64,000 nucleotides of DNA from NCBI RefSeq assembly GCF_014200575.1, contig NZ_JACHBZ010000002.1, positions 682,001 to 746,000 of the forward strand, written 5' to 3'. The position numbers and the translations under genes are program-made. This stretch comes from Mucilaginibacter saanensis. Lineage in GTDB: Bacteria > Bacteroidota > Bacteroidia > Sphingobacteriales > Sphingobacteriaceae. Below the pieces are notes generated by a model. That model searched no databases. It was not told the origin of the DNA and worked only from the letters and a program-made list of their open reading frames with translations. The stretch's first letter is position 1, and every line of letters begins with the position of its first letter. This document shows, piece after piece, positions 1-64,000 of the stretch.

Positions 1-1
1 A

Positions 2-547
2 ATTGACGGACAATTAACCTCAATGGATGCTGAAGTTGGCCAAAATAAGAACAAAGGAGAACACTTAGGGCAGATTGATGTACAGTCGGGCTTTAAAGTT
101 AGGGTTGATATTGATGAGCACTACCTGTCACGTATATATACCGGTTTAAAAGGCGATTTTTCCTTTGCCGATAAAACATATAACCTGGTTATCAAAAAGG
201 TTTATACACAGGTTAAATCAACAGGTAGTTTTCAGGTTGACATGCAATTTGTGGGCACAGTACCTAAAGGTATCCGTAAAGGGCAAACTTTACAGGTAAG
301 GCTCGCCCTTAGCGATCAGACACAGGCTGTTCTTGTACCTAAGGGTGGTTTTTACCAGCAAACCGGCGGTAACTGGATATTTAAAGTGAGTGAGGATGGC
401 AAACGTGCTTATAAGGTTGATATACAGCTTGGAAGACAAAGTCCGGATTATTACGTGGTAACCGAAGGTTTAAATCCGGGTGATAAGGTAATTACCTCAA
501 GCTATGAAACTTATGGTGACATACAGGAACTGGTATTAAAAAAATAA
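2..547 (+). CDS. HlyD/MacA-type efflux periplasmic adaptor subunit (C-terminal part)
   Basis: The reading frame is open from the left edge of the window, so the start lies upstream and only about 181 residues are visible. The visible part contains the beta-rich membrane-proximal region of RND/ABC adaptors: a LGQIDV...GFKVRVDI stretch, a barrel-like segment and the typical closing pattern GLNPGDKVITSSYE. In the family this subunit is anchored in the inner membrane and bridges an ABC permease to a TolC channel. The next gene, 116 bp downstream, is a MacB/LolD-type ATPase, which supports a tripartite exporter. The N-terminal hairpin and anchor cannot be seen. The family call is fairly secure; the substrate is unknown. 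Confidence 0.85.
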   Translation: MDGQLTSMDAEVGQNKNKGEHLGQIDVQSGFKVRVDIDEHYLSRIYTGLKGDFSFADKTYNLVIKKVYTQVKSTGSFQVDMQFVGTVPKGIRKGQTLQVRLALSDQTQAVLVPKGGFYQQTGGNWIFKVSEDGKRAYKVDIQLGRQSPDYYVVTEGLNPGDKVITSSYETYGDIQELVLKK

Positions 548-629
548 ATGATAGCTGTTCTGCAACGAAAAGCTATTATAAGGTATTATATATAAACTGA
601 TCAATAAACTATAAAAAATCAAGTCCAAC

Positions 630-643
630 CCGCCGCATGGCGG
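630..643 (+). other. Small GC-rich hairpin ahead of the ABC ATPase gene
   Basis: A perfect 5-bp stem CCGCC/GGCGG with loop GCAT lies 10 bases before an AGGAGG ribosome-binding site (653-658). It may affect translation of the downstream ATPase or be a short processing or attenuation hairpin. No T-tract follows, so it is not a good terminator. Confidence 0.35.
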
Positions 644-663
644 AGATGATTTAGGAGGCACCA

Positions 664-1341
664 ATGATAAAAATTACTAATCTCGAAAAATTCTACCGTA
701 CAGAAGAAGTAGAAACTATAGCCTTAAACAAGCTATCCATTGAAATTGCAACCGGCGAGTTTGTAGCCATTATGGGGCCATCAGGCTGTGGCAAATCAAC
801 ATTGCTCAATATTTTGGGGATGCTTGATGATCCGGATGCAGGGAGTTATGTTTTTAACGACATTGAAGTTGCGCATTTTACCGAACGCAAACGTGCCGAT
901 TTGCGCAAGCACAACATTGGATTTGTGTTTCAAAGTTTTAATCTAATTGATGAACTAACCGTGTTTGAAAATGTGGAATTACCATTGATATACACGGGGG
1001 TAGCAGCATCTGAAAGAGTAAAAAGGGTAGAAGAGGTACTTGATAAAATGCAGATCATGCATCGCCGTAACCACTATCCGCAGCAGTTATCAGGTGGTCA
1101 GCAACAGCGTGTGGCTATTGCAAGGGCTGTGGTTAATAAACCTAAGCTGATTTTAGCGGATGAGCCTACCGGTAACCTGGACAGCAGCAATGGTAATGAC
1201 GTGATGGAATTACTTACCGACCTGAATGAGCAAGGAACCACCATTATTATGGTTACCCACTCTGAGCATGATGCCCGTTATAGTCACCGTATAATACGAT
1301 TGCTTGATGGTCAAAGTGTTATGGAAAATATAATGGTTTAA
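664..1341 (+). CDS. ABC transporter ATP-binding protein, MacB/LolD type
   Basis: This 225-residue stand-alone nucleotide-binding subunit carries Walker A GPSGCGKST, the signature LSGGQQQRVAIARA, Walker B LILADEPT followed by the D-loop GNLDS, and the switch His in VTHSEHDARY. It would power FtsX-type permeases of the MacB/LolCDE class from the cytoplasmic side of the inner membrane. The start is well set by an AGGAGG at 653-658, an unusually strong Shine-Dalgarno for this genome. It follows the adaptor gene by 116 bp and precedes thirteen permease genes. With the ATPase at 36039 it is one of only two ATPases for those permeases. Confidence 0.95.
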   Translation: MIKITNLEKFYRTEEVETIALNKLSIEIATGEFVAIMGPSGCGKSTLLNILGMLDDPDAGSYVFNDIEVAHFTERKRADLRKHNIGFVFQSFNLIDELTVFENVELPLIYTGVAASERVKRVEEVLDKMQIMHRRNHYPQQLSGGQQQRVAIARAVVNKPKLILADEPTGNLDSSNGNDVMELLTDLNEQGTTIIMVTHSEHDARYSHRIIRLLDGQSVMENIMV

Positions 1342-1552
1342 ATAAGTGCATCATCTCCCCAAAAGAAGATAGTTTATATAAGTTAATAAGTGCCTCGCTT
1401 TCCCCTCCTTATCGGAGGGGCGGGCTTGAGTTTTTTTTAAATTTTTGCTGGCCTGATTATCGTAACCTTTAATAGTTAATAAGAATAACTCCCACTAGGC
1501 GAAGGAACGGAAGGTGTTTTATAATTGGGAACTGCATTAAAATATTAATAAG
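1342..1552. other. Intergenic region between ATPase and first permease
   Basis: This 211-bp interval holds a terminator-like hairpin (1402-1438). I see no full copy of the two-part promoter found elsewhere in the array, only a 9-base match ATCGTAACC near 1459-1467. What drives the first three permeases is unclear; read-through or an unrecognised promoter is possible. Confidence 0.5.
1402..1438 (+). terminator. Hairpin terminator (repeat-like, GC-rich stem)
   Basis: A perfect 7-bp stem CCCCTCC/GGAGGGG (1402-1408 with 1414-1420) has a 5-nt loop. It is followed by CGGGCTTGAG and a run of eight T at 1431-1438. The stem resembles CCCCTCC/GGAGGGG interspersed hairpins common in Bacteroidota genomes, so it may be a repeat serving as a terminator. 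It would at least partly separate the adaptor-ATPase unit from the permease array. Confidence 0.6.
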
Positions 1553-3988
1553 ATGATCAAGAATTATATTAAAACGGCTTTCAGAACTCTTTTTAAAAAC
1601 AAGGGTTTTACAGCTATAAATATACTTGGGCTGGCTTTGGGCCTGGCTACCTGCCTGCTTATTGTTTTGTATGTAGTTGATGAGCTAAGTTATGACCGCT
1701 ACAATACCAAAGCAAGCAGGATATACCGTGTTAATGAGGATTTGAAACTGGGCGATAATAATGTGCTTTATGCCGTATGTATGCCTCCTTTGGCCAAGAC
1801 CTTAAAGGCAGAGTATCCGTTTGTTGAAAATGTGGTGCGGTTAAAAAATGCAGGTAGCTGGCATGTTAAAAAAGGCAATGTCAACATTCTGGAAAACAGA
1901 TTGGCTTATGCCGATCCTTCCATGTTTGATATTTTTACTTTGCCAATGGTGAATGGAAATGCGTCATCAGCTCTTGAGGAACCAAATAGTGTAGTGATTA
2001 CCGAAACTACAGCAAAAAAATATTTCAATAGCATTAATGTTGTTGGCAAAACGTTGGTACTGAATGATAATACGCCTTTTAAGGTTACTGGTGTAATAAA
2101 AGATATACCCAAACAATCGCATTTTAATTTTGACTTTTTCCTGTCCATGGCTACCTGGCCCGATAGCCGGTCAAATGAATGGTTACAGAGCCAATACAAT
2201 ACTTATGTATTATTAAAGTCACCTTCAGATGCTAAAAAGTTGGAGGGTAGCTTTCCGGAGTTGTTAAGAAAATTTAGTGGTGAACAAATGAAGGCCCAAC
2301 TCAATATGACTATTGAGGCCTTTGAAAAAAGTGGAAGCTATTTCCGCATGAATTTAACGCCTCTTACCGACATTCACCTGCACTCTGACCGTAGCGGCGA
2401 GTTGGGTCCCAACAGTACTACTCAATACGTTTATATATTTTCGGCAATTGCCATTTTTATACTTTTAATTGCCTGCGTTAATTTTATGAACTTGTCAACT
2501 GCCCGCTCTTCAAACAGGGCCCGTGAGGTTGGAGTACGCAAAGTATTGGGGTCGTCAAGAAAATACCTGATAGCCCAGTTTTTAACCGAATCAATTTTGG
2601 TAACGTTTATTGCTACGGTAATTGCCTTTTTTGCGGCGGCATTACTGTTACCGCTATTTAATCAGATATCAGATAAAGATATTACAATCACTGCGCAATC
2701 CCTCAGCTGGATATTACCCAGCCTGTTGTTCATCGTTATATTTATAGGGTCGCTTTCCGGTTCATATCCGGCTTTTTATCTTTCAGCTTTTCAACCAATT
2801 GATGTATTAAAGGGCAAGCTTTCAACAGGATTTAAAGGCGGCCGCCTCCGCAGTTTTCTGGTGGTTTTCCAATTTTCCATATCAATTTTCCTGATCATTG
2901 GCACAATGGTTATTTATAATCAGCTCAATTATATACAAACCAAAAATCTGGGCTATAACCGTAACCAGGTACTTATAGTGCAAAACGTTTTTGAGCTTAA
3001 CAAACAGGCTAAAATATTTAAGCAGGAAGTAAAAGAAATTCCGGGGGTTATTAACGCTACGATGACTGGTTTCCTGCCAACATCCAACTGGAAGAGTACA
3101 GCCATTTACTTTAAAGATGCTACGCTCGATCAAAAGAAATCAATGTTTCCGCAAAGTTGGGAAATAGACGAGGATTATATTAACACCTTAGATATGAAAA
3201 TGGCTGCGGGACGCAGCTTTTCAAAAGATATGCAAACTGACTCAGCGGGTATTGTAATTAATGAGTCTGCAGCTAAGTTTCTTGGATTTGATGGTAATGG
3301 AATTAATAAAACTTTATACAGGAGTTTAGGAGGTAAGCAGACATTAGCCAACGTAAAACAGTATCATGTGTTAGGTATTGTAAAAGATTTTAATTACAGT
3401 TCATTAAGAGAGAATGTGGGCCCGGTTGTAATGACACTGGCCGAAAATACCGGCGCATTAAGTATCCGGGTAAATACAACAAACCTGCCGGCTCTATTGG
3501 CACAGATAAAGGATAAATGGAAAGGCGTATCGCCTAATGTGCAACTTAACTATTCATTCATGAATCAGGAGTTTGATGCATCGTACCGCACAGAGCAGCG
3601 CACCGGACAAATCTTTATTGTATTTACCTCACTGGCCATCATAATTGCCTGTTTGGGCTTATTTGGTTTAGCCGCGTATGCCGCAGAGCAGCGTACCAAA
3701 GAGATTGGGATCCGTAAAGTATTAGGGGCCAATGTATCGGCGATAGTGAGTATGCTGTCAAAGGATTTTATAAAGCTGGTATTCATATCCATTTTAATAG
3801 CTACACCGTTTGCCTGGTATTTTATGAATAAATGGTTTCTGCAGGGTTTTGCTTATCGTGTAAGTATACAATGGTGGGTTTTTGCGCTGGCAGGTGTTGG
3901 GGCTTTACTCATTGCCCTTATTACGGTAAGTTTTCAATCAATTAAGGCTGCTATAGCAAACCCTGTTGAGAGTTTGAAAAATGAATAG
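1553..3988 (+). CDS. FtsX-like ABC transporter permease 1 (double FtsX, 811 aa)
   Basis: This is a MacB-type inner-membrane permease built from two fused FtsX units. TM1 (about residues 20-43) leads to a MacB-PCD-like periplasmic domain. TM2-4 fall near 291-313, 343-370 and 386-412, and TM5 near 434-458. A second periplasmic domain is followed by TM6-8 near 686-712, 741-762 and 775-800. The cytoplasmic coupling motif occurs in both halves, as RAREVGVRKVLGS and RTKEIGIRKVLGA. The tail is NPVESLKNE. Such proteins take substrate from the periplasm rather than forming a classical channel. It is closest to permease 5 at 11543, sharing long blocks such as FRMNLTPLTDIHL and NFMNLSTARSSNRARE, so the two are probably duplicates. 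Confidence 0.93.
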   Translation: MIKNYIKTAFRTLFKNKGFTAINILGLALGLATCLLIVLYVVDELSYDRYNTKASRIYRVNEDLKLGDNNVLYAVCMPPLAKTLKAEYPFVENVVRLKNAGSWHVKKGNVNILENRLAYADPSMFDIFTLPMVNGNASSALEEPNSVVITETTAKKYFNSINVVGKTLVLNDNTPFKVTGVIKDIPKQSHFNFDFFLSMATWPDSRSNEWLQSQYNTYVLLKSPSDAKKLEGSFPELLRKFSGEQMKAQLNMTIEAFEKSGSYFRMNLTPLTDIHLHSDRSGELGPNSTTQYVYIFSAIAIFILLIACVNFMNLSTARSSNRAREVGVRKVLGSSRKYLIAQFLTESILVTFIATVIAFFAAALLLPLFNQISDKDITITAQSLSWILPSLLFIVIFIGSLSGSYPAFYLSAFQPIDVLKGKLSTGFKGGRLRSFLVVFQFSISIFLIIGTMVIYNQLNYIQTKNLGYNRNQVLIVQNVFELNKQAKIFKQEVKEIPGVINATMTGFLPTSNWKSTAIYFKDATLDQKKSMFPQSWEIDEDYINTLDMKMAAGRSFSKDMQTDSAGIVINESAAKFLGFDGNGINKTLYRSLGGKQTLANVKQYHVLGIVKDFNYSSLRENVGPVVMTLAENTGALSIRVNTTNLPALLAQIKDKWKGVSPNVQLNYSFMNQEFDASYRTEQRTGQIFIVFTSLAIIIACLGLFGLAAYAAEQRTKEIGIRKVLGANVSAIVSMLSKDFIKLVFISILIATPFAWYFMNKWFLQGFAYRVSIQWWVFALAGVGALLIALITVSFQSIKAAIANPVESLKNE

Positions 3989-3990
3989 TG

Positions 3991-4018
3991 GTGAATGGTG
4001 AATGGTGAATGGTGAATG
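3991..4018 (+). repeat. Tandem repeat, 4 x 7 bp GTGAATG
   Basis: Four perfect copies of GTGAATG begin two bases after the stop codon of permease 1. A second 7-bp array of the same type (GTGAGAG/GTGAGTG) lies at 17731-17793, also just after a permease stop. The sequence following both arrays is similar (AACAAATTAGAG and TTTAGAA motifs before the next start), pointing to a shared origin. Confidence 0.95.
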
Positions 4019-4033
4019 AAATTGCCAAACAAA

Positions 4034-4057
4034 TTAGAGTTTAGTATTTAGAATTTT
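4034..4057 (+). repeat. TTAGAGTTTAGTxTTTAGAA pre-start motif, copy 1
   Basis: This short AT-rich motif lies 8 bases ahead of a permease start. Similar copies are at 15286-15307 and 17817-17846, each just before a permease ATG. It could be a transcription-start or translation-related element, or carry-over from duplication of the permease genes. Confidence 0.5.
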
Positions 4058-4065
4058 AAAGTATT

Positions 4066-6435
4066 ATGATAAAAAATTATATCAGAACAGCCTGGCGAAA
4101 CCTGGTTAATCAAAAGTTTTATAGTGCTATAAATATTATAGGTCTTACTATTGGTTTGGCTGTGGGCATGCTCATTTTATTGTGGGTACAGGATGAATTT
4201 AGCTTTGATCGTTTTAACGCCAAAGCCAGTCAAATTTACAAGGTAAATGCTTCAATAGGCAGCGGTGTAAGCAAGCAGGTATGGGGAAATGCACCTGCAC
4301 CGGTTGCTACCTTTGCTTTAAAAGAAGTACCGGGTGTGGTAAATGCTGTTAGAGTAATAACAAACATGGATTACTCTGTTTTTGCTTATAAGGATAAATT
4401 ATTAAAGGAAGACTATGGTAAACTGTCACTCATTGATAATGCTTTCTTCAAGATATTTGATTATAAATTGCTTAAAGGCGATGAAAATAATCCTTTCCCG
4501 AATGACCAATCGGTAATAATTACGGAGAGTACGGCTAAACGTTATTTTGGTAATGCTGACCCAATGGGAAAAACTATTACGGGTGACAATAAAGATCCGT
4601 TTGTAGTTTCAGGGGTATTGGCTGATTTTCCGGCTAATTCAAGTATAAACGCTGATATGCTGTTTTCTGTTAACCTGCGTAAAAAGCAATACGTAAATAA
4701 TCCCTACTGGAAATCAATGGATGACGATTGGGGAAACTATTATACGCAGACCTTTTTACAGGTACGGCCGGATGCATCTGTCAAAGCCATCGGCGAAAAA
4801 TTAACACAGATCCATTTTAAGCACCAGCAAGGCATAAAGCCAACCGATGGTATATTTATACTGCAACCACTAACGCAAACACATTTGTATAATGCAGATG
4901 GCTCATCGGCGGGGATACAGGTGGTAAAGGTTTTTTCCATAGTTGCAGTGTTAATCTTGCTTATTGCTTGTATCAATTACGTAAACCTGTCTACTGCCCG
5001 TTCCATGTTACGCGCAAAAGAAGTAAGTGTACGTAAAATAATAGGGGCCGAAAGAAAGCATTTGTTTACCCAGTTTATCCTTGAAACAGTGTTATGCTTT
5101 TTAATAGCCCTCATATTAGCCTTTACGCTCATATTTGCAATTATGCCGCTTTACAATAGCATTGCCGGTAAACAAATGCACTTTGATTTGTTTGATACCC
5201 GTGTGTGGCAGGTGGTAGCCATAACCGTGCTAACCACATTGGTAGCCTCCAGTATATATCCGGCTCTATTATTATCTTCATTTAAGCCTATTAATGCACT
5301 TAAAGGTAAAATTTCGGGCACCGGTAACGGAACCTTCAGGAAAGTTTTGGTGGTATCTCAGTTTGCATTTTCCATAGGGCTTATTATCGGTACCATTATT
5401 ATTAATAAACAACTGAATTATATACAACAAAAGCAATTAGGTTATGACCGGGCGTATGTATTTGGATTACAAATGCATGGTATGGAGAGCCATTATGAAG
5501 CGATCAAGGCCGATTTGCTTAGTCGCCCCGAAATAAAGGGGGTAACAACAAGCGATGGTAGTATTGTAAGTAGCGGCAGCACCACAAGTGATACAGATTG
5601 GGATGGCAAAGATTCAAAAATGAGTTTTCTGATCCACCCTTATGATATTGATAAAGACTTTATAACCGTATTTAAAATAAAGCTTTTGAGTGGCAGCAAT
5701 TTTACCGCATCCAAATCTGATTCGGCCCATTGGATACTGAATGAAACCGCTGTAAGGCTTGCGGGTATTAAAAACCCCATTGGCAAGCGTTTTAAATTTC
5801 ACGATACCAACGGCACCATTATAGGTGTGGTAAAAGATTTTCATTTTGCATCGTTAAAGCAGGCAATTGAACCTGCAATTTTTAGCTACAGAACAAGCAC
5901 CTGGCAAATGTTTGTTAAAACAACGGGTAAAGATGCCCCGGCGGCAATTAAAACAGTTCAGAGGTTTTGGCAACAGTATAATGCAAACTTCCCTTATGAA
6001 TACAAGTTTTTAGATGATGACTTTAATGAGTTATATAGATCCGAACAGCACACAGCCACCCTTTTTAATGTTTTTGCAGGTATTGCCATATTTATTTCCT
6101 GCCTTGGCCTCTTTGGTTTAGCCACCTATACGGCGCAGGTAAGAATTAAGGAGATAGGCATCCGTAAGGTTTTAGGTGCCAGCGTGGCAAATATAACCAC
6201 CATGCTTTCAAAAGATTTTTTAGTGCTGGTGGTAGTGGCCATAGTAATTGCATCGCCAGTGGCCTGGTATGCTATGAATAAGTGGCTACAGGATTATGCT
6301 TATCGTACAGAACTGCATTGGTGGATTTTAGCTATAGCAGGATCTGCGGCTATATTGATCGCATTTATAACCGTTAGTTTCCAGGCTATTAAGGCGGCAC
6401 TTGCCAATCCAGTTAAAAGCTTACGGAGTGAGTAA
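4066..6435 (+). CDS. FtsX-like ABC transporter permease 2 (double FtsX, 789 aa)
   Basis: This double-FtsX permease has TM1 at residues ~20-43 (AINIIGLTIGLAVGM...), a periplasmic MacB-PCD-like domain and a central TM cluster with coupling motif RAKEVSVRKIIGA. A second periplasmic domain leads to the C-terminal TM cluster with RIKEIGIRKVLGA and the tail NPVKSLRSE. The first coupling motif has EVS in place of the usual E[IV]G, a trait shared only with permease 3 at 6512. The two also share RFxK...DFHFAS-like and YNxxxPYxYxFLDxxF patterns, so they form a duplicated pair. It lies 77 bp after permease 1, across the 7-bp repeat array. Confidence 0.93.
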   Translation: MIKNYIRTAWRNLVNQKFYSAINIIGLTIGLAVGMLILLWVQDEFSFDRFNAKASQIYKVNASIGSGVSKQVWGNAPAPVATFALKEVPGVVNAVRVITNMDYSVFAYKDKLLKEDYGKLSLIDNAFFKIFDYKLLKGDENNPFPNDQSVIITESTAKRYFGNADPMGKTITGDNKDPFVVSGVLADFPANSSINADMLFSVNLRKKQYVNNPYWKSMDDDWGNYYTQTFLQVRPDASVKAIGEKLTQIHFKHQQGIKPTDGIFILQPLTQTHLYNADGSSAGIQVVKVFSIVAVLILLIACINYVNLSTARSMLRAKEVSVRKIIGAERKHLFTQFILETVLCFLIALILAFTLIFAIMPLYNSIAGKQMHFDLFDTRVWQVVAITVLTTLVASSIYPALLLSSFKPINALKGKISGTGNGTFRKVLVVSQFAFSIGLIIGTIIINKQLNYIQQKQLGYDRAYVFGLQMHGMESHYEAIKADLLSRPEIKGVTTSDGSIVSSGSTTSDTDWDGKDSKMSFLIHPYDIDKDFITVFKIKLLSGSNFTASKSDSAHWILNETAVRLAGIKNPIGKRFKFHDTNGTIIGVVKDFHFASLKQAIEPAIFSYRTSTWQMFVKTTGKDAPAAIKTVQRFWQQYNANFPYEYKFLDDDFNELYRSEQHTATLFNVFAGIAIFISCLGLFGLATYTAQVRIKEIGIRKVLGASVANITTMLSKDFLVLVVVAIVIASPVAWYAMNKWLQDYAYRTELHWWILAIAGSAAILIAFITVSFQAIKAALANPVKSLRSE

Positions 6436-6511
6436 AAAAAGGTTTAATATCATTTATATGAATCGCCGTGACGGTTACCCATTAAAAATTGGTTTTAGCA
6501 ATTAAAACACG

Positions 6512-8896
6512 ATGATTAAAAATTATTTAAAAACGGCCTGGCGTAACATTATTCATAATAAATTTTACGCAACCATTAATGTAGCTGGCCTTACTTTTGG
6601 TTTGGTTATAGGCATGTTCATGCTGCTTTGGGTGCAGGATGAACTTAGTTTTGACACCTTTAATAAAAAGGGCCCCGAGATTTACCGGATTGGGATAGTT
6701 GGTGGTACCGATGTAAGCAAGCAAATATTTAACTACATTATTGCTCCGGTTGTAACGTTTGCCAAAAACGAACTACCCGAAGTAAAAGACGGGGTTCGTA
6801 TCATGAATATCGGGGACACACCTTTTAAATATAAAGACAAAACCTTTATGGAAGATGGTGTTGCCTTTGCCGATGCTTCCTACTTTTCGGTATTTGATTT
6901 TCATTTGATAGCAGGGGATAACAAGAATCCTTTTCCTGATAATAACTCAGTGGTTATAACCCGCACAGTAGCAAAAAAATATTTTGGTAATGATGAAGCT
7001 GTTGGTAAAACTGTTATTCTTGGAAAGAATGAAAGTCTTAAGGTTACCGGTGTAGTTGAGGATTATCCGGCCAATTCAAGTATCAAATATAATATATTAC
7101 TTCCTGTATCCCGTTTTAATCAATTAGCTTATATAAAAAATAATATGAACTATAATGGTACTGGGCGTATAAGTTCAATGGATGCCGATTGGATAAACTT
7201 TGACTTTGAAACCTATTTGCTTTTAAAACCTAATACCAATATCAGCCAGCTCGAAAAAAAGTTGCAGGCAATTCACGAGCGTAATAAACCTGATGATGCT
7301 CCTGTACCATACCTGGCGCAGCCTCTATTTAAAATGCACTTGTATAAAACTGATGGCAGTAACGGTGGGATTGAAACGGTAAGGATATTTGGCATTGTAG
7401 CTATTTTGATATTAATTATTGCATGCATTAATTATGTAAATCTATCAACCGCACGATCCTTGCTCAGGGCGAAGGAAGTGAGCATGCGCAAAATTATAGG
7501 AGCTGGTAAACTGCAATTGTTTATCCAGTTTATGGTTGAAACCACAGTGCTGTTTCTGATAGCCACCGCACTCTCCATACTGTTAATGTATTTATTGATG
7601 CCCTTTTACAACGATTTTTCGGGTAAACAACTTACACTGGCTATTACAAATTACAAGATATGGGTATATATTGTAATTACCCTTATTGGTACCCTGGCTG
7701 CTTCAAGTGTTTATCCGGCATTACTGCTATCGTCATTTGAGCCGTTAAAGGCGCTCAAGGGCAAGGTTACTGCCGGTATTGGCAATGCGGCCTTCCGGAG
7801 GGTGTTGGTAGTTTTGCAGTTTACGGTATCTATAGTGCTTATTATCGGTACGCTTATTATTGGTAAGCAATTGAGCTACATCCGTAATAAGAACCTGGGT
7901 TTTGATAAAACAAATGTGCTTTCGTTTCCTATGCGCGATATGCAAAAGCATTTTGACGCGGTAAAGGTTGATTTGTTGAAGCAGCCGGGTGTATTGTCGG
8001 TAACAAGCGGAGGTGGAAATATTATTGATAACAACGGCTGGACAGGCGATAACGATTGGGACGGTAAGCCTGCTAAAGCAAATCTTATCCTGCACCCAAT
8101 GCCGATTGATAAGGATTTTATCAATTTTTTCAGTATTAAGCTGAAACAGGGTAATGGCTTTACTGGAGCGGTGGCGGATTCAAATCATTTTATTTTAAAT
8201 GAAGCTGCAATTTCAGCCATGGGCCTAAAAGATCCGATAGGAAAAAACATACGGATTCAGAAAACCAGAGGTACAATTATTGGCGTAGTTAAGGATTATC
8301 ATTATATGTCGATGCGAAAAAAAATTGAACCGGCTGTGTTAACGTATAATCCTCAAAACTCTTATGTCATTTACATCAAAACAAGCGGTAATGATGCTCA
8401 AAAGGCTATTGCAGCAGCCAAACGAAGCTGGAAACAATACAATAGCGATGTGCCATTCACGTACTCGTTCCTTGACGAGAGTTTTGACAAATTATATAAG
8501 GCAGACGAGCGTACAGGGGGGTTGTTTAACGTATTTTCTGCAATTGCCATTGTTATTTCATGTCTTGGTTTGTTTGGCCTGGCAACCTACTCGGCACAGG
8601 TAAAAACAAGGGAAATAGGTATTCGTAAAGTGCTGGGAGCAAGCGTCACTGGTATCATCAGACTTTTAGCAACCGAATTTATATTGCTGATCATTATTGC
8701 CATATTTATTGCCGTACCGGTAGCCTGGTACACTATGGATAAATGGTTGCAGGATTATGCGTATAAAATTACCATCACCGCCTGGGTATTTATATTTGCC
8801 GGCGCGGGCGCAACTTTTATAGCACTGGCAACTATAAGTGTGCAGTCGGTAAAAGCAGCCTTGGCCAACCCTGTTAAAAGTTTAAGGAGCGAGTAG
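6512..8896 (+). CDS. FtsX-like ABC transporter permease 3 (double FtsX, 794 aa)
   Basis: This is the paralogue paired with permease 2. TM1 lies around residues 20-43 and the first coupling motif is RAKEVSMRKIIGA, with Ser in place of Gly as in permease 2. The second is KTREIGIRKVLGA, and the tail is NPVKSLRSE. Two large periplasmic domains lie between the TM clusters. It sits 76 bp after permease 2 and is the last gene before a 206-bp interval with promoter copy A, so it probably ends the first permease unit. Confidence 0.93.
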   Translation: MIKNYLKTAWRNIIHNKFYATINVAGLTFGLVIGMFMLLWVQDELSFDTFNKKGPEIYRIGIVGGTDVSKQIFNYIIAPVVTFAKNELPEVKDGVRIMNIGDTPFKYKDKTFMEDGVAFADASYFSVFDFHLIAGDNKNPFPDNNSVVITRTVAKKYFGNDEAVGKTVILGKNESLKVTGVVEDYPANSSIKYNILLPVSRFNQLAYIKNNMNYNGTGRISSMDADWINFDFETYLLLKPNTNISQLEKKLQAIHERNKPDDAPVPYLAQPLFKMHLYKTDGSNGGIETVRIFGIVAILILIIACINYVNLSTARSLLRAKEVSMRKIIGAGKLQLFIQFMVETTVLFLIATALSILLMYLLMPFYNDFSGKQLTLAITNYKIWVYIVITLIGTLAASSVYPALLLSSFEPLKALKGKVTAGIGNAAFRRVLVVLQFTVSIVLIIGTLIIGKQLSYIRNKNLGFDKTNVLSFPMRDMQKHFDAVKVDLLKQPGVLSVTSGGGNIIDNNGWTGDNDWDGKPAKANLILHPMPIDKDFINFFSIKLKQGNGFTGAVADSNHFILNEAAISAMGLKDPIGKNIRIQKTRGTIIGVVKDYHYMSMRKKIEPAVLTYNPQNSYVIYIKTSGNDAQKAIAAAKRSWKQYNSDVPFTYSFLDESFDKLYKADERTGGLFNVFSAIAIVISCLGLFGLATYSAQVKTREIGIRKVLGASVTGIIRLLATEFILLIIIAIFIAVPVAWYTMDKWLQDYAYKITITAWVFIFAGAGATFIALATISVQSVKAALANPVKSLRSE

Positions 8897-8903
8897 GGCG
8901 AAT

Positions 8904-8949
8904 ATTTTGAGGCTAATTGTTAAATAATCAAAGCAGTTATCCTCAAAAT
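8904..8949 (+). terminator. Possible hairpin at end of the first permease unit
   Basis: A perfect 9-bp inverted repeat ATTTTGAGG/CCTCAAAAT (8904-8912 with 8941-8949) has a 28-nt loop and starts 7 bases after the stop of permease 3. There is no clear T-tract and the loop is long, so termination is uncertain. The position between a gene end and promoter copy A fits a unit boundary. Confidence 0.35.
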
Positions 8950-8970
8950 GAATCAACGTTTAAATCAAAT

Positions 8971-9080
8971 TGTATCATATCCGTACAGGGACTGTTTCAG
9001 TTGCGGACGTTTGTATACGTGGTTTTGTTGTTTAAATTTCTTATATTCAGGTGTTTATGTTTTTGGTATGTGTTTTAGAT
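8971..9080 (+). promoter_or_regulatory. Conserved two-part promoter, copy A (enhancer-like block + TTGGTAT box)
   Basis: The upstream block starts with TGTATCATATCCGTAC at 8971 and continues with an ACTGTTTC...GCGGAC-like stretch. The downstream box TTGGTATGTGTTTTAG has its GG at 9065-9066, 94 bp from the block start and 38 bp before the ATG at 9103. Copies B, C and D have the same parts at 92-94 bp. TTGGTATG-N3-TTTTA is a degenerate match to the sigma-54 -24/-12 pattern (TTGGCACG-N4-TTGCA), and the upstream block lies where an NtrC-type activator would bind. The conservation is visible; the sigma-54 assignment is inferred. Confidence 0.7.
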
Positions 9081-9102
9081 ATAGATTATAAACCATTGCA
9101 TC

Positions 9103-11493
9103 ATGTTGAAGAACTATTTTAAAATAGCCTGGAGAAATCTGATCAAACACAAAGTTTTTTCATTGTTAAATGTTTGCGGCCTCGCTATCGGAGTGGCAAC
9201 TTTTTGGCTCATATCCTTATATGTTACGGATGAATGGAGCTATGACCGTTACAACGATAAAGCTGACAGGATATTCCGTGTAGTGCAACATGCTGATTGG
9301 AACGGTGGTAAGTCAAACATAGCGGTAACATCCGCGCCATTTGCGCCTGCTTTAAAGAATGATTATCCCGAGGTTGAAAATGCCATCCGTATTGATGCGG
9401 AGGGCGGTGGCAAGATTACCTACGGCGATAAACAAATGAACGAGGGCGATATGTATTTTACCGATAACGCCATATTTAATGTATTTAGCTATCATTTTTT
9501 ATATGGTGTAGCTCGTTCTGCCTTAGTAAAACCACAATCGGTAGTGTTAACCAAAACCCTGGCCCAAAAACTTTTTGGCGAAGCTGCAAAAGCACTGGAC
9601 AAAACTATACTGATAGAAAATAATCCCAATACCATAACCGGCGTTATTGACGATGTTCCGGTAAACTCGCATTTTACCTTTGCCGCGCTGCGATCATTCC
9701 CTGCAAATTATACAGCGCCATGGGGCAATTCCAACCTATACACCTATTTACTATTAAAGAATCATGACGATTACAAGCACATAGAAGCCGGCTCCGGTGC
9801 GTTTTTCAATAAATACCTGAAGGGTGATAAAGGCCCCATGCATTATCAATTGGAGCTGCAGCCATTAACTTCTATCCATCTCAATTCCAATTTAGATTAT
9901 GAATTAGGTGCCAATGGAAATATCACTTATGTATATGTGTTTGGTGGTGTTGCTTTACTGATATTGGCCATAGCAGTTATTAATTATGTAAACTTAACTA
10001 CTGCGCGGTCATCTGTCAGGGTTAAGGAAATAGGAGTACGCAAGGTAATTGGTTCCAGTAAAAAGCAATTGATGAGCATGTTTTTTGCTGAATCTGTTTT
10101 GCTTACTATGATAGCCACGCTGGCAGCCGGGGTATTAATTCAATTTGCACTGCCTTATTTTAATCAGCTATCTGGCAAAAGCCTGGTATTAATGCAGTTT
10201 GGGTTAACTAAAACTGTTGTTGCGTTTATTGTGTTTGCTTTAGTTACCGGTATTTTAAGTGGTTTATATCCGGCTTTATTGCTCTCTGGTTTCAGCACTA
10301 TTTCTGCTATGAAAGGGCAGGTAGGTAACCAGGTTTCAACTGTATTGTTCCGGAAATCATTAGTGGTATTTCAATTTATAGTCACTATTGTGATGATAGC
10401 AGGATCGTGCATTATATATCAGCAGTTACATTACGTAATGAATAAGGATTTGGGCTTTAATAAAGCCCAGGTACTCACTTTTCATATCCGTGATAAATCT
10501 GCGCGGACTAAAATTGCAGCAATAAAAAGTCAGCTGATGCAAAATCCGGCCATTGAAAGTGTTGGTATTGCAGGTAACCCAATAGGAGATAACTATATAG
10601 GATCGGGAAACTTTAATGTTGGGGCCGATGGTAAGGTTAATTCCGAATCAAAAATTGTAGAAACCCTGGTAATTGATGAAGATTTTATACCTACGCTACA
10701 AATTAAACTGGCACAGGGGCGTAATTTTTCGGCTGCTATGGCAACAGATCAAAAGCAGGCAGTTATGGTGAACCAAACCCTTGTAAACGAATTGGGATGG
10801 AAAAAACCAGTAGGCCGCATGGTACATACAGGTGTTGATGAGCAGGGAAATGTTATTACACAGAAAATAATAGGGGTGGTAATGGATTTTAATACCTATT
10901 CCTTGCAACACAAAGTGGCACCCATGGTACTGCAAATGCCTGCAGAGGCCAATGACGAGGATAATTTATATGTACGTATGGGCAAAAATAACATACCGGC
11001 CACGCTCAGCTACATCAGCAAAGTATACAGCCGCTTTGATACGGAGAACAAGGCGGAATTTAGGTTTTTGGATCAGAACTTTGCCAACCAATATCAATCC
11101 GAACAAAAACAGGGAAGCATCCTGTTCATATTTACGTTGCTGGCTATTTGTATAGCGTGTTTGGGGCTGTTTGGCTTGGTAACCTTTACTGCCGAGCAGC
11201 GTGTTAAGGAAATTGGCATCAGGAAGGTTTTAGGCGCGAGTGTAACCAATATTGTAACCCTGTTGTCTAAAGATTTAATGAAGCTGGTGCTGGTAGCTAC
11301 CGTTATAGCCTCGCCGGTGGCTTGGTTTGGTATGCATAAATGGCTGCAAAGCTTTGCTTACCGGGTTAACATACACTGGTGGTTTTTTGCCGTAGCAGGG
11401 GCTGCAGCTGTTTTAATTGCATTTATAACCGTAAGCACACAATCAGTAAAGGCGGCAACGGCAAACCCGGCCAAAAGCTTAAAGAGTGAATAA
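9103..11493 (+). CDS. FtsX-like ABC transporter permease 4 (double FtsX, 796 aa)
   Basis: This gene starts 38 bp after the TTGGTAT box of promoter copy A, so it probably leads a new transcription unit. It begins MLKNYF rather than MIKNY. It has TM1 near residues 20-43, coupling motifs [13 protein letters not shown] and RVKEIGIRKVLGA and the tail NPAKSLKSE. The N-terminal half carries DEWSYDRYNDKADRIFRV, the usual start of the first periplasmic domain in this family. It is not obviously paired with another member in the window; the RVKEIG motif is closest to permease 6. Confidence 0.93.
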   Translation: MLKNYFKIAWRNLIKHKVFSLLNVCGLAIGVATFWLISLYVTDEWSYDRYNDKADRIFRVVQHADWNGGKSNIAVTSAPFAPALKNDYPEVENAIRIDAEGGGKITYGDKQMNEGDMYFTDNAIFNVFSYHFLYGVARSALVKPQSVVLTKTLAQKLFGEAAKALDKTILIENNPNTITGVIDDVPVNSHFTFAALRSFPANYTAPWGNSNLYTYLLLKNHDDYKHIEAGSGAFFNKYLKGDKGPMHYQLELQPLTSIHLNSNLDYELGANGNITYVYVFGGVALLILAIAVINYVNLTTARSSVRVKEIGVRKVIGSSKKQLMSMFFAESVLLTMIATLAAGVLIQFALPYFNQLSGKSLVLMQFGLTKTVVAFIVFALVTGILSGLYPALLLSGFSTISAMKGQVGNQVSTVLFRKSLVVFQFIVTIVMIAGSCIIYQQLHYVMNKDLGFNKAQVLTFHIRDKSARTKIAAIKSQLMQNPAIESVGIAGNPIGDNYIGSGNFNVGADGKVNSESKIVETLVIDEDFIPTLQIKLAQGRNFSAAMATDQKQAVMVNQTLVNELGWKKPVGRMVHTGVDEQGNVITQKIIGVVMDFNTYSLQHKVAPMVLQMPAEANDEDNLYVRMGKNNIPATLSYISKVYSRFDTENKAEFRFLDQNFANQYQSEQKQGSILFIFTLLAICIACLGLFGLVTFTAEQRVKEIGIRKVLGASVTNIVTLLSKDLMKLVLVATVIASPVAWFGMHKWLQSFAYRVNIHWWFFAVAGAAAVLIAFITVSTQSVKAATANPAKSLKSE

Positions 11494-11542
11494 TGAATCT
11501 GGAATAATAAAGCCTCAAATTAATTTTTAGATTTTAAAGATC

Positions 11543-13966
11543 ATGATAAAAAATTACATCAAAATAGCCTTCCGCAGTCTGCGTAAAAATACCGGCTTCA
11601 CGGTTATAAATATTTTAGGCCTGTCAATTGGCTTAGCCACCTGTTTACTAATTGTGTTTTACGTAGCTGATGAATTGAGTTATGATCAATTTAATAAAAA
11701 GGCTGACCGCATAGTAAGAGCAAATTTTGAAATAAAATTTGGCGGTAATAACTCTACTTACGCGCAAACCATGGCCCCTTTGGCACAGGTTTTAGAAACT
11801 GAATTTCCTGAAGTTGAAACCACCGTACGCTTAAAATCAAGGGGAGGGGTACATGTAAAAAAGGATAACCAAAATATTCAGGAAGATATGATGGTATACA
11901 GCGATCCTGGCTTGTTTGATGTTTTTACCTTACCGATGATTGATGGAAACGCATCAACAGCGTTGGTTGAACCCAATAGCGTAGTAATTACCGAAACTAT
12001 AGCCAAAAAGTATTTTAATAGCGTTAACGTTGTTGGCAAAACACTGGTGCTTAATGATAACGAGAATTATAAGGTTACCGGGGTTATCAAGGATATTCCA
12101 AAACAGTCGCATTTTAATTACGATTTTTTTCTGTCGATGTCTTCGCTTGAAGAAAGTAAGGAAACCACCTGGTTAAGCAACAATTTTAATACCTATATTT
12201 TATTAAAACCTGGTGCCGACTATAAAAAGTTAAACGCAAAGCTTCCGGCGTTAATGCGCAAGCATATGAATGTGGAATTGCAAAGTATAGTGCATTTAAC
12301 CATGGATGAATTTGAAAAAGCGGGCAATTACTTCCGGATGAATTTAACGCCGCTTACTGATATTCACCTGTATTCAAACCGGGTAGGCGAATTGGGGCGT
12401 AACGGCAGTATACTATACGTATACATATTTTCTGCCATAGCCATATTTATCCTGTTGATAGCCTGCGTTAACTTTATGAATCTTTCAACAGCCCGTTCAT
12501 CAAACCGGGCCCGGGAAGTTGGCGTGCGCAAAGTATTAGGATCACCACGTAGTTCATTGATAGCTCAATTTTTAATTGAGTCGATCCTGCTAACATTTGT
12601 ATCTACGCTCATTGCAGTGATACTGGCCTGGGTAATGTTGCCTTTGTTTAATCAAATATCAAACAAAGAGCTGGCTATAACATTACAATCGTTACGGTGG
12701 TTATTGCCGGCAATCATCATTATTACTTTATTTATCGGATGTTTGGCCGGTTTTTATCCGGCATTTTTTCTATCGGCATTTCAGCCTGTTGATGTGCTTA
12801 AAGGAAAGCTGTCAGCCGGCTTTAAAGGTGGGATGCTTAGGAGTTTTTTGGTTGTTTTTCAGTTTTCTATCTCCATTATACTCATTATAGGTACATTAAT
12901 CATTTATAATCAACTTAATTACATTCAGCATAAAAACCTGGGGTATGATCGTAACCAGGTACTTATTGTAAAAAATACAGCTGCACTCGGTAGCCAGGCA
13001 AAGGTTTTTAAACAAGAAATAAAACAGTTACCCGGCGTTGATAACGCTACAATGACCGGTTATTTACCCACTGCCGGCTACAGAAATACCAGTTCATTGT
13101 TTCAGGATCCTACGTTAGATCAAAAACGTGCAATATTACCACAGGTATGGTCGGTTGATGAAGGCTATTTAAACACGTTGGGGATAAAAATTGTAACTGG
13201 TCGTAATTTTTCGGAGCAGCTTCATACAGATTCATCATCGGTGATCATCAATGAAACCGCTGCACGGCTATTAGGTCTTAAGCAGCCGTTAAATAAACCG
13301 CTTTATCGCCCTATGGATAATGCCGGGAAGATTATCAAAAAATTCACCATTGTTGGCGTAATTAAGGATTTTCATTTTAGTTCCCTGCGTGATAATATTT
13401 CGCCGGTTACTTTGTTTTTGGAAGACGATTATGGCGCCTTAAGTATTAGGGTACATACTAAAAATATAACTTCGTTACTGGCTCAGGTAGCGGATAAATG
13501 GAAATCACTGGCGCCCAACCAGCAATTTGCATACTCATTTATGGATCAGGATTTTGAGGCTACCTACCGTTCAGAACAGCGTACCGGAAGACTATTTTTA
13601 ATATTCACCACTTTAGCTATAGCCATTGCCTGCTTAGGCCTGTTTGGCTTAGCCGCCTATGCGGCCGAGCAACGTACCAAAGAAATTGGTATCCGCAAGG
13701 TACTTGGGGCCAATGTATCCATTATAGTGGCTATGCTTTCAAAAGATTTTATCAAGCTGGTTTTCATAGCCATATTAATTTCGTCGCCGCTGGCATGGTT
13801 CTTTATGAACAAGTGGTTGCAGGGTTTTGCATACCGGATAAACTTTCAGTGGTGGGTTATTGTATTGGCCGGGGCCGTGGCAATTTTTATAGCATTTGTG
13901 ACTATCAGCTTTCAATCTATCAAATCGGCAATAGCCAATCCGGTAAAAAGTTTAAAAAGTGAATAG
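11543..13966 (+). CDS. FtsX-like ABC transporter permease 5 (double FtsX, 807 aa)
   Basis: This is a close paralogue of permease 1. Both share the MIKNYIK start, the KQSHFN[FY]DFFLSM segment, coupling motif RAREVGVRKVLGS, QPxDVLKGKLS[TA]GFKGG in the central region and RTKEIGIRKVLGAN in the second half. The tail is NPVKSLKSE. It lies 49 bp after permease 4 and probably shares its transcript. The duplicates 1 and 5 are separated by three other permeases, so copying was not simply side by side, or it was followed by rearrangement. Confidence 0.93.
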   Translation: MIKNYIKIAFRSLRKNTGFTVINILGLSIGLATCLLIVFYVADELSYDQFNKKADRIVRANFEIKFGGNNSTYAQTMAPLAQVLETEFPEVETTVRLKSRGGVHVKKDNQNIQEDMMVYSDPGLFDVFTLPMIDGNASTALVEPNSVVITETIAKKYFNSVNVVGKTLVLNDNENYKVTGVIKDIPKQSHFNYDFFLSMSSLEESKETTWLSNNFNTYILLKPGADYKKLNAKLPALMRKHMNVELQSIVHLTMDEFEKAGNYFRMNLTPLTDIHLYSNRVGELGRNGSILYVYIFSAIAIFILLIACVNFMNLSTARSSNRAREVGVRKVLGSPRSSLIAQFLIESILLTFVSTLIAVILAWVMLPLFNQISNKELAITLQSLRWLLPAIIIITLFIGCLAGFYPAFFLSAFQPVDVLKGKLSAGFKGGMLRSFLVVFQFSISIILIIGTLIIYNQLNYIQHKNLGYDRNQVLIVKNTAALGSQAKVFKQEIKQLPGVDNATMTGYLPTAGYRNTSSLFQDPTLDQKRAILPQVWSVDEGYLNTLGIKIVTGRNFSEQLHTDSSSVIINETAARLLGLKQPLNKPLYRPMDNAGKIIKKFTIVGVIKDFHFSSLRDNISPVTLFLEDDYGALSIRVHTKNITSLLAQVADKWKSLAPNQQFAYSFMDQDFEATYRSEQRTGRLFLIFTTLAIAIACLGLFGLAAYAAEQRTKEIGIRKVLGANVSIIVAMLSKDFIKLVFIAILISSPLAWFFMNKWLQGFAYRINFQWWVIVLAGAVAIFIAFVTISFQSIKSAIANPVKSLKSE

Positions 13967-14078
13967 GTATTAATAACATGCTATAGGATACTCAATGACT
14001 TATCAATTATATTTTTTTAAATCGGTGCAACTTAATGGAATCAGATAGGGTCTTATATACAAATCAAACTTACAGATC

Positions 14079-15113
14079 ATGAAAAATTATTTACTGTTGT
14101 TATTTATTGCTTGTCAAAGCTATACTGTTTTAGCGCAAAGCGACAATCAGCAGCCATATATGACAAAGTCATTGTCGGGAGCGGCTATAAAAGAGGTATT
14201 TGTTAAAACATCAGGCGGCAGCATCACGGTTAGCGGTGCAGGTAACGGAGCTCCCAGGGTTGAAGTTTATATAAACGGTAATAACGGTAACAAAACATTG
14301 TCTAAGGATGAAATTGCAAAACGACTTGAAAACTATATATTAGATGTAGCTGTAAATGGTTCAGAAGTGCATGCTATTGCCAAAAACAAAGGCAGCGGTG
14401 TTTTTAACTGGAACAATTCATTAAATATTTCATTCAAGGTTTTTGTAACCAAACAAGTAGGTACTAACTTAAATACCAGCGGCGGTAGCATTCGTCTGGA
14501 TAATTTAGTTGGTAAACAGGATTTTGAAACCAGCGGCGGCAGTCTTAATATTGACCAGGTTACTGGTGCAATACATGGCCGTACCTCGGGCGGTAGTATT
14601 CATGTAAGTAATTCTGGGCAGGATATTGATTTGCAAACCAGTGGCGGCAGCATCAATGCTGCTAATTGCCAGGGACAAATGAAACTGGAAACATCAGGTG
14701 GTTCATTGCACCTGGAAGCTTTAAAGGGTACCATTAACGCTACTACCAGTGGTGGCAGTATACAAGCCAGCAATATTAGCGGTGAATTGGTAACCGGTAC
14801 CTCAGGCGGCAGCATCAATCTTTCACAATTGTCATGTGCCCTTGATGCCTCTACCAGTGCCGGTAGTTTCCATGCCCAATTTAACAGCATAGGCAAGTAT
14901 GTTAAAATTGATGTAAGTTCAGGCAATGTCGAATTACAACTCCCGGCAAAACAAGGTGTTGACCTGAACATTAAGGGCGACAAAATAAATTCAGACTTTG
15001 CTGGTAATTTTAAAGGTAATATTGAAAAGGAAAAAGTACAGGGTAAACTTAATGGTGGCGGCGCTTTGGTTGAAGTAAGGGGTAACGGACGTGTTAACCT
15101 GAGCCTGAACTAA
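14079..15113 (+). CDS. Secreted TSGGS-repeat beta-solenoid protein, DUF4097-like
   Basis: This 344-residue protein has an N-terminal signal peptide (MKNYLLLLFIACQSYTVLAQ). The body is a repeat: TSGGS[IL] or close variants occur about nine times, most spaced 18-20 residues apart, the last being TSAGSF. Each is followed by a short hydrophobic strand, the pattern of a parallel beta-helix as in DUF4097/adhesin-like proteins. The end has FKGNIEKEKVQGKLNGGG-like sequence typical of this family. It follows permease 5 by 112 bp and precedes a strong terminator, so it probably closes the second permease unit. The solenoid fold is well supported. A surface or periplasmic role linked to the exporter is a guess from position. 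Confidence 0.8.
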   Translation: MKNYLLLLFIACQSYTVLAQSDNQQPYMTKSLSGAAIKEVFVKTSGGSITVSGAGNGAPRVEVYINGNNGNKTLSKDEIAKRLENYILDVAVNGSEVHAIAKNKGSGVFNWNNSLNISFKVFVTKQVGTNLNTSGGSIRLDNLVGKQDFETSGGSLNIDQVTGAIHGRTSGGSIHVSNSGQDIDLQTSGGSINAANCQGQMKLETSGGSLHLEALKGTINATTSGGSIQASNISGELVTGTSGGSINLSQLSCALDASTSAGSFHAQFNSIGKYVKIDVSSGNVELQLPAKQGVDLNIKGDKINSDFAGNFKGNIEKEKVQGKLNGGGALVEVRGNGRVNLSLN

Positions 15114-15132
15114 AACTTGTTAACTGATATAT

Positions 15133-15174
15133 AAAAGGGAGGCCTGTTGTTAATTTAACAGGCCTCCCTTTTTT
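15133..15174 (+). terminator. Strong intrinsic terminator after the solenoid gene
   Basis: A perfect 16-bp stem, left arm 15133-15148 (AAAAGGGAGGCCTGTT) and right arm 15057+100-15172, i.e. 15157-15172, has an 8-nt loop and ends in a run of T to 15174. The A-rich left foot and T-rich right foot would let it act in both directions. Promoter copy B begins 10 bases later. Confidence 0.92.
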
Positions 15175-15183
15175 GTTTGGAAC

Positions 15184-15290
15184 TGTATCGTAACCGTACA
15201 CACAGTGTTACGTCTGCGAACAGTTATATAAAATGATTGATTTTAAGTTATTGATTTATAGTTATTTGTGTAATTGGTATGCCTTTTAGA
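15184..15290 (+). promoter_or_regulatory. Conserved two-part promoter, copy B
   Basis: The upstream block starts TGTATCGTAACCGTACACAC at 15184 and continues TGTTACGTCTGCGAACAG, which contains an imperfect dyad (GTTACG/CGAAC). The box TTGGTATGCCTTTTAG has its GG at 15276-15277, 92 bp from the block start and 44 bp before the ATG at 15320. It lies directly behind the terminator at 15133-15174, so it should start an independent unit. Its match to copies C and D is strongest in TGTATC-TAACCGTAC and TGTTAC-GCGAACA. Confidence 0.72.
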
Positions 15291-15307
15291 GTTTAGTTTC
15301 CGGAATT
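15286..15307 (+). repeat. TTAGAGTTTAGTxTTTAGAA pre-start motif, copy 2
   Basis: TTAGAGTTTAGTTTCCGGAA, 13 bases before the ATG at 15320, matches the motif before permeases 2 and 7. Here it sits where transcription would begin if the TTGGTAT box is the promoter. Confidence 0.45.
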
Positions 15308-15319
15308 AAATATTAAATC

Positions 15320-17728
15320 ATGATAAGGAATTATTTACGGAGTGCCATGCGCAATGTTATCAGGCACAAATTTATTTCATTCATCAATATTTTTGGTTTA
15401 ACCATAGGTTTAACCTGCTGCATGCTTATCCTGGTATATATTGTAAATGAATTAAGCTATGATAAGTTTAACGCTAATGCCAAAAATATTTATCGTGTAA
15501 CCCGCAGTTTTAATACACCGGACGGGGTAGAGACACTTCATCTTGGAGCAGTGGCGCCACCAGTTGGGCCTTTGTTAAAGAATGAGTTTCCGGATATTAA
15601 AAAAGTTACCCGTATACTGACAAATGGGAGTGCTGTTATTCGCTATAAGGAAAAGCTACTGACCGAGGAAAATTCTTATTTTGCTGATGAGAACTTCTTT
15701 GATTTTTTCAGTGTAAAGACGGTTAAAGGCGACCCGCATACTGCCTTGTCAGATCCGTTTTGTGTAATGATGACTGCGGATATGGCCCGCAAATATTTTG
15801 GTGATGAAGATCCTATAAATAAAGAGATCAGGATAGATAACAAATTTAATTTTAAGGTTACCGGCGTATATGAACCATTTCCTTCTAATGCGCAATTGCA
15901 CCCGCAGATGCTATTGTCATTTAATACCTTGAAGGATAGCACAACATACGGTGCAAAACAGTTAGAAACCAACTGGAGTAATAATGCATTCTTTACCTAT
16001 TTACTGATGCCCAAAGGGTATAATATGGATCATATTTCTTCATTATTTCCTGCATTTTTAGATAAATATGCAGGGCAACATGAGTCGAAAAACAGCAAAC
16101 TATATATCCAGAAGTTTTTAGATATTCACCTGCATTCTCATCTTGACGATGAGTTAGAACAAAACGGCGATATTAAAAGGGTTTATATATTTTCGGCTAT
16201 CGCGTTGTTTATTTTGTTGATCGCCTGTATTAACTATATGAATCTTTCAACCGCCCGGTCAACCATTAGGGCTAAGGAAATAGGTATCAGGAAAGTGATT
16301 GGCGCGCAACAAAAGGAAATAATTGTACAGTTTTTAAGCGAATCGGTATTAATAACTTGTTTCTCGCTGATGTTGGCACTGGGGCTCACCCGGTTGCTGA
16401 TTCCATTGGTTAATAAATTCTCCGAACTTAATCTGTCTTTTAATAGCTTATATCAGCCACAAATTTTGTTAGCAGTAATTGCGCTGCCGTTTGTAGTTGG
16501 ACTTATCAGCGGAATTTATCCGGCGATTTTTATGTCTTCGTTTAAACCTGTTAAAGTTTTAAAAGGTGTATTAAAAGTGGGATCAGGTGGTATTTCCTTT
16601 CGCAAGGTACTGGTGGTATTACAGTTTTCAATTTCAATTATCCTAATCATAGCTACTACTATTGTATTTCAGCAATTGCGTTATATACAGCATAAGTCAC
16701 TTGGTTTTGATAAAGATCATATAATAACGACCATTAACCCATTTTCCAATACTGAGTTTGAGACATTTAAAAATGAAGTAACAAAAAATACCGACGTAAA
16801 AGAACTGGGACGTTCATCACGTATCCCATCAGGGCGTTTACTTGATAATAATGGAATATCTGTTTTTAAGGGAAACGCATCGCAACAAATAAATGCTGAT
16901 GTGAAATGCATAAATACCGATTATGGCTTTATCCCAACTTATGGTTTGAAAATGGCAGCTGGTCGCAATTTTTCGCGCGATTTTAGTACCGATAGCAATA
17001 ATTATGTAATAAATGTGGCAACAGTTAAGGTATTGGGCTGGAAGAACCCTGAAGACGCAATAGGTAAAGATCTGAGTTATGGAGGTGTAAGGGGAAAAGT
17101 TATCGGTGTGGTGAATGATTTTCATTTCGAGTCGCTTCATCAAAATATCATCCCTTTATTATTGCAGATGCCCTCGTTTGCCAATAACAATTATCATAGG
17201 CTCTCTATTAAAATAAGCGGCAATAACATTAAGACAGCAATAAACACCATTGAGGAAGCCTGGCACAAAGCTAAGCCCGAAAAGCCTTTTGGATATGCTT
17301 TTTTAGATGAGCGCTTTCAGAAATTATATGACAGCGAGCAGCAGCAGGGTAGTTTGTTTACTATTTTTTCCTTTATTGCCATATTTATAGCTTGTTTGGG
17401 GCTGTTTGGTCTATCGGCGTTCACCATTACCCAGCGGGTTAAGGAAATAGGTGTGCGTAAGGTACTTGGCGCAAGCATCCCGCAGATTGTTATCGAACTG
17501 TCCAAAGACTTTTTGAAGCTCGTAATTGTAGCATCGATAATCGCCTTGCCAATAGCCTGGTATTCTATGAGTAAATGGCTGCTTGATTTTGCCTTCCGTA
17601 TCAGCATACAGTGGTGGGTTTTTGTTATGGCAGGTGTTATAGCTGTGGTGATCGCTTTTGCAACCATCGGTTTTCAATCTGTTAAGGCAGCAATGGCCAA
17701 TCCGGTGAAGAGTTTACGGAGCGAGTAG
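15320..17728 (+). CDS. FtsX-like ABC transporter permease 6 (double FtsX, 802 aa)
   Basis: This is the first gene of the unit driven by promoter copy B. It begins MIRNYLRSAMRNVIRHK and has TM1 around residues 20-43. Coupling motifs are RAKEIGIRKVIGA and [13 protein letters not shown], and the tail is NPVKSLRSE. The second FtsX half reads SAFTITQRVKEIG where most relatives have AAYxAEQR, so the loop before the coupling helix differs. The first periplasmic domain holds the family pattern DMARKYFGDEDPINKEIRI. It ends just before the nine-copy 7-bp repeat array. Confidence 0.93.
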   Translation: MIRNYLRSAMRNVIRHKFISFINIFGLTIGLTCCMLILVYIVNELSYDKFNANAKNIYRVTRSFNTPDGVETLHLGAVAPPVGPLLKNEFPDIKKVTRILTNGSAVIRYKEKLLTEENSYFADENFFDFFSVKTVKGDPHTALSDPFCVMMTADMARKYFGDEDPINKEIRIDNKFNFKVTGVYEPFPSNAQLHPQMLLSFNTLKDSTTYGAKQLETNWSNNAFFTYLLMPKGYNMDHISSLFPAFLDKYAGQHESKNSKLYIQKFLDIHLHSHLDDELEQNGDIKRVYIFSAIALFILLIACINYMNLSTARSTIRAKEIGIRKVIGAQQKEIIVQFLSESVLITCFSLMLALGLTRLLIPLVNKFSELNLSFNSLYQPQILLAVIALPFVVGLISGIYPAIFMSSFKPVKVLKGVLKVGSGGISFRKVLVVLQFSISIILIIATTIVFQQLRYIQHKSLGFDKDHIITTINPFSNTEFETFKNEVTKNTDVKELGRSSRIPSGRLLDNNGISVFKGNASQQINADVKCINTDYGFIPTYGLKMAAGRNFSRDFSTDSNNYVINVATVKVLGWKNPEDAIGKDLSYGGVRGKVIGVVNDFHFESLHQNIIPLLLQMPSFANNNYHRLSIKISGNNIKTAINTIEEAWHKAKPEKPFGYAFLDERFQKLYDSEQQQGSLFTIFSFIAIFIACLGLFGLSAFTITQRVKEIGVRKVLGASIPQIVIELSKDFLKLVIVASIIALPIAWYSMSKWLLDFAFRISIQWWVFVMAGVIAVVIAFATIGFQSVKAAMANPVKSLRSE

Positions 17729-17730
17729 AG

Positions 17731-17793
17731 GTGAGAGGTGAGAGGTGAGAGGTGAGAGGTGAGAGGTGAGTGGTGAGTGGTGAGTGGTGAGTG
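17731..17793 (+). repeat. Tandem repeat, 9 x 7 bp (5 GTGAGAG + 4 GTGAGTG)
   Basis: Nine uninterrupted 7-bp units start two bases after the stop codon of permease 6. The first five read GTGAGAG and the last four GTGAGTG, a clean switch suggesting separate expansions from two founder units. The period matches the GTGAATG array at 3991-4018, and the 3' flanks of both arrays are alike. Copy number probably varies between strains. Confidence 0.95.
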
Positions 17794-17816
17794 GTTTAGG
17801 AAAATAGCTAAACAAA

Positions 17817-17846
17817 TTAGAGCTTAGTTTTTAGAACTTAGAATTT
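17817..17846 (+). repeat. TTAGAGTTTAGTxTTTAGAA pre-start motif, copy 3
   Basis: TTAGAGCTTAGTTTTTAGAA is followed by a second TTAGAATTTT, 8 bases ahead of the ATG at 17855. Together with the upstream AAACAAA it mirrors the region before permease 2, including the neighbouring 7-bp repeats. Confidence 0.5.
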
Positions 17847-17854
17847 TAAGTACC

Positions 17855-20320
17855 ATGATAAAAAATTATTTCAAAATAGCCTTTCGTAACTTTTGGAAAC
17901 ATAAACTTTTTACATTCATCAATATCATTGGTTTATCCATTGGTATCAGTTCGGCACTGGTAATTTATCTTATTGTACATTTTGATTTTACTTTTAATCA
18001 ATCATTTACTGACGGCGACCGCATATACCGGGTAGTGTCTAATTATACTTTTTCGGGCGAATCTGTTTACAACTCCGGCGTTTCCGGAGGGTTGCCGGAA
18101 GCGGTTAAAAATGAAGTAAGCGGGTTGGCTGCATCGGTACCATTTTTTGGCATAAGTCAGCCTAATGTACTTATCCCTGCTAAATCAGGTGCTCCTGTTA
18201 AATTCAAAATCCAGGATAATGTAATCCTGGCCGATGGGCGTTATTTTAACTTGTTTAATTATACCTGGCTGGCCGGTACAGCAAAGACAGCATTAAACGC
18301 ACCTAATCAGGTTGTATTGACCACAGATCAGGCTAAAAAATATTTTCCCGGATTATCATATCATCAAATGCTGGGCCGTGTGGTTACTTATGATACGCTT
18401 AGCACAACTGTTATCGGCATTGTTGAACCTTTAAAAGGCAATAATGACTTTGCCTTTCATGATTTTATATCCTATTCAACCGCAAACTCTAATAAAGCAC
18501 TTTCGGATGAATTGCGACTTAAAGATTGGGGAGGTACAACCTCTGATTCACAGTTTTTTATCAAGCTATTGCCAAACACAACGGTAGCACATATTGAAAA
18601 ACAATTAGGTGAATTGCTGAAAAAGAACAGCCCACCAAAGCCATCGGATAAAGGGAATACCCGGAGTTTTCATCTGCAGCCCTTAAGCGATCTGCATTTT
18701 AACGAAGTAATAGGAACATTCGGCGGTCGGGTAGCGAGTAAAACCACATTGTATGGTTTACTGGCGATTGCGCTCTTCCTGTTAGTATTAGGTTGTATCA
18801 ACTTTGTTAATTTAACAACTGCACAGGCAACTCAAAGGGCTAAAGAGATAGGTATCCGCAAAACGATGGGTAGTAGCCGTACGCAATTAATAATTCAGTT
18901 TTTAAGTGAAACATTTCTTATTACTTTATTTGCGGTAGTTGTATCGATAGCAATTACCCCCATTATACTAAAGCTTTTCGCCAACTTTATCCCTGCCGGT
19001 ATCAGTCTTGATCTTTTAAAACAACCCAATTTAATCATTTTTCTTGTGCTGCTAACTGTTGTGGTCAGTCTGCTTTCAGGATTTTATCCGGCGGTAATGC
19101 TATCGGGTTATAAGCCGGTATCGGTACTTAAAAATCAGACGGTTGCAAACCGTAGCAAAACCCGCAATGCCTGGCTCCGTAAATCACTAACTGTTACCCA
19201 GTTTGTTATAGCCCAGTTTTTTATTATGGCAACGGTATTGGTGAGCAAGCAAATTTATTATGTATTGCACAAGGATCTTGGGTTTAAAAAAGATGCCATT
19301 ATTATTATAAACTCTCCCTGGAAAAACCGGACGGACAGTCGCAATCAGGTGTTCCTGAATAGGCTACGCGCTATACCTCAGATAAATCTGGTAAGTGTAG
19401 GAAGAGATGCTCCATCATCATCAAGCTCAAACTCAACCGAGGCTACTTATAAGGATGGTAAAAAAGAGATCAAATTAGAATTATATGAAAAATTTGGCGA
19501 TCCAAATTACATTAATGTATATAAGCTTAAATTATTAGCGGGGCGTAATTTACAACCAAGTGATACCTCGAAGGCATTTATTATCAATAATACTTATGCC
19601 AGGCTAATTGGATTTAAAAACCCGCATGATGCTATCGGTAAACAAGTAGATAATTTTAATGGTGATAAAAAAATGGAGATCATAGGGGTGGTGTCTGATT
19701 TTTATCCGGAATCGTTACATTCACCTATTAAGCCGCTGGCCATTTTAACAAGCAAAGAACACTATGACACAGGTACATTTCATATTGCTTTAAATGCGGA
19801 AACTGCGGGTGGCAACGAGTGGAAAAAAGCGATTACCGGTATGGACAAAGCATGGCGCGAGGTTTACCCTGACGATGATTTTGAATATCACTTTTTTGAC
19901 GAAAACATAGCTAAGTTTTACGAAAGCGAGCAGCATACTTCTGCCTTGCTTACCTGGGCCACCGGCTTATCCATACTTATCAGTTGCCTTGGCTTGCTTG
20001 GTCTGGCAATGTATACTACCAACTTGCGTACAAAAGAAATTGGCGTGCGTAAAGTGCTCGGTGCATCGGTTACACAAATAGTCACTTTGTTGTCAACCGA
20101 ATTGGTGTTGCTAACGGTACTTGCCTTTATATTGGTTACCCCGGTGGCCTGGTACGCCATGAATAAATGGATGCAAACCTTTGCCGATCGTACTACTATT
20201 AGCTGGTGGATATTTGCCCTGAGTGGTGCCGGGATGTTACTGGCCACTTTGTGTACCTTGAGTTTTCAGACCATTAAAGCCGCTGTCGCCAATCCTGCCA
20301 GAAGTTTGCGGAGCGAGTGA
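17855..20320 (+). CDS. FtsX-like ABC transporter permease 7 (double FtsX, 821 aa)
   Basis: At 821 residues this is the longest permease of the set. Coupling motifs are RAKEIGIRKTMGS (Thr-Met where relatives have Val-Leu/Ile) and [13 protein letters not shown]. The tail is NPARSLRSE. The second periplasmic domain ends with EYHFFDENIAKFYESEQ, placing it in a subfamily with permeases 8, 9 and 11 (F[LF]D..I..FY..E), distinct from the YxxEQRTG group. TM1 uses SIGISSALVIYLIVHF. It follows permease 6 by 126 bp across the 7-bp repeat array and probably shares its transcript. Confidence 0.93.
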   Translation: MIKNYFKIAFRNFWKHKLFTFINIIGLSIGISSALVIYLIVHFDFTFNQSFTDGDRIYRVVSNYTFSGESVYNSGVSGGLPEAVKNEVSGLAASVPFFGISQPNVLIPAKSGAPVKFKIQDNVILADGRYFNLFNYTWLAGTAKTALNAPNQVVLTTDQAKKYFPGLSYHQMLGRVVTYDTLSTTVIGIVEPLKGNNDFAFHDFISYSTANSNKALSDELRLKDWGGTTSDSQFFIKLLPNTTVAHIEKQLGELLKKNSPPKPSDKGNTRSFHLQPLSDLHFNEVIGTFGGRVASKTTLYGLLAIALFLLVLGCINFVNLTTAQATQRAKEIGIRKTMGSSRTQLIIQFLSETFLITLFAVVVSIAITPIILKLFANFIPAGISLDLLKQPNLIIFLVLLTVVVSLLSGFYPAVMLSGYKPVSVLKNQTVANRSKTRNAWLRKSLTVTQFVIAQFFIMATVLVSKQIYYVLHKDLGFKKDAIIIINSPWKNRTDSRNQVFLNRLRAIPQINLVSVGRDAPSSSSSNSTEATYKDGKKEIKLELYEKFGDPNYINVYKLKLLAGRNLQPSDTSKAFIINNTYARLIGFKNPHDAIGKQVDNFNGDKKMEIIGVVSDFYPESLHSPIKPLAILTSKEHYDTGTFHIALNAETAGGNEWKKAITGMDKAWREVYPDDDFEYHFFDENIAKFYESEQHTSALLTWATGLSILISCLGLLGLAMYTTNLRTKEIGVRKVLGASVTQIVTLLSTELVLLTVLAFILVTPVAWYAMNKWMQTFADRTTISWWIFALSGAGMLLATLCTLSFQTIKAAVANPARSLRSE

Positions 20321-20413
20321 ATTGTTATATAACTATATGATATTAAGCCGTCTTTAACATTATTTAACTACCTGTTTAAAGTATTTTGGTTAATATCGTA
20401 TAAATGAAAACGT

Positions 20414-22813
20414 ATGATTAGTAATTACTTTAAAATAACCTGGCGCAATTTACGGAAGCATAAATTTTATACTCTGATTAACATTTTTGGCTTGTCGTTA
20501 GGGATTGCATGCAGTATTATTTTATTTCAATTTATTACTTATCACCTTAGTTTTGATACCTACCATCACCATGCTAAACAACTCTATAAAATTGTAAACC
20601 AGGTTCATTTTGACGACGGCGTTATCCTGTACGACCAGGGAGCGCCCATGGTTTTGGCCAAGGCAATAAAGACCGAGCTACCACAGATCAAGGATGCTGG
20701 GGTATTGATCAGGAAACAGTCGTTTACAGTATCTGTTTCCCCGGATGAGTCAGCAGGACGAAAATTGTTTTATGAAAAGGAAAATGTTGGGCTTGCTGAC
20801 GAGCATTGGTTTAATATGCTCGATTATACCTGGCTTGGAGGGAACGCAGCAAGTGCATTTAACGATCCCAATAACGCTGTGATTACCCATAAACTGGCAC
20901 ACAAATACTTTGGTGCCGATAATGTTATTGGGAAAGTTATTCGCCTTAATAATAAATACAATTTTAAGATTACCGGTGTACTAAAGGATAACGTTGACAA
21001 TACTGATTTTAAATGTGATATGTTTTTATCACAGAGTTTTCTGAAAACATTATATCCTGATGTTCAAAAAGACTGGCAGCAAAGCTGGGAATTTTCAGAT
21101 ACGCGAAATGTACTGTTTTTATCACTCCCTGAAAACTTATCACCTAAAGTAGTTGAGGCAGCCATTGCCAAGGCAGCCGGGAAGGAAGTGTCAAAGTCAT
21201 TTACCTTTTTATTGCAGCCATTAAACGAGGTGCATTTTGATGGCAGGTACAGCGGAGTGATACAAAAATCGTTGCTGGTTACCTTAGGTATTGTTGGGCT
21301 TTTGCTGGTTGTTATAGCCTGTGTGAACTTTATTAATATGGCTACAGCGCAAAGCTTTAAACGGGCAAAGGAAATAGGCACCCGCAAGGTTTTAGGCAGC
21401 ACACCATCGGCTATATTTTTCCAGTTTATTGCCGAAACTGCGTTAATAGTATTGTTTGCAGGTTTGCTGGCTATGTTATTGGTGTTGTTGCTATTACCGG
21501 TATTAAACTCGTGGCTTCAAACAACGCTTACCTTAAGCTTAGTAAAGGACAGTAATCTTTTTATTTTTATTGGACTGATGATGGTGTTGATCACCATGGC
21601 AGCGGGGTTTTATCCGGCGCTTATATTGAGCCGGTTTAAACCCGTAAATGCGTTAAAGAACCAGATCGGTAATCAATCACAGTTAACCGGGTTTAGCCGT
21701 AAAAGCCTTATTGTAATTCAGAATGTTATTGCCCAGGTACTTATTATAGGAACCATCATTATTACCATGCAGGTAAGGTATTTGAAAACAGCCGACCTGG
21801 GTTATAACAAAGCAGGTGTAGTAATGCTGCCATTGCCTGATGCCGACAAAAGCCAGACAGATTTCCTGCGTAATCAATTATTGGCCAATCCGGGCATAAA
21901 TGCGGTATCATATTGTTATCGTCCTCCATCGTCAACGGCCGATAGGGGCGGCTCGATTAAATATGATAGCCGTGATTGGGAAAAGTTTGTAGGACGCGAG
22001 ATTATGGGTGACGCCGGATATGCTAAAACATTTGGCTTGAGGATTATTGCCGGCAGAAACATTGCAGAGAGTGATACAGCAATGGAATACCTGGTTAATG
22101 AAAAGTTGATGCATAAATTAGGAATTAAAAACCCTGAGCAAATTATTGGCCATCAGTTCACCGCCGGGGATTTCTCTAATAATGCTGGTACCATAGTAGG
22201 GGTTGTGAAGGATTTTAACGCGAAGTCGCTATATACTGCTATTGAGGCTGAATATATCAGTACTCATCGTAAAGATTATCAATACATCGGGGTTAGCATT
22301 GATATGAAAAACCGTTCGGCGGCATTGGCGCAAATACAAAAAAGCTGGCAATCGGTATTCCCTGATAATGTTTTCGAATATCATTTCCTGGATGAACAGA
22401 TAGCCGATTTTTACCAGAAAGAAGACCTGCTGAATAAACTTATTACCTCCAGTGCAGTAATTGCCATTTTTATCAGTTGCCTTGGTTTGTTGGGCCTAAT
22501 TTCGCTGCTCACTATACAACGCACCAAAGAAATTGGTATCCGTAAGGTGCTTGGTGCCTCCGTTGCCAATATTACGGCTTTACTATCGGTTGATTTTCTG
22601 AAATTGGTACTTATTGCTGTAATTATAGCTTTACCTGTGGCCTGGCTCACGATGAGTAAGTACTTGCAGGAATTTGCTTACCGCATTGATATAGAGTGGT
22701 GGATATTTGCTTTAGCTGCCGCAATTGCCTTAGTAATAGCCTTTGTTACTGTGAGTTTTCAATCTATTAAAACAGCCATGGCCAATCCGGTTAATAGCCT
22801 GCGAAATGATTAG
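20414..22813 (+). CDS. FtsX-like ABC transporter permease 8 (double FtsX, 799 aa)
   Basis: This member belongs to the F[LF]D..I..FY..E subfamily (EYHFLDEQIADFYQKED). Coupling motifs are RAKEIGTRKVLGS, with Thr at a usually aliphatic place, and RTKEIGIRKVLGA. The tail NPVNSLRND is the most divergent of the set. The N-terminal segment FDTYHHHAKQLYKIVNQ is histidine-rich at the start of the first periplasmic domain. It follows permease 7 by 93 bp and is the last permease before the GNAT gene. Confidence 0.93.
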   Translation: MISNYFKITWRNLRKHKFYTLINIFGLSLGIACSIILFQFITYHLSFDTYHHHAKQLYKIVNQVHFDDGVILYDQGAPMVLAKAIKTELPQIKDAGVLIRKQSFTVSVSPDESAGRKLFYEKENVGLADEHWFNMLDYTWLGGNAASAFNDPNNAVITHKLAHKYFGADNVIGKVIRLNNKYNFKITGVLKDNVDNTDFKCDMFLSQSFLKTLYPDVQKDWQQSWEFSDTRNVLFLSLPENLSPKVVEAAIAKAAGKEVSKSFTFLLQPLNEVHFDGRYSGVIQKSLLVTLGIVGLLLVVIACVNFINMATAQSFKRAKEIGTRKVLGSTPSAIFFQFIAETALIVLFAGLLAMLLVLLLLPVLNSWLQTTLTLSLVKDSNLFIFIGLMMVLITMAAGFYPALILSRFKPVNALKNQIGNQSQLTGFSRKSLIVIQNVIAQVLIIGTIIITMQVRYLKTADLGYNKAGVVMLPLPDADKSQTDFLRNQLLANPGINAVSYCYRPPSSTADRGGSIKYDSRDWEKFVGREIMGDAGYAKTFGLRIIAGRNIAESDTAMEYLVNEKLMHKLGIKNPEQIIGHQFTAGDFSNNAGTIVGVVKDFNAKSLYTAIEAEYISTHRKDYQYIGVSIDMKNRSAALAQIQKSWQSVFPDNVFEYHFLDEQIADFYQKEDLLNKLITSSAVIAIFISCLGLLGLISLLTIQRTKEIGIRKVLGASVANITALLSVDFLKLVLIAVIIALPVAWLTMSKYLQEFAYRIDIEWWIFALAAAIALVIAFVTVSFQSIKTAMANPVNSLRND

Positions 22814-22820
22814 GTTGTGA

Positions 22821-22842
22821 AAATGATGTGAACTCATCATTT
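22821..22842 (+). terminator. Possible hairpin after permease 8
   Basis: A perfect 8-bp stem AAATGATG/CATCATTT with a 6-nt loop lies 7 bases past the stop of permease 8. It is followed by AT-rich sequence with a second AT-only inverted repeat (ATTTAAATT/AATTTAAAT). It is a plausible but weak terminator for the unit 15320-22813. Confidence 0.4.
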
Positions 22843-23033
22843 AAATTATACAATTTAAATACATTGTTCTATTCTGCTTGCTTATTCATTGATATAGGTA
22901 TAAATTGGAATATCAATTTGAGCCACAGGAAAGTTTATTAATCCTAAATTCTTACCATGATTACCTGCTTTACTAACCTTGATTTAATTATTGATGTAAC
23001 AGTTTTTAATTACAAAAAAAGAAATTTAAAGCA

Positions 23034-23441
23034 ATGAGATCAAAAATTTACGATTTTTTAGATGGTTTTATTAAGGATAGTAATGGGAAGTATAAAATAA
23101 ACGATTTAGGAGCCTACGTTGATAAGATCATTGAAAAGGGATGTATAATTTCAATTATAGAAAAGAATATCCTGATTGGATTTATATGTTATTATGCTAA
23201 TGACTATGAAACTAATGTAGCATATCTGTCAATCCTGTTAATTTCTCCATTAATGCAGGATATGGGCTACGGACGAAGGTTAATGGAGTTCTCCATTGCA
23301 GATATCATCAGGAAGGGATTTAAAAAATGCTGCCTGGAAGTAGCCGATGATAATACCAAGGCAATAAAATTATACGAAAAGCTCGGGTTTGGATTAATTG
23401 AAAAAAGAGATACCTCTTTAATAATGCAGAAAGTGCTTTAA
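23034..23441 (+). CDS. GNAT family N-acetyltransferase (small, 135 aa)
   Basis: The acetyl-CoA-binding motif A is visible as QDMGYGRRLMEF, after the beta-4 strand AYLSILLISPLM. The C-terminal part CCLEVADDNTKAIKLYEKLGF is the classic GNAT beta-5/alpha-4 pattern with the conserved Asn and Tyr. At 135 residues it is near the minimum for the fold. The substrate cannot be told. It is flanked by 220 and 267 bp of AT-rich DNA and itself looks more AT-rich than the permeases, as if inserted between two permease units. No link to export is evident. Confidence 0.85.
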   Translation: MRSKIYDFLDGFIKDSNGKYKINDLGAYVDKIIEKGCIISIIEKNILIGFICYYANDYETNVAYLSILLISPLMQDMGYGRRLMEFSIADIIRKGFKKCCLEVADDNTKAIKLYEKLGFGLIEKRDTSLIMQKVL

Positions 23442-23575
23442 GTTGTTTGATCCTGATAAGAGCCTTAATGGCTTTACCATTATATTTTGTGAGCTATTTT
23501 TGTTAGATAATAAACATCCGAATCTGGAGGTATGTTATTGGCTTGAGCTTATATTGTCGTAATGATTTGGTGCAC

Positions 23576-23684
23576 TGTATCATTACCGTACACATACTGT
23601 TACACTTACGAACATGTTAATACGTTTGCTGTGTATTAACTAATTGATTTTTAGATATTTACTTTTTTGGTATGTATTTTAAAC
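23576..23684 (+). promoter_or_regulatory. Conserved two-part promoter, copy C
   Basis: The upstream block TGTATCATTACCGTACACAT starts at 23576, followed by CTGTTACACTTACGAACATG. The box TTGGTATGTATTTTAA has its GG at 23669-23670, 93 bp from the block start and 40 bp before the ATG at 23709. It should drive the five-permease run 23709-35791, giving this promoter the longest downstream unit of the four. Confidence 0.72.
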
Positions 23685-23708
23685 TAACATGCTGATTAAA
23701 CTGTGAAT

Positions 23709-26114
23709 ATGCTTAAGAACTATTTTAAAATTGCCTGGAGAAACATCATTCGTCATAAAGGATATTCTATTATCAATATAGCCGGTTTAACCCTGGGCAT
23801 TTCGGCCTGTTTACTGATCTTCATTATTATTCAATATGAGTTAAGTTTTGATACCTATCATCCTAACTTTAAGCACATATATCATATAGTAACTGAGCAG
23901 ATCCATGAAGATGGGGTGCATTATAGTCCCGGAATACCTGCTCCGGCAACAGACGCACTAAGGATTGATTTTCCCGAAGCTAAAATAGCAGCGTTAAATA
24001 CCAGTTATGGTAGTCAGATTACCGTGCCGGATAATAGTACGGGCGATAAAAAATTTACAGAAAGTACTGGTGTAGCTTTCGTGGAGCCTCAGTATTTTGA
24101 TATTTTTAGTTTTAAATGGGCTGTTGGCAGTGCAGCTGTCTTGGCCGAACCTAATATGGTTGTCATTGATAAAAGCACGGCTGTAAAATACTTTGGCAAC
24201 TGGACAAATGCTGTAGGCAAAATGCTGAAAATGGATAACCTGTTAAACCTGAAAGTTGCAGGTATTGTTGATGACGCTCCCACAAACACCGATTTTCCAT
24301 TTAAAGTGATGGTATCCTACATCAGCTGGAAACAACATCCTAAGGAGTATTATTACGAAAATGATTGGGGAGCTACCAGCAGCAACCACCAGATATTTAT
24401 GCTGTTTCCCAAAGCAACTATTGATAATGTAAATACACAGTTAATAACTTTTACGAAAAAACATTTTGAAACTGGTACTAAGCGCCATTTGATTTTTGCA
24501 CAGCCGTTATCAATGATGCATTTTGATACCCGTTTTGGTAACACCCTGGGTGATCATTTAATGAGTATGGCAACTTTACGCACTTTGTCATTTATTGCCG
24601 TATTGATCATTATTATGGCGTCTATTAACTTCATAAACCTATCAACCGCACAATCGGTAGGAAGGTCAAAGGAGGTTGGTATTCGCAAGGTGTTAGGGAG
24701 CACACGGGGGCAATTGGTTATACAGGTAATAGGCGAAACTACACTGATTGTGTTGGGCTCGGTTCTGCTGGCGGTTACAGCGGCAAAAATGGCCATGCCT
24801 TATTTAAAAAATATTGCCAGCGTGCCGGAGAGTATCAGTCTATTTAATACTTACAGCTCGCTGTTTTTAGTGGTAGTAACGTTGGTGGTAATTATATCGT
24901 CAGGTATTTACCCGGCTTTGGTGGTGTCGGGCTTTAAGCCGGTGCTGGCCTTAAAAAATAAAATCACTGCCGCATCAATAGGAGGTATTCCGCTGCGCAG
25001 GGCACTGGTAATAGCACAGTTTGCCATATCACAATTACTTATTATAGGTACCATAGTAGCCGTAAACCAAATGGACTTTGTAAACAAAGCCGATCTCGGT
25101 TTTAATAAAAATGCAGTCCTGATTATTCCTGGTTATACAGATAGTTTGAGCCTGCGTAAAATTACAGCATTTAAACAGCAGTTATTACAAAACCCACAGG
25201 TACAATCGGTAAGTTTTTCTTCAGATGCACCATCGTCTGAAAATAATGCAGGCACTAACTTTTATTTTAATCATGCAGTTAAAGATCCCGGGTTTAATAC
25301 TTTTTTAAAGTTTGGCGATGCCGATTATTTTAAAACGTATGAGCTGCGTTTTGCAGCGGGTAAGGGATATGATGTAAGCGATACGGCACGGCAGGTAGTT
25401 GTTAATGAAACGTTTATTCACAAATTAGGCATACAACATGCTGAGGATGCAATAGGCAAAACGGTGCGTTTAGGTACCGGTGCTGCATTACCCATTAGCG
25501 GTGTGGTACAGGATTTTAAAACCAATTCGCTCCGTGAAACGGTTAAGCCAATAGTTATATCTATTCAAAAGGGTGATGAGTCACAGGTGGCTATTAAAAT
25601 TAAAACCAATCACCTTGCCAAAACAGTTGCCGAGCTAAAAAAGATGTGGGAAACCACTTATCCGGAGTATGCCTATAATGGATATTTTCTTGATCAAAAC
25701 ATAGCTCAGTTTTATAAGCAGGAAAACCAAATGGCGCTGGTTTACAAAATATTTGCCATGATAGCCATCTTTATTTCATGCCTGGGTTTGTACGGGCTGG
25801 TATCATTTATGGCGGTGCAGCGTACCAAGGAGGTTGGCATACGCAAAGTTTTAGGTGCATCGGTAAGCAGCATCATTTATCTTTTTTCCAAAGAGTTTAT
25901 GGTGTTAATCGGTATTTCGTGCGTGGTAGCTATACCTGTTGCCTGGTACCTGATGACAGGCTGGCTGCAAAATTTTGCGTACCGGGTATCCTTAAGTGTA
26001 TGGGTATTTATTGTGGCTATGGCAATATCTGTTTTTATTGCTTGGTTTACAGTTGGTTATAAAGCGCTTAAAGCGGCGTTGGTAAATCCTGTTAAAAGCT
26101 TAAGAAACGAGTAA
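23709..26114 (+). CDS. FtsX-like ABC transporter permease 9 (double FtsX, 801 aa)
   Basis: The ATG at 23709 gives MLKNYFKIAWRN, matching the start of its relatives, so it is preferred over an in-frame GTG two codons earlier. Coupling motifs are [13 protein letters not shown] and [13 protein letters not shown]. The tail is NPVKSLRNE. The second periplasmic domain ends NGYFLDQNIAQFYKQEN, in the subfamily of permeases 7, 8 and 11. It shares SFMAV[QR][RK]TKE with permease 11 in the second FtsX half, and these two are the closest pair in that group. It is the first gene after promoter copy C. Confidence 0.92.
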   Translation: MLKNYFKIAWRNIIRHKGYSIINIAGLTLGISACLLIFIIIQYELSFDTYHPNFKHIYHIVTEQIHEDGVHYSPGIPAPATDALRIDFPEAKIAALNTSYGSQITVPDNSTGDKKFTESTGVAFVEPQYFDIFSFKWAVGSAAVLAEPNMVVIDKSTAVKYFGNWTNAVGKMLKMDNLLNLKVAGIVDDAPTNTDFPFKVMVSYISWKQHPKEYYYENDWGATSSNHQIFMLFPKATIDNVNTQLITFTKKHFETGTKRHLIFAQPLSMMHFDTRFGNTLGDHLMSMATLRTLSFIAVLIIIMASINFINLSTAQSVGRSKEVGIRKVLGSTRGQLVIQVIGETTLIVLGSVLLAVTAAKMAMPYLKNIASVPESISLFNTYSSLFLVVVTLVVIISSGIYPALVVSGFKPVLALKNKITAASIGGIPLRRALVIAQFAISQLLIIGTIVAVNQMDFVNKADLGFNKNAVLIIPGYTDSLSLRKITAFKQQLLQNPQVQSVSFSSDAPSSENNAGTNFYFNHAVKDPGFNTFLKFGDADYFKTYELRFAAGKGYDVSDTARQVVVNETFIHKLGIQHAEDAIGKTVRLGTGAALPISGVVQDFKTNSLRETVKPIVISIQKGDESQVAIKIKTNHLAKTVAELKKMWETTYPEYAYNGYFLDQNIAQFYKQENQMALVYKIFAMIAIFISCLGLYGLVSFMAVQRTKEVGIRKVLGASVSSIIYLFSKEFMVLIGISCVVAIPVAWYLMTGWLQNFAYRVSLSVWVFIVAMAISVFIAWFTVGYKALKAALVNPVKSLRNE

Positions 26115-26141
26115 GGTTAGACATCAATAAAAGCAGCAACC

Positions 26142-28532
26142 ATGATAAAGAATTATTTAAAAATTGCCTGGCGTAATATCTTAAGCAATAAGGTGTACAG
26201 TGCCATCAATATATTTGGTTTGGCTGCTGGTATGGCTGTGGCCTTGGTTATTGGCTTATGGGTATTTAATGAGTATTCGTTTGATAAATTTTTACCCAAC
26301 TATAAGCAGTTGTACCAGGTTGAACTGAATTTCACCACACAGCACGACGGGGAACACACGCAAACAGCCGTGGCTATTCCGCTGGCTGACGTGTTACGTA
26401 AAGAGATACCCGAAATTAAGCATGTTGCCGAAACAGACTGGGTAGGGATGCAACAGCATTCACTGTTGGTAGGGAATAAAAAACTTTATCTGCCGGGAGG
26501 CGCAGCTGCGCCTGAGTTTTTTAAGATATTCCAATATCCGTTTGTAAAAGGCAGTGCCGACGATGTTTTTTCAGATCCTTATTCCATTATATTAAATGAA
26601 TCAACCGCTAAAGCTTTATTCGGCAATGCTGATCCTATAAATAAATTTATACGCATTGATAATAAGCAAAACTTAAAGGTTACCGGTATTATAAAAGATA
26701 TACCCAGAAACGCAAGCCTGCAGTTTAGCTATCTTATGCCATTCAGTTTCAAAGAGCAAACGGAGGCCTGGATGAAGAACGCCCGCACCGTATGGGGAAA
26801 TAACTCTTTCAATATTTATGTGGAGTTGCAGCCCGGTGTAACTTTTGCTCAAATTGCCTCCAAAATAAAGAATATTGTGTATGAGCGTAACCCGGGGATG
26901 CGTATAGCTAAGCCCGAGGTGATCCTGCATCCCTTAAAAGACTGGCACCTTTATTCCGACTTTAAAAATGGTAAAGCTGTGGGCGGTTTTATTGACTACG
27001 TGCGGATGTTCAGTATCATCGGTATATTGGTGTTATTGATTGCCTGTATCAATTTTATGAATCTCTCCACAGCCCGTTCAGAAAAACGGGCACGGGAAGT
27101 TGGTGTACGGAAAGCCATCGGTTCGCAACGCAGCGACCTGATTATTCAGTTTTTGATAGAGTCAATCTTAATAGCCTTTATTGCATTTTTATTTTCCATA
27201 CTTTTTGTACAGCTTTCACTACCGTCATTTAACGCGCTTGTAAACAGCGGTATCAGTATACCGTATGCCAACCCGGTATTTTGGAGTATTATGCTGTTTT
27301 ATGTGCTGTTAACCGGTTTATTGGCCGGCAGCAGACCTGCTTTCTATTTGTCTTCATTTAATCCGGTAAGGGTTTTAAAAGGAGCTATTCAGGTAGGTAA
27401 GGGGGCGGCATTGCCACGTAAAATATTGGTGGTGACGCAATTTAGCTGTTCCATTGCTTTAATCATCAGTACTGTTATTGTTTACCAGCAAATACAACAT
27501 GCCAAAAGCCGCCCTACGGGTTACAGTGCCAACCGGTTAATGATGAGCGATATGAGCGGCGATTTAAACGTTAAGTTTGATGCCCTCAGAAATGATATGC
27601 TGGCAACCGGTGTGGTTGAAAATGTTGCAGCAGCTACAAGCCCGGTTACTAATATCTATAACCACATGTCATTAGATAAATGGCCTGGTAAAAATGCCGG
27701 AGATGAAGCGGTTGGGGTTGGTGCGATATTTATATCAGACAATTATTTTAAGACCGTTGGCATGACATTAAAAGAAGGTCGCGATTTTACCAATAACTGG
27801 GCTGCCGATACTACCAGTGTAATACTTAATGAAGCAGCTGTAAAAAGGATAGGACTTAAAAGTCCTATAAACCAACTTATTACCTGGAATGGTGTAAGTA
27901 AGCCATGCCGTATTATTGCGGTAGTAAAGGATGCGTTAATGGAATCACCTTTTACCCCGGTTGCGCCTGCTATATTTTGTCATGGGCATGAGTTTTGGAG
28001 CGTGATGTACCGTTTGTCGCCGAATGTAAATACACAGGATGCTATTGCAAAGCTTACTAAGATATTTGATACCTATAACCCGGCTTACCCATACATTTAC
28101 CAGTTTGTTGATGAGGAGTACAACCACAAATTTAACCTGGAAGTACTGGTTGGTAAACTGGCAGGTGTTTTTGCCGGTTTGGCCATTTTAATTTCATGTC
28201 TTGGTTTGTTTGGGCTGGCAGCCTATGTTGCCGAGCAGCGAACAAAGGAAATTGGCATTCGTAAGGTATTGGGCGCATCCATAGCCCAGGTATGGCTCTT
28301 GTTATCTAAAGATTTTCTTTTACTGGTATTGATTAGTTGCGTAATAGCATCACCAGTAGCCTTTTACTTTTTACGAAGCTGGCTGCAGAAGTACGATTAT
28401 CGCATAGCCATTGGTCCGGGAGTATTTATGCTGTCGGCCGCGGTTGCTATGCTCATAACCTTAATTACCATTAGTTTTCAAGCTATTAAAGCCGCGCTTA
28501 CCAATCCGGTTAAAAGCTTAAGAAGTGAATAA
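26142..28532 (+). CDS. FtsX-like ABC transporter permease 10 (double FtsX, 796 aa)
   Basis: It lies 27 bp after permease 9. It is a close paralogue of permease 12 at 31000: both have AAGMAVAL in TM1, RAREVG[VI]RKAIGSQ as first coupling motif, AGSRPAFYLSSFNPV after TM4, QFSCSIALIIST in TM5 and DYR[IV][AS]IGPGVF near TM8. The second coupling motif is RTKEIGIRKVLGA and the tail NPVKSLRSE. Pair 10/12 is split by permease 11, which belongs to another subfamily, giving an A-B-A' order. Confidence 0.93.
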   Translation: MIKNYLKIAWRNILSNKVYSAINIFGLAAGMAVALVIGLWVFNEYSFDKFLPNYKQLYQVELNFTTQHDGEHTQTAVAIPLADVLRKEIPEIKHVAETDWVGMQQHSLLVGNKKLYLPGGAAAPEFFKIFQYPFVKGSADDVFSDPYSIILNESTAKALFGNADPINKFIRIDNKQNLKVTGIIKDIPRNASLQFSYLMPFSFKEQTEAWMKNARTVWGNNSFNIYVELQPGVTFAQIASKIKNIVYERNPGMRIAKPEVILHPLKDWHLYSDFKNGKAVGGFIDYVRMFSIIGILVLLIACINFMNLSTARSEKRAREVGVRKAIGSQRSDLIIQFLIESILIAFIAFLFSILFVQLSLPSFNALVNSGISIPYANPVFWSIMLFYVLLTGLLAGSRPAFYLSSFNPVRVLKGAIQVGKGAALPRKILVVTQFSCSIALIISTVIVYQQIQHAKSRPTGYSANRLMMSDMSGDLNVKFDALRNDMLATGVVENVAAATSPVTNIYNHMSLDKWPGKNAGDEAVGVGAIFISDNYFKTVGMTLKEGRDFTNNWAADTTSVILNEAAVKRIGLKSPINQLITWNGVSKPCRIIAVVKDALMESPFTPVAPAIFCHGHEFWSVMYRLSPNVNTQDAIAKLTKIFDTYNPAYPYIYQFVDEEYNHKFNLEVLVGKLAGVFAGLAILISCLGLFGLAAYVAEQRTKEIGIRKVLGASIAQVWLLLSKDFLLLVLISCVIASPVAFYFLRSWLQKYDYRIAIGPGVFMLSAAVAMLITLITISFQAIKAALTNPVKSLRSE

Positions 28533-28580
28533 AAATAGGATACCGGCGAAAGCGACATTTAACAATAAGAATTAAACAGT

Positions 28581-30959
28581 ATGATTAAGAACTATATCAA
28601 AATTGCCTGGCGCAATCTAAAGCGTAACAAGGCTTATGCAGCAATCAGCGTTATTGGTTTAGCGCTGGGGATTACCTGTGGCATACTGATTTTTACGTTG
28701 ATAACGTATCACCTTAGTTTTGATACTTTTCATAAAAACTCAAACAGGGTTTATCGCCTTTATACCGAGTGGCATGATGAGAGTGTCGGTAGATCTTCAG
28801 GAGTTCCGCAACCTTTAGGAAAAACGTTCAAAAATGATTTTACCCTGGCCGAAAAAACAGCCAGAGTGATCAATTTCCCCAATAACCTGATCACCATAAC
28901 TCAAAGCGGGCAGATAAAAAAGTTTAAAGAAGAAAACGGTGTAGCTTTTACCGAGCCTGAATATTTTGATATTTTGAATTTTCCACTGTTAAAAGGGGAT
29001 AAGAAGACCATATTGGTACAACCCGGGGAAGCTGTTATAACTGAAAAAGTTGCGCATAAATATTTCGGTAATGACAATGCTATCGGGAAAGTTATCCGTC
29101 TTGATAATAAGGTGAATTTTACGGTAACAGGTATTTTAAAAAACTTGCCGCCGAATACAGACAGAGTTCAGGAAATTTATGTTTCCTACGCCAATATGGA
29201 CGAATACGCGGGTAAAGGTCGAGAGGGAAACTGGGGCGGTGTTTACAGCGGCAGCGAGGTTTTTACTTTGTTAAAACCATCAACCACTATGGCACAAGCC
29301 GATAACGCCATGGGGCTTATAGTAAAAAAACACTATACAGGGCGTGATTTGAAAGTATGGCGTTTTAAACTGCAGCCACTTTCCAATATTCACTTTAACC
29401 CAGACCTGGGAGGATATGCAGATAAAAAATATTTGTGGGCATTGTTCTTTATCGGGTTATTCCTGATTATTACGGCATGTGTTAATTTTGTTAACCTGGC
29501 AACCGCGCAGGCGTTAAACCGCTCCAAGGAAGTAGGAATCAGGAAAGTATTGGGTAGTTTACCGTACCAGCTTTTTTGGCAGTTTATTGCCGAAACAGCT
29601 CTGATCACTTTGGTAGCTGTTGTGTTGGCCATTGGCTTATCAATAGCGACGTTACCCGCTATAAACCAATTGTTTCAATCGCAAATGGAATTTAATAAAG
29701 GAGAACTATCCGTATTTATTGTTGTTATAGGCTTGGTTGTCATATTCTTATCCGGTTCTTATCCGGGTTTGGTGCTGGCCCGTTTTCAGCCAATACCGGC
29801 GCTTAAAAGCAAACTTTCGCAAAAACATATCGGAGGTTTTTCCTTACGAAGGATATTGGTAGTAACCCAATTCTCCATTTCACAGATCTTAATTATTGGT
29901 ACCATTATCATTGTGTCCCAATTGCATTATTCACAAACAGCCGATCTTGGTTTTAATAAAGACGCTGTAGTACTATTGCCTGTGCCCCAAAACGATAAGG
30001 CTAAGCTTAGTACCATGCGTAACCGCATTAAAGAAGTACAAGGTGTTGAAGATGTTTCTTATTGTTATAAAGCACCTGCATCACAATCAAATAATAGCAC
30101 CGGCGTAAACTATGATCACCGGGCCGAGGATGAGCATTGGGGCATCAATACAAAAAATGGCGATGAAAACTATCTTTCTACCTTTGGTATGAAGTTAGTA
30201 GCCGGCAGGAATTTCTTCCCGGCCGATACCACACGTGAATTTTTGGTAAACGAAACTTTTGTAAAAAAGCTCAATCTTAAACCACAGGATGTAATAGGAA
30301 AAATTTTAAGCATAAACGGCAGGCATACTACAGCCCCAATTGTGGGAGTGGTTAAGGATTTCTATAACTACTCCTTTCACACCGAAATTTCGCCGGTATG
30401 CATTATGCCTGATATTGGCTCTTATTCAACCCTGGCTGTTAAGATAAATATGCGTAATGCAAAAGCGTCGCTTGCCTCATTTGAAAAAATATGGAACGAA
30501 ACCTTTCCTGAAGAACTATACTCATACCAGTTTTTAGATGACAGTATCAACAAGTTTTACGAGCAGGATAATATTCAGCTTAAACTGGTTGAATCATTTG
30601 CTGGTATAGCCATATTGATAGGTTGTTTAGGTTTATACGGTTTGGTATCATTTATGGCAGTGCGCAAAACCAAAGAAATAGGCGTTCGGAAAGTGTTGGG
30701 AGCCAATATACAACATATCTTATGGCTGTTTGGTAAGGAGTTTTGCCGTTTGCTGCTCATTGCCTTTTTAATAGCGGCACCCTTGGCTTGGTGGGCTATG
30801 AACAATTATCTGCAGGATTTTACATACCGCATAACTATTGGTCCGGGTATTTTCATGGTGTCTATACTGTCAACATTTATTATTGCTTCAATAACGGTTG
30901 GCTATCGCTCTGTTATTGCGGCGTTGGCGAACCCGGTTAAAAGTTTAAGGAGTGAGTAA
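28581..30959 (+). CDS. FtsX-like ABC transporter permease 11 (double FtsX, 792 aa)
   Basis: It belongs to the F[LF]D..I..FY..E subfamily ([16 protein letters not shown]) and resembles permease 9 most. Coupling motifs are [13 protein letters not shown] and [13 protein letters not shown]. The C-terminal TM pair includes [22 protein letters not shown], where IGPG is shared with permeases 10 and 12 but not with 7, 8 or 9. This may reflect gene conversion between neighbours. It lies 48 bp after permease 10. The tail is NPVKSLRSE. Confidence 0.93.
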
Positions 30960-30999
30960 TTTATAACGCATCTACAATGGAATTAATAAACGTATCCGA

Positions 31000-33372
31000 A
31001 TGATTAAGAATTATCTAAAAATTGCCTGGCGCAATATCATCAATAATAAAATTTACAGTGCCATTAATATATTGGGGCTGGCGGCTGGTATGGCCGTGGC
31101 CCTGCTGATAGCCTTATGGGTTAATAATGAGTATTCGTACGATAGATCATTACCAGATTACCAGCAATTATATCAGGTAAGGCGTAATTTTAATAGCAAT
31201 GGCGAAACCTTGACGTTTAGCTCCACCTCGCTTAAACTGGCAGATGCACTTCGTACAAGCATTCCTGAAATTGAATACGTTGCAGAATCTGACGGTGGCA
31301 GCTCTCATGGCTTAATGGTAGGCGATAAAAAACTTTATCTGGGTGGTATAGAATCGGGAACCAACTTTTTGCAGATGTTTAAGTTTCCGATGGTACAGGG
31401 CATCGCAAGTGCCGCTTTGCAGGATCCTTATTCTATTGTACTTACTCAGGCCACCGCTAAAGCCTTGTTCGGTACCGAAAATGTGGTTAATAAAGTAGTT
31501 AGGATTGATAATGCATACAATTTAAAGGTTACCGGCGTACTCAAAGATCTTCCGTCAAACTCCTCATTTCAATTTGTTAAATATGTTATTCCTGTCAGTT
31601 TTTTAGAGTTAACTCAAGCCTGGACTAAAGGAGCCCACAACAGCTTTGGCTTTAATGCTTTTTCAATATATGTTAAACTTAAACCTGGTATATCTTATAC
31701 CCAGATAGCTCCAAAAATTAAAAATATTGAAAAAGGTGAAGACAATACCAATGCAAAAAACTCAGATGTAATTATGCAGCCTATGCAGGATTGGCACTTA
31801 TTTTCCGATTACAAAAACGGAATTGCCAGCGGTGGCTTTATTGAATATGTGCGCATATTTAGCATTATCGGTATTTTGGTTTTGCTTATAGCCTGTATCA
31901 ATTTTATAAATTTGACTACTGCACGGTCTGAGAAAAGGGCACGTGAAGTGGGGATACGCAAAGCCATAGGCTCGCAGCGTAAACATCTGATATTTCAGTT
32001 TTTAACAGAGTCTTTGCTGGTCACCTTTATATCGTTCTTATGCTCTGTGCTGTTTGTGCAACTGGCCTTGGGGCCATTTAATGCACTTACAGGTACTATG
32101 ATTCGTATTCCGTTTGGCAGCATTACTTTTTGGTTGATCATGATGGTTTGCGTTTTGATTACTGCGCTTATAGCCGGTAGCAGGCCGGCTTTTTATCTGT
32201 CATCATTTAATCCGGTTAAGGTATTAAAGGGGACCATGCATGTTGGCAAGTCGGCAACACTATCAAGAAAAGTATTGGTGGTAATGCAGTTTAGCTGTTC
32301 AATAGCATTAATAATAAGCACAGTTGTTATATACCGGCAAATACAATATGCCAAAAACAGGCCCACCGGTTTTAGTATTAACCGGCTGCTAACCACCAAT
32401 TCAAATAGCGACCTGGGCAAAAACTATATAGCTCTTAGAGACGAACTGTTACAAAGCGGAACGGTTGAAAATATTACCAGTGCGTCCAGCCCGGCTACGG
32501 ATATCGGGATGCATAATGATATTGATCAATGGCCTGGTAAAATGGCTGGCGAAACAGTGGAAATGGGGGTTATATCAATAGCCGACAATTACTTTAAAAC
32601 GTTAGGAATGGCCGTAGTATCAGGGAGAGATTTCAACGGTACCCCATCTGATACCTCTAATGTGATATTTAATGAAACAGCTATTAAGCGTCTGCGTTTA
32701 AAGAATCCTATCAGTCAGATTATTACCTATGGCGGCAGACCGACAAAAATTGTAGGCGTAGTAAAGGATGCCCTCATGCTATCGCCATTTGCCAAGGCCG
32801 ATCCAACTATGTTTGTTTATGGCAATTACACCCAGGATAATATTATTTACCGGTTGTCGCCAAATGTCAACGCGCATAATGCCATTGATAAAATCACCGG
32901 GGTATTTACTAAATATAGCCCTGCTTATCCGTTTACCTATAGGTTTGTTGACGATGACTATAATAAGAAGTTTAATCAAGAGGTATTGATAGGCAAGCTA
33001 TCGGGCATTTTTGCCGGATTGGCTATTTTTATATCTTGCCTCGGATTGTTCGGTCTGGCAGCTTACATAGCCGAGCAGCGTACCAAAGAGATTGGCGTAC
33101 GTAAAGTGCTGGGTGCCACTGTGGGACAGCTATGGTTTTTATTATCCAGGGATTTTGTTTTACTGGTGGTGATGAGCTGTGTGATAGCGTCACCGGTTGC
33201 ATTTTACTTTTTACAAAACTGGCTGCAGAAATATGATTACCGGGTAAGCATCGGTCCTGGAGTATTCATTACTTCAGCATTGCTGGCTATTGTTATTACA
33301 CTTGTAACTATTAGTTTTCAGGCTATAAAGGCGGCAATTGCCAATCCGGTTAAAAGTTTAAGAAGCGAGTAA
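31000..33372 (+). CDS. FtsX-like ABC transporter permease 12 (double FtsX, 790 aa)
   Basis: This is the paralogue of permease 10. It shares the MIKNYLKIAWRNI start, the AGMAVAL TM1, RAREVGIRKAIGSQ, the SRPAFYLSSFNPVKVLKG block and WLQKYDYR near the end. The second coupling motif is [13 protein letters not shown] and the tail NPVKSLRSE. It lies 40 bp after permease 11. The second periplasmic half contains KDALMLSPFAKADPTMFVYG, matching KDALMESPF in permease 10 where other relatives have KDFHFxSL, a useful marker of this pair. Confidence 0.93.
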   Translation: MIKNYLKIAWRNIINNKIYSAINILGLAAGMAVALLIALWVNNEYSYDRSLPDYQQLYQVRRNFNSNGETLTFSSTSLKLADALRTSIPEIEYVAESDGGSSHGLMVGDKKLYLGGIESGTNFLQMFKFPMVQGIASAALQDPYSIVLTQATAKALFGTENVVNKVVRIDNAYNLKVTGVLKDLPSNSSFQFVKYVIPVSFLELTQAWTKGAHNSFGFNAFSIYVKLKPGISYTQIAPKIKNIEKGEDNTNAKNSDVIMQPMQDWHLFSDYKNGIASGGFIEYVRIFSIIGILVLLIACINFINLTTARSEKRAREVGIRKAIGSQRKHLIFQFLTESLLVTFISFLCSVLFVQLALGPFNALTGTMIRIPFGSITFWLIMMVCVLITALIAGSRPAFYLSSFNPVKVLKGTMHVGKSATLSRKVLVVMQFSCSIALIISTVVIYRQIQYAKNRPTGFSINRLLTTNSNSDLGKNYIALRDELLQSGTVENITSASSPATDIGMHNDIDQWPGKMAGETVEMGVISIADNYFKTLGMAVVSGRDFNGTPSDTSNVIFNETAIKRLRLKNPISQIITYGGRPTKIVGVVKDALMLSPFAKADPTMFVYGNYTQDNIIYRLSPNVNAHNAIDKITGVFTKYSPAYPFTYRFVDDDYNKKFNQEVLIGKLSGIFAGLAIFISCLGLFGLAAYIAEQRTKEIGVRKVLGATVGQLWFLLSRDFVLLVVMSCVIASPVAFYFLQNWLQKYDYRVSIGPGVFITSALLAIVITLVTISFQAIKAAIANPVKSLRSE

Positions 33373-33406
33373 AATATTACTTAGATTATTATTAAAAGAT
33401 ATCGTT

Positions 33407-35791
33407 ATGATCAGAAACTATTTCAAAATCGCGTTACGTAACCTTTGGAAACATAAGGCCTTTTCCATTATAAATATCACAGGCTTATCAATAGGTATAA
33501 CTGCCTGCTTTTTTATATTTATGTATGTGAGTTTTGAACTCAGCTATGATAACTTTCATACCAAGGCTGATCGGATCTATCGTTTGGTTACTGATATAAA
33601 AACGCCCACCGAAACTATCAATACAGGCGTAACAGCATGGCCGTTTGCTCCTAATATTAAGAACGATTTTCCAGAGGTGGAATCATTTGTGCGGATAAGC
33701 GGCAGCAGCCTTTTGGTCAGGCATGGCGATATCAAGTTTCAGGAGGAAAAATCAGCATTTGCTGATTCAACTTTCTTTAAGGTGTTTGACTTCAAGTTAT
33801 TAAAAGGCGATCCTAAAACTGCCTTATCGGCCCCGGCCAGTGTGGTGTTTACTGAATCAACAGCTAAAAAGTATTTTGGCAATGCTAATCCCATCGGGCA
33901 AACAGTGTTGGTAACCGGTGATGCCGTACCTGCGATAGTAACCGGCTTAATGAAGGATATGCCTGAAAACTCGCAAATAAAGGCTGATATGCTTGTTTCC
34001 ATGTCATCACTTACCCAAAAGTTTAATAAAGGTCTTGATAATCAATGGGGTAATTTCGGTGCTACAAGCTATCTGTTGTTAAAACCGGGTGCAAATCCTA
34101 AAACACTTGAGGCAAAATTTCCTGGGTTTATTGAAAATCATAACGGTAAAGAACGCAAAGCCAGCCAGATGTTTTATACATTTTTTCTGGAACCCATGAC
34201 ATCAGTATACCTGCATTCAAAACGCGATGGGAGTGGTGCTTCAGGGAGTATAACCAATGTGTATGTTTTTGGTATAGTGGCCGTATTTATATTACTTATT
34301 GCCTGCATTAACTTCGTGAATCTTACCACTGCGCGCTCTGTGGAACGGGCCAAAGAGGTAGGGATAAGAAAAGTTGTAGGTGCGGAGAAAGGGCAACTGG
34401 CCAGGCAGTTCATAGGCGAATCGGTAGTATTATGTTTAATAGCATTTATACTCACTATTTTATTTTCCGTGCTGTTATTGCCGTTGTTTAACCAGCTCGC
34501 GGGTAAGATTATCAGCCCTGGTATATTTTCTAACTGGTATTATGTACTTATATTATTGGTAACTTCGGTAGTGATAGGCTTGGTTGCGGGTATATATCCC
34601 GCTCTGGTACTGTCTTCATTTAAACCTGTTGTAGTTTTAAAGGGGCGATTCTCAGGTGGCAACAAGGGTAATTTATTGCGGAAAACGCTCGTAATATCCC
34701 AATTTACAATATCCATAGCCTTAATAATAGGTACTATTATAGTGTATACGCAAATGGATTTTATGCAAAATCGCGATCTTGGTTTTAGTAAAGACCAGAT
34801 GCTGATTCTGGACACAAATGGTGATCCGGCGGCCGACGCATTAAAGCAGGCCATTGCTACTTTACCGGGGGTAAAATCAACCGCAAACTCGTCCAGTATA
34901 CCTGGTGGCGGTAATCCGGGGGCCTATTCTGAAATTGAAAATAAAAAAGGCGACCTGCAAATAGCAAATCTCGACCTGTATTTTGTTGATTATGATTATG
35001 TAAACCAGTTTAAAATAAAAATGGTTGCAGGCCGGGCTTTTTCGCGGGAGTTTGGAACTGATACCGCACAGGCCATGTTATTAAATGAAGCTGCGATTAA
35101 AATGTTTGGTTACAGTTCGCCACAGCAGGCTATTGGCAGGCGTTTCAGGCAATGGGGACGCGAAGGTAAGATAGTAGGGGTAATGAAGGATTTTCATTTC
35201 CGGTCGTTACAGGAAAATATTAAACCACTAAGTATGCGTATTGAACTTAAGCAGCTTGGCCTTATTTCTGTAAAGGTATCATCACAAAATTTAACCGCCA
35301 CTATTGCTGCTATTGAAAATAAATGGAAAGTACTAATCCCTAACAGACCGTTCAGTTATTACTTTTTAGATGAATTTTTTGACAGGCAATATCGCACCGA
35401 GCAACGTTTTGGCAAGCTGTTCTTTAATTTTGCGGTATTGGCCATATTAATTTCGTGTTTGGGTTTATTAGGCCTAGCATCATACAGCACCTTACAGCGC
35501 ACCCGTGAAATAGGTATCCGAAAAGTGTTGGGCGCCACCGTTCCCGGAATTGTAAATATGCTCTCTAAGGATTTCCTGATCCTGGTTGTTTTGTCTTTTG
35601 TAATAGCAACACCGGTATCATGGTTCTTTATGCACAAGTGGCTGCAGGATTTTGCCTACCGGATTGATATAAGCTGGTGGATATTTGCTCTGGCAGGTAT
35701 ATTAGCAATTGTAATTGCACTGGCAACCATCAGTTTTCAAGCCATTAAAGCGGCCATGAGTAACCCCGTTAAAAGTTTAAGGAGCGAATAA
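33407..35791 (+). CDS. FtsX-like ABC transporter permease 13 (double FtsX, 794 aa)
   Basis: This is the last permease of the array, 34 bp after permease 12 and followed 25 bp later by a terminator. Coupling motifs are [13 protein letters not shown] and RTREIGIRKVLGA. The tail is NPVKSLRSE. It belongs to the YRTEQRxGKLF group like permeases 1 and 5, but is not a close copy of either. TM1 SIGITACFFIFMYV contains two adjacent Phe and a Cys. It ends the unit led by promoter copy C. Confidence 0.93.
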   Translation: MIRNYFKIALRNLWKHKAFSIINITGLSIGITACFFIFMYVSFELSYDNFHTKADRIYRLVTDIKTPTETINTGVTAWPFAPNIKNDFPEVESFVRISGSSLLVRHGDIKFQEEKSAFADSTFFKVFDFKLLKGDPKTALSAPASVVFTESTAKKYFGNANPIGQTVLVTGDAVPAIVTGLMKDMPENSQIKADMLVSMSSLTQKFNKGLDNQWGNFGATSYLLLKPGANPKTLEAKFPGFIENHNGKERKASQMFYTFFLEPMTSVYLHSKRDGSGASGSITNVYVFGIVAVFILLIACINFVNLTTARSVERAKEVGIRKVVGAEKGQLARQFIGESVVLCLIAFILTILFSVLLLPLFNQLAGKIISPGIFSNWYYVLILLVTSVVIGLVAGIYPALVLSSFKPVVVLKGRFSGGNKGNLLRKTLVISQFTISIALIIGTIIVYTQMDFMQNRDLGFSKDQMLILDTNGDPAADALKQAIATLPGVKSTANSSSIPGGGNPGAYSEIENKKGDLQIANLDLYFVDYDYVNQFKIKMVAGRAFSREFGTDTAQAMLLNEAAIKMFGYSSPQQAIGRRFRQWGREGKIVGVMKDFHFRSLQENIKPLSMRIELKQLGLISVKVSSQNLTATIAAIENKWKVLIPNRPFSYYFLDEFFDRQYRTEQRFGKLFFNFAVLAILISCLGLLGLASYSTLQRTREIGIRKVLGATVPGIVNMLSKDFLILVVLSFVIATPVSWFFMHKWLQDFAYRIDISWWIFALAGILAIVIALATISFQAIKAAMSNPVKSLRSE

Positions 35792-35816
35792 AAGTTAAAC
35801 ATAAAAGCGTTAAAGA

Positions 35817-35849
35817 AAAAGGGTTAGGGCTTTAGGCTTTAACCCTTTT
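35817..35849 (+). terminator. Intrinsic terminator closing the permease array
   Basis: A perfect 10-bp stem AAAAGGGTTA/TAACCCTTTT (35817-35826 with 35840-35849) has a 13-nt loop and is followed by a T-rich stretch (GTGTTTTTGTT). It lies 25 bases past permease 13, and promoter copy D begins 10 bases after it, the same terminator-then-promoter layout as at 15133-15290. Confidence 0.85.
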
Positions 35850-35859
35850 GTGTTTTTGT

Positions 35860-35969
35860 TGTATCATAACCGTACGCTCCCTGTTACATAAGCGAACAGT
35901 ATTTATATAGTGTTATTGATATAATATGTTGATTTTTAGCGTATTAAAAGTTTGGTATATTATTGATAC
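35860..35969 (+). promoter_or_regulatory. Conserved two-part promoter, copy D
   Basis: The upstream block TGTATCATAACCGTACGCTC starts at 35860, followed by CTGTTACATAAGCGAACAGT. The box TTGGTATATTATTGATAC has its GG at 35954-35955, 94 bp from the block start. The start codon at 36039 is 85 bp beyond the box, about twice the distance of the other copies. Its -12 part (TTGA) also differs from the TTTTA of copies A-C. It would drive the second ATPase and the TolC gene together. Confidence 0.7.
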
Positions 35970-36038
35970 TTGATTGCCCAAAATGAAATGATATTTTTAA
36001 GCAAAAACACATACTAACCCAAAAACAATATTTATAAG

Positions 36039-36716
36039 ATGTTATCACTCCAGCATGTTTCGAAATACTACCAGGTAGGCGGCCTTAAAAACTTTGTACT
36101 GAATAACTTGAGCCTTGAAGTTGACGAAGGCGAATTTATCTCTATCATGGGGCCTTCAGGATCGGGTAAATCATCACTGTTAAATATTATAGGTATGCTT
36201 GATGAACCATCAGAGGGTTATCACTATTTTGTTAGCCAGGCTGTACACCAGCTTAAGGAAAGACAACGTTCTGCGCTGTATAAACAATATATAGGTTTTG
36301 TTTTTCAGGCTTATCATTTAATTGATGAGCTTACTGTGGCCGAAAATATTGAAACACCACTTATTTACCAGGATTATAAAGGTGCCGAACGCAAGGCGAT
36401 GGTTGCCGATATGCTTGACCGGTTCAGCATAGTTGGCAAAAAAGACCTTTTCCCTGCACAGTTATCAGGCGGGCAGCAACAATTGGTAGGCATAGCCCGC
36501 GCACTGATTGCCAAACCTAAGCTTTTATTGGCCGATGAGCCCACAGGTAACCTAAACTCCAAACAAGGGGAGGAGATCATGGAATTGTTCCGTAAGCTTA
36601 ATAAAGAGGATGGCGTAACTATTATACAGGTAACACACTCCGAAAAAAATGCCGAATACGGTTCGCGTATCATTAATCTTTTAGATGGCAGAATCGAATC
36701 ATCAAAACAACTCTGA
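36039..36716 (+). CDS. ABC transporter ATP-binding protein, MacB/LolD type (variant signature)
   Basis: This 225-residue ATPase has Walker A GPSGSGKSS, Walker B LLLADEPT with D-loop GNLNS, and the switch His in VTHSEKNAEYG. The signature region reads LSGGQQQLVGIARAL, where the usual Arg and Ala of LSGGQQQRVAIARAL are replaced by Leu and Gly; the ATPase at 664 keeps the usual form. The D-loop Asp is Asn here (NLNS rather than NLDS). These changes might lower ATP turnover, but LSGGQ itself is intact. It is co-transcribed with a TolC gene 10 bp downstream and probably serves permeases of the array, since no other partner is nearby. Confidence 0.92.
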   Translation: MLSLQHVSKYYQVGGLKNFVLNNLSLEVDEGEFISIMGPSGSGKSSLLNIIGMLDEPSEGYHYFVSQAVHQLKERQRSALYKQYIGFVFQAYHLIDELTVAENIETPLIYQDYKGAERKAMVADMLDRFSIVGKKDLFPAQLSGGQQQLVGIARALIAKPKLLLADEPTGNLNSKQGEEIMELFRKLNKEDGVTIIQVTHSEKNAEYGSRIINLLDGRIESSKQL

Positions 36717-36726
36717 TTATATAGTA

Positions 36727-38160
36727 ATGCGATATTTTAAATTTATATTTCTTAGTTTGATTGCGCTGTCGGCCATTGAGGTGCAAGCCCAAACAGATTC
36801 TGTACTGTCTGTTAAGCAATGTGTTGACATCGCTATCAAGAATAACTTGCAGGTAAGACAGAGCGAGCTGGATATGGAACGCCTCCGTATTGGCTATAAA
36901 CAGGCTAAAGAAAATCTGTTACCTTCACTAAACGGCGAAGTAGACCATAGCATTAACCAGGGGCGTAGTATTAACCCTTTTACCAATAGTTATGTAAACC
37001 AATCATATACTTCTGGTAATTATAGCTTAAATGCCAGTTTAACCCTGTTTAGCGGCCTGCAGAATTTAAATGCCATTAAACAAACCTCATTGGCTTTCCA
37101 GGCTGGTAAGATGGATTTTCAACAGGCAAAAGATCAGGTTACCATTAATGTGATAACCGCGTATCTTTTAGTTTTGGATAATACCGAATTACTTTCGCAG
37201 GTATATAACCAGCTTGATGTGTCAAAGAAACAAGTGGAGAGGTTGGAAATACTTGAAAAGGAAGGTGCCAATAAATTACCGTCAGATCTGTACGACCTGA
37301 GAGGTACCTATGGCGATAATCAGCTCAATGTAGTAAATGCCAAAAATACGCTTGAAGCATCAAAACTGAGCCTTTTGCAGATATTGAATATTCCCTACAA
37401 TAGAAACCTAAAGCTGGAGCCCATCAGTGTACAGGATGTTGCCAAACAAACCGATCAAAATTCAGAACAGGTTTATAACACGGCCTTAGACCAATTGGCT
37501 TATGTAAAGGCCGCCGAATTGCGGCGTGAGAGTGCAGAAAAAGGGGTAAAGGTTGCCAAAGGCGCATTATCTCCTTCCATATCATTATTCGGGGGCTTGT
37601 TTACCAATTATTCCAGTGCCGCTCAAAACTCGGTATTTACTGATTCTACAACCGTAAAAACCGGTGATTTTGTTAATACGCCGGGCGGTGGTAAACAATC
37701 TGTTTATACAACCCAGGCCAACTACGCCAATAAAAGCATAGGTTATTATGATCAGTTTAAAAATAACTACAGCACACAGGTTGGAGTAAGATTAAGCGTA
37801 CCAATTTTAAACTACTTTCAAAATCGCAACAAAGTGAAGCTGGCTAAGCTTGATCTGATGAACTCCAAATATGTGGAGGAAAACAGCAAGATACTATTGC
37901 GGCAAAATGTAGAGCAGGCTTATTTAAACATGGTATCTGCCTATAACAGGTATAATGTACTGGTTGACCAGGTTAAGGCCTATGGCGAGTCGTTCAGGAT
38001 AGCTGAAATTCGTTTTAATGCCGGGGTGTTAACCTCAGTTGATTTTGTAGTTGCCAAAAACAACCTGGATAAAACTAAATTAAACCTGATTAACGCCCGT
38101 TATGATTGTTTCATTTATAATAAGATACTTGACTATTACCAGGGCAAACTTGCGTTGTAA
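36727..38160 (+). CDS. TolC family outer-membrane efflux channel
   Basis: The ATG at 36727 gives MRYFKFIFLSLIALSAIEVQAQ, a clear signal peptide, in a 477-residue protein of normal TolC size. An earlier in-frame start would overlap the ATPase gene and bury the signal. Two homologous halves are visible: an N-terminal block beginning LSVKQCVDIAIKNNLQVRQS and a second beginning AYVKAAELRRESAEKGVKVA. Both have the long coiled-coil helices and the VGVRLSVPILN-type strand of outer-membrane factors. It would form the trimeric exit duct for the adaptor-ATPase-permease complexes upstream. It is the only TolC gene in the window. Confidence 0.93.
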   Translation: MRYFKFIFLSLIALSAIEVQAQTDSVLSVKQCVDIAIKNNLQVRQSELDMERLRIGYKQAKENLLPSLNGEVDHSINQGRSINPFTNSYVNQSYTSGNYSLNASLTLFSGLQNLNAIKQTSLAFQAGKMDFQQAKDQVTINVITAYLLVLDNTELLSQVYNQLDVSKKQVERLEILEKEGANKLPSDLYDLRGTYGDNQLNVVNAKNTLEASKLSLLQILNIPYNRNLKLEPISVQDVAKQTDQNSEQVYNTALDQLAYVKAAELRRESAEKGVKVAKGALSPSISLFGGLFTNYSSAAQNSVFTDSTTVKTGDFVNTPGGGKQSVYTTQANYANKSIGYYDQFKNNYSTQVGVRLSVPILNYFQNRNKVKLAKLDLMNSKYVEENSKILLRQNVEQAYLNMVSAYNRYNVLVDQVKAYGESFRIAEIRFNAGVLTSVDFVVAKNNLDKTKLNLINARYDCFIYNKILDYYQGKLAL

Positions 38161-38223
38161 AAACGTGATAATGCGGCAGGATATATAAAAAATTTCTACT
38201 TTTATCCCCAGAGTAAGTTCCTG

Positions 38224-38278
38224 ATATCCGGTACAAAATGTTTTTTATGATTTACATAAAACATTTTGTACCGGATAT
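38224..38278. repeat. Long perfect inverted repeat (21-bp arms) after the TolC gene
   Basis: The arm ATATCCGGTACAAAATGTTT(T) at 38224-38244 pairs perfectly with 38258-38278 across a 13-nt loop. There is no T-tract after the right arm, so it is not a textbook terminator, but the stem is long enough to stop or protect transcripts. It lies between TolC and the barrel gene. It could also be a degenerate mobile palindromic element. Confidence 0.85.
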
Positions 38279-38359
38279 TGCTAATAAATAAGCATCTGCC
38301 TTCGTTATGTAGGCTATAGAAATTAAATCAATATACAATCTTACCTTTTAACAACTTTT

Positions 38360-38962
38360 ATGAAAAAAACAGTTATTTTAACATTAGCTATTTGCTTATT
38401 TACTATAGGCATGGCATCGGCCCAGGTAATCCCTAATTTTGCATTTGGTGTAAAAGGAGGCCTAAACTATACGGCTTTCCCTTCAAATGGTATTTTTAAC
38501 AACAATAACCGCGCTGGGTACTTAGCCGGTGTTTGGGCAAGGGTAGGTGGCTTAGGCTTCAACTTTCAGCCTGAATTATACCTGACCAGTAAAAATATTA
38601 ATGTTGATGCCTCGAATGAAACAGAAAACAAAGCCAAGTTTACCAGTATTGACGTGCCTTTATTATTGGGCGGTAAGGTTGGAGCATTAGGTTTGGGTGG
38701 CCGTTTTTATGCCGGGCCGGTATTGTCATTTGCTGTAAACAAAGACCAAAGCATTGGTGAGTCAACAAATAATGCTACTGCATTGCGCTACAAGGATGCT
38801 AACTATGGTTTTCAGGTAGGTGCAGGTGTTGATATCAGCAGCTTATCAATTGATTTGAGATATGAAGGAGGCTTAAATAAAATTGGCTACGGTGATGGTA
38901 ATTCACATACGCGCGTCAATGTATTCAGTCTTGCTTTAGCTTATAAACTATTCTCGTTATAG
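38360..38962 (+). CDS. Outer-membrane beta-barrel protein, PorT-like
   Basis: This 200-residue protein has a signal peptide (MKKTVILTLAICLFTIGMASAQ). Alternating hydrophobic strands follow, such as FAFGVKGGLNYTAF, GFNFQPELYLTSK, IDVPLLLGGKV and LSIDLRYEGGLNKIG, and the end VFSLALAYKLFSL is a typical barrel-closing strand. The pattern GVKGGLN...LSIDLRYEGG is that of small 8-stranded barrels in Bacteroidota (PorT/OMP_b-brl type). It is monocistronic, followed by a good terminator. Its role is unknown. Confidence 0.85.
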   Translation: MKKTVILTLAICLFTIGMASAQVIPNFAFGVKGGLNYTAFPSNGIFNNNNRAGYLAGVWARVGGLGFNFQPELYLTSKNINVDASNETENKAKFTSIDVPLLLGGKVGALGLGGRFYAGPVLSFAVNKDQSIGESTNNATALRYKDANYGFQVGAGVDISSLSIDLRYEGGLNKIGYGDGNSHTRVNVFSLALAYKLFSL

Positions 38963-39018
38963 AATAAATATTTTAATTTTCGTACCGAAAAATTATAGAT
39001 CAGATTCTTTATAAACAC

Positions 39019-39059
39019 AAAAAGAGGCCGTATCATAAAACATGATCAGCCTCTTTTTT
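39019..39059 (+). terminator. Intrinsic terminator after the barrel gene
   Basis: Outer stem AAAAAGAGGC/GCCTCTTTTT (39019-39028 with 39049-39058), an inner ATCAT/ATGAT pairing and a T-run to 39059. The A-run on the left would allow activity on both strands. Confidence 0.9.
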
Positions 39060-39103
39060 ATTTAACGACTGTTCTTTTATTTGGGCAAAAAAAATTATTT
39101 TAA

Positions 39104-39141
39104 TTATCTGATTTACATGTATTTAGATATAAATCAGATAA
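39104..39141. repeat. 12-bp inverted repeat TTATCTGATTTA / TAAATCAGATAA
   Basis: Perfect 12-bp arms (39104-39115 and 39130-39141) separated by 14 nt, just upstream of the transposase remnant. It could be an operator-like dyad or an end of a lost element. No matching copy was found elsewhere in the window. Confidence 0.7.
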
Positions 39142-39162
39142 GAAACAACATTAAATAGGTCG

Positions 39163-39273
39163 GCTTTCAAGAGCTATTACCAACAATCAGGCTATCACCC
39201 GCAGATGCTGCTTAAAGTGTTGGTTTATGGCTATGTAACCAATATGTACTCCAGTCGCAAACTGGCTTTGTAA
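39163..39273 (+). pseudogene. Remnant of an IS1182-like (DDE) transposase N-terminal region
   Basis: In one frame the DNA reads AFKSYYQQSGYHPQMLLKVL then VYGYVTNMYSSRKLAL before a stop. The pattern YHP.MLLKVL.Y.Y....YSSRK is the well-known N-terminal signature of IS1182/IS5-group transposases. There is no start codon and no downstream DDE domain, and the frame breaks at 39271-39273 exactly where the family would continue with a KENI-like segment (EYIK follows the stop). Only about 37 codons survive, so it is a long-dead fragment. Confidence 0.72.
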
Positions 39274-39380
39274 GAATATATTAAGCGTATTACATAGTTA
39301 GCTTTGTACGCTATATTTCAACTATGTTCTTAAAGTGCAAAACAGCTATGGAGATATTGCTATAGCAGCCGGGACTTTAA

Positions 39381-39475
39381 CTGATAAGCTATCACCATTA
39401 GCACCGTAATTATAAATCAACAGCATTCAATTCTGTTGATTTATAATTACGAACGTGCAGGAGATAGCTTACCAG
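39381..39475. repeat. 95-bp near-palindrome downstream of efp
   Basis: The inner arms CGTAATTATAAATCAACAG (39405-39423) and their exact complement (39433-39451) give a perfect 19-bp stem with a 9-nt loop. Outer arms 39381-39393 and 39463-39475 (CTGATAAGCTATC against CTGGTAAGCTATC) pair 12 of 13 around the same centre at 39428. Symmetry over both shells suggests one palindromic unit rather than two chance hairpins. On the minus strand it lies 18 nt past the efp stop and may end that transcript. Confidence 0.85.
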
Positions 39476-39493
39476 TGGAGTTTTGATGATCAC

Positions 39494-40054
39494 TTATTTA
39501 ACACGCTCAAGGTATTCGCCGGTGCGCGTATCTACTTTTATTTTATCGCCCTGATTTACAAAAAGGGGCACTTTAATTTCTATTCCGGTTTCCGTTGTTG
39601 CTGTTTTCAGTGCACCCGATGAGGTGTCGCCTTTAACTGCAGGTTCCGCGTAGGTAATTTCCAGTTCTACGTTATTGGGTGCCTGCGCCATGATAGGTTC
39701 TTCACTTTCAAAAGAAACAATAACGTTCATTCCCTCTTTCAGGAATTTCACGGCAGGTCCGAATAATGATTTTGGGATATTAAACTGATCAAAGGTGGTA
39801 TTATCCATAATGACCATAAAGTCGCCTTCTTCGTACAGGTATTGAAAGTCATTCGTTTCTACACGGCAAATTTCAACCTGCTCGTCAGTAGCTAAACGCG
39901 CCTCAACAATTTTTCCGGTTTTAATATTACGAAACTTATCCAAATAGAAAGCCCCGCCTTTGCCTGGTGTACGATGCATTACTTCTGTTACGGTTACCAG
40001 GTCACCGTTGTAACGTAATATATTGCCTACTTTAATTTCAGATGCTTTTGCCAT
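39494..40054 (-). CDS. efp: Translation elongation factor P
   Basis: The ATG ending at 40054 gives a 186-residue protein starting MAKASEIKVGNILRYNGD, the normal EF-P length. A longer in-frame reading adds 20 residues with no homology and is rejected. The KOW/SH3 domain I has the tip loop TPGKGGAF with Lys32 where EF-P is modified or contacts the P-site tRNA. The two OB domains follow (VEICRVETNDFQYLYEEGD...; GLKTATTETGIEIKVPLF-like end with GDKIKVDTRTGEYLERV). It relieves ribosome stalling at polyproline. It is the only minus-strand gene supported in the window. Confidence 0.97.
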   Translation of the reverse strand: MAKASEIKVGNILRYNGDLVTVTEVMHRTPGKGGAFYLDKFRNIKTGKIVEARLATDEQVEICRVETNDFQYLYEEGDFMVIMDNTTFDQFNIPKSLFGPAVKFLKEGMNVIVSFESEEPIMAQAPNNVELEITYAEPAVKGDTSSGALKTATTETGIEIKVPLFVNQGDKIKVDTRTGEYLERVK

Positions 40055-40316
40055 GAAAATATAATTGTAAATTTTAAGCCAAAGATAGATTAACTTATGA
40101 TAAACCGTAGTCAAAAAAAATATCCTGCATTATTATACCTCAGATTAAACAAAAACGTATAAACCCTCAAAACAATAAATGCGTATAAACACGCTGTCCT
40201 ATATATTTTTACTGCTCTATATTTACAGCTGATAACTAAGATATACCCGGAGTATGTATCTGTATCATGTTATAAAAACTACTAAACTGAAAAACAAATC
40301 CTAAATAAACTAAAAA

Positions 40317-40811
40317 ATGAAAACCATTCAAACACTTAAATTTTACTGGTTAAGATACGATGTTAGTGTCATTGAAGAAATGATAGCTAATTCTCCAAGT
40401 ATCGATAACTTTGTATTTTCGTATTATTTCCCAACCACTACTGATACTGATACCCCTCTTCAATTAATAGCAAATGCTCACATGAGCGAGCCCGTTGCTC
40501 ACTATGGTAGCGACTACGATATTTTAAGCGTTTACAAAAACAATGCTTTAGAACTTAGCGGCCCGGTAATTTTAAGTAACAATATTATCGCGCTGGCAGA
40601 TATACAGTTTCTAATTAATACCCCAGACAATAATAATTTAAAACCCGACTATCTGGTTTTTGTACCAGATGTTACCGACACTTATCATGTATATTACAAC
40701 ATACAGCGATACAGAAAACAAGATGATGGCGATGTAATTGTATCGCTTCCCAATAACGGCGGAGGTGATTATAATACAAATCCTTCGCCACCGGCAACCA
40801 TGACTAAATAA
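40317..40811 (+). CDS. Unknown protein, 164 aa, first gene of a sensor operon
   Basis: I do not recognise this protein. It starts MKTIQTLKFYWLRYDVSVIE and has no signal peptide or membrane segment. It has a beta-rich middle (VYKNNALELSGPVILSNNII) and an apparently disordered Pro/Asn/Gly end (NNGGGDYNTNPSPPATMTK). Asp, Asn and Tyr are common. It precedes a 7-TM protein by 15 bp, and a histidine kinase and response regulator follow, so it is probably co-transcribed with the signalling genes. Confidence 0.7.
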   Translation: MKTIQTLKFYWLRYDVSVIEEMIANSPSIDNFVFSYYFPTTTDTDTPLQLIANAHMSEPVAHYGSDYDILSVYKNNALELSGPVILSNNIIALADIQFLINTPDNNNLKPDYLVFVPDVTDTYHVYYNIQRYRKQDDGDVIVSLPNNGGGDYNTNPSPPATMTK

Positions 40812-40826
40812 AACTAATTAGTATTA

Positions 40827-41489
40827 ATGTATAAAATCATCCAGATCATTCTTGATTGGTCGGAAGTATGGGCTTTATTAATACCCGCTCTAATCCTTAT
40901 CACAAAAAAACAACCGGCTATAAATAAGCCGGTTGTTTTATACGTTTGGATTGCACTGTTTATCAACATTGCAATTGATATGACCTGGAAGTTCAGAAAC
41001 TGGCTGCCCGGTGATCATAACTCCAACAATTATCTTTATAATCTGCATTCCATAGTCCGGTTTTTCTTACTCAGTGCCTTTTTTATCCAGCTTAAACAGC
41101 CATTTCTTGTACTATTGAAAAAGGCTGTGCTTGTATTTTTTATTCTGTTTGTAATTATAAACTTTTGTTTTTTTGAAGATTTTTTTGACTATTGGAAACT
41201 GAGCAGCCGTTTACTATCTGTTGAAGCAATTTTGCTATTATTTTATACGCTGCAATATTACCTGTTTAAAATAAATGAAAACGAGGACGTTGACATTGTT
41301 AGCAATGGTTTTTGGATAGTTACAGGATTGGGTATTTATGTTTCAATAAACTTTTTCATTTTTTTACTTTATAACGAACTGACTATGCGGCTGCAAAATT
41401 TTGCAATCAGCTTATGGAATGTTCACAATATCTCATACATCATTTTTAATTTGTTTTTAGCCAAAGATTTTTATGGGTCAGGGAAATAG
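40827..41489 (+). CDS. Seven-TM integral membrane protein next to a histidine kinase
   Basis: This 220-residue, very hydrophobic protein has about seven predicted TM segments: ALLIPALILI; VVLYVWIALFINIAIDM; IVRFFLLSAFFIQL; AVLVFFILFVIINFCFF; LLSVEAILLLFYTLQYYLF; FWIVTGLGIYVSINFFIFLL; and a last one before NLFLAKDFYGSGK. It has no catalytic motif. Its stop overlaps the kinase start by 17 bases, implying translational coupling. It probably acts as the membrane sensor for the kinase, which has one TM segment and little extracellular sequence of its own. Confidence 0.75.
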   Translation: MYKIIQIILDWSEVWALLIPALILITKKQPAINKPVVLYVWIALFINIAIDMTWKFRNWLPGDHNSNNYLYNLHSIVRFFLLSAFFIQLKQPFLVLLKKAVLVFFILFVIINFCFFEDFFDYWKLSSRLLSVEAILLLFYTLQYYLFKINENEDVDIVSNGFWIVTGLGIYVSINFFIFLLYNELTMRLQNFAISLWNVHNISYIIFNLFLAKDFYGSGK

Positions 41490-42270
41490 TGATATCAGGC
41501 TTTTACTTGTGGTTGGCGTTGCCGCCATGTTACTTCTTTTTGTGAGCTTTTTACTTGCTTTTATATTTACGCAACGCAAAAAACTTAATTATCAAAAATC
41601 CCTAAGACTCTTACAGGAAAGGCAGCAGAATCAGCTGATTGAAGCTGCGGTGAGGAGCGAGGAAACCGAACGGCACCGTATTGCCGAAGAACTGCATGAC
41701 GAGGTGGGGGCTTTGCTGGCATCCTCTAAATTGCATTTTAATAGCATCAAGATTAATAGTATTGATGATTATAACCAAGGCCTTTCAAACAAAGGGAAGG
41801 AGTTATTGGATGCAGCAATTAATAAAGTACGCGGCATTTCTCATAACCTGCACTCCAGTATATTACAGGAGTTCGGTTTAAATGAAGCCATCAAACATTT
41901 TACCGCAAGCATCGGCCATGAAGCGGTTATGATGGTTACAACTACGCTTGATGAAAGATATACCACAAAAGATCCGCAAAACGATATCAGTATTTACCGC
42001 ATTATTCAGGAGGTCATTAATAACACCATAAAACATGCCCACGCCAGCAATATCAATATCAAATCGGTATATGCCGATCAATTATTGAGGTTAACAATAT
42101 CACACAATGGCCAGGGACTTACACAACCATTGTTTGAGGAACTCCGGTACCAAAGTGCGGGGCTGGGGTTGAAAAATATACAAAACAGGGTTATCTTACT
42201 TCGCGGAAATCTTATATTTGGGCAAGATGCCTCCGGTTTTAACATTGATATTTACATTCCCAGAAACTGA
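41473..42270 (+). CDS. Sensor histidine kinase, NarX/LuxR-partner type (HisKA_3)
   Basis: This 265-residue kinase has one TM segment (about residues 9-32), a short coiled linker and the dimerisation/H-box HRIAEELHDEVGALL with phospho-acceptor His75. The HATPase_c domain has N-box YRIIQEVINNTIKHAHAS and the G2 region GLGLKNIQNRVILLRG. The G1 box reads SHNGQGL, so the usual Asp of DNGxG is His; from memory such variants occur in Bacteroidota kinases of this type. It overlaps the 7-TM gene and is 5 bp from the response regulator, its evident partner. Confidence 0.92.
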   Translation: MGQGNSDIRLLLVVGVAAMLLLFVSFLLAFIFTQRKKLNYQKSLRLLQERQQNQLIEAAVRSEETERHRIAEELHDEVGALLASSKLHFNSIKINSIDDYNQGLSNKGKELLDAAINKVRGISHNLHSSILQEFGLNEAIKHFTASIGHEAVMMVTTTLDERYTTKDPQNDISIYRIIQEVINNTIKHAHASNINIKSVYADQLLRLTISHNGQGLTQPLFEELRYQSAGLGLKNIQNRVILLRGNLIFGQDASGFNIDIYIPRN

Positions 42271-42275
42271 TTGAA

Positions 42276-42926
42276 ATGACACAAAAAATAAGAATTGCCA
42301 TTGCCGATGATTCTACGATTTTTAGAGATGGACTAAAAGTTTGTTTAAATCAGGACGATAATCTGGAAGTAGTACTTGAGGCCGGAAACGGAGCAGAATT
42401 GCTGGAAGGTCTTCAAAAAAATATAGCCGATGTTATCCTGATGGATTTAAAGATGCCCGTAATGGATGGGATGGAGGCAACCAGGGAAGTAAAAAAGAAA
42501 TACAAGGATATAAAGGTTATTGCAGTAACCATGTATGGCGATGACAACTTTGTGATACATTTAATGGAAAATGGCGCAAACGGATATCTGCTCAAAAATG
42601 CTGATCCGCCTGAGATTGGAAAAGCTATTCATGCCGTACACCAAAACGGATATTATTTTAATGATATTGTGAGTACAGCACTGCTGAAAAAGCTGGTAAT
42701 AAAAGGCAATGTAAAGCCATCATTTAATACAAATATTGAATTTTCTGAACGCGAACTGGAGGTTTTGAATCTAATTTGTAATGAAAAAACTACCGTTGAA
42801 ATAGGTAAAGAAATATTTTTAAGTCCGCGTTCTGTCGAAGGCATCCGTCAACGGCTTATTGAAAAAATAGGCGTCCGTAATACTGCGGGGCTGGTTATGT
42901 TTGCCGTTAAAAACGGGATAATATAA
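42276..42926 (+). CDS. Response regulator, NarL/LuxR family
   Basis: The receiver domain has acidic pair Asp11/Asp12, phospho-acceptor Asp57 in LMDLKMP, the conserved Thr in IAVTMYGDD and the Lys in GYLLKNADP. The C-terminal LuxR-type helix-turn-helix runs from FSERELEVLNLICNEKTTVE to LSPRSVEGIRQRLIEKIG. At 216 residues it is of normal length. It lies 5 bp after the kinase. Possible targets include its own operon and the gene run starting 412 bp downstream at 43339; neither can be shown here. Confidence 0.95.
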   Translation: MTQKIRIAIADDSTIFRDGLKVCLNQDDNLEVVLEAGNGAELLEGLQKNIADVILMDLKMPVMDGMEATREVKKKYKDIKVIAVTMYGDDNFVIHLMENGANGYLLKNADPPEIGKAIHAVHQNGYYFNDIVSTALLKKLVIKGNVKPSFNTNIEFSERELEVLNLICNEKTTVEIGKEIFLSPRSVEGIRQRLIEKIGVRNTAGLVMFAVKNGII

Positions 42927-43338
42927 GGTTCATCTTCCTATAAAACCAAATAAATTCCAGTTGTTAATTAATAGTTTAATAAACAACTGTTCTCTTTTGC
43001 TTCACTATCTGTAGTAGCCTATCTTTCAGGCCATATTATTCTTTATATTTCGGTTGTATTTCCTCAACTGAAGCGAATTTTTCTATGGAAATTCGCTACC
43101 TCGCTGCCTATTTATAATTGCGTATTGTTTATTTTTTTAAACCAATAAGCATATTTTATTTAACTATAGGTGTAAATACGCATCTTTTAACTTCAGTATT
43201 TGTACTCTTTCCCCGCTTTGTATTATCCCCTTACTTTGCTTGTGTTCAAGATAGTTACTAAACATGAACATACGTCATCACCGTGTTGACATTACCTAAA
43301 AACATATCACTTTTTTTAAACCTATAAAAAATAATGCC
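42927..43338. other. Intergenic region before the 1324-aa gene
   Basis: This 412-bp region starts with a hairpin (42958-42989) that may end the sensor operon. The rest is AT-rich with no open frame I could support and should contain the promoter of the 43339-57846 gene run. I see no copy of the TGTATC/TTGGTAT promoter. Several TTTG-containing stretches near 43198-43250 could be Bacteroidota-type promoter parts, but spacing is not convincing. Confidence 0.6.
42958..42989 (+). terminator. Possible terminator of the sensor operon
   Basis: An 8-bp stem CAGTTGTT/AACAACTG (42958-42965 with 42982-42989) with a 16-nt AT-rich loop is followed by TTCTCTTTT. It starts 31 bases past the response-regulator stop. 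Confidence 0.5.
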
Positions 43339-46300
43339 ATGTATCAACAACTTCATTTTGATTTCAACCATTTTGGAAATTCGGCTAATAATGCCTTGTT
43401 TTTAAAAGTAAGGGGCGAAAAATTCCCCCTTCGTGCGCACACACAGGAAACCTTGCAGGCATCAGGCAGGGTTAATAAAGCCGTGTCGGTTTTATTAAGT
43501 CATAATCCCAATGCTTTAACCCATTTTGTTGATGTGCCGCAAGCACACATCCTTAAAAATTGCCTTACCAGGATACAAGTAGTAGGCCACGCCGATGAAA
43601 GCGATCCCAATAATTATCTGCCCCCGCTTTATCATGTGTCATATATGACGCACATCGACGACTATAAATCATATTTTGTTAAACTGAAAAAGAAAATTGG
43701 TAAAGTACAACCAAGGCTTTATCATGCTTATGGATTAGATGCCGTAGCTACTGATGATCCATGGGAAATACTGGTTCATGAATATGGCTTAAATGGCCCT
43801 GTTCAAATTGCCAAATACCTTGCAGGCCAGCATCCCATGACCATGAGTAATAAGCCTCAAACTCACCTTGCCATGGAGAACGAACATATTTACCCTGTAA
43901 ATGGCTCTGGGCCTGATAGTATCACTCAATGTAATAATATCGTATTCCTTGCCCAGCAAATAAAAATTCAGGGAGAACCTGGGGTAAATTCAGGCTTTGC
44001 CAGGATAAAGCAAGCAGTTGATGGCAATAAGCAGCCAATGATCTATGAGTTTAACGTTGGCCCCCGCAGTACCGGTGATGCCGTATTAATATATGACCTT
44101 ACCGATATAACCAACAATGCAATGGCTCCTGCAACAGCGTTGCCTGTACAAACCTCCAGGAACGATTCGCAATTTCAAAACCAAACCTGGTCGGTAAATC
44201 AGGGCGAGGCATCAAAAGATGTGGCCAATCAAAACGTTTCACAACAGTTCAGCAAATTTTCCCTATCCACCAAGCTTGGTGCAGCGGCATCACCATGGGC
44301 GGTATCTCCTAATACCTCAACACATGGTATTACTGTTGATCAGGGTTCAATCAATTTTGATCCAACCAGTAATACTTTTTCTGTTGATGCATATAATAAC
44401 TTTCTGCGTATTGTAGGTGCATATGTCCAATTTTTTGCGGATACGGATATGAAAACGCCTATTGATAACCCGATGAATCCTAAGATGCTTGAGAAGTTTC
44501 AAACATCAGATAAAACTTATATATCCATGATTACCAGTGTTAACACTATCATGGGTATACCAATGCCTACTGATCCGGTTAACTTAAAGGTGCAATGGCC
44601 TGATAAGGCCCAGGCTGCAAAGCTGATGTTTGGAGGTGCCGGTACCTGGAATTATGATGCACATACCGTTTGGCCCGGTTTTATAGAAACCGGAATATTT
44701 TGCTTTGGTGTGCCGCTTTTCATGATGGCTTTGTCAACAGCGGTTACTGACACGCAATGGTATAAGGATTTTGTAGATGATACCGACAATATTATGGCCG
44801 CAGTTGGTGTGGGCTCAGGTGTTGGCGGCGGAGCGCTTGCTGTTGACATAGCAGAGGTGCAGGGGCTCAAAGGCTCGCTGTTTACCTTTGGCGACATTAT
44901 AGCCGGTATCCTGGTAAAAAAGGGAATGGAAGCCTTAACCACCAAAATTATGGCTAAAGTGGCGGCATCGCAGATAGCGGAGGCTGCACCATTTGTTGGT
45001 TGGGTATTACGCGCATTAAGTATAGCGCTTGATGTTGCCGAGATGGCCGTGTCATTAGGCGAGGTATTATCATCGCCCGCAGTAATTGAAGTGGATATTA
45101 AACGTCAGATGCCGTTAACCTTTACGCTTCATCCTGATCCTGCACATGGCGAAGCCGGAAAGCCAGCAACCGCTATATGGCCGGCTGTTGCAGATCATTA
45201 CCGTATCATGGTGAATTATAAAAATGGCACAGGTTTCGAAGCTAAAGGGAACGTTCCGTTAACCCAATCAGGCGGCTCCTCCAATACGCCGGTTAGTGTA
45301 GATTTTACCGTTCCATGGGGCGGGCAAATGCAAATCATTGCTGCTGTTTACTCAAAAAATGGCTGGCTATGCGGCAAATACCAAAGTGATTGGTTAGATG
45401 CTATACCCGACACCAGTCAACCAGGTAAAACAGTAAACGGCAATATTACCGAGTTGCTGGTACCGCTTACTGTGGATACACAATATAATTTCATGCAAAA
45501 AATTGCCTACAACGCACAGCAGCAACACTACTGGTGGGGCAAAAGCAAGGGCGCTACTGCACCTGCTGATACCGTTAGCAGTTTAAACCCCGGTAACGTG
45601 GGACATAATCTTGCCCAGTTATCAGGTATAACTATTAATGAAACCGCATACGTTATTGGCTACACCTGGCAGGCTTCAGGCGAGAATATACCGCTGGAAG
45701 AAGGAGGGACGCCCGATTCGGGACAGATGTTTGTTTTCCAGAACCAATCGGTTTTAAGTGATCCGCAAAGCCGTAATAAGTTTCCTGATTATGGCTTTAA
45801 AACCAAACCCGGACTGGCTTATGACATATATGGCGGCAGCCCAAAAGAAGTAGGGCCTTTAAATTTTGTTATCGATACCCGGAATGCATCTACAGGCTAT
45901 TTACGTTTGGTTGATCTGATGAACGGTTCGTCGAAATTTAATCTGGACAGTGGCCTGAGTTACGGAACTTTCACGCTTGGTGATATTGACGCTGTGGCTG
46001 TACATCCTAACGGTTATATCGTGGCAACCAACTGGGCAAGTCACCGCATGCAGATTCTGAGGTTGCCTGAGCAAGCCGTTCCGGATGCTTCTGCTCCGGC
46101 AGCAGCGCTTGTTGCGGGTAAAGGTGTGGAACAAGGACTACTGTTAGGTCCTATTGCGCTCGCCATTTCCCCGGATGGCAAAATTTATGTTCTGGAATCA
46201 CTGAATAATAGGGTGCAGGCCTTTGATATTGTGGGTAACCCGGCTCCGAGTTTTAAGGGAGAAGCTTTATTTACAGTGGCAAATGGTACAACCTTAGCCG

Positions 46301-47313
46301 CGCAATTGGATCAGAAATTAGTTCCTGATAACCTGATTACCGCATTCCTTACAAACAGAGCAACTGATCTTTTCTACATAAACCCTGCATTAAGCAGTGT
46401 GCTTGATGCAGGCGTAATGACTATGGATGTCATCAATGCGTTTGCTGATAATATGATTTACCTGGCTTACCAAACAGATAATGGAAAAATCATACCCGAC
46501 CCAACGCAAACCTCCTACATTACAGTAGCTAAAGCAGGCAGCAACTGGACTATAACCGATCCAAGCCGTAAATATGTATATGCGCTTAGCCTTACTCCAG
46601 GCGGCATACTGGTTCAGGATCAGTTTACCTTTACCGAGATCATCATTTTGCAAAAAGGTGCATCATGGCAGTTAAAGGATCTGGCAGGTGGCAAATCCTA
46701 TTTATTAACCTTAAATGGTAATAATATTGATGTTGCCCAGTACCTCTCATACTTCTCTGTAAATCCGCAGGATGAGGAACTAAATTACTGCGATATTGCC
46801 ATCGAAAGCAAGGGGTATGTATATGTGCTTGCTTATTCCGGCGATCCAAAATCAGGCAGTATCCCCAACACGGCTTATGTTATGGATGTATATACCCCGC
46901 AGGGCGAGCATCTGTTCAGAACTCCGGATTCAAAATTAACGCCTGCCGCCGAGATGGAATACATTGCTGCCGGTAAAATAACGGTAGATCTGTGGCGCAA
47001 TCTTTTTGCACTCAACTATGAGAAAATCTCAGGCCCATCAGCCCGTACAGAACCATCTGTGAGCCAATGGATACCAAGCCCTCCATTGTTTGATATTGAT
47101 TTAACGGCAGCCAATATAGCTATGTTTAATAACGCCAACATGCCGCAGATTACAGCAGCTTTTGCAGCTTCCGGTAATACTTTATCATCAACTGCTACCT
47201 GCACGGTAATACAGACAGGTCAGCATTGGAAGGTGAATGACCCTGGAAATTCAAAGAACTACGATGTGATCACTACTATAGGGAAGATCTATGTATACAG
47301 CGCACTGGTTTAA
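43339..47313 (+). CDS. Large mosaic protein of unknown function (1324 aa) with NHL-like and Trp-module repeats
   Basis: I do not recognise the whole protein. There is no signal peptide. Residues 1-440 look globular, with His-rich patches (HYPP-like, FDFNHFGNSANNALFLKVRG). Three hydrophobic or Gly-rich segments follow: about 444-470 (ETGIFCFGVPLFMMALSTAV), 485-508 (VGVGSGVGGGALAVD) and 548-580. About 590-692 resembles an Ig/Fn3-type beta-sandwich. About 874-972 has NHL-like propeller repeats (AISPDGKIYVLESLNNRVQA). A ~35-residue Trp module occurs three times (about 1059-1093, 1098-1133, 1287-1324) with pattern [VI]x[QK]xGxxWx[VIL]xD...Yx[VL]. The same module occurs twice in the pentapeptide protein at 49844, linking the two. 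It is the first gene of the PKS locus. Confidence 0.72.
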   Translation: MYQQLHFDFNHFGNSANNALFLKVRGEKFPLRAHTQETLQASGRVNKAVSVLLSHNPNALTHFVDVPQAHILKNCLTRIQVVGHADESDPNNYLPPLYHVSYMTHIDDYKSYFVKLKKKIGKVQPRLYHAYGLDAVATDDPWEILVHEYGLNGPVQIAKYLAGQHPMTMSNKPQTHLAMENEHIYPVNGSGPDSITQCNNIVFLAQQIKIQGEPGVNSGFARIKQAVDGNKQPMIYEFNVGPRSTGDAVLIYDLTDITNNAMAPATALPVQTSRNDSQFQNQTWSVNQGEASKDVANQNVSQQFSKFSLSTKLGAAASPWAVSPNTSTHGITVDQGSINFDPTSNTFSVDAYNNFLRIVGAYVQFFADTDMKTPIDNPMNPKMLEKFQTSDKTYISMITSVNTIMGIPMPTDPVNLKVQWPDKAQAAKLMFGGAGTWNYDAHTVWPGFIETGIFCFGVPLFMMALSTAVTDTQWYKDFVDDTDNIMAAVGVGSGVGGGALAVDIAEVQGLKGSLFTFGDIIAGILVKKGMEALTTKIMAKVAASQIAEAAPFVGWVLRALSIALDVAEMAVSLGEVLSSPAVIEVDIKRQMPLTFTLHPDPAHGEAGKPATAIWPAVADHYRIMVNYKNGTGFEAKGNVPLTQSGGSSNTPVSVDFTVPWGGQMQIIAAVYSKNGWLCGKYQSDWLDAIPDTSQPGKTVNGNITELLVPLTVDTQYNFMQKIAYNAQQQHYWWGKSKGATAPADTVSSLNPGNVGHNLAQLSGITINETAYVIGYTWQASGENIPLEEGGTPDSGQMFVFQNQSVLSDPQSRNKFPDYGFKTKPGLAYDIYGGSPKEVGPLNFVIDTRNASTGYLRLVDLMNGSSKFNLDSGLSYGTFTLGDIDAVAVHPNGYIVATNWASHRMQILRLPEQAVPDASAPAAALVAGKGVEQGLLLGPIALAISPDGKIYVLESLNNRVQAFDIVGNPAPSFKGEALFTVANGTTLAAQLDQKLVPDNLITAFLTNRATDLFYINPALSSVLDAGVMTMDVINAFADNMIYLAYQTDNGKIIPDPTQTSYITVAKAGSNWTITDPSRKYVYALSLTPGGILVQDQFTFTEIIILQKGASWQLKDLAGGKSYLLTLNGNNIDVAQYLSYFSVNPQDEELNYCDIAIESKGYVYVLAYSGDPKSGSIPNTAYVMDVYTPQGEHLFRTPDSKLTPAAEMEYIAAGKITVDLWRNLFALNYEKISGPSARTEPSVSQWIPSPPLFDIDLTAANIAMFNNANMPQITAAFAASGNTLSSTATCTVIQTGQHWKVNDPGNSKNYDVITTIGKIYVYSALV

Positions 47314-47367
47314 ATACAGGTAAACGCTCTCAACCATTTATTTCATTTTTTAAAACTTAACCACATC

Positions 47368-47790
47368 ATGGAAAAAAATAAGAGTGGAGGTAATCCGGCA
47401 AATGGCAGCTTTCAAAAAGCCGTTGCTTTGCTGGGCATATCTCCCGATAAAATTAGTAAGGAACAGCTGCACACGTCCGCTGCAGCAAAAGCTCTTTCAG
47501 ATGACGCGGGTAAATCGCTTATTAAACCGGTTAAAATAGTCTTTGAATCGTCAAAACACGGGGATGAATTTTGGGCCTTTGCCAACTCCGATAACACGGA
47601 TAAGCCTGCGGAAATAACAACGTTTACCGCAGATAACGTAGTGGTAACACCGAATGCGCCTTTAATAATAAAGCCATCAGGTAAGGAACCCGTGGTCGTA
47701 AATATTGATACACTGACCATGGAGCCGGGCGGACAAATACAATGCCTCACGAGTGTAATTCTGAACGTAACAACTTTTATCAAACAATAA
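47368..47790 (+). CDS. Unknown 140-aa protein, paralogous to the non-repeat domain of the 414-aa protein
   Basis: The N-terminus [13 protein letters not shown] matches [13 protein letters not shown] of the next gene. The C-terminal half [19 protein letters not shown]...[11 protein letters not shown] aligns with [19 protein letters not shown]...[11 protein letters not shown] there. It ends [12 protein letters not shown], and ILNVTTF recurs in the 230-aa glycine-rich protein. It is thus the same beta-rich domain without the Gly-rich tail. No signal peptide. It lies 54 bp after the 1324-aa gene. The function is unknown; it might cap or seed an assembly made by the longer paralogues. Confidence 0.7.
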
Positions 47791-47827
47791 TCACTTTTTC
47801 AATTCAAAACCTTTAAACAAAAATTTT

Positions 47828-49072
47828 ATGGCAAGCTCAGTTAATTTTCAAAAAGATGTGGAAACACTGTTAAAGATGGGGGTAAAAGGCGTCGATAAGC
47901 GCACCAGTTCATACAATACCAGCGATTTTCCGGGTGGCTTGATACTTTCTGCCGATGCGCAGAAGTCACATATTGCCCCAAGTTTTATTACGGTAAGCGA
48001 TGTTGATTCACTTAAAGACATCTGCGGCATACACAACAGTTTATTTACAGCAGGAAAGCTTGAAGACACACACCGTATTCCGCCGGTACGCCACGCGGCA
48101 AGCCAGGTAATAACCAATCCACAGGACCCGCATGTATGTGATGCACTTTTTGCTTATGTTTTTGGAAATAGCAGCACAGTGGAGTCATGGAAGGATACCA
48201 TAAACACCCTGCGTTTCCCAATGAAAGTAACGGTATTTGCGGCCAGCTCTATCGTTGTGCAGCCCCCAATACCATTATTCCTTCTCGGAACTGACGCTAA
48301 TCCAATTTCCCTGGTTTGTGATTCACTTACTATTGAAGCCGGGGGACAAGTAATTACAGAGGGCCCCGGAAAAGTGAGTGCCGATGTTATGCGGGGAAGC
48401 GACGTTTCGGCTTTACTTACCGATAACCCTGCACCTAACTTATTATCTGTAGGCGGTAATGGCGGCAGCGGTGGTAATGGTGGTGCTGGTAGCACCGGAG
48501 GTGCCGGATCAGCCGGGGCAAATGCAAGCGAAAGCGGAAAAAGCGGCTGTAATGAAGCCGGAACCGGTGGTGTAGGCAGTATAGGCGGCAATGGCACTGC
48601 GGGTGGTACCGGCGGACTTGGCGGTAACGCTAACGATATCAACTACTCTGTAACTACCTTGAACGGATCGTATGTGGTTGGTAGTATCGGCGGCAGCGGT
48701 GGCAATGGCGGTCCGGGCGGCAATGGCGGCAGCGGTGGTGCAGGCGGCCCTGGTGGTACCGGTTGCAGAAGTTGTGGTACTGGTTCAACCGGCGACGGTG
48801 GAAAAGGCGGCAATGGCGGCAACGGTGGTGCCGGCGGCAATGGTGGTAATGGATCAAAGGTATATATTAATTATACCTCGGGAAGTCCCGTTATTACCGT
48901 TTCAAACCAGCCTGCAAATGGCGGTAATGGTGGCAATGCCGGCAACGCAGGCGCAGGCGGTACAGGCGCAACCGCTGGTGGAACAGGTAATGCCGGAAGT
49001 TCTGGCAATGGCGGCAATGGTGGCCAGCCGGGACAGGTTATCGTCAATGGCGCTACATCAGTGCATAAATAA
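47828..49072 (+). CDS. Glycine-rich GGN-repeat protein with N-terminal beta domain (414 aa)
   Basis: Residues 1-200 form a non-repetitive domain related to the 140-aa protein; from about 205 to 405 the sequence is GGNGG/GGAGG/GGSGG repeats. Two strand-like spacers break the repeat: one near [20 protein letters not shown], the other [20 protein letters not shown]. Cys occurs only in SGCNEAG and CRSCG within the repeat. There is no signal peptide. Gly-rich repeats of this kind can form polyglycine-II helix bundles, as in phage S16 tail adhesin and snow-flea antifreeze protein; that is inference here. Long proline-rich frames on the other strand are artefacts of the repeat. Confidence 0.75.
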
Positions 49073-49140
49073 TATCAAACCACTTGCAGTAGGTAACCTT
49101 GCTGCAAGTGGTTCATGTTTTTACAACCAATTAAAAATTA

Positions 49141-49833
49141 ATGATCATGGCAACACAACCAGATATAGTAATTAATGGCAACCCGGGAGCTGCCGGCACT
49201 ATTGGAGTTAATGCTCCTAATGCCATACCGGCCACAGGTACAAATGGCGCCGATGGGTATAAAAAAGGCGGTAAGTACATACCTGCAACTAATGGCGCTA
49301 ACGGCGCAAATGCATCAACTAGTGGTACAAACGGTGCTAACGCAGCTATCGGCGGTAATGCTGGTAGCTTTATTTTAAATGTAACTACGTTCACCTTATC
49401 AAGCCCCCTATCAGTTCAAAGCTTTGGCGGCAATGGAGGGGCTGGTGGCAATGGCGGCAACGGTGGCAACGGTGGAACCGGCGGCAATGCAGGTCTTAAT
49501 AATGCCAGTCATCAGTCAAATCCTGCCATTGGTGGTATTGGCGGCAACGGAAGTAACGGTGGTAATGCCGGTGCAGCTGGTAATGGAGGTAATGGCGGCT
49601 CTGTTAATGTGATTTACCACACGGCTAACATCAATAATCCTGTATCACCAGCCTCAACAGGAGGTAACGGCGGTGCCACCGGTAATGGCGGTAATGGCGG
49701 CCAGGGTGGTAACGGCGGCCGCAATGAAAAAACGGGTTTTCAGCCATTTGGTAATCCGGGCAGCAACGGAAATAACGGTGCTCCGGGTACAGGCGGGCAG
49801 GGCAGTAATAACATTAGTGTTTCAAAAATTTAA
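49141..49833 (+). CDS. Glycine-rich repeat protein (230 aa)
   Basis: It opens with a collagen-like NGANGANA/TNGANG section (about residues 10-75). The strand-like spacer SFILNVTTFTLSSPLSVQSF shares ILNVTTF with the 140-aa protein. GGNGG blocks follow, broken by SVNVIYHTANINNPVSPAST, a spacer placed like the one in the 414-aa protein. The start may be 49141 or the in-frame ATG at 49147 (MATQPDIV); neither has a clear ribosome site. It lacks the N-terminal domain of the 414-aa protein and a signal peptide. It ends 10 bp before the pentapeptide gene, so the two are probably coupled. Confidence 0.72.
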   Translation: MIMATQPDIVINGNPGAAGTIGVNAPNAIPATGTNGADGYKKGGKYIPATNGANGANASTSGTNGANAAIGGNAGSFILNVTTFTLSSPLSVQSFGGNGGAGGNGGNGGNGGTGGNAGLNNASHQSNPAIGGIGGNGSNGGNAGAAGNGGNGGSVNVIYHTANINNPVSPASTGGNGGATGNGGNGGQGGNGGRNEKTGFQPFGNPGSNGNNGAPGTGGQGSNNISVSKI

Positions 49834-49843
49834 ACAAGCAGCT

Positions 49844-52135
49844 ATGTCAACCTTCAACTCCAATACAGCCGACTTTGCGGGCAAATGGTCGTTTTCCACA
49901 CCTGATAACAGCCTGCTTATATCACTTTCAAGCGTTAGCCCCGGTACAGCGCTGGTAGCGGCAACGGGCGATCATTATAAACCGGCGGCAAATCAACAAT
50001 TTAATCTATATGGCGATGTAAAATCGGGCTTTGTACTGCAAGCGCCTAATTGGTTGTACATATATTTTAATAACGGTTACCAGGCAACAAAATCACGGGG
50101 CGATGCAGCATGCTCTGTATTCGCTGTTCAAACAGCCGGGCCGGGTACAGTTTGTATTGTTGAAACATCAGGAGGGGCCGACTATTACGTTGTGGTTGAT
50201 AGCTCAAATAATTTAAACCGGATAATTAAACAAGGTACAGCACCAGCAAATGCCCAGTTTAATCAAAACAAGGTAACCGATGGGATTGCCGATATACGCA
50301 AGCAAAAAAGCACACTCGCCAATCCGCTAACAGGGGTTTACCTGGCCGGGCAGGATTTAACCAATATCGCTTTCATGGCAACGGATGTTTCCTATGCAAA
50401 CCTTGCCCACACCCGGTTAGATAATACATCCAATTTTAATGGCGCAACTGCCAGTAGCACTATATTTGATCAGGCAAACATGCAAAACTGGGTAGCTAAT
50501 GGCCTGGTTTTTAAGAATTGCTCGTTTGTTAATGCTAATATGAGCTTTGTAAAAATGGCCTCATCAAAGCTGGTTAGCTGTACGCTAAACAAAGTGAATT
50601 TTGCAAACGCAATTCTGCAGGATGCTGACTTTACCAGTGCATCCATGGTAAACAGCAGTTTTTACAACGCCAAGGTAAACGGAGCCACGTTTAAAAGTGC
50701 CATTTTAATTAATGCTGACTTAAGCGGAGCCATAGGTGTTGAGGCCATTATAAGTATTGAAAGTGCTATTCTTATTGCAGCAGATGTAAGCGGCCACGAT
50801 CTCACTAAGGTATTGATCAATGAGGATACCAATTTTATGAATGCTACGCTTGATAACTGCAACTTTACCGGGCGCAATTTAACCAATGTTGTATTTGCCC
50901 GGGCCTCGATGCAAAAGGTTAAGCTGGACAGAGCGATATTGAACGGGGCTCAGATGGCCTTTGCCGATCTTTTTTCAGCAAGTGTAACAGGTGCAGTTTC
51001 CATGATCGGGGCCAACCTGTCAAATGCAAACCTGGCAGGTGCCCAGTTCCCGGGCGCACAACTGGGGGCAAAACAAATCCTGTTCCAGTTGCCGCTTAGT
51101 GATGGTGCCATACTTGATAAGTCACAGATCCCAGCCGATTTGAAGGTAGATCTGAAATTGTCTGACCAGGCAACCGTAAGTGTTATACAGCCGGGTTTAA
51201 TGTGGCAGGTAACGGATATTTCCAAAGTATACCAGGTAAACAACACGGGCACCAATTTACTGGTTCAGGTTGTTAGCGCTACAAGTAATGCCGCTATATT
51301 ATCAAATGCTTATATGTTTCAAACCAATTTTCAGCAGGCAAACCTTTATGCCGTCGAAATGTCAGGAGTACATTGGTATGGTAGTGGAGCCAGCGCGTTG
51401 AGTGCTGATCTGGGTATAGCAAATCTGTCAAACTCGTTTCTTGCAAACATGAATTTTGAACAATCATTAATGCAGGGAGCTTCGTTAGATTATGCTACCC
51501 TGATAGGTACTATTTTCGATGGCGCAAATTTAAATCCCACCGAAAGTATGAAGCCTACCTCATTTGCTTTTGCATCTATGCAAAGCACATCCTTTAACGG
51601 GGCATCTAACTTAAATTATGCCAATTTAACCAATGCAGCCATATCACTAAAAAACGGAGTGCCTTTATTTACCATCGCCTCCACTTTTTCCACTACGCTT
51701 AACAGTGGGATAGTATCGGCCCTTTTGCTGGCTACTTTTAATGATATGGCCTATTCGCTTATTAATACTGCCAAAATTACTGTTCTGATAAAAGGCTCAA
51801 ACTGGACTATCAGGAACATGGACGCCTTAGATGCTACACAAACCGGTTATGGAACATTTTACCTGGAGCTGATTAATCAGGAAAACGGAATGGTATTTAT
51901 ACAAGTATATGGAGCATCGCCATTGCTGATACTGAACTCTGACGGCAAAGGCGGACAAATCCAGATCCCTTTATCATTTGGCCCATCGGCAATTACACGA
52001 AAGCAAATGAATGACAGTACAACCTGCCCATCAGGTATGAAGCTGTATTACCTGTCAGATTACCTGAGCTATGAAGAACTGATGACACCCGCATTGCCAC
52101 CAAAACCACCAACCTGTTTGGATTGCTGGGGATAG
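49844..52135 (+). CDS. Pentapeptide-repeat protein with Trp modules (763 aa)
   Basis: The ATG at 49844 (MSTFNSNTADFAGKW) is chosen; a longer frame would read through the glycine-rich gene in the wrong phase. Residues 1-150 are beta-rich and resemble a trefoil-like lectin fold (uncertain). From about 150 to 430 and again about 485-630 there are A[DN]Lxx-type pentapeptides such as LSNANLAGAQFPGAQLGA, giving a right-handed quadrilateral beta-helix. Two Trp modules lie near 443-480 (VIQPGLMWQVTD) and 643-692 (VLIKGSNWTIRN), the same as in the 1324-aa protein. The end has PTCLDCW. There is no signal peptide. The PKS gene follows after 54 bp. Confidence 0.82.
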   Translation: MSTFNSNTADFAGKWSFSTPDNSLLISLSSVSPGTALVAATGDHYKPAANQQFNLYGDVKSGFVLQAPNWLYIYFNNGYQATKSRGDAACSVFAVQTAGPGTVCIVETSGGADYYVVVDSSNNLNRIIKQGTAPANAQFNQNKVTDGIADIRKQKSTLANPLTGVYLAGQDLTNIAFMATDVSYANLAHTRLDNTSNFNGATASSTIFDQANMQNWVANGLVFKNCSFVNANMSFVKMASSKLVSCTLNKVNFANAILQDADFTSASMVNSSFYNAKVNGATFKSAILINADLSGAIGVEAIISIESAILIAADVSGHDLTKVLINEDTNFMNATLDNCNFTGRNLTNVVFARASMQKVKLDRAILNGAQMAFADLFSASVTGAVSMIGANLSNANLAGAQFPGAQLGAKQILFQLPLSDGAILDKSQIPADLKVDLKLSDQATVSVIQPGLMWQVTDISKVYQVNNTGTNLLVQVVSATSNAAILSNAYMFQTNFQQANLYAVEMSGVHWYGSGASALSADLGIANLSNSFLANMNFEQSLMQGASLDYATLIGTIFDGANLNPTESMKPTSFAFASMQSTSFNGASNLNYANLTNAAISLKNGVPLFTIASTFSTTLNSGIVSALLLATFNDMAYSLINTAKITVLIKGSNWTIRNMDALDATQTGYGTFYLELINQENGMVFIQVYGASPLLILNSDGKGGQIQIPLSFGPSAITRKQMNDSTTCPSGMKLYYLSDYLSYEELMTPALPPKPPTCLDCWG

Positions 52136-52189
52136 CAAATATGCCGTGTAGGAGTTAAAATATTATCTAACCTGTAATAACCCTGTTTT

Positions 52190-55100
52190 ATGATACAAGA
52201 AAATACATATAGTCCTATAGCTATAGTTGGTATGGGCTGCCGGTTTCCGGGTGGTACAAACACGCCTGAGCAATATTGGAAATTATTAATGAGCGGTTTG
52301 GATGCCATTGAAGATATCCCTCAAGATCGCTGGAGCCAGGATTACTTTTATTCTGACGACCGCGCCCAGCCCGGTTCGCTTATATCCCAACAGGGTGGGT
52401 TTATTAAGGATGTAGCCGGTTTTGACAACAGCTTTTTTGGCTTTTCAAATCTCGAAGCAGCCAATATGGATCCGCAGCAACGGCAGTTATTACAAGTATC
52501 ATGGGAAGCCATGGAGCAGGGGCAAATTCCTTGTGATCAATGGGCCGGAAAACAGGTTGGTGTTTTTATGGGCTGCTTTAGTGTTGATTATCACCTGATG
52601 CAGTTTACCGACCCTATGGAAATGGGTGCTTTTGCCGCAACAGGGATCATGAATACCATGCTCTCCAACAGGATATCGTATGCCTTTGATTTTAAAGGCC
52701 CTTCCATGTCTATTGATACTGCCTGCTCTGCCTCGTTAACAGCGGTGCATCAGGCTTGTTGCAGTTTACAAAACGGCGAGTCTGAGATGGCCTTAGCGGG
52801 GGGCTCTATGCTGATGCTGATACCAGATTATCACATAGCCGAAACCAAAACAGGTATCTTATCAAAGGATGCGCGGTGCAAATCCTTTTCGGCAGCAGCC
52901 AACGGGTATGTACGCAGCGAAGGTATCGGTGTTGTTGTTTTAAAACGCCTGGAGGATGCATTAGCTGCCGGCGATCATATACTGGGGACAATTATAGGGA
53001 GTTCAGTTAACCAGGACGGCCGTACCAATGGCATTACATTACCCAATCCTGAATCGCAAATGGCCGTGATGCGCAATGCCTGTAAATGGGCAGGCATAAA
53101 CCCGGGCGATGTTAGCTATGTAGAAGCTCACGGGACTGGAACTTTTTCCGGTGATCCTATCGAGGCCAAAGCCATTGGCACCGTATTTTGCCTGGAGGTA
53201 GAGCGTGAAAAAACGTTATGGATTGGTTCATGCAAGAGTAATATTGGTCATACAGAGTCAGCTTCGGGGGTGGCAGGGCTTATCAAAACCGTTTTGTGTT
53301 TACAGCATAAACAAATACCGCCCAACCTGCATATCGAAAAATTAAATCCGGCTATCCCATTTGATCATTTGCGGCTTAAAATTCCGCTTGCCCCTGAAAA
53401 TTTGGAAACAGGAGATCAGCCTTTAATTGCAGGTGTAAACTCCTTTGGTTTTGGTGGTTCAAACGCACACGTACTTGTAAGGGAATACCAGATTGCAGAA
53501 ATACCAGTGGAGCAGCGCCCTGATGTATGTGATTCATTTCTGTTACCCTTATCTGCCCAGTCCGAAAAGGCCCTTAAAACCATGGCACTTGATTATGCAG
53601 AAACAGCTAAAAAACTTAATAGTTATTCCACTGCCGACTTGTGTTATAACGCAGCTAACCGGCGTTCGCAGCTCTCCAAGCGCAAGGTATTCCTGGCAAA
53701 AAACAAAGAGGGCTTAATAGATCAGCTGCTTCGGTTTGGTAACGAGCCTGTTGCGGGCTGGCCGCTGCAATCGGGTATAAAACGGATAACCTGGGTATTC
53801 CCGGGTATTGGCCGGTTATTTTATGGCATCAGCAATGGGTTAATACAAAATGAGCCTGTTTTCCGTGAAATGTATGCGCAATGTGATAGGTTGTATGCTG
53901 CGCTTTGTGGGTTTTCCCTCTTAAAGGTTTTGCAGCAGTCATCGCCTGATGATACCATCACAGATCCTGCTATATCGCAGCCCGCCCAATTTTTCCACCA
54001 GGTAAGTCTGGCTGCGCTTTGGCGCGCCCGGGGAATAAAGCCTCATACTATTGTTGGATATAGCGCCGGCGAACTTGCTGCCTTTTATGAGGCCGGTGCC
54101 TATACACTTGATGAATGCCTGGAGTTTATCTTTATGCGTATTAAACTTCTTATAAAACTACAGGGAACCGGGGCAATGCTGGCTGTAAATGCAAGCGAGG
54201 CTGTTATAACCCCTTTGCTGCAGCCTTACTCGGGCGAGGTAGTGATAGCCGCGTATAACAGTGCGGTGCATCTTACCTTATCTGGTAATAAGGCAGCCAT
54301 AACCGCCATTATGCAGGATCTGGAACAGGCAAATATTACCTGTAGTTTATTGTGGGAAGAGATAGCCTATCACCATACCAAACTATTGGATGATGCTGAT
54401 TTAAGTACGCAGCATTATGTCGCTGTTCCTCAGGTACGTAAACCGCAGATATTGTTGTATTCTACCGCAACAGCGGGGCTAATTACCCCGGAAACCTTTT
54501 TACCAGACCATTGGGTAAAAAATATAAGCGAGCCTGTTTATTTCAAACAGGTAATTGATAAAATAATGGCCGCAGGGGCATGTCATTTTATGGAATTGTC
54601 TGGTAAACCGATGCTTATCCCATATTTGTATACCATTACCGGCACTCAAAAAGCCGCTATATTAAATCCGCTGTCTGTTTTGCCGGGGATACCGGAAGAT
54701 CGGCAGATACTCGCTAAAATATTCGAAGCCGGGTATCATGTCAACTGGTCTACGGTATATCCAAAGGGTAACCGGATGGAATTGCCATTATATTCATGGC
54801 AAAATGAAAAACTATGGCAGGAGCCCGAGAAAAGTAAAAGACGCAGATTAAGACCCGCAGAACACAGTTTACTTGGTTCATTAACAGATGGCCAGGACAA
54901 CCAATGGGAAACTATTTTTTCCGTAGAAAAAATGCCCTGGCTGCTTGACCACAACATCATGGGCGATTGTCTGCTGCCAGGTGCAACCTATATTGATATG
55001 GCTTTAGCGGCACTGCATCAAAAAGCAGGTAAAGGCCGATCTTTTGTTATTGAAGACCTGCGTTTTATAAAGGCAGTCCGGATACCAAAAAAAGCGGTAT

Positions 55101-57406
55101 TTTTTGTGCGTTTTTCTTTGGATGAACAAGCCCGCAGTTTCAGCATTTCCGTAACAAAATCATTATGGCCAAAGGAGTTTGAAGAGGTTGCCAAAGGCCG
55201 TTTTCGTCAGTTGCCACCGGGTGGTATAGCCAATATTAACCCTCAACAGCATATTGAAAAATATGAACCCTTTATTGCAGGGAGTGATATGTACCAGTTT
55301 TTTAATAGTATTTATTATAAGTATGGGCCCGCATTTCAGGGTTTGGAACGGGTTTACAAAAACGAAAATGAAGCATTTTGCGAAATAACTGTACCACAAG
55401 AGTATTGTACAGATAATTACCGGTATCACCCCGCAGCGCTTGATATTGCGTTTCATGCAATGTTAACCCTGAAACATAAAAAAGGACAGAACGATGCCGG
55501 CTTTGAAATACCCGAAGGTATTGACCAAATAAGGATTTTTAAACAACCAGAACCCAAAATGCTGGTGCATGCCCGGTTGACGGAAACAACGGAATCAGGT
55601 AGCAAAACCGATCTTTACCTGTATAATGTATCAGGCGACCCCATAGGGGTAATATCGGGGTTCAGAACCAGTAGCTTAAACGCGGGCAGTAAAAAACAGC
55701 TTGGCGCTATACAGTCGCCGCAATCTTTAGTTATCCCTGGCTGGGAGGAGTTTGCGATGGAAACATCGGCAGCCACCAATAATAAACAATTTGTTATTTT
55801 ATCTGACAAGCACCCCATTGCCGAAAAATTAGCGTTATCCCTGCAAATGGCCGGGCACAAGGTAACATCAGCCAACTCTGCATTTTTTGGTATTGATGAC
55901 GAGGATATCGTAATCAACGAGTTGAGTAATTTATTAAGCAGCTTAGACCCGGAAACAGAAATAATCAATTGCCTCTCCTTGGGTGCGAATAGCTTTGACG
56001 GCAGCATATTGTACGTGATTAAACCGCTTATATACCTGGCAAAAACTATCAAGCAAACAGGCTTTACCGGTAAATTATGGTCAGTGTCGCAGCAATCACA
56101 GCAGGTAGAGGGTTTTTTACATGATGTTAATGTTTTTCAGGCTGCGCTTTGGGGTATAAACAACGTGTTCGGGCATCAGGAATTTAGGGATAACTATAAA
56201 GGAATAATTGATGTAAATGGTATAGAAGATGTGAATACCCTGACTTATATTTTATCTGCCGCTTCTTTACCCGAAAACCAAATAGCTATAAGAGGTGGAA
56301 GTGCTTTTTGTAAACGGCTTAATCCTTATCCCGTTACAACCGCGGAAGCGGCCCTCGTTTCATTTGATGCACAGGCAACTTATTTAATAACCGGTGCATT
56401 TGGCGCCATAGGTAAGGAGGTAACGCAATGGATGTTACGTACCGGAGCGCGTAATTTACTATTAACAACCAGCAGGGACCTCAATGCTGATGCGGTATGG
56501 CTGCAAACACTTAGGGAGCAGGGAGCCAAAATAGAAGTGATACAGGTTGATTTTACTAACCCAAAGTCAATTGTTAAGCTCAGGAGCGAGGTAGTTGACA
56601 GAAAAGTAAAAGGCCTTATTTATTGCGCCGGTATCAGCGATGATCAATTGCTTGAAAGAATTGACGATGCCACGTTAAGGAAAGTTCTAAGTGCTAAAAT
56701 TCAGGGCGCTTATAACCTTCATGAGGCCCTTTCAGATGTACCGCTGGAGCATTTTGTTTTATTTTCATCAGTGGGTAGCTTATTGCCAAACCGCGGCCTG
56801 GGTAGTTATGCTGCTGCCAATGCTGCTTTGGATGCACTGGCGCAGAAAAGAAAGTTTATGGGCTTGCCCGCCTTAAGCATCAACTGGGGGCCCTGGTCAA
56901 TCGGGATGTTTCAGAAAACAGACTTTGAACGTGTGTTTTCCTTAATGGGTATTAACAGCTTAAGTGCTGAGCAGGGTATCAGGTTCCTGGAATCTGTTTT
57001 TTACTCAAACCAGGTGCAGGTGCTTATACAGCTTGCCGATTGGCCCAAACTTTTATCCTCATCACTGGCCGATAATAATCTATTTTCAAATTATCAGCAT
57101 TTGCTAAAAGGTGACGCATCTGTAAACAAAGCTATGCCTGATATTAATACGGTAGAGGGAGATATGATTACTGAATTATCCGTATTACTCAATATGCAGG
57201 GATCTGAAATTGAACTGGATAAATCCATAGCTGATTATGACATGGAATCTATTTCAGTTATGGTGCTCAGTGATATTATTGATAAACAATGGGGGGTTGC
57301 TATCTCGGTAGATGAACTGTGGCGCATCAATAGCTTTGCCGATCTGATTGCAAAAATAACGATAGCAATATCTGGCCGTTACCGCGAAAATCAGTTGGTT
57401 AATTGA
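52190..57406 (+). CDS. Type I polyketide synthase, single module KS-AT-DH-KR-ACP
   Basis: The 1738 residues form one reducing module. KS (about 8-430) has Cys179 in DTACSAS, His314 in EAHGTGT and His354 in KSNIGH, so it looks active. AT (about 530-870) has Ser625 in GYSAGE and a likely His in AYHHTK (728/729). It departs from the family in having Tyr before the Ser (usually GHS) and FPGIGR instead of FPGQG. DH has His921 in HNIMGDCLLP and Asp1085 in HPAALDIAF. KR has the nucleotide site TGAFGAIG near 1397 and catalytic Ser1527/Tyr1540. ACP has Ser1687 in DMESIS. No ER or thioesterase is present. It probably acts iteratively or passes its acyl chain to another enzyme. Confidence 0.93.
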   Translation: MIQENTYSPIAIVGMGCRFPGGTNTPEQYWKLLMSGLDAIEDIPQDRWSQDYFYSDDRAQPGSLISQQGGFIKDVAGFDNSFFGFSNLEAANMDPQQRQLLQVSWEAMEQGQIPCDQWAGKQVGVFMGCFSVDYHLMQFTDPMEMGAFAATGIMNTMLSNRISYAFDFKGPSMSIDTACSASLTAVHQACCSLQNGESEMALAGGSMLMLIPDYHIAETKTGILSKDARCKSFSAAANGYVRSEGIGVVVLKRLEDALAAGDHILGTIIGSSVNQDGRTNGITLPNPESQMAVMRNACKWAGINPGDVSYVEAHGTGTFSGDPIEAKAIGTVFCLEVEREKTLWIGSCKSNIGHTESASGVAGLIKTVLCLQHKQIPPNLHIEKLNPAIPFDHLRLKIPLAPENLETGDQPLIAGVNSFGFGGSNAHVLVREYQIAEIPVEQRPDVCDSFLLPLSAQSEKALKTMALDYAETAKKLNSYSTADLCYNAANRRSQLSKRKVFLAKNKEGLIDQLLRFGNEPVAGWPLQSGIKRITWVFPGIGRLFYGISNGLIQNEPVFREMYAQCDRLYAALCGFSLLKVLQQSSPDDTITDPAISQPAQFFHQVSLAALWRARGIKPHTIVGYSAGELAAFYEAGAYTLDECLEFIFMRIKLLIKLQGTGAMLAVNASEAVITPLLQPYSGEVVIAAYNSAVHLTLSGNKAAITAIMQDLEQANITCSLLWEEIAYHHTKLLDDADLSTQHYVAVPQVRKPQILLYSTATAGLITPETFLPDHWVKNISEPVYFKQVIDKIMAAGACHFMELSGKPMLIPYLYTITGTQKAAILNPLSVLPGIPEDRQILAKIFEAGYHVNWSTVYPKGNRMELPLYSWQNEKLWQEPEKSKRRRLRPAEHSLLGSLTDGQDNQWETIFSVEKMPWLLDHNIMGDCLLPGATYIDMALAALHQKAGKGRSFVIEDLRFIKAVRIPKKAVFFVRFSLDEQARSFSISVTKSLWPKEFEEVAKGRFRQLPPGGIANINPQQHIEKYEPFIAGSDMYQFFNSIYYKYGPAFQGLERVYKNENEAFCEITVPQEYCTDNYRYHPAALDIAFHAMLTLKHKKGQNDAGFEIPEGIDQIRIFKQPEPKMLVHARLTETTESGSKTDLYLYNVSGDPIGVISGFRTSSLNAGSKKQLGAIQSPQSLVIPGWEEFAMETSAATNNKQFVILSDKHPIAEKLALSLQMAGHKVTSANSAFFGIDDEDIVINELSNLLSSLDPETEIINCLSLGANSFDGSILYVIKPLIYLAKTIKQTGFTGKLWSVSQQSQQVEGFLHDVNVFQAALWGINNVFGHQEFRDNYKGIIDVNGIEDVNTLTYILSAASLPENQIAIRGGSAFCKRLNPYPVTTAEAALVSFDAQATYLITGAFGAIGKEVTQWMLRTGARNLLLTTSRDLNADAVWLQTLREQGAKIEVIQVDFTNPKSIVKLRSEVVDRKVKGLIYCAGISDDQLLERIDDATLRKVLSAKIQGAYNLHEALSDVPLEHFVLFSSVGSLLPNRGLGSYAAANAALDALAQKRKFMGLPALSINWGPWSIGMFQKTDFERVFSLMGINSLSAEQGIRFLESVFYSNQVQVLIQLADWPKLLSSSLADNNLFSNYQHLLKGDASVNKAMPDINTVEGDMITELSVLLNMQGSEIELDKSIADYDMESISVMVLSDIIDKQWGVAISVDELWRINSFADLIAKITIAISGRYRENQLVN

Positions 57407-57489
57407 GGTATATCCGGGTAAAAATAAAGAACAATTCTACAGTTGCTTTGTACTATAAACATAGATGTTTAACAATTAAGTAAAAAGCT

Positions 57490-57846
57490 ATGACCCGTAC
57501 AGTAAGCTACAGCATAAAAAAGGATACAGGCTCAATAATAAATATCATTATTGAGCCTGTATTAACTCAATCAGACCACGGTACATTGAGTTTTACCGGC
57601 GTTTATACGCTTTATAAAGACACTGATAAAAAAGATAAAGACTTGCTGGATATTCAGGAAATTGCTCCTGAAATTGGAGAAAGTAAGCCTTTGCTTGACG
57701 ATAAAAATAACCCTGATTTCGCAGGGCAGTTAACACTTAATACTGCAGGTTCTGAATGGATCTATACCAGCGGCGATAAAGGCGTGGTATTATCAGTAAA
57801 TGAACAAAAGCAGATCATCGCTTTTATTGAGACCGATCATCAATAA
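57490..57846 (+). CDS. Unknown 118-aa protein downstream of the PKS
   Basis: I do not recognise this protein. It begins MTRTVSYSIKKDTGSIINII and is beta-rich with an acidic, Lys-rich centre (YKDTDKKDKDLLDIQEIAPE). The end AGSEWIYTSGDKGVVLSV distantly resembles the Trp module of the 1324-aa and pentapeptide proteins (GSxW, then hydrophobic strands). If real, that would tie it to the same system, but the match is weak. No signal peptide or membrane segment. It lies 83 bp after the PKS on the same strand and is the last plausible member of the run. Confidence 0.65.
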   Translation: MTRTVSYSIKKDTGSIINIIIEPVLTQSDHGTLSFTGVYTLYKDTDKKDKDLLDIQEIAPEIGESKPLLDDKNNPDFAGQLTLNTAGSEWIYTSGDKGVVLSVNEQKQIIAFIETDHQ

Positions 57847-57930
57847 AATTGAACCAGCCCGGTAGGATTGTCCTGTAAAAAGTATTTAAACATATAGGAT
57901 CACTACTGACATAGGGCTGTCACTACCCAT

Positions 57931-57969
57931 GCTTTACTTTGTTCTATAATCACAAAAACAAAGTAAAGC
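57931..57969. promoter_or_regulatory. 13-bp inverted repeat abutting the DinB-family start codon
   Basis: Perfect arms GCTTTACTTTGTT (57931-57943) and AACAAAGTAAAGC (57957-57969) are separated by 13 nt and end one base before the ATG at 57971. In RNA this hairpin would occlude the translation start; in DNA it is symmetrical enough to be an operator. A smaller dyad TGACA/TGTCA lies just upstream (57907-57922). Confidence 0.55.
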
Positions 57970-57970
57970 C

Positions 57971-58483
57971 ATGGAAACAACTTCAATTCATCAACAGGTA
58001 AACCCAATTATTACGCCGCAGACTTTAGCAGATCATTGGCAGGGACACCGTCGTTTAACACGTAAAACTATCGAAGCCTTTCCCGACGATAAATTATTTA
58101 CTTATTCTATAGGTGGCATGCGCTCTTTTGCAGAAATGACCATGGAAATCATGGATATCAGCAAAGAGGGTATCAAAGGGGCAATCAGCGGCGAATGGAA
58201 AAACGTAACGGAGTTAGGTTATCATTCTGGTGCATCAGCACTCAAAACAAAGGACTGTATTTTGCAGCAATGGGATGAAATAACAGAACAAATTGATTTG
58301 TGCTGGCCGCATATTTCGCTTCAACGGTTTCAGGAAACCGATCTGGCTTTTGGTGCCTTTGAAGGCAAAATTATTGATCTCCTTATTTACTTTATAGATA
58401 ACGAAATACACCATCGCGCACAAGGTTTTGTGTACCTGCGTTCATTGAATATTGAACCGCCGGCGTTTTGGAACAGGTCATAA
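57971..58483 (+). CDS. DinB family protein (putative metal-dependent four-helix protein)
   Basis: This 170-residue protein has the DinB/YfiT pattern: first helix TLADHWQGHRRLTRKTIEAF, then FTYSIGGMRSFAEMTMEIMD, and the C-terminal IIDLLIYFIDNEIHHRAQGF with the paired His that usually bind a metal together with an earlier His. Family members include thiol-S-transferases, but most are uncharacterised. The start directly follows a 13-bp inverted repeat, and a terminator lies at 58503-58533, so it is a single-gene unit. Confidence 0.88.
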   Translation: METTSIHQQVNPIITPQTLADHWQGHRRLTRKTIEAFPDDKLFTYSIGGMRSFAEMTMEIMDISKEGIKGAISGEWKNVTELGYHSGASALKTKDCILQQWDEITEQIDLCWPHISLQRFQETDLAFGAFEGKIIDLLIYFIDNEIHHRAQGFVYLRSLNIEPPAFWNRS

Positions 58484-58502
58484 ATCTATTTTATCCCCGT
58501 TG

Positions 58503-58533
58503 AGCAGAATCTTCTGAAGGAGGTTCTGCTTTT
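58503..58533 (+). terminator. Terminator after the DinB-family gene
   Basis: A 7-bp stem AGCAGAA/TTCTGCT (58503-58509 with 58524-58530) with a 14-nt loop, followed by TTTG, 19 bases past the stop codon. Confidence 0.6.
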
Positions 58534-58647
58534 GTTATATATTGACGAAGCCATTAAACCATGAGCATATTTTCGGGTTCCCGAAGACAGGGTGTTCATT
58601 ATTTTCCATAATTTTGATGGTTTACGCACTAAAATCAATCAAACGGT

Positions 58648-59109
58648 TTGTACTCAAAAGATCAGGCATCACAGATCAGACAGGCTTTCTGGACTGCATT
58701 CGGGCAGTATATAGCACCGCAGTTATCAGCCGACGGTTTAAGAATAAACTGGATAAATTATAAAACGGGCATAAAACACCTGAACTTTAAAATGCAGGCC
58801 GATAATCGCTCTGCCTACATTGCTATTGAAATAGCACATCCTGATACGGGTATGCAGGAATTAATATTTGAACAATTTAAGGAACTGAAAACCATGCTGC
58901 ATACTCAACTCAATGAGGAATGGGAATGGCAGCTGCATGTTACCGACGAAAATCATAAAACCATTAGCCGTATCAGAAAGGTTTTACCCGGTACCAGTAT
59001 TTCTAATAAGAGCGACTGGCCGGTTCTCATCTCATTTTTTAAACCCCGCATGATAGCTCTTGATGAATTTTGGAGCGTAGGTCAATATAGTTTTGAAGTG
59101 TTTAAATAA
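58648..59109 (+). CDS. DUF4268 domain protein (TTG start)
   Basis: The 153-residue protein begins (M)YSKDQASQIRQAFWTAFGQY, the usual beginning of small DUF4268 proteins. That alignment puts the start at a TTG codon, since no ATG fits. Later pieces such as AYIAIEIAHPDTGMQELIFE, EEWEWQLHVTDE and the end FFKPRMIALDEFWSVGQYSFEVFK match the family. The domain also occurs at the C-terminus of putative nuclease-type proteins, but stand-alone forms have no known activity. A second small frame overlapping its 5' end is taken as a shadow. Confidence 0.8.
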   Translation: MYSKDQASQIRQAFWTAFGQYIAPQLSADGLRINWINYKTGIKHLNFKMQADNRSAYIAIEIAHPDTGMQELIFEQFKELKTMLHTQLNEEWEWQLHVTDENHKTISRIRKVLPGTSISNKSDWPVLISFFKPRMIALDEFWSVGQYSFEVFK

Positions 59110-59335
59110 CAAGCATGCAGGTTTTAAGATGTGCCGCAATGTAAATTAAATGGCCTCTGTTGTCGATTAAATCGATATTTGTCAATAATCTGAAACGCGA
59201 ATCCCCCTCACTTCTACATATCGTATCAATTAATCGTCAATTTAACGCTTTTAATAAAAAGTGGTTAGTTTTAAAAAAGAAAATGTAAATATTTACAACC
59301 ATAATTTTCTATACGTATAACCACTTATAAAACAC

Positions 59336-61795
59336 ATGAAAAGGTTTCCAATGATTGTTGGCCTCGCGCTGGCAGGTTTTTTTGCCAGGGGACAGGCTAC
59401 TAACGCGCCTGCTTATCCGCTTATTACACACAACCCTTATTTCAGTATCTGGTCGTTTTCTGACAACCTGAACGAGTCTACCACCCATCATTGGACAGGT
59501 AAAGATCAATCATTACTGGGTTTAATTAAAGTAGACGGCACTGTTTACCGTTTTATGGGTAAAGAGCCGGTTGAGTATAAAACAGTGTTGGCCGCCGCAA
59601 ACGAAAAACCTTATACCTGCAAGTTTACCGAAACTGAACCGGCTAAAGACTGGGCAAGCTCCAAATTTGACGATAACAACTGGAAAATCGGTACTGCTCC
59701 TTTTAGTGACGATAAATTGGCCGCCAAAACTGTATGGACAAGTAAGAATATCTGGGTACGAAGAACCTTTACCATTAATGATATCAATTTTAATAAACTG
59801 GCGCTCACACTGCACCATGATGATGACGTAGTAGTTTATCTTAACGGTGAGAAAATAGCTGAACAAAGTGGCGCAAATGGCGATCTGCAATATTTCCCGC
59901 TTAGTGAGGTTGCCGTCGGTAAATTAAAAAAAGGAGAAAATATTTTAGCATTGCATTGCACCAACACCGGCGGCGGCGCATGGCTTGACGCAGGTTTTGC
60001 TGACGAATTAAAACCCACAGATCATGCTGCTTTAGAAATTGCCAGGCAAACAGGGGTAACGGTTAATGCAACCCAAACTATCTATAATTTCAAATGTGGT
60101 AAGGCCGATCTGCAACTTACCTTCACTTCGCCTTTACTGATGAATAACCTGAGCATTTTATCAAGGCCGGTATCATACATCAGCTATAAGGTTAAATCAA
60201 ATGACGATAAACCGCACCAAGTAAAAGTATATTTAAGTGCATCGGCAGATATTGCCCGTAATACTCCGCAGCAGCCGGTTACTACCAAACAATACGAAGC
60301 TGGCAATTTATCAATTTTAAAAGCCGGGACAGTTGAGCAGCCTGTTTTACAGAAAAAAGGGGATGACCTGCGTATAGACTGGGGATATATGTATGTAGCA
60401 GTACCTAAAACCGCCAATGCTACGCAATATGTAAGTTCTGGTAAAGAAGCTGTTAATTCTTTTTTCAGCGGAAGCAGCAAATCAACAGCATCAACCGGAA
60501 CCAATTTAGTTTTAAATACCGTAATACCTTTTGGTGCAGTTGGCAAAGCCACAGTTGAAAAATTTGTAGAGCTGGGTTATGACGATATTACCCCGGTACA
60601 ATATTTCCATACTAATTTAAATCCATGGTGGAAAACCGCGAAAACCAAAACTATTGAGCAGGTATTGGCCAATGCAGCTGTGGAATATCCGGCTGTATTA
60701 AAAAAATGTGCTGCTTTTAATACATCCATGTATAGCGATGCCCAAAAGGCAGGTGGCGACAAATATGCAAAACTATGCGTACTGGCTTACCGTCAAAGCA
60801 TTTCTGCCCACATGTTGGTAAAAAGTCCAAAGGGCGAAACCTTATTTCTTTCAAAAGAGAACTTTAGCAACGGCTCCATCAATACCGTTGACGTTACTTA
60901 TCCATCGGCTCCGCTCTACCTGCTTTATAAGCCCGAGCTGCTTAAAGGTATGTTAAATGGCATTTTCTATTTTAGCGAAAGCGGAAAATTTGCTCATAAT
61001 TTTGCGGCGCACGATCTGGGTACTTATCCGCTGGCCAACGGACAAACTTATGGCGAGGGTATGCCGGTAGAAGAATCAGGCAACATGCTGATCCTGACTA
61101 CAGCCATTGTTAAAGCCGACGGCAATGCGTCTTATGCAAAAAAACACTGGAAAACATTAACTATCTGGACTAATTATTTAACTAAAGAGGGGCTGGATCC
61201 AGCGAACCAATTATGTACAGATGATTTTGCCGGTCACCTTGCCCGCAATGCAAACTTATCAGCAAAAGCCATTGTTGGCATTGGTTGCTACGCACATTTA
61301 GCCGACTTATTGGGTCACAAAGCAGTAGCTGCAAAATATAGGGCTATAGCCAAAGAAATGGTTACCAAATGGATGCAAATGGCTGATGCCGGCGATCATT
61401 ATTCACTGGTTTTTGATAAAAAAGAAACCTGGAGCCAGAAGTATAACATTGTTTGGGATAAAATATTAGGGTTAAAATTGTTTCCTCAATCTGTTTATGA
61501 CCGTGAAATTAAATATTACTTAACCAAACAAAATGAATTTGGCTTGCCACTGGATAGCCGCAAAACCTATACTAAAAGCGACTGGATCATCTGGACAGCC
61601 ACAATGGCCAGCAGCAGAAGCGATTTTGAAGCCCTGGTAAACCCGGTTTATAAATATGCCACCGAAACACCTACCCATGTGCCATTGAGCGACTGGCATG
61701 AAACCACCAACGGTAAAAAGGTAGGTTTCCAGGCGCGTAGCGTAGTAGGAGGGTATTTCATAAAAATACTTCAACAAAAATGGAGCGGTAAGTAA
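59336..61795 (+). CDS. Secreted DUF4965-type glutaminase-like protein with inserted beta-sandwich domain
   Basis: The 819-residue protein has an N-terminal signal (MKRFPMIVGLALAGFFARGQ). Then comes the DUF4964-like start YPLITHNPYFSIWSFSDNLN. A galactose-binding-like beta-sandwich of about 130 residues is inserted at about 80-220 (RRTFTINDINFNKLALTLHH; DDDVVVYLNGEKIAE). The remainder matches the DUF5127/DUF4965/DUF1793 order, with the six-hairpin region seen in VDVTYPSAPLYLLYKPELLK and DDFAGHLARNANLSAKAIVG. Fungal and bacterial relatives are called glutaminases (GtaA), but activity in Bacteroidota is largely untested; a glycan-related role is possible. It is a single gene with its own intergenic regions. 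Confidence 0.85.
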   Translation: MKRFPMIVGLALAGFFARGQATNAPAYPLITHNPYFSIWSFSDNLNESTTHHWTGKDQSLLGLIKVDGTVYRFMGKEPVEYKTVLAAANEKPYTCKFTETEPAKDWASSKFDDNNWKIGTAPFSDDKLAAKTVWTSKNIWVRRTFTINDINFNKLALTLHHDDDVVVYLNGEKIAEQSGANGDLQYFPLSEVAVGKLKKGENILALHCTNTGGGAWLDAGFADELKPTDHAALEIARQTGVTVNATQTIYNFKCGKADLQLTFTSPLLMNNLSILSRPVSYISYKVKSNDDKPHQVKVYLSASADIARNTPQQPVTTKQYEAGNLSILKAGTVEQPVLQKKGDDLRIDWGYMYVAVPKTANATQYVSSGKEAVNSFFSGSSKSTASTGTNLVLNTVIPFGAVGKATVEKFVELGYDDITPVQYFHTNLNPWWKTAKTKTIEQVLANAAVEYPAVLKKCAAFNTSMYSDAQKAGGDKYAKLCVLAYRQSISAHMLVKSPKGETLFLSKENFSNGSINTVDVTYPSAPLYLLYKPELLKGMLNGIFYFSESGKFAHNFAAHDLGTYPLANGQTYGEGMPVEESGNMLILTTAIVKADGNASYAKKHWKTLTIWTNYLTKEGLDPANQLCTDDFAGHLARNANLSAKAIVGIGCYAHLADLLGHKAVAAKYRAIAKEMVTKWMQMADAGDHYSLVFDKKETWSQKYNIVWDKILGLKLFPQSVYDREIKYYLTKQNEFGLPLDSRKTYTKSDWIIWTATMASSRSDFEALVNPVYKYATETPTHVPLSDWHETTNGKKVGFQARSVVGGYFIKILQQKWSGK

Positions 61796-61835
61796 CTACC
61801 AGCATCACGAGATAAAAATCACAAGAACAGACTGA

Positions 61836-61875
61836 AAAACGCGTCATTGCGAGATACGAAGCAATGACGCGTTTT
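61836..61875. terminator. Hairpin of the CGTCATTGCGAG...GCAATGACG repeat type, used as terminator
   Basis: Perfect 15-bp arms AAAACGCGTCATTGC and GCAATGACGCGTTTT have the 10-nt loop GAGATACGAA. The core GTCATTGCGAG-N-CGAAGCAATGAC is like a widespread bacterial interspersed palindrome. Here it lies 40 bases after the DUF4965 gene with a T-run on the right arm, so it likely ends that transcript. Confidence 0.8.
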
Positions 61876-61950
61876 AATATTACCTGATAAAAAAACACCC
61901 AGTTCTAATTCTTTTCCAAAACTCCAAAATTTGTATACTTTTATTGTTCA

Positions 61951-63270
61951 ATGGAAACCAAAAACAATAAGAGAACCATCAGGGCCTGGGCTATGTTTGA
62001 TTGGGCCAACTCGGCCTATAACCTGGTCATCACTTCTACCATTTTTCCTGCTTACTATGTAGCTATTACCTCTAATGCTAAAAATGGCGATAAGGTAATG
62101 TTTTTTGGAAAAAGCTTTATCAATACTGCATTATCCAACTATGCTCTGGCAGCAGCTTATATGATCATGGTTTTGCTATTGCCCATACTATCCTCCATTG
62201 CCGACTACCGCGGAAATAAGAAAATATTTATGCAGTTTTTTACCTGGCTGGGTTCACTGTCATGTGCCGGACTGTTCTTTTTCGGGCCCGACAACGTGGA
62301 ATTTGGTATCATTTGCTTTGCCCTGGCAGCCATCGGGTACAGCGGTGGCTTTGTCTTTTACAATTCGTACCTACCCGAAATTGCTACTATTGATATGCAG
62401 GATAGTGTGAGTGCCAAAGGCTTTACCTATGGCTATATTGGCAGTGTTATTTTACAGGTTATCTGCCTGGTATTTGTATTGTCGCCAAAAACGTTTGGGT
62501 TAACAGGAGGCAAGGCAGCACAGCTATCATTTTTACTGGTTGGCATCTGGTGGATCAGTTTTGCCTATATACCATTCTTGATATTGCCCAAAGGCAGTCC
62601 GAATGCGCAAAGTCATCATCATAACATTATCAAGGGTGGCTTTATTGAGTTGGGTAATGTTTGGGCCAAGGTTAAAACTATGCCCTTGTTAAAGAGGTTT
62701 CTGCCCGCATTTTTCTTTTACTCCATGGGCGTACAAACCATTATGCTGGTAGCTGCGGGGTTTGGCGCAAAAGTGCTCAAAATGGAAACAAGCGGGCTAA
62801 TAGAAATCATTCTGATTATACAATTGGTAGCTATAGGCGGCGCTACGTTAATGTCACGACTGTCGGCTATTTATGGCAACGTAAAAGTATTGCTCATGGT
62901 AGTAATAATATGGATAGGGGCCTGTATAGCAGCTTATTTTATAACAACCGTTCCGCAGTTTTATGTACTGGCTGTGGTGGTTGGTTTAATTATGGGTGGT
63001 ATACAGTCGCTTTCAAGATCCACTTATTCCAAGTATTTACCTGAAAACATTTCGGATACTGCATCGTTCTTTAGCTTTTATGATGTTACCGAAAAACTGG
63101 CCATAGTAGGCGGTATGTTTAGCTTCGCCTTTATTGAAGAATTAACGGGCAGTATGCGCAATTCGGCCCTGGCGTTATGTGTTTTCTTTATTGTTGGATT
63201 AATATTATTGTTTTCTTTGCTTTCGGCCGAACAAAAGGTTAAGAAAAATACGGAATTTAGCGCTGTATAA
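61951..63270 (+). CDS. MFS transporter, UMF1 (Atg22-like) family
   Basis: This 439-residue membrane protein has about twelve TM segments. The N-terminus RAWAMFDWANSAYNLVITST is the hallmark of the UMF1/Atg22-like branch of the major facilitator superfamily. Further family marks are SSIADYRGNKKIFMQFF (MFS loop 2-3) and GLIMGGIQSLSRSTYSKYLP in the second half. Members are thought to move amino acids or small solutes; the substrate is not predictable here. It is followed after 13 bp by the LutA/YkgE-like gene, probably in the same transcript. Confidence 0.92.
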   Translation: METKNNKRTIRAWAMFDWANSAYNLVITSTIFPAYYVAITSNAKNGDKVMFFGKSFINTALSNYALAAAYMIMVLLLPILSSIADYRGNKKIFMQFFTWLGSLSCAGLFFFGPDNVEFGIICFALAAIGYSGGFVFYNSYLPEIATIDMQDSVSAKGFTYGYIGSVILQVICLVFVLSPKTFGLTGGKAAQLSFLLVGIWWISFAYIPFLILPKGSPNAQSHHHNIIKGGFIELGNVWAKVKTMPLLKRFLPAFFFYSMGVQTIMLVAAGFGAKVLKMETSGLIEIILIIQLVAIGGATLMSRLSAIYGNVKVLLMVVIIWIGACIAAYFITTVPQFYVLAVVVGLIMGGIQSLSRSTYSKYLPENISDTASFFSFYDVTEKLAIVGGMFSFAFIEELTGSMRNSALALCVFFIVGLILLFSLLSAEQKVKKNTEFSAV

Positions 63271-63283
63271 TTTTGTGTAAGAG

Positions 63284-64000
63284 ATGAAGATTGAGTTATT
63301 TGTACCCTGTTTTGTTGATCAATTATTCCCCGATACTGCTTTTAACACCGTGAAGGTACTTGAAAAGGCGGGTTGTAAGGTTAGTTTTAACCCTAGCCAA
63401 ACCTGTTGCGGTCAGCCTGCATTCAATGCCGGATTTTGGGACGATGCCAAGGCAGTTGGCAGCAAATTCCTGAATGATTTTTCAGACGACAGCGTGATCG
63501 TAACTCCATCGGCTTCCTGCACAGGTATGGTAAAAAATTACTATAATGACCTGTTTACCAATACTGCTGTACATAACAAATGCCGCAGCATACAGGGAAA
63601 CATCTATGAGCTGTCTGATTTTTTAGTAAACATCCTCCAGTTTGATTATTTCGGTGCCGAGCTGGACGGCAAGGCAGTTTACCATGATAGCTGCGCCGCC
63701 CTGCGCGAGTGCAAGATCAAAACAGAGCCCCGCCAGCTATTATCCAAGGTATTGGGCCTTGAACTCCTTGAACTCAAAGACAGTGAAACCTGCTGTGGTT
63801 TTGGCGGCACCTTTGCCGTTAAGTTCGATGGGATATCAACGGCAATGGCCCAGCAAAAGGTTGATAACGCGCTGGCAGCGGGAGCAGAATACATCATATC
63901 AACCGATGCCTCCTGCCTGTTACACCTGCAGGGTTATATCGACAAGAATAACCTCCCTATAAAAACCATGCACCTGGCTGATGTATTGGCACTGGGCTGG
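63284..64000 (+). CDS. CCG-domain (Fe-S)-binding protein, LutA/YkgE-like (3' end beyond window)
   Basis: The frame from the ATG at 63284 (MKIELFVPCFVDQLFPDTAF) is open to the right edge, 239 codons; family members are about 240-245, so only a few residues are missing. Two CCG repeats are visible, QTCCGQPAFNAG (Cys41/42) and ETCCGFGGTF (Cys170/171), plus the SASC and HDSC cysteines expected for an iron-sulfur or heterodisulfide-reductase-like fold. LutA works with LutB and LutC in L-lactate oxidation; those genes would be sought just outside the window. It lies 13 bp after the UMF1 transporter. Confidence 0.9.
   Translation, partial: MKIELFVPCFVDQLFPDTAFNTVKVLEKAGCKVSFNPSQTCCGQPAFNAGFWDDAKAVGSKFLNDFSDDSVIVTPSASCTGMVKNYYNDLFTNTAVHNKCRSIQGNIYELSDFLVNILQFDYFGAELDGKAVYHDSCAALRECKIKTEPRQLLSKVLGLELLELKDSETCCGFGGTFAVKFDGISTAMAQQKVDNALAAGAEYIISTDASCLLHLQGYIDKNNLPIKTMHLADVLALGW

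What the first reader, a model, noticed from the sequence alone, without database searches (positions are those of the whole stretch)
43339..57846. Undescribed locus: PKS module encoded with glycine-rich, pentapeptide and mosaic repeat proteins
Seven consecutive same-strand genes with gaps of 10-83 bp combine a complete reducing PKS module with four structural or repeat proteins and two small unknowns. Domain sharing among the non-PKS members (Trp module; 140/414 paralogy; ILNVTTF segment) shows they evolved together. I know of no described system with this composition. Possibilities include a lipid- or polyketide-decorated protein assembly, a contractile or fibre-like particle, or a self-protected toxin pathway in which the pentapeptide protein gives immunity.
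Basis: partly seen in the sequence, partly recalled or inferred. Interest (0 to 1): 0.82.

Follow-up and report, generated by a model that had tools for sequence, protein, structure and literature searches.

The report
Undescribed cross-phylum polyketide and repeat-protein cassette
A six-gene cassette that joins one polyketide-making enzyme to a set of unusual repeat proteins keeps its order between a Bacteroidota-like bacterium and insect-killing Photorhabdus and Xenorhabdus, which suggests a real, undescribed system that may build a protein assembly around a fatty polyketide.

Summary
Genes A-F (43339-57406) recur in the same order and strand in 13 of 13 Photorhabdus/Xenorhabdus records found (proteins 37-42% identical to X. 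bovienii), and in Pseudovibrio; another genome (G1055) has A-C-C-C-E-F. Gene G was not found there.

The PKS (KS-AT-DH-KR-ACP) forms one clade with the gammaproteobacterial cassette PKSs (100/100). Pseudovibrio keeps A-E but has a different PKS of the same architecture (AU p 0.0005). G640 has the protein suite rearranged beside a larger PKS. All 17 C-containing loci read have a PKS in the same gene string. A plus pentapeptide E also occur without a nearby PKS in three genomes; in one a BPI/LBP-like lipid-binding protein lies between them.

Best explanation (0.35): A and E form a scaffold for a hydrophobic chain made by F, with C and D as a Gly-rich coat. Pentapeptide immunity and a contractile particle are poorly supported. 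Ten paper searches showed no description of the suite; a 2023 paper lists what is probably the Xenorhabdus PKS as an orphan cluster. Structure prediction never ran, so function is inferred.

The parts
43339..47313 (+). Gene A, 1324 aa: N-terminal part of unknown fold, hydrophobic stretch (about 444-577), one NHL repeat (936-962), three Trp modules; family otherwise unknown
   Evidence: 42% identical to Xenorhabdus A
47368..47790 (+). Gene B, 140 aa: paralogue of part of the C N-terminal domain; fused to the end of A in 12 of 13 Photorhabdus/Xenorhabdus records
47828..49072 (+). Gene C, 414 aa: about 200-aa N-terminal domain plus GGN/GGX-repeat half; 3-6 copies in the six Photorhabdus genomes searched
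49078..49113 (+). 16-pair inverted repeat between C and D; possible attenuator or mRNA processing site
   Evidence: function not tested; not seen by eye in the short C-D gaps printed for L024, L026 and L033
49141..49833 (+). Gene D, 230 aa Gly-rich protein; start resembles other D proteins by eye (DIxIxGxxG)
49844..52135 (+). Gene E, 763 aa pentapeptide-repeat protein with a non-pentapeptide N-terminus (beta-trefoil only a weak lead) and two Trp modules
52190..57406 (+). Gene F, 1738 aa type I PKS, KS-AT-DH-KR-ACP, no ER, no thioesterase
57490..57846 (+). Gene G, 118 aa, no family; membership in the system not supported
40317..42926 (+). Neighbouring unit U1-U2-histidine kinase-LuxR-type response regulator; present in genus relatives without the cassette, possible regulator only

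Best explanation
A mobile operon makes a proteinaceous assembly that carries or stores a hydrophobic polyketide chain. F builds a reduced or partly unsaturated chain on its ACP. Having no thioesterase, it hands the chain to the assembly instead of releasing a free acid. A (hydrophobic stretch, NHL propeller, Trp modules) and E (pentapeptide beta-helix) form the scaffold that contacts the chain. C and D, with GGN/GGX repeats that I expect to pack as polyglycine-II-like bundles, form the rigid coat; the extra C copies in Photorhabdus diversify or thicken it. Shown: gene order, homology, shared modules, one clade for window and gammaproteobacterial F, a different PKS beside A-E in Pseudovibrio, and the A+E core without a nearby PKS. 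Inferred: physical assembly, chain hand-over, coat function, cell location, mobility.
For: Same A-(B)-C-D-E-F order across phyla. F clade 99/98 (KS) and 100/100 (KS-AT). In Pseudovibrio A lies in the cassette clade (97/89) while its PKS does not (AU p 0.0005), yet its PKS pieces show KS, AT, DH, KR and ACP: the pairing with such a PKS outlived a change of gene. G640 has C-N-terminal-type, Gly-rich, E-, A-, A'- and C-type genes beside an AMP-ligase plus multi-KS PKS, with a phosphopantetheinyl transferase nearby. 17 of 17 loci read with a C-type gene have a PKS in the same gene string. In G820, where no PKS was seen in about 50 kb read, a BPI/LBP/CETP-family protein lies between A and E (Pfam 31.6 bits, cut-off 23; LBP 9e-4, BPI 4e-3), pointing to lipid-like ligands. 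8 of 9 A proteins scanned have hydrophobic stretches in the middle region. F lacks a thioesterase.
Against: No structure could be predicted. No interaction, product or location is known. By eye, none of the A-E starts read in PKS-linked loci looks like an export signal, and no secretion gene was noticed. G033, G369 and G820 have A+E without a nearby PKS, so the core does not need one. The BPI-like protein was seen in one genome only, with weak PDB hits. A missing thioesterase also fits a PKS that works with enzymes encoded elsewhere. One of the 9 A proteins scanned (second copy in G640) lacks the hydrophobic stretch. The A-trained Trp model misses Photorhabdus/Xenorhabdus E. G1055 lacks D.
Confidence: 0.35

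Rival explanations
1. F makes a diffusible bioactive metabolite and A-E are its export, presentation or stabilising proteins at the cell surface.
For: Type I PKS in insect-associated symbionts; PMC10676414 (section 8 read) reports an orphan KS-AT-DH-KR cluster in X. stockiae with a five-module NRPS in the same region; the X. stockiae cassette here has an NRPS about 13 kb upstream. In G640 oxygenases, a dehydrogenase and a phosphopantetheinyl transferase lie nearby.
Against: No transporter or releasing enzyme shared by the flanks that I read by eye (six genomes); no NRPS noticed by eye in the other flanks read; A+E occur without a nearby PKS.
Confidence: 0.22
2. A is a membrane-active effector (hydrophobic helices plus propeller) that acts on animal or microbial targets; F supplies a lipid modification or a co-acting compound; C/D/E form the carrier.
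For: Hydrophobic stretches in 8 of 9 A proteins scanned; found in seven Photorhabdus and five Xenorhabdus species; a divergent A homologue has a twin-arginine/lipobox-like start (motif reading recalled).
Against: No toxin family matches A; also found in a Bacteroidota-like genome with no known host link; no acyltransferase noticed nearby.
Confidence: 0.15
3. Pentapeptide protein E gives immunity to the polyketide (for example by protecting gyrase), as in other natural-product clusters.
For: Pentapeptide proteins are resistance genes in some pathways, e.g. speirobactin (start of the abstract of PMC12406682 seen). PMC10676414 mentions an unnamed self-resistance gene.
Against: E scores 41.4 against a Qnr cut-off of 240 and 33.7 against an MfpA cut-off of 360; it carries Trp modules and a non-pentapeptide N-terminus; pentapeptide proteins sit with A and no nearby PKS in three genomes.
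Confidence: 0.06
4. Contractile or fibre-like phage-derived particle.
For: Gly-rich triplet repeats occur in some phage fibre tips (recalled).
Against: No PHROG match for A-D (the matches of E are families without known function); no A homologue in phage records or found in viral contigs (pattern-based); no tube, sheath or baseplate gene noticed in the loci read.
Confidence: 0.03
5. Chance neighbourhood: PKS and repeat proteins merely adjacent.
For: A+E occur without a nearby PKS in G033, G369 and G820.
Against: The same order is kept at about 40% protein identity across phyla, and the F tree gives one clade for window and gammaproteobacterial cassettes.
Confidence: 0.02

Closest known systems
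Orphan 't1pks-1' cluster of Xenorhabdus stockiae (PMC10676414; listing, passages and section 8 read; 't1pks-2' in Photorhabdus akhurstii/hainanensis)
   Same: KS-AT-DH-KR PKS, same species as locus L032, an NRPS in the same region; very probably this F (not proven: no sequence comparison made)
   Different: The section names only a 'self-resistant gene'; 'pentapeptide' and 'repeat' have no occurrence in its main text
Heterocyst glycolipid PKS (HglE) with pentapeptide protein HglK (recalled)
   Same: PKS-made lipid plus a pentapeptide protein needed for its placement
   Different: HglK is a membrane protein; no Gly-rich or A-type proteins known to me; homology not tested
Pentapeptide immunity proteins in antibiotic clusters (speirobactin, PMC12406682, listing with start of abstract only)
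   Same: Pentapeptide gene in a natural-product operon
   Different: E is far below Qnr/MfpA cut-offs and belongs to an A+E core also found without a nearby PKS
PE_PGRS proteins of mycobacteria / polyglycine-II proteins (recalled)
   Same: GGN/GGX triplet repeats
   Different: C and D have no Pfam or NCBIfam match; fold not predicted here

Membership tests
Type I modular PKS | KS, AT and ACP in one chain with catalytic motifs | tested here: met
Type I modular PKS | chain-releasing domain (TE/TD) in the chain or a release gene in the cassette | tested here: not met
   none in F or in A-E, G and the DinB gene by Pfam; the rest of the window was not scanned for one
Cassette A-F (this work) | A-(B)-C-D-E-F on one strand in this order | tested here: met
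   13 of 13 Photorhabdus/Xenorhabdus records, Pseudovibrio (A, E, F frames split; D by start and Gly content) and the window; extra C gene(s) between E and F in 3 of the 13; G1055 lacks D; G640 is rearranged
Qnr/MfpA gyrase-protecting pentapeptide proteins | score above the curated NCBIfam cut-off | tested here: not met
NHL beta-propeller proteins | NHL repeats | tested here: met
   one repeat over cut-off in window A, 4 of 20 family members match at E 0.1; family profile hits TRIM71/Thin NHL regions
Polyglycine-II bundle proteins | PGII fold | not testable with these tools
   structure machine busy at every attempt; only GGX periodicity seen
Collagen-like proteins | long GXY triplet repeats forming a triple helix | tested here: inconclusive
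   GXX runs of 5-10 triplets; weak collagen matches for the C profile, E 0.003-0.008, among other weak hits
Phage or contractile particle | phage structural homologues | tested here: not met
Anti-phage defence system | PADLOC model match | tested here: not met
   (A-E and G; F not scanned)

The most novel reading that the evidence does not exclude
A horizontally spread 'polyketide-protein particle': a dedicated PKS builds a lipid-like chain directly into a self-assembling shell of beta-propeller, beta-helix and glycine-lattice proteins, a biosynthetic nanostructure unlike known secretion, vesicle or natural-product systems.
Probability: 0.22. Interest if true: 0.92.

Novelty: categorically new. 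Interest (0 to 1): 0.7.

Why it matters
The unit is kept between distant phyla, so it probably does something useful, yet A matches only NHL repeats and B, C and D match no Pfam family. If the polyketide is handed to a protein assembly, it would be a new way of pairing an assembly-line enzyme with structural proteins. The cassette is present in Xenorhabdus and Photorhabdus species, so the question is directly testable by gene removal. 'Categorically new' refers to composition; if A-E prove to be ordinary export proteins it drops to a new variant of a PKS gene cluster.

Tried and rejected
A search with the single window A protein found no genome contigs locus; the two-row profile found 13. Phage records gave no match and a pattern-based scan of viral contigs none. 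PADLOC and PHROGs gave no system. Recent foreign origin is not marked by codon thirds: GC3 of A-F 0.37-0.43 against 0.395 +/- 0.035 in 25 other ORFs; total GC of A-F is higher (0.43-0.52) than upstream (0.39) or downstream (0.415), in C and D at least in part through glycine codons. A search for a Bacteroidetes -7-like motif was below chance. Sigma-70-like promoter matches were fewer than in shuffles, so no promoter is claimed. The upstream kinase-regulator unit looked like a cassette regulator, but the kinase has a close relative in 8 of 40 relatives searched and A had no match in those 8; in the three read, different genes follow it.

The beta-trefoil idea for the E N-terminus rests on weak hits (designed trefoils E 0.3-1; best hit overall E 0.003 to a glycoside hydrolase entry), so it is only a lead. 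Searches for other cassettes were keyed on A; C or D genes far from any A would not have been seen, except in the 12 cassette genomes searched with C (P. heterorhabditis not held). There one C copy, in G180 on another contig, was not read in context. Metagenome contigs were not searched.
Full report
OBSERVATION. I call them A (1324 aa), B (140), C (414), D (230), E (763), F (1738) and G (118). Pfam gives one NHL repeat over its cut-off in A, pentapeptide repeats in E, a KS-AT-DH-KR-ACP polyketide synthase in F, and nothing in B, C, D or G. F keeps the KS, AT, DH, KR and ACP motifs and has no enoylreductase or thioesterase. C and D are 23% and 29% glycine with GGN/GGX triplet runs.

SHARED MODULES. 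The Trp module occurs three times in A and twice in E (those E copies were in the training set). A model trained on A copies alone ranks window E as its best non-A hit among 2168 ORFs (8e-5), followed by the E of genome G820 (1e-3), but it does not detect the E of Photorhabdus/Xenorhabdus (E 5 or worse). A model of the C N-terminus finds B (i-E 1e-11) and the C-terminal end of Photorhabdus/Xenorhabdus A, where B is fused. ILNVTTF is shared by window B and D, but Xenorhabdus D lacks it.

CONSERVATION. tblastn of A against 72,556 plasmid records gave one match, a Xenorhabdus bovienii megaplasmid: 40% identity over 99%. Around it lie A, C, D, a pentapeptide protein and a type I PKS in the same order. 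Identities to the window are 42% (A), 40% (C), 41% (D), 38% (E) and 37% (F). A profile scan of genome contigs found 13 loci: seven Photorhabdus, five Xenorhabdus and Pseudovibrio denitrificans. Of the 13 Photorhabdus/Xenorhabdus records (12 plus the plasmid; X. bovienii counted twice as two strains) all 13 have A, C, D, E and F in this order. F follows E directly in 10 of 13; in 3 of 13 (L027, L037, L038) C-type genes lie between E and F. Many loci end inside F; for L038 the rest of F was read in L048. B is fused to A in 12 of these 13 and is a separate ORF in X. innexi, Pseudovibrio and the window. Photorhabdus carries extra C copies (6, 3, 6, 5, 4 and 3 plus a broken one in the six genomes searched; the five Xenorhabdus genomes searched have one). 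In P. asymbiotica the six C proteins agree on average at 75% in the N-terminal part and 48% in the Gly-rich part. In the flanks read for six of these genomes I noticed no further shared gene beyond housekeeping genes in Photorhabdus (names recalled).

DISTRIBUTION. A matched 2 of 60 genomes (own and G033); 7 of 395 of the phylum (own, G369, and five that match only around the NHL repeat); 1 of 16 of the Pseudovibrio genus (itself); 4 of 149 of the P. asymbiotica family (G172, G181, G182, G640); 5 of 398 of the Pseudovibrio phylum (G177, G182, G820, G895, G1055); 3 of 119 of the G1055 family (G182, G640, G1055). It is rare and patchy; these samples overlap. G1055 has A-C-C-C-E-F without D. G640 has a C-N-terminal-type gene, two Gly-rich genes, E, A, A' and a C-type gene, then an AMP-ligase/multi-KS PKS, with a 2OG oxygenase over cut-off, a 3-hydroxyacyl-CoA dehydrogenase and a phosphopantetheinyl transferase nearby. 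G033 (A-E), G369 (A plus two pentapeptide proteins with signal-peptide-like starts, one of them Gly-rich) and G820 (A-X-E) have no PKS in the stretches read (19, 19 and about 50 kb); G033 has a PKS elsewhere. G895 ends in A and cannot be judged. Of the loci read that hold a C-type gene (window, 13 Photorhabdus/Xenorhabdus, Pseudovibrio, G1055, G640) 17 of 17 have a PKS in the same gene string; that is about five host lineages. One further C copy (G180, another contig) was not read.

HISTORY OF THE PKS. Among 1293 plasmid records with a match to F, the X. bovienii PKS ranks first by coverage times identity (35.9% over 99%, 927 bits); by summed bits of several pieces some other PKSs score as high or higher, e.g. 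Eleftheria 931 and Paenibacillus 1206, which is why I built trees. Among 398 genomes of the Pseudovibrio phylum, the two cassette genomes score 1037 and 995 bits, the next 760; the two best candidates per genome were scored and Pseudovibrio itself did not reach E 1e-150. Among 149 genus genomes the best other hit has 604 bits (three candidates per genome scored). The KS tree (62 rows) puts window F with 13 gammaproteobacterial cassette PKSs at 99/98; the KS-AT tree (53 rows) puts it with nine at 100/100, with Streptomyces, Eleftheria and Paenibacillus PKSs next. Pseudovibrio's PKS falls elsewhere and forcing it in is rejected (26-row tree, p 0.0005; the grouping was chosen after seeing the first tree, and its row is long and partial), although its A lies inside the A clade (97/89; the deep part of that tree has long branches). 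Its frames for A, E and PKS are split in the draft record; the PKS pieces give KS, AT, DH, KR and ACP. So one lineage seems to have exchanged the PKS gene while keeping the architecture and A-E. The trees cannot say which PKS is original.

FUNCTION. The PKS has no release domain and no conserved partner that I saw but A-E. 8 of 9 A proteins scanned have hydrophobic stretches in the middle region. In G820, between A and E, lies a protein of the BPI/LBP/CETP lipid-binding family (31.6 bits, cut-off 23; weak PDB hits to LBP and BPI). Two G369 pentapeptide proteins start like secreted proteins and the G895 A homologue starts like a Tat lipoprotein (my reading), whereas the starts that I read in PKS-linked loci do not. 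I therefore think that A and E form a scaffold for hydrophobic molecules, that C and D form a rigid coat, and that F supplies the molecule. This is inference; the structure machine was busy at every attempt.

LITERATURE. Ten searches showed no description of the suite; for only part of the hits was listed, and three papers were opened. PMC10676414 (listing, passages and section 8) reports an orphan KS-AT-DH-KR cluster in X. stockiae with an NRPS in the same region; it is probably the same F, since the X. stockiae cassette here has an NRPS about 13 kb upstream of A. PMC12406682 was seen only as a listing with the start of its abstract. Of PMC10715044 and PMC12377575 I saw listings and passages found by terms.

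LIMITS. The collections are samples, searches were keyed on A, and independent lineages are few. G is not supported as a member. The neighbouring kinase-regulator unit occurs in relatives without A and has variable genes after it.

Noticed in passing
window 40317-42926: Four-gene unit (two unknowns, histidine kinase, LuxR-type regulator). The kinase has a close relative in 8 of 40 relatives; in the three read (L120, L121, L122) the whole unit is present and a different gene set follows each time, so this looks like a variable site.
   Followed up: partly
window 49078-49113: 16-pair inverted repeat between C and D, terminator- or attenuator-like.
   Followed up: no
L033 4163-8028 (- strand): Near the Pseudovibrio cassette: nitrile-hydratase-alpha-like short protein (possible RiPP leader, recalled), radical SAM protein and tetrapyrrole-methylase-family protein (Pfam).
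   Followed up: partly
L070 11026-12810: BPI/LBP/CETP-family protein between A and E in a bacterial genome, with no PKS in the stretch read.
   Followed up: partly
L121 9509-12209: Three tandem genes with similar starts after the kinase-regulator unit in a genus-mate; the two tested are class 3 lipase family.
   Followed up: partly
L026, L029, L035 upstream of A: Arrays of C paralogues; in L026 the N-terminal halves are conserved and the Gly-rich halves divergent.
   Followed up: partly
L024 1703-3355: 551-aa protein without Pfam match directly upstream of the cassette in the two X. bovienii records (L024, L030).
   Followed up: no
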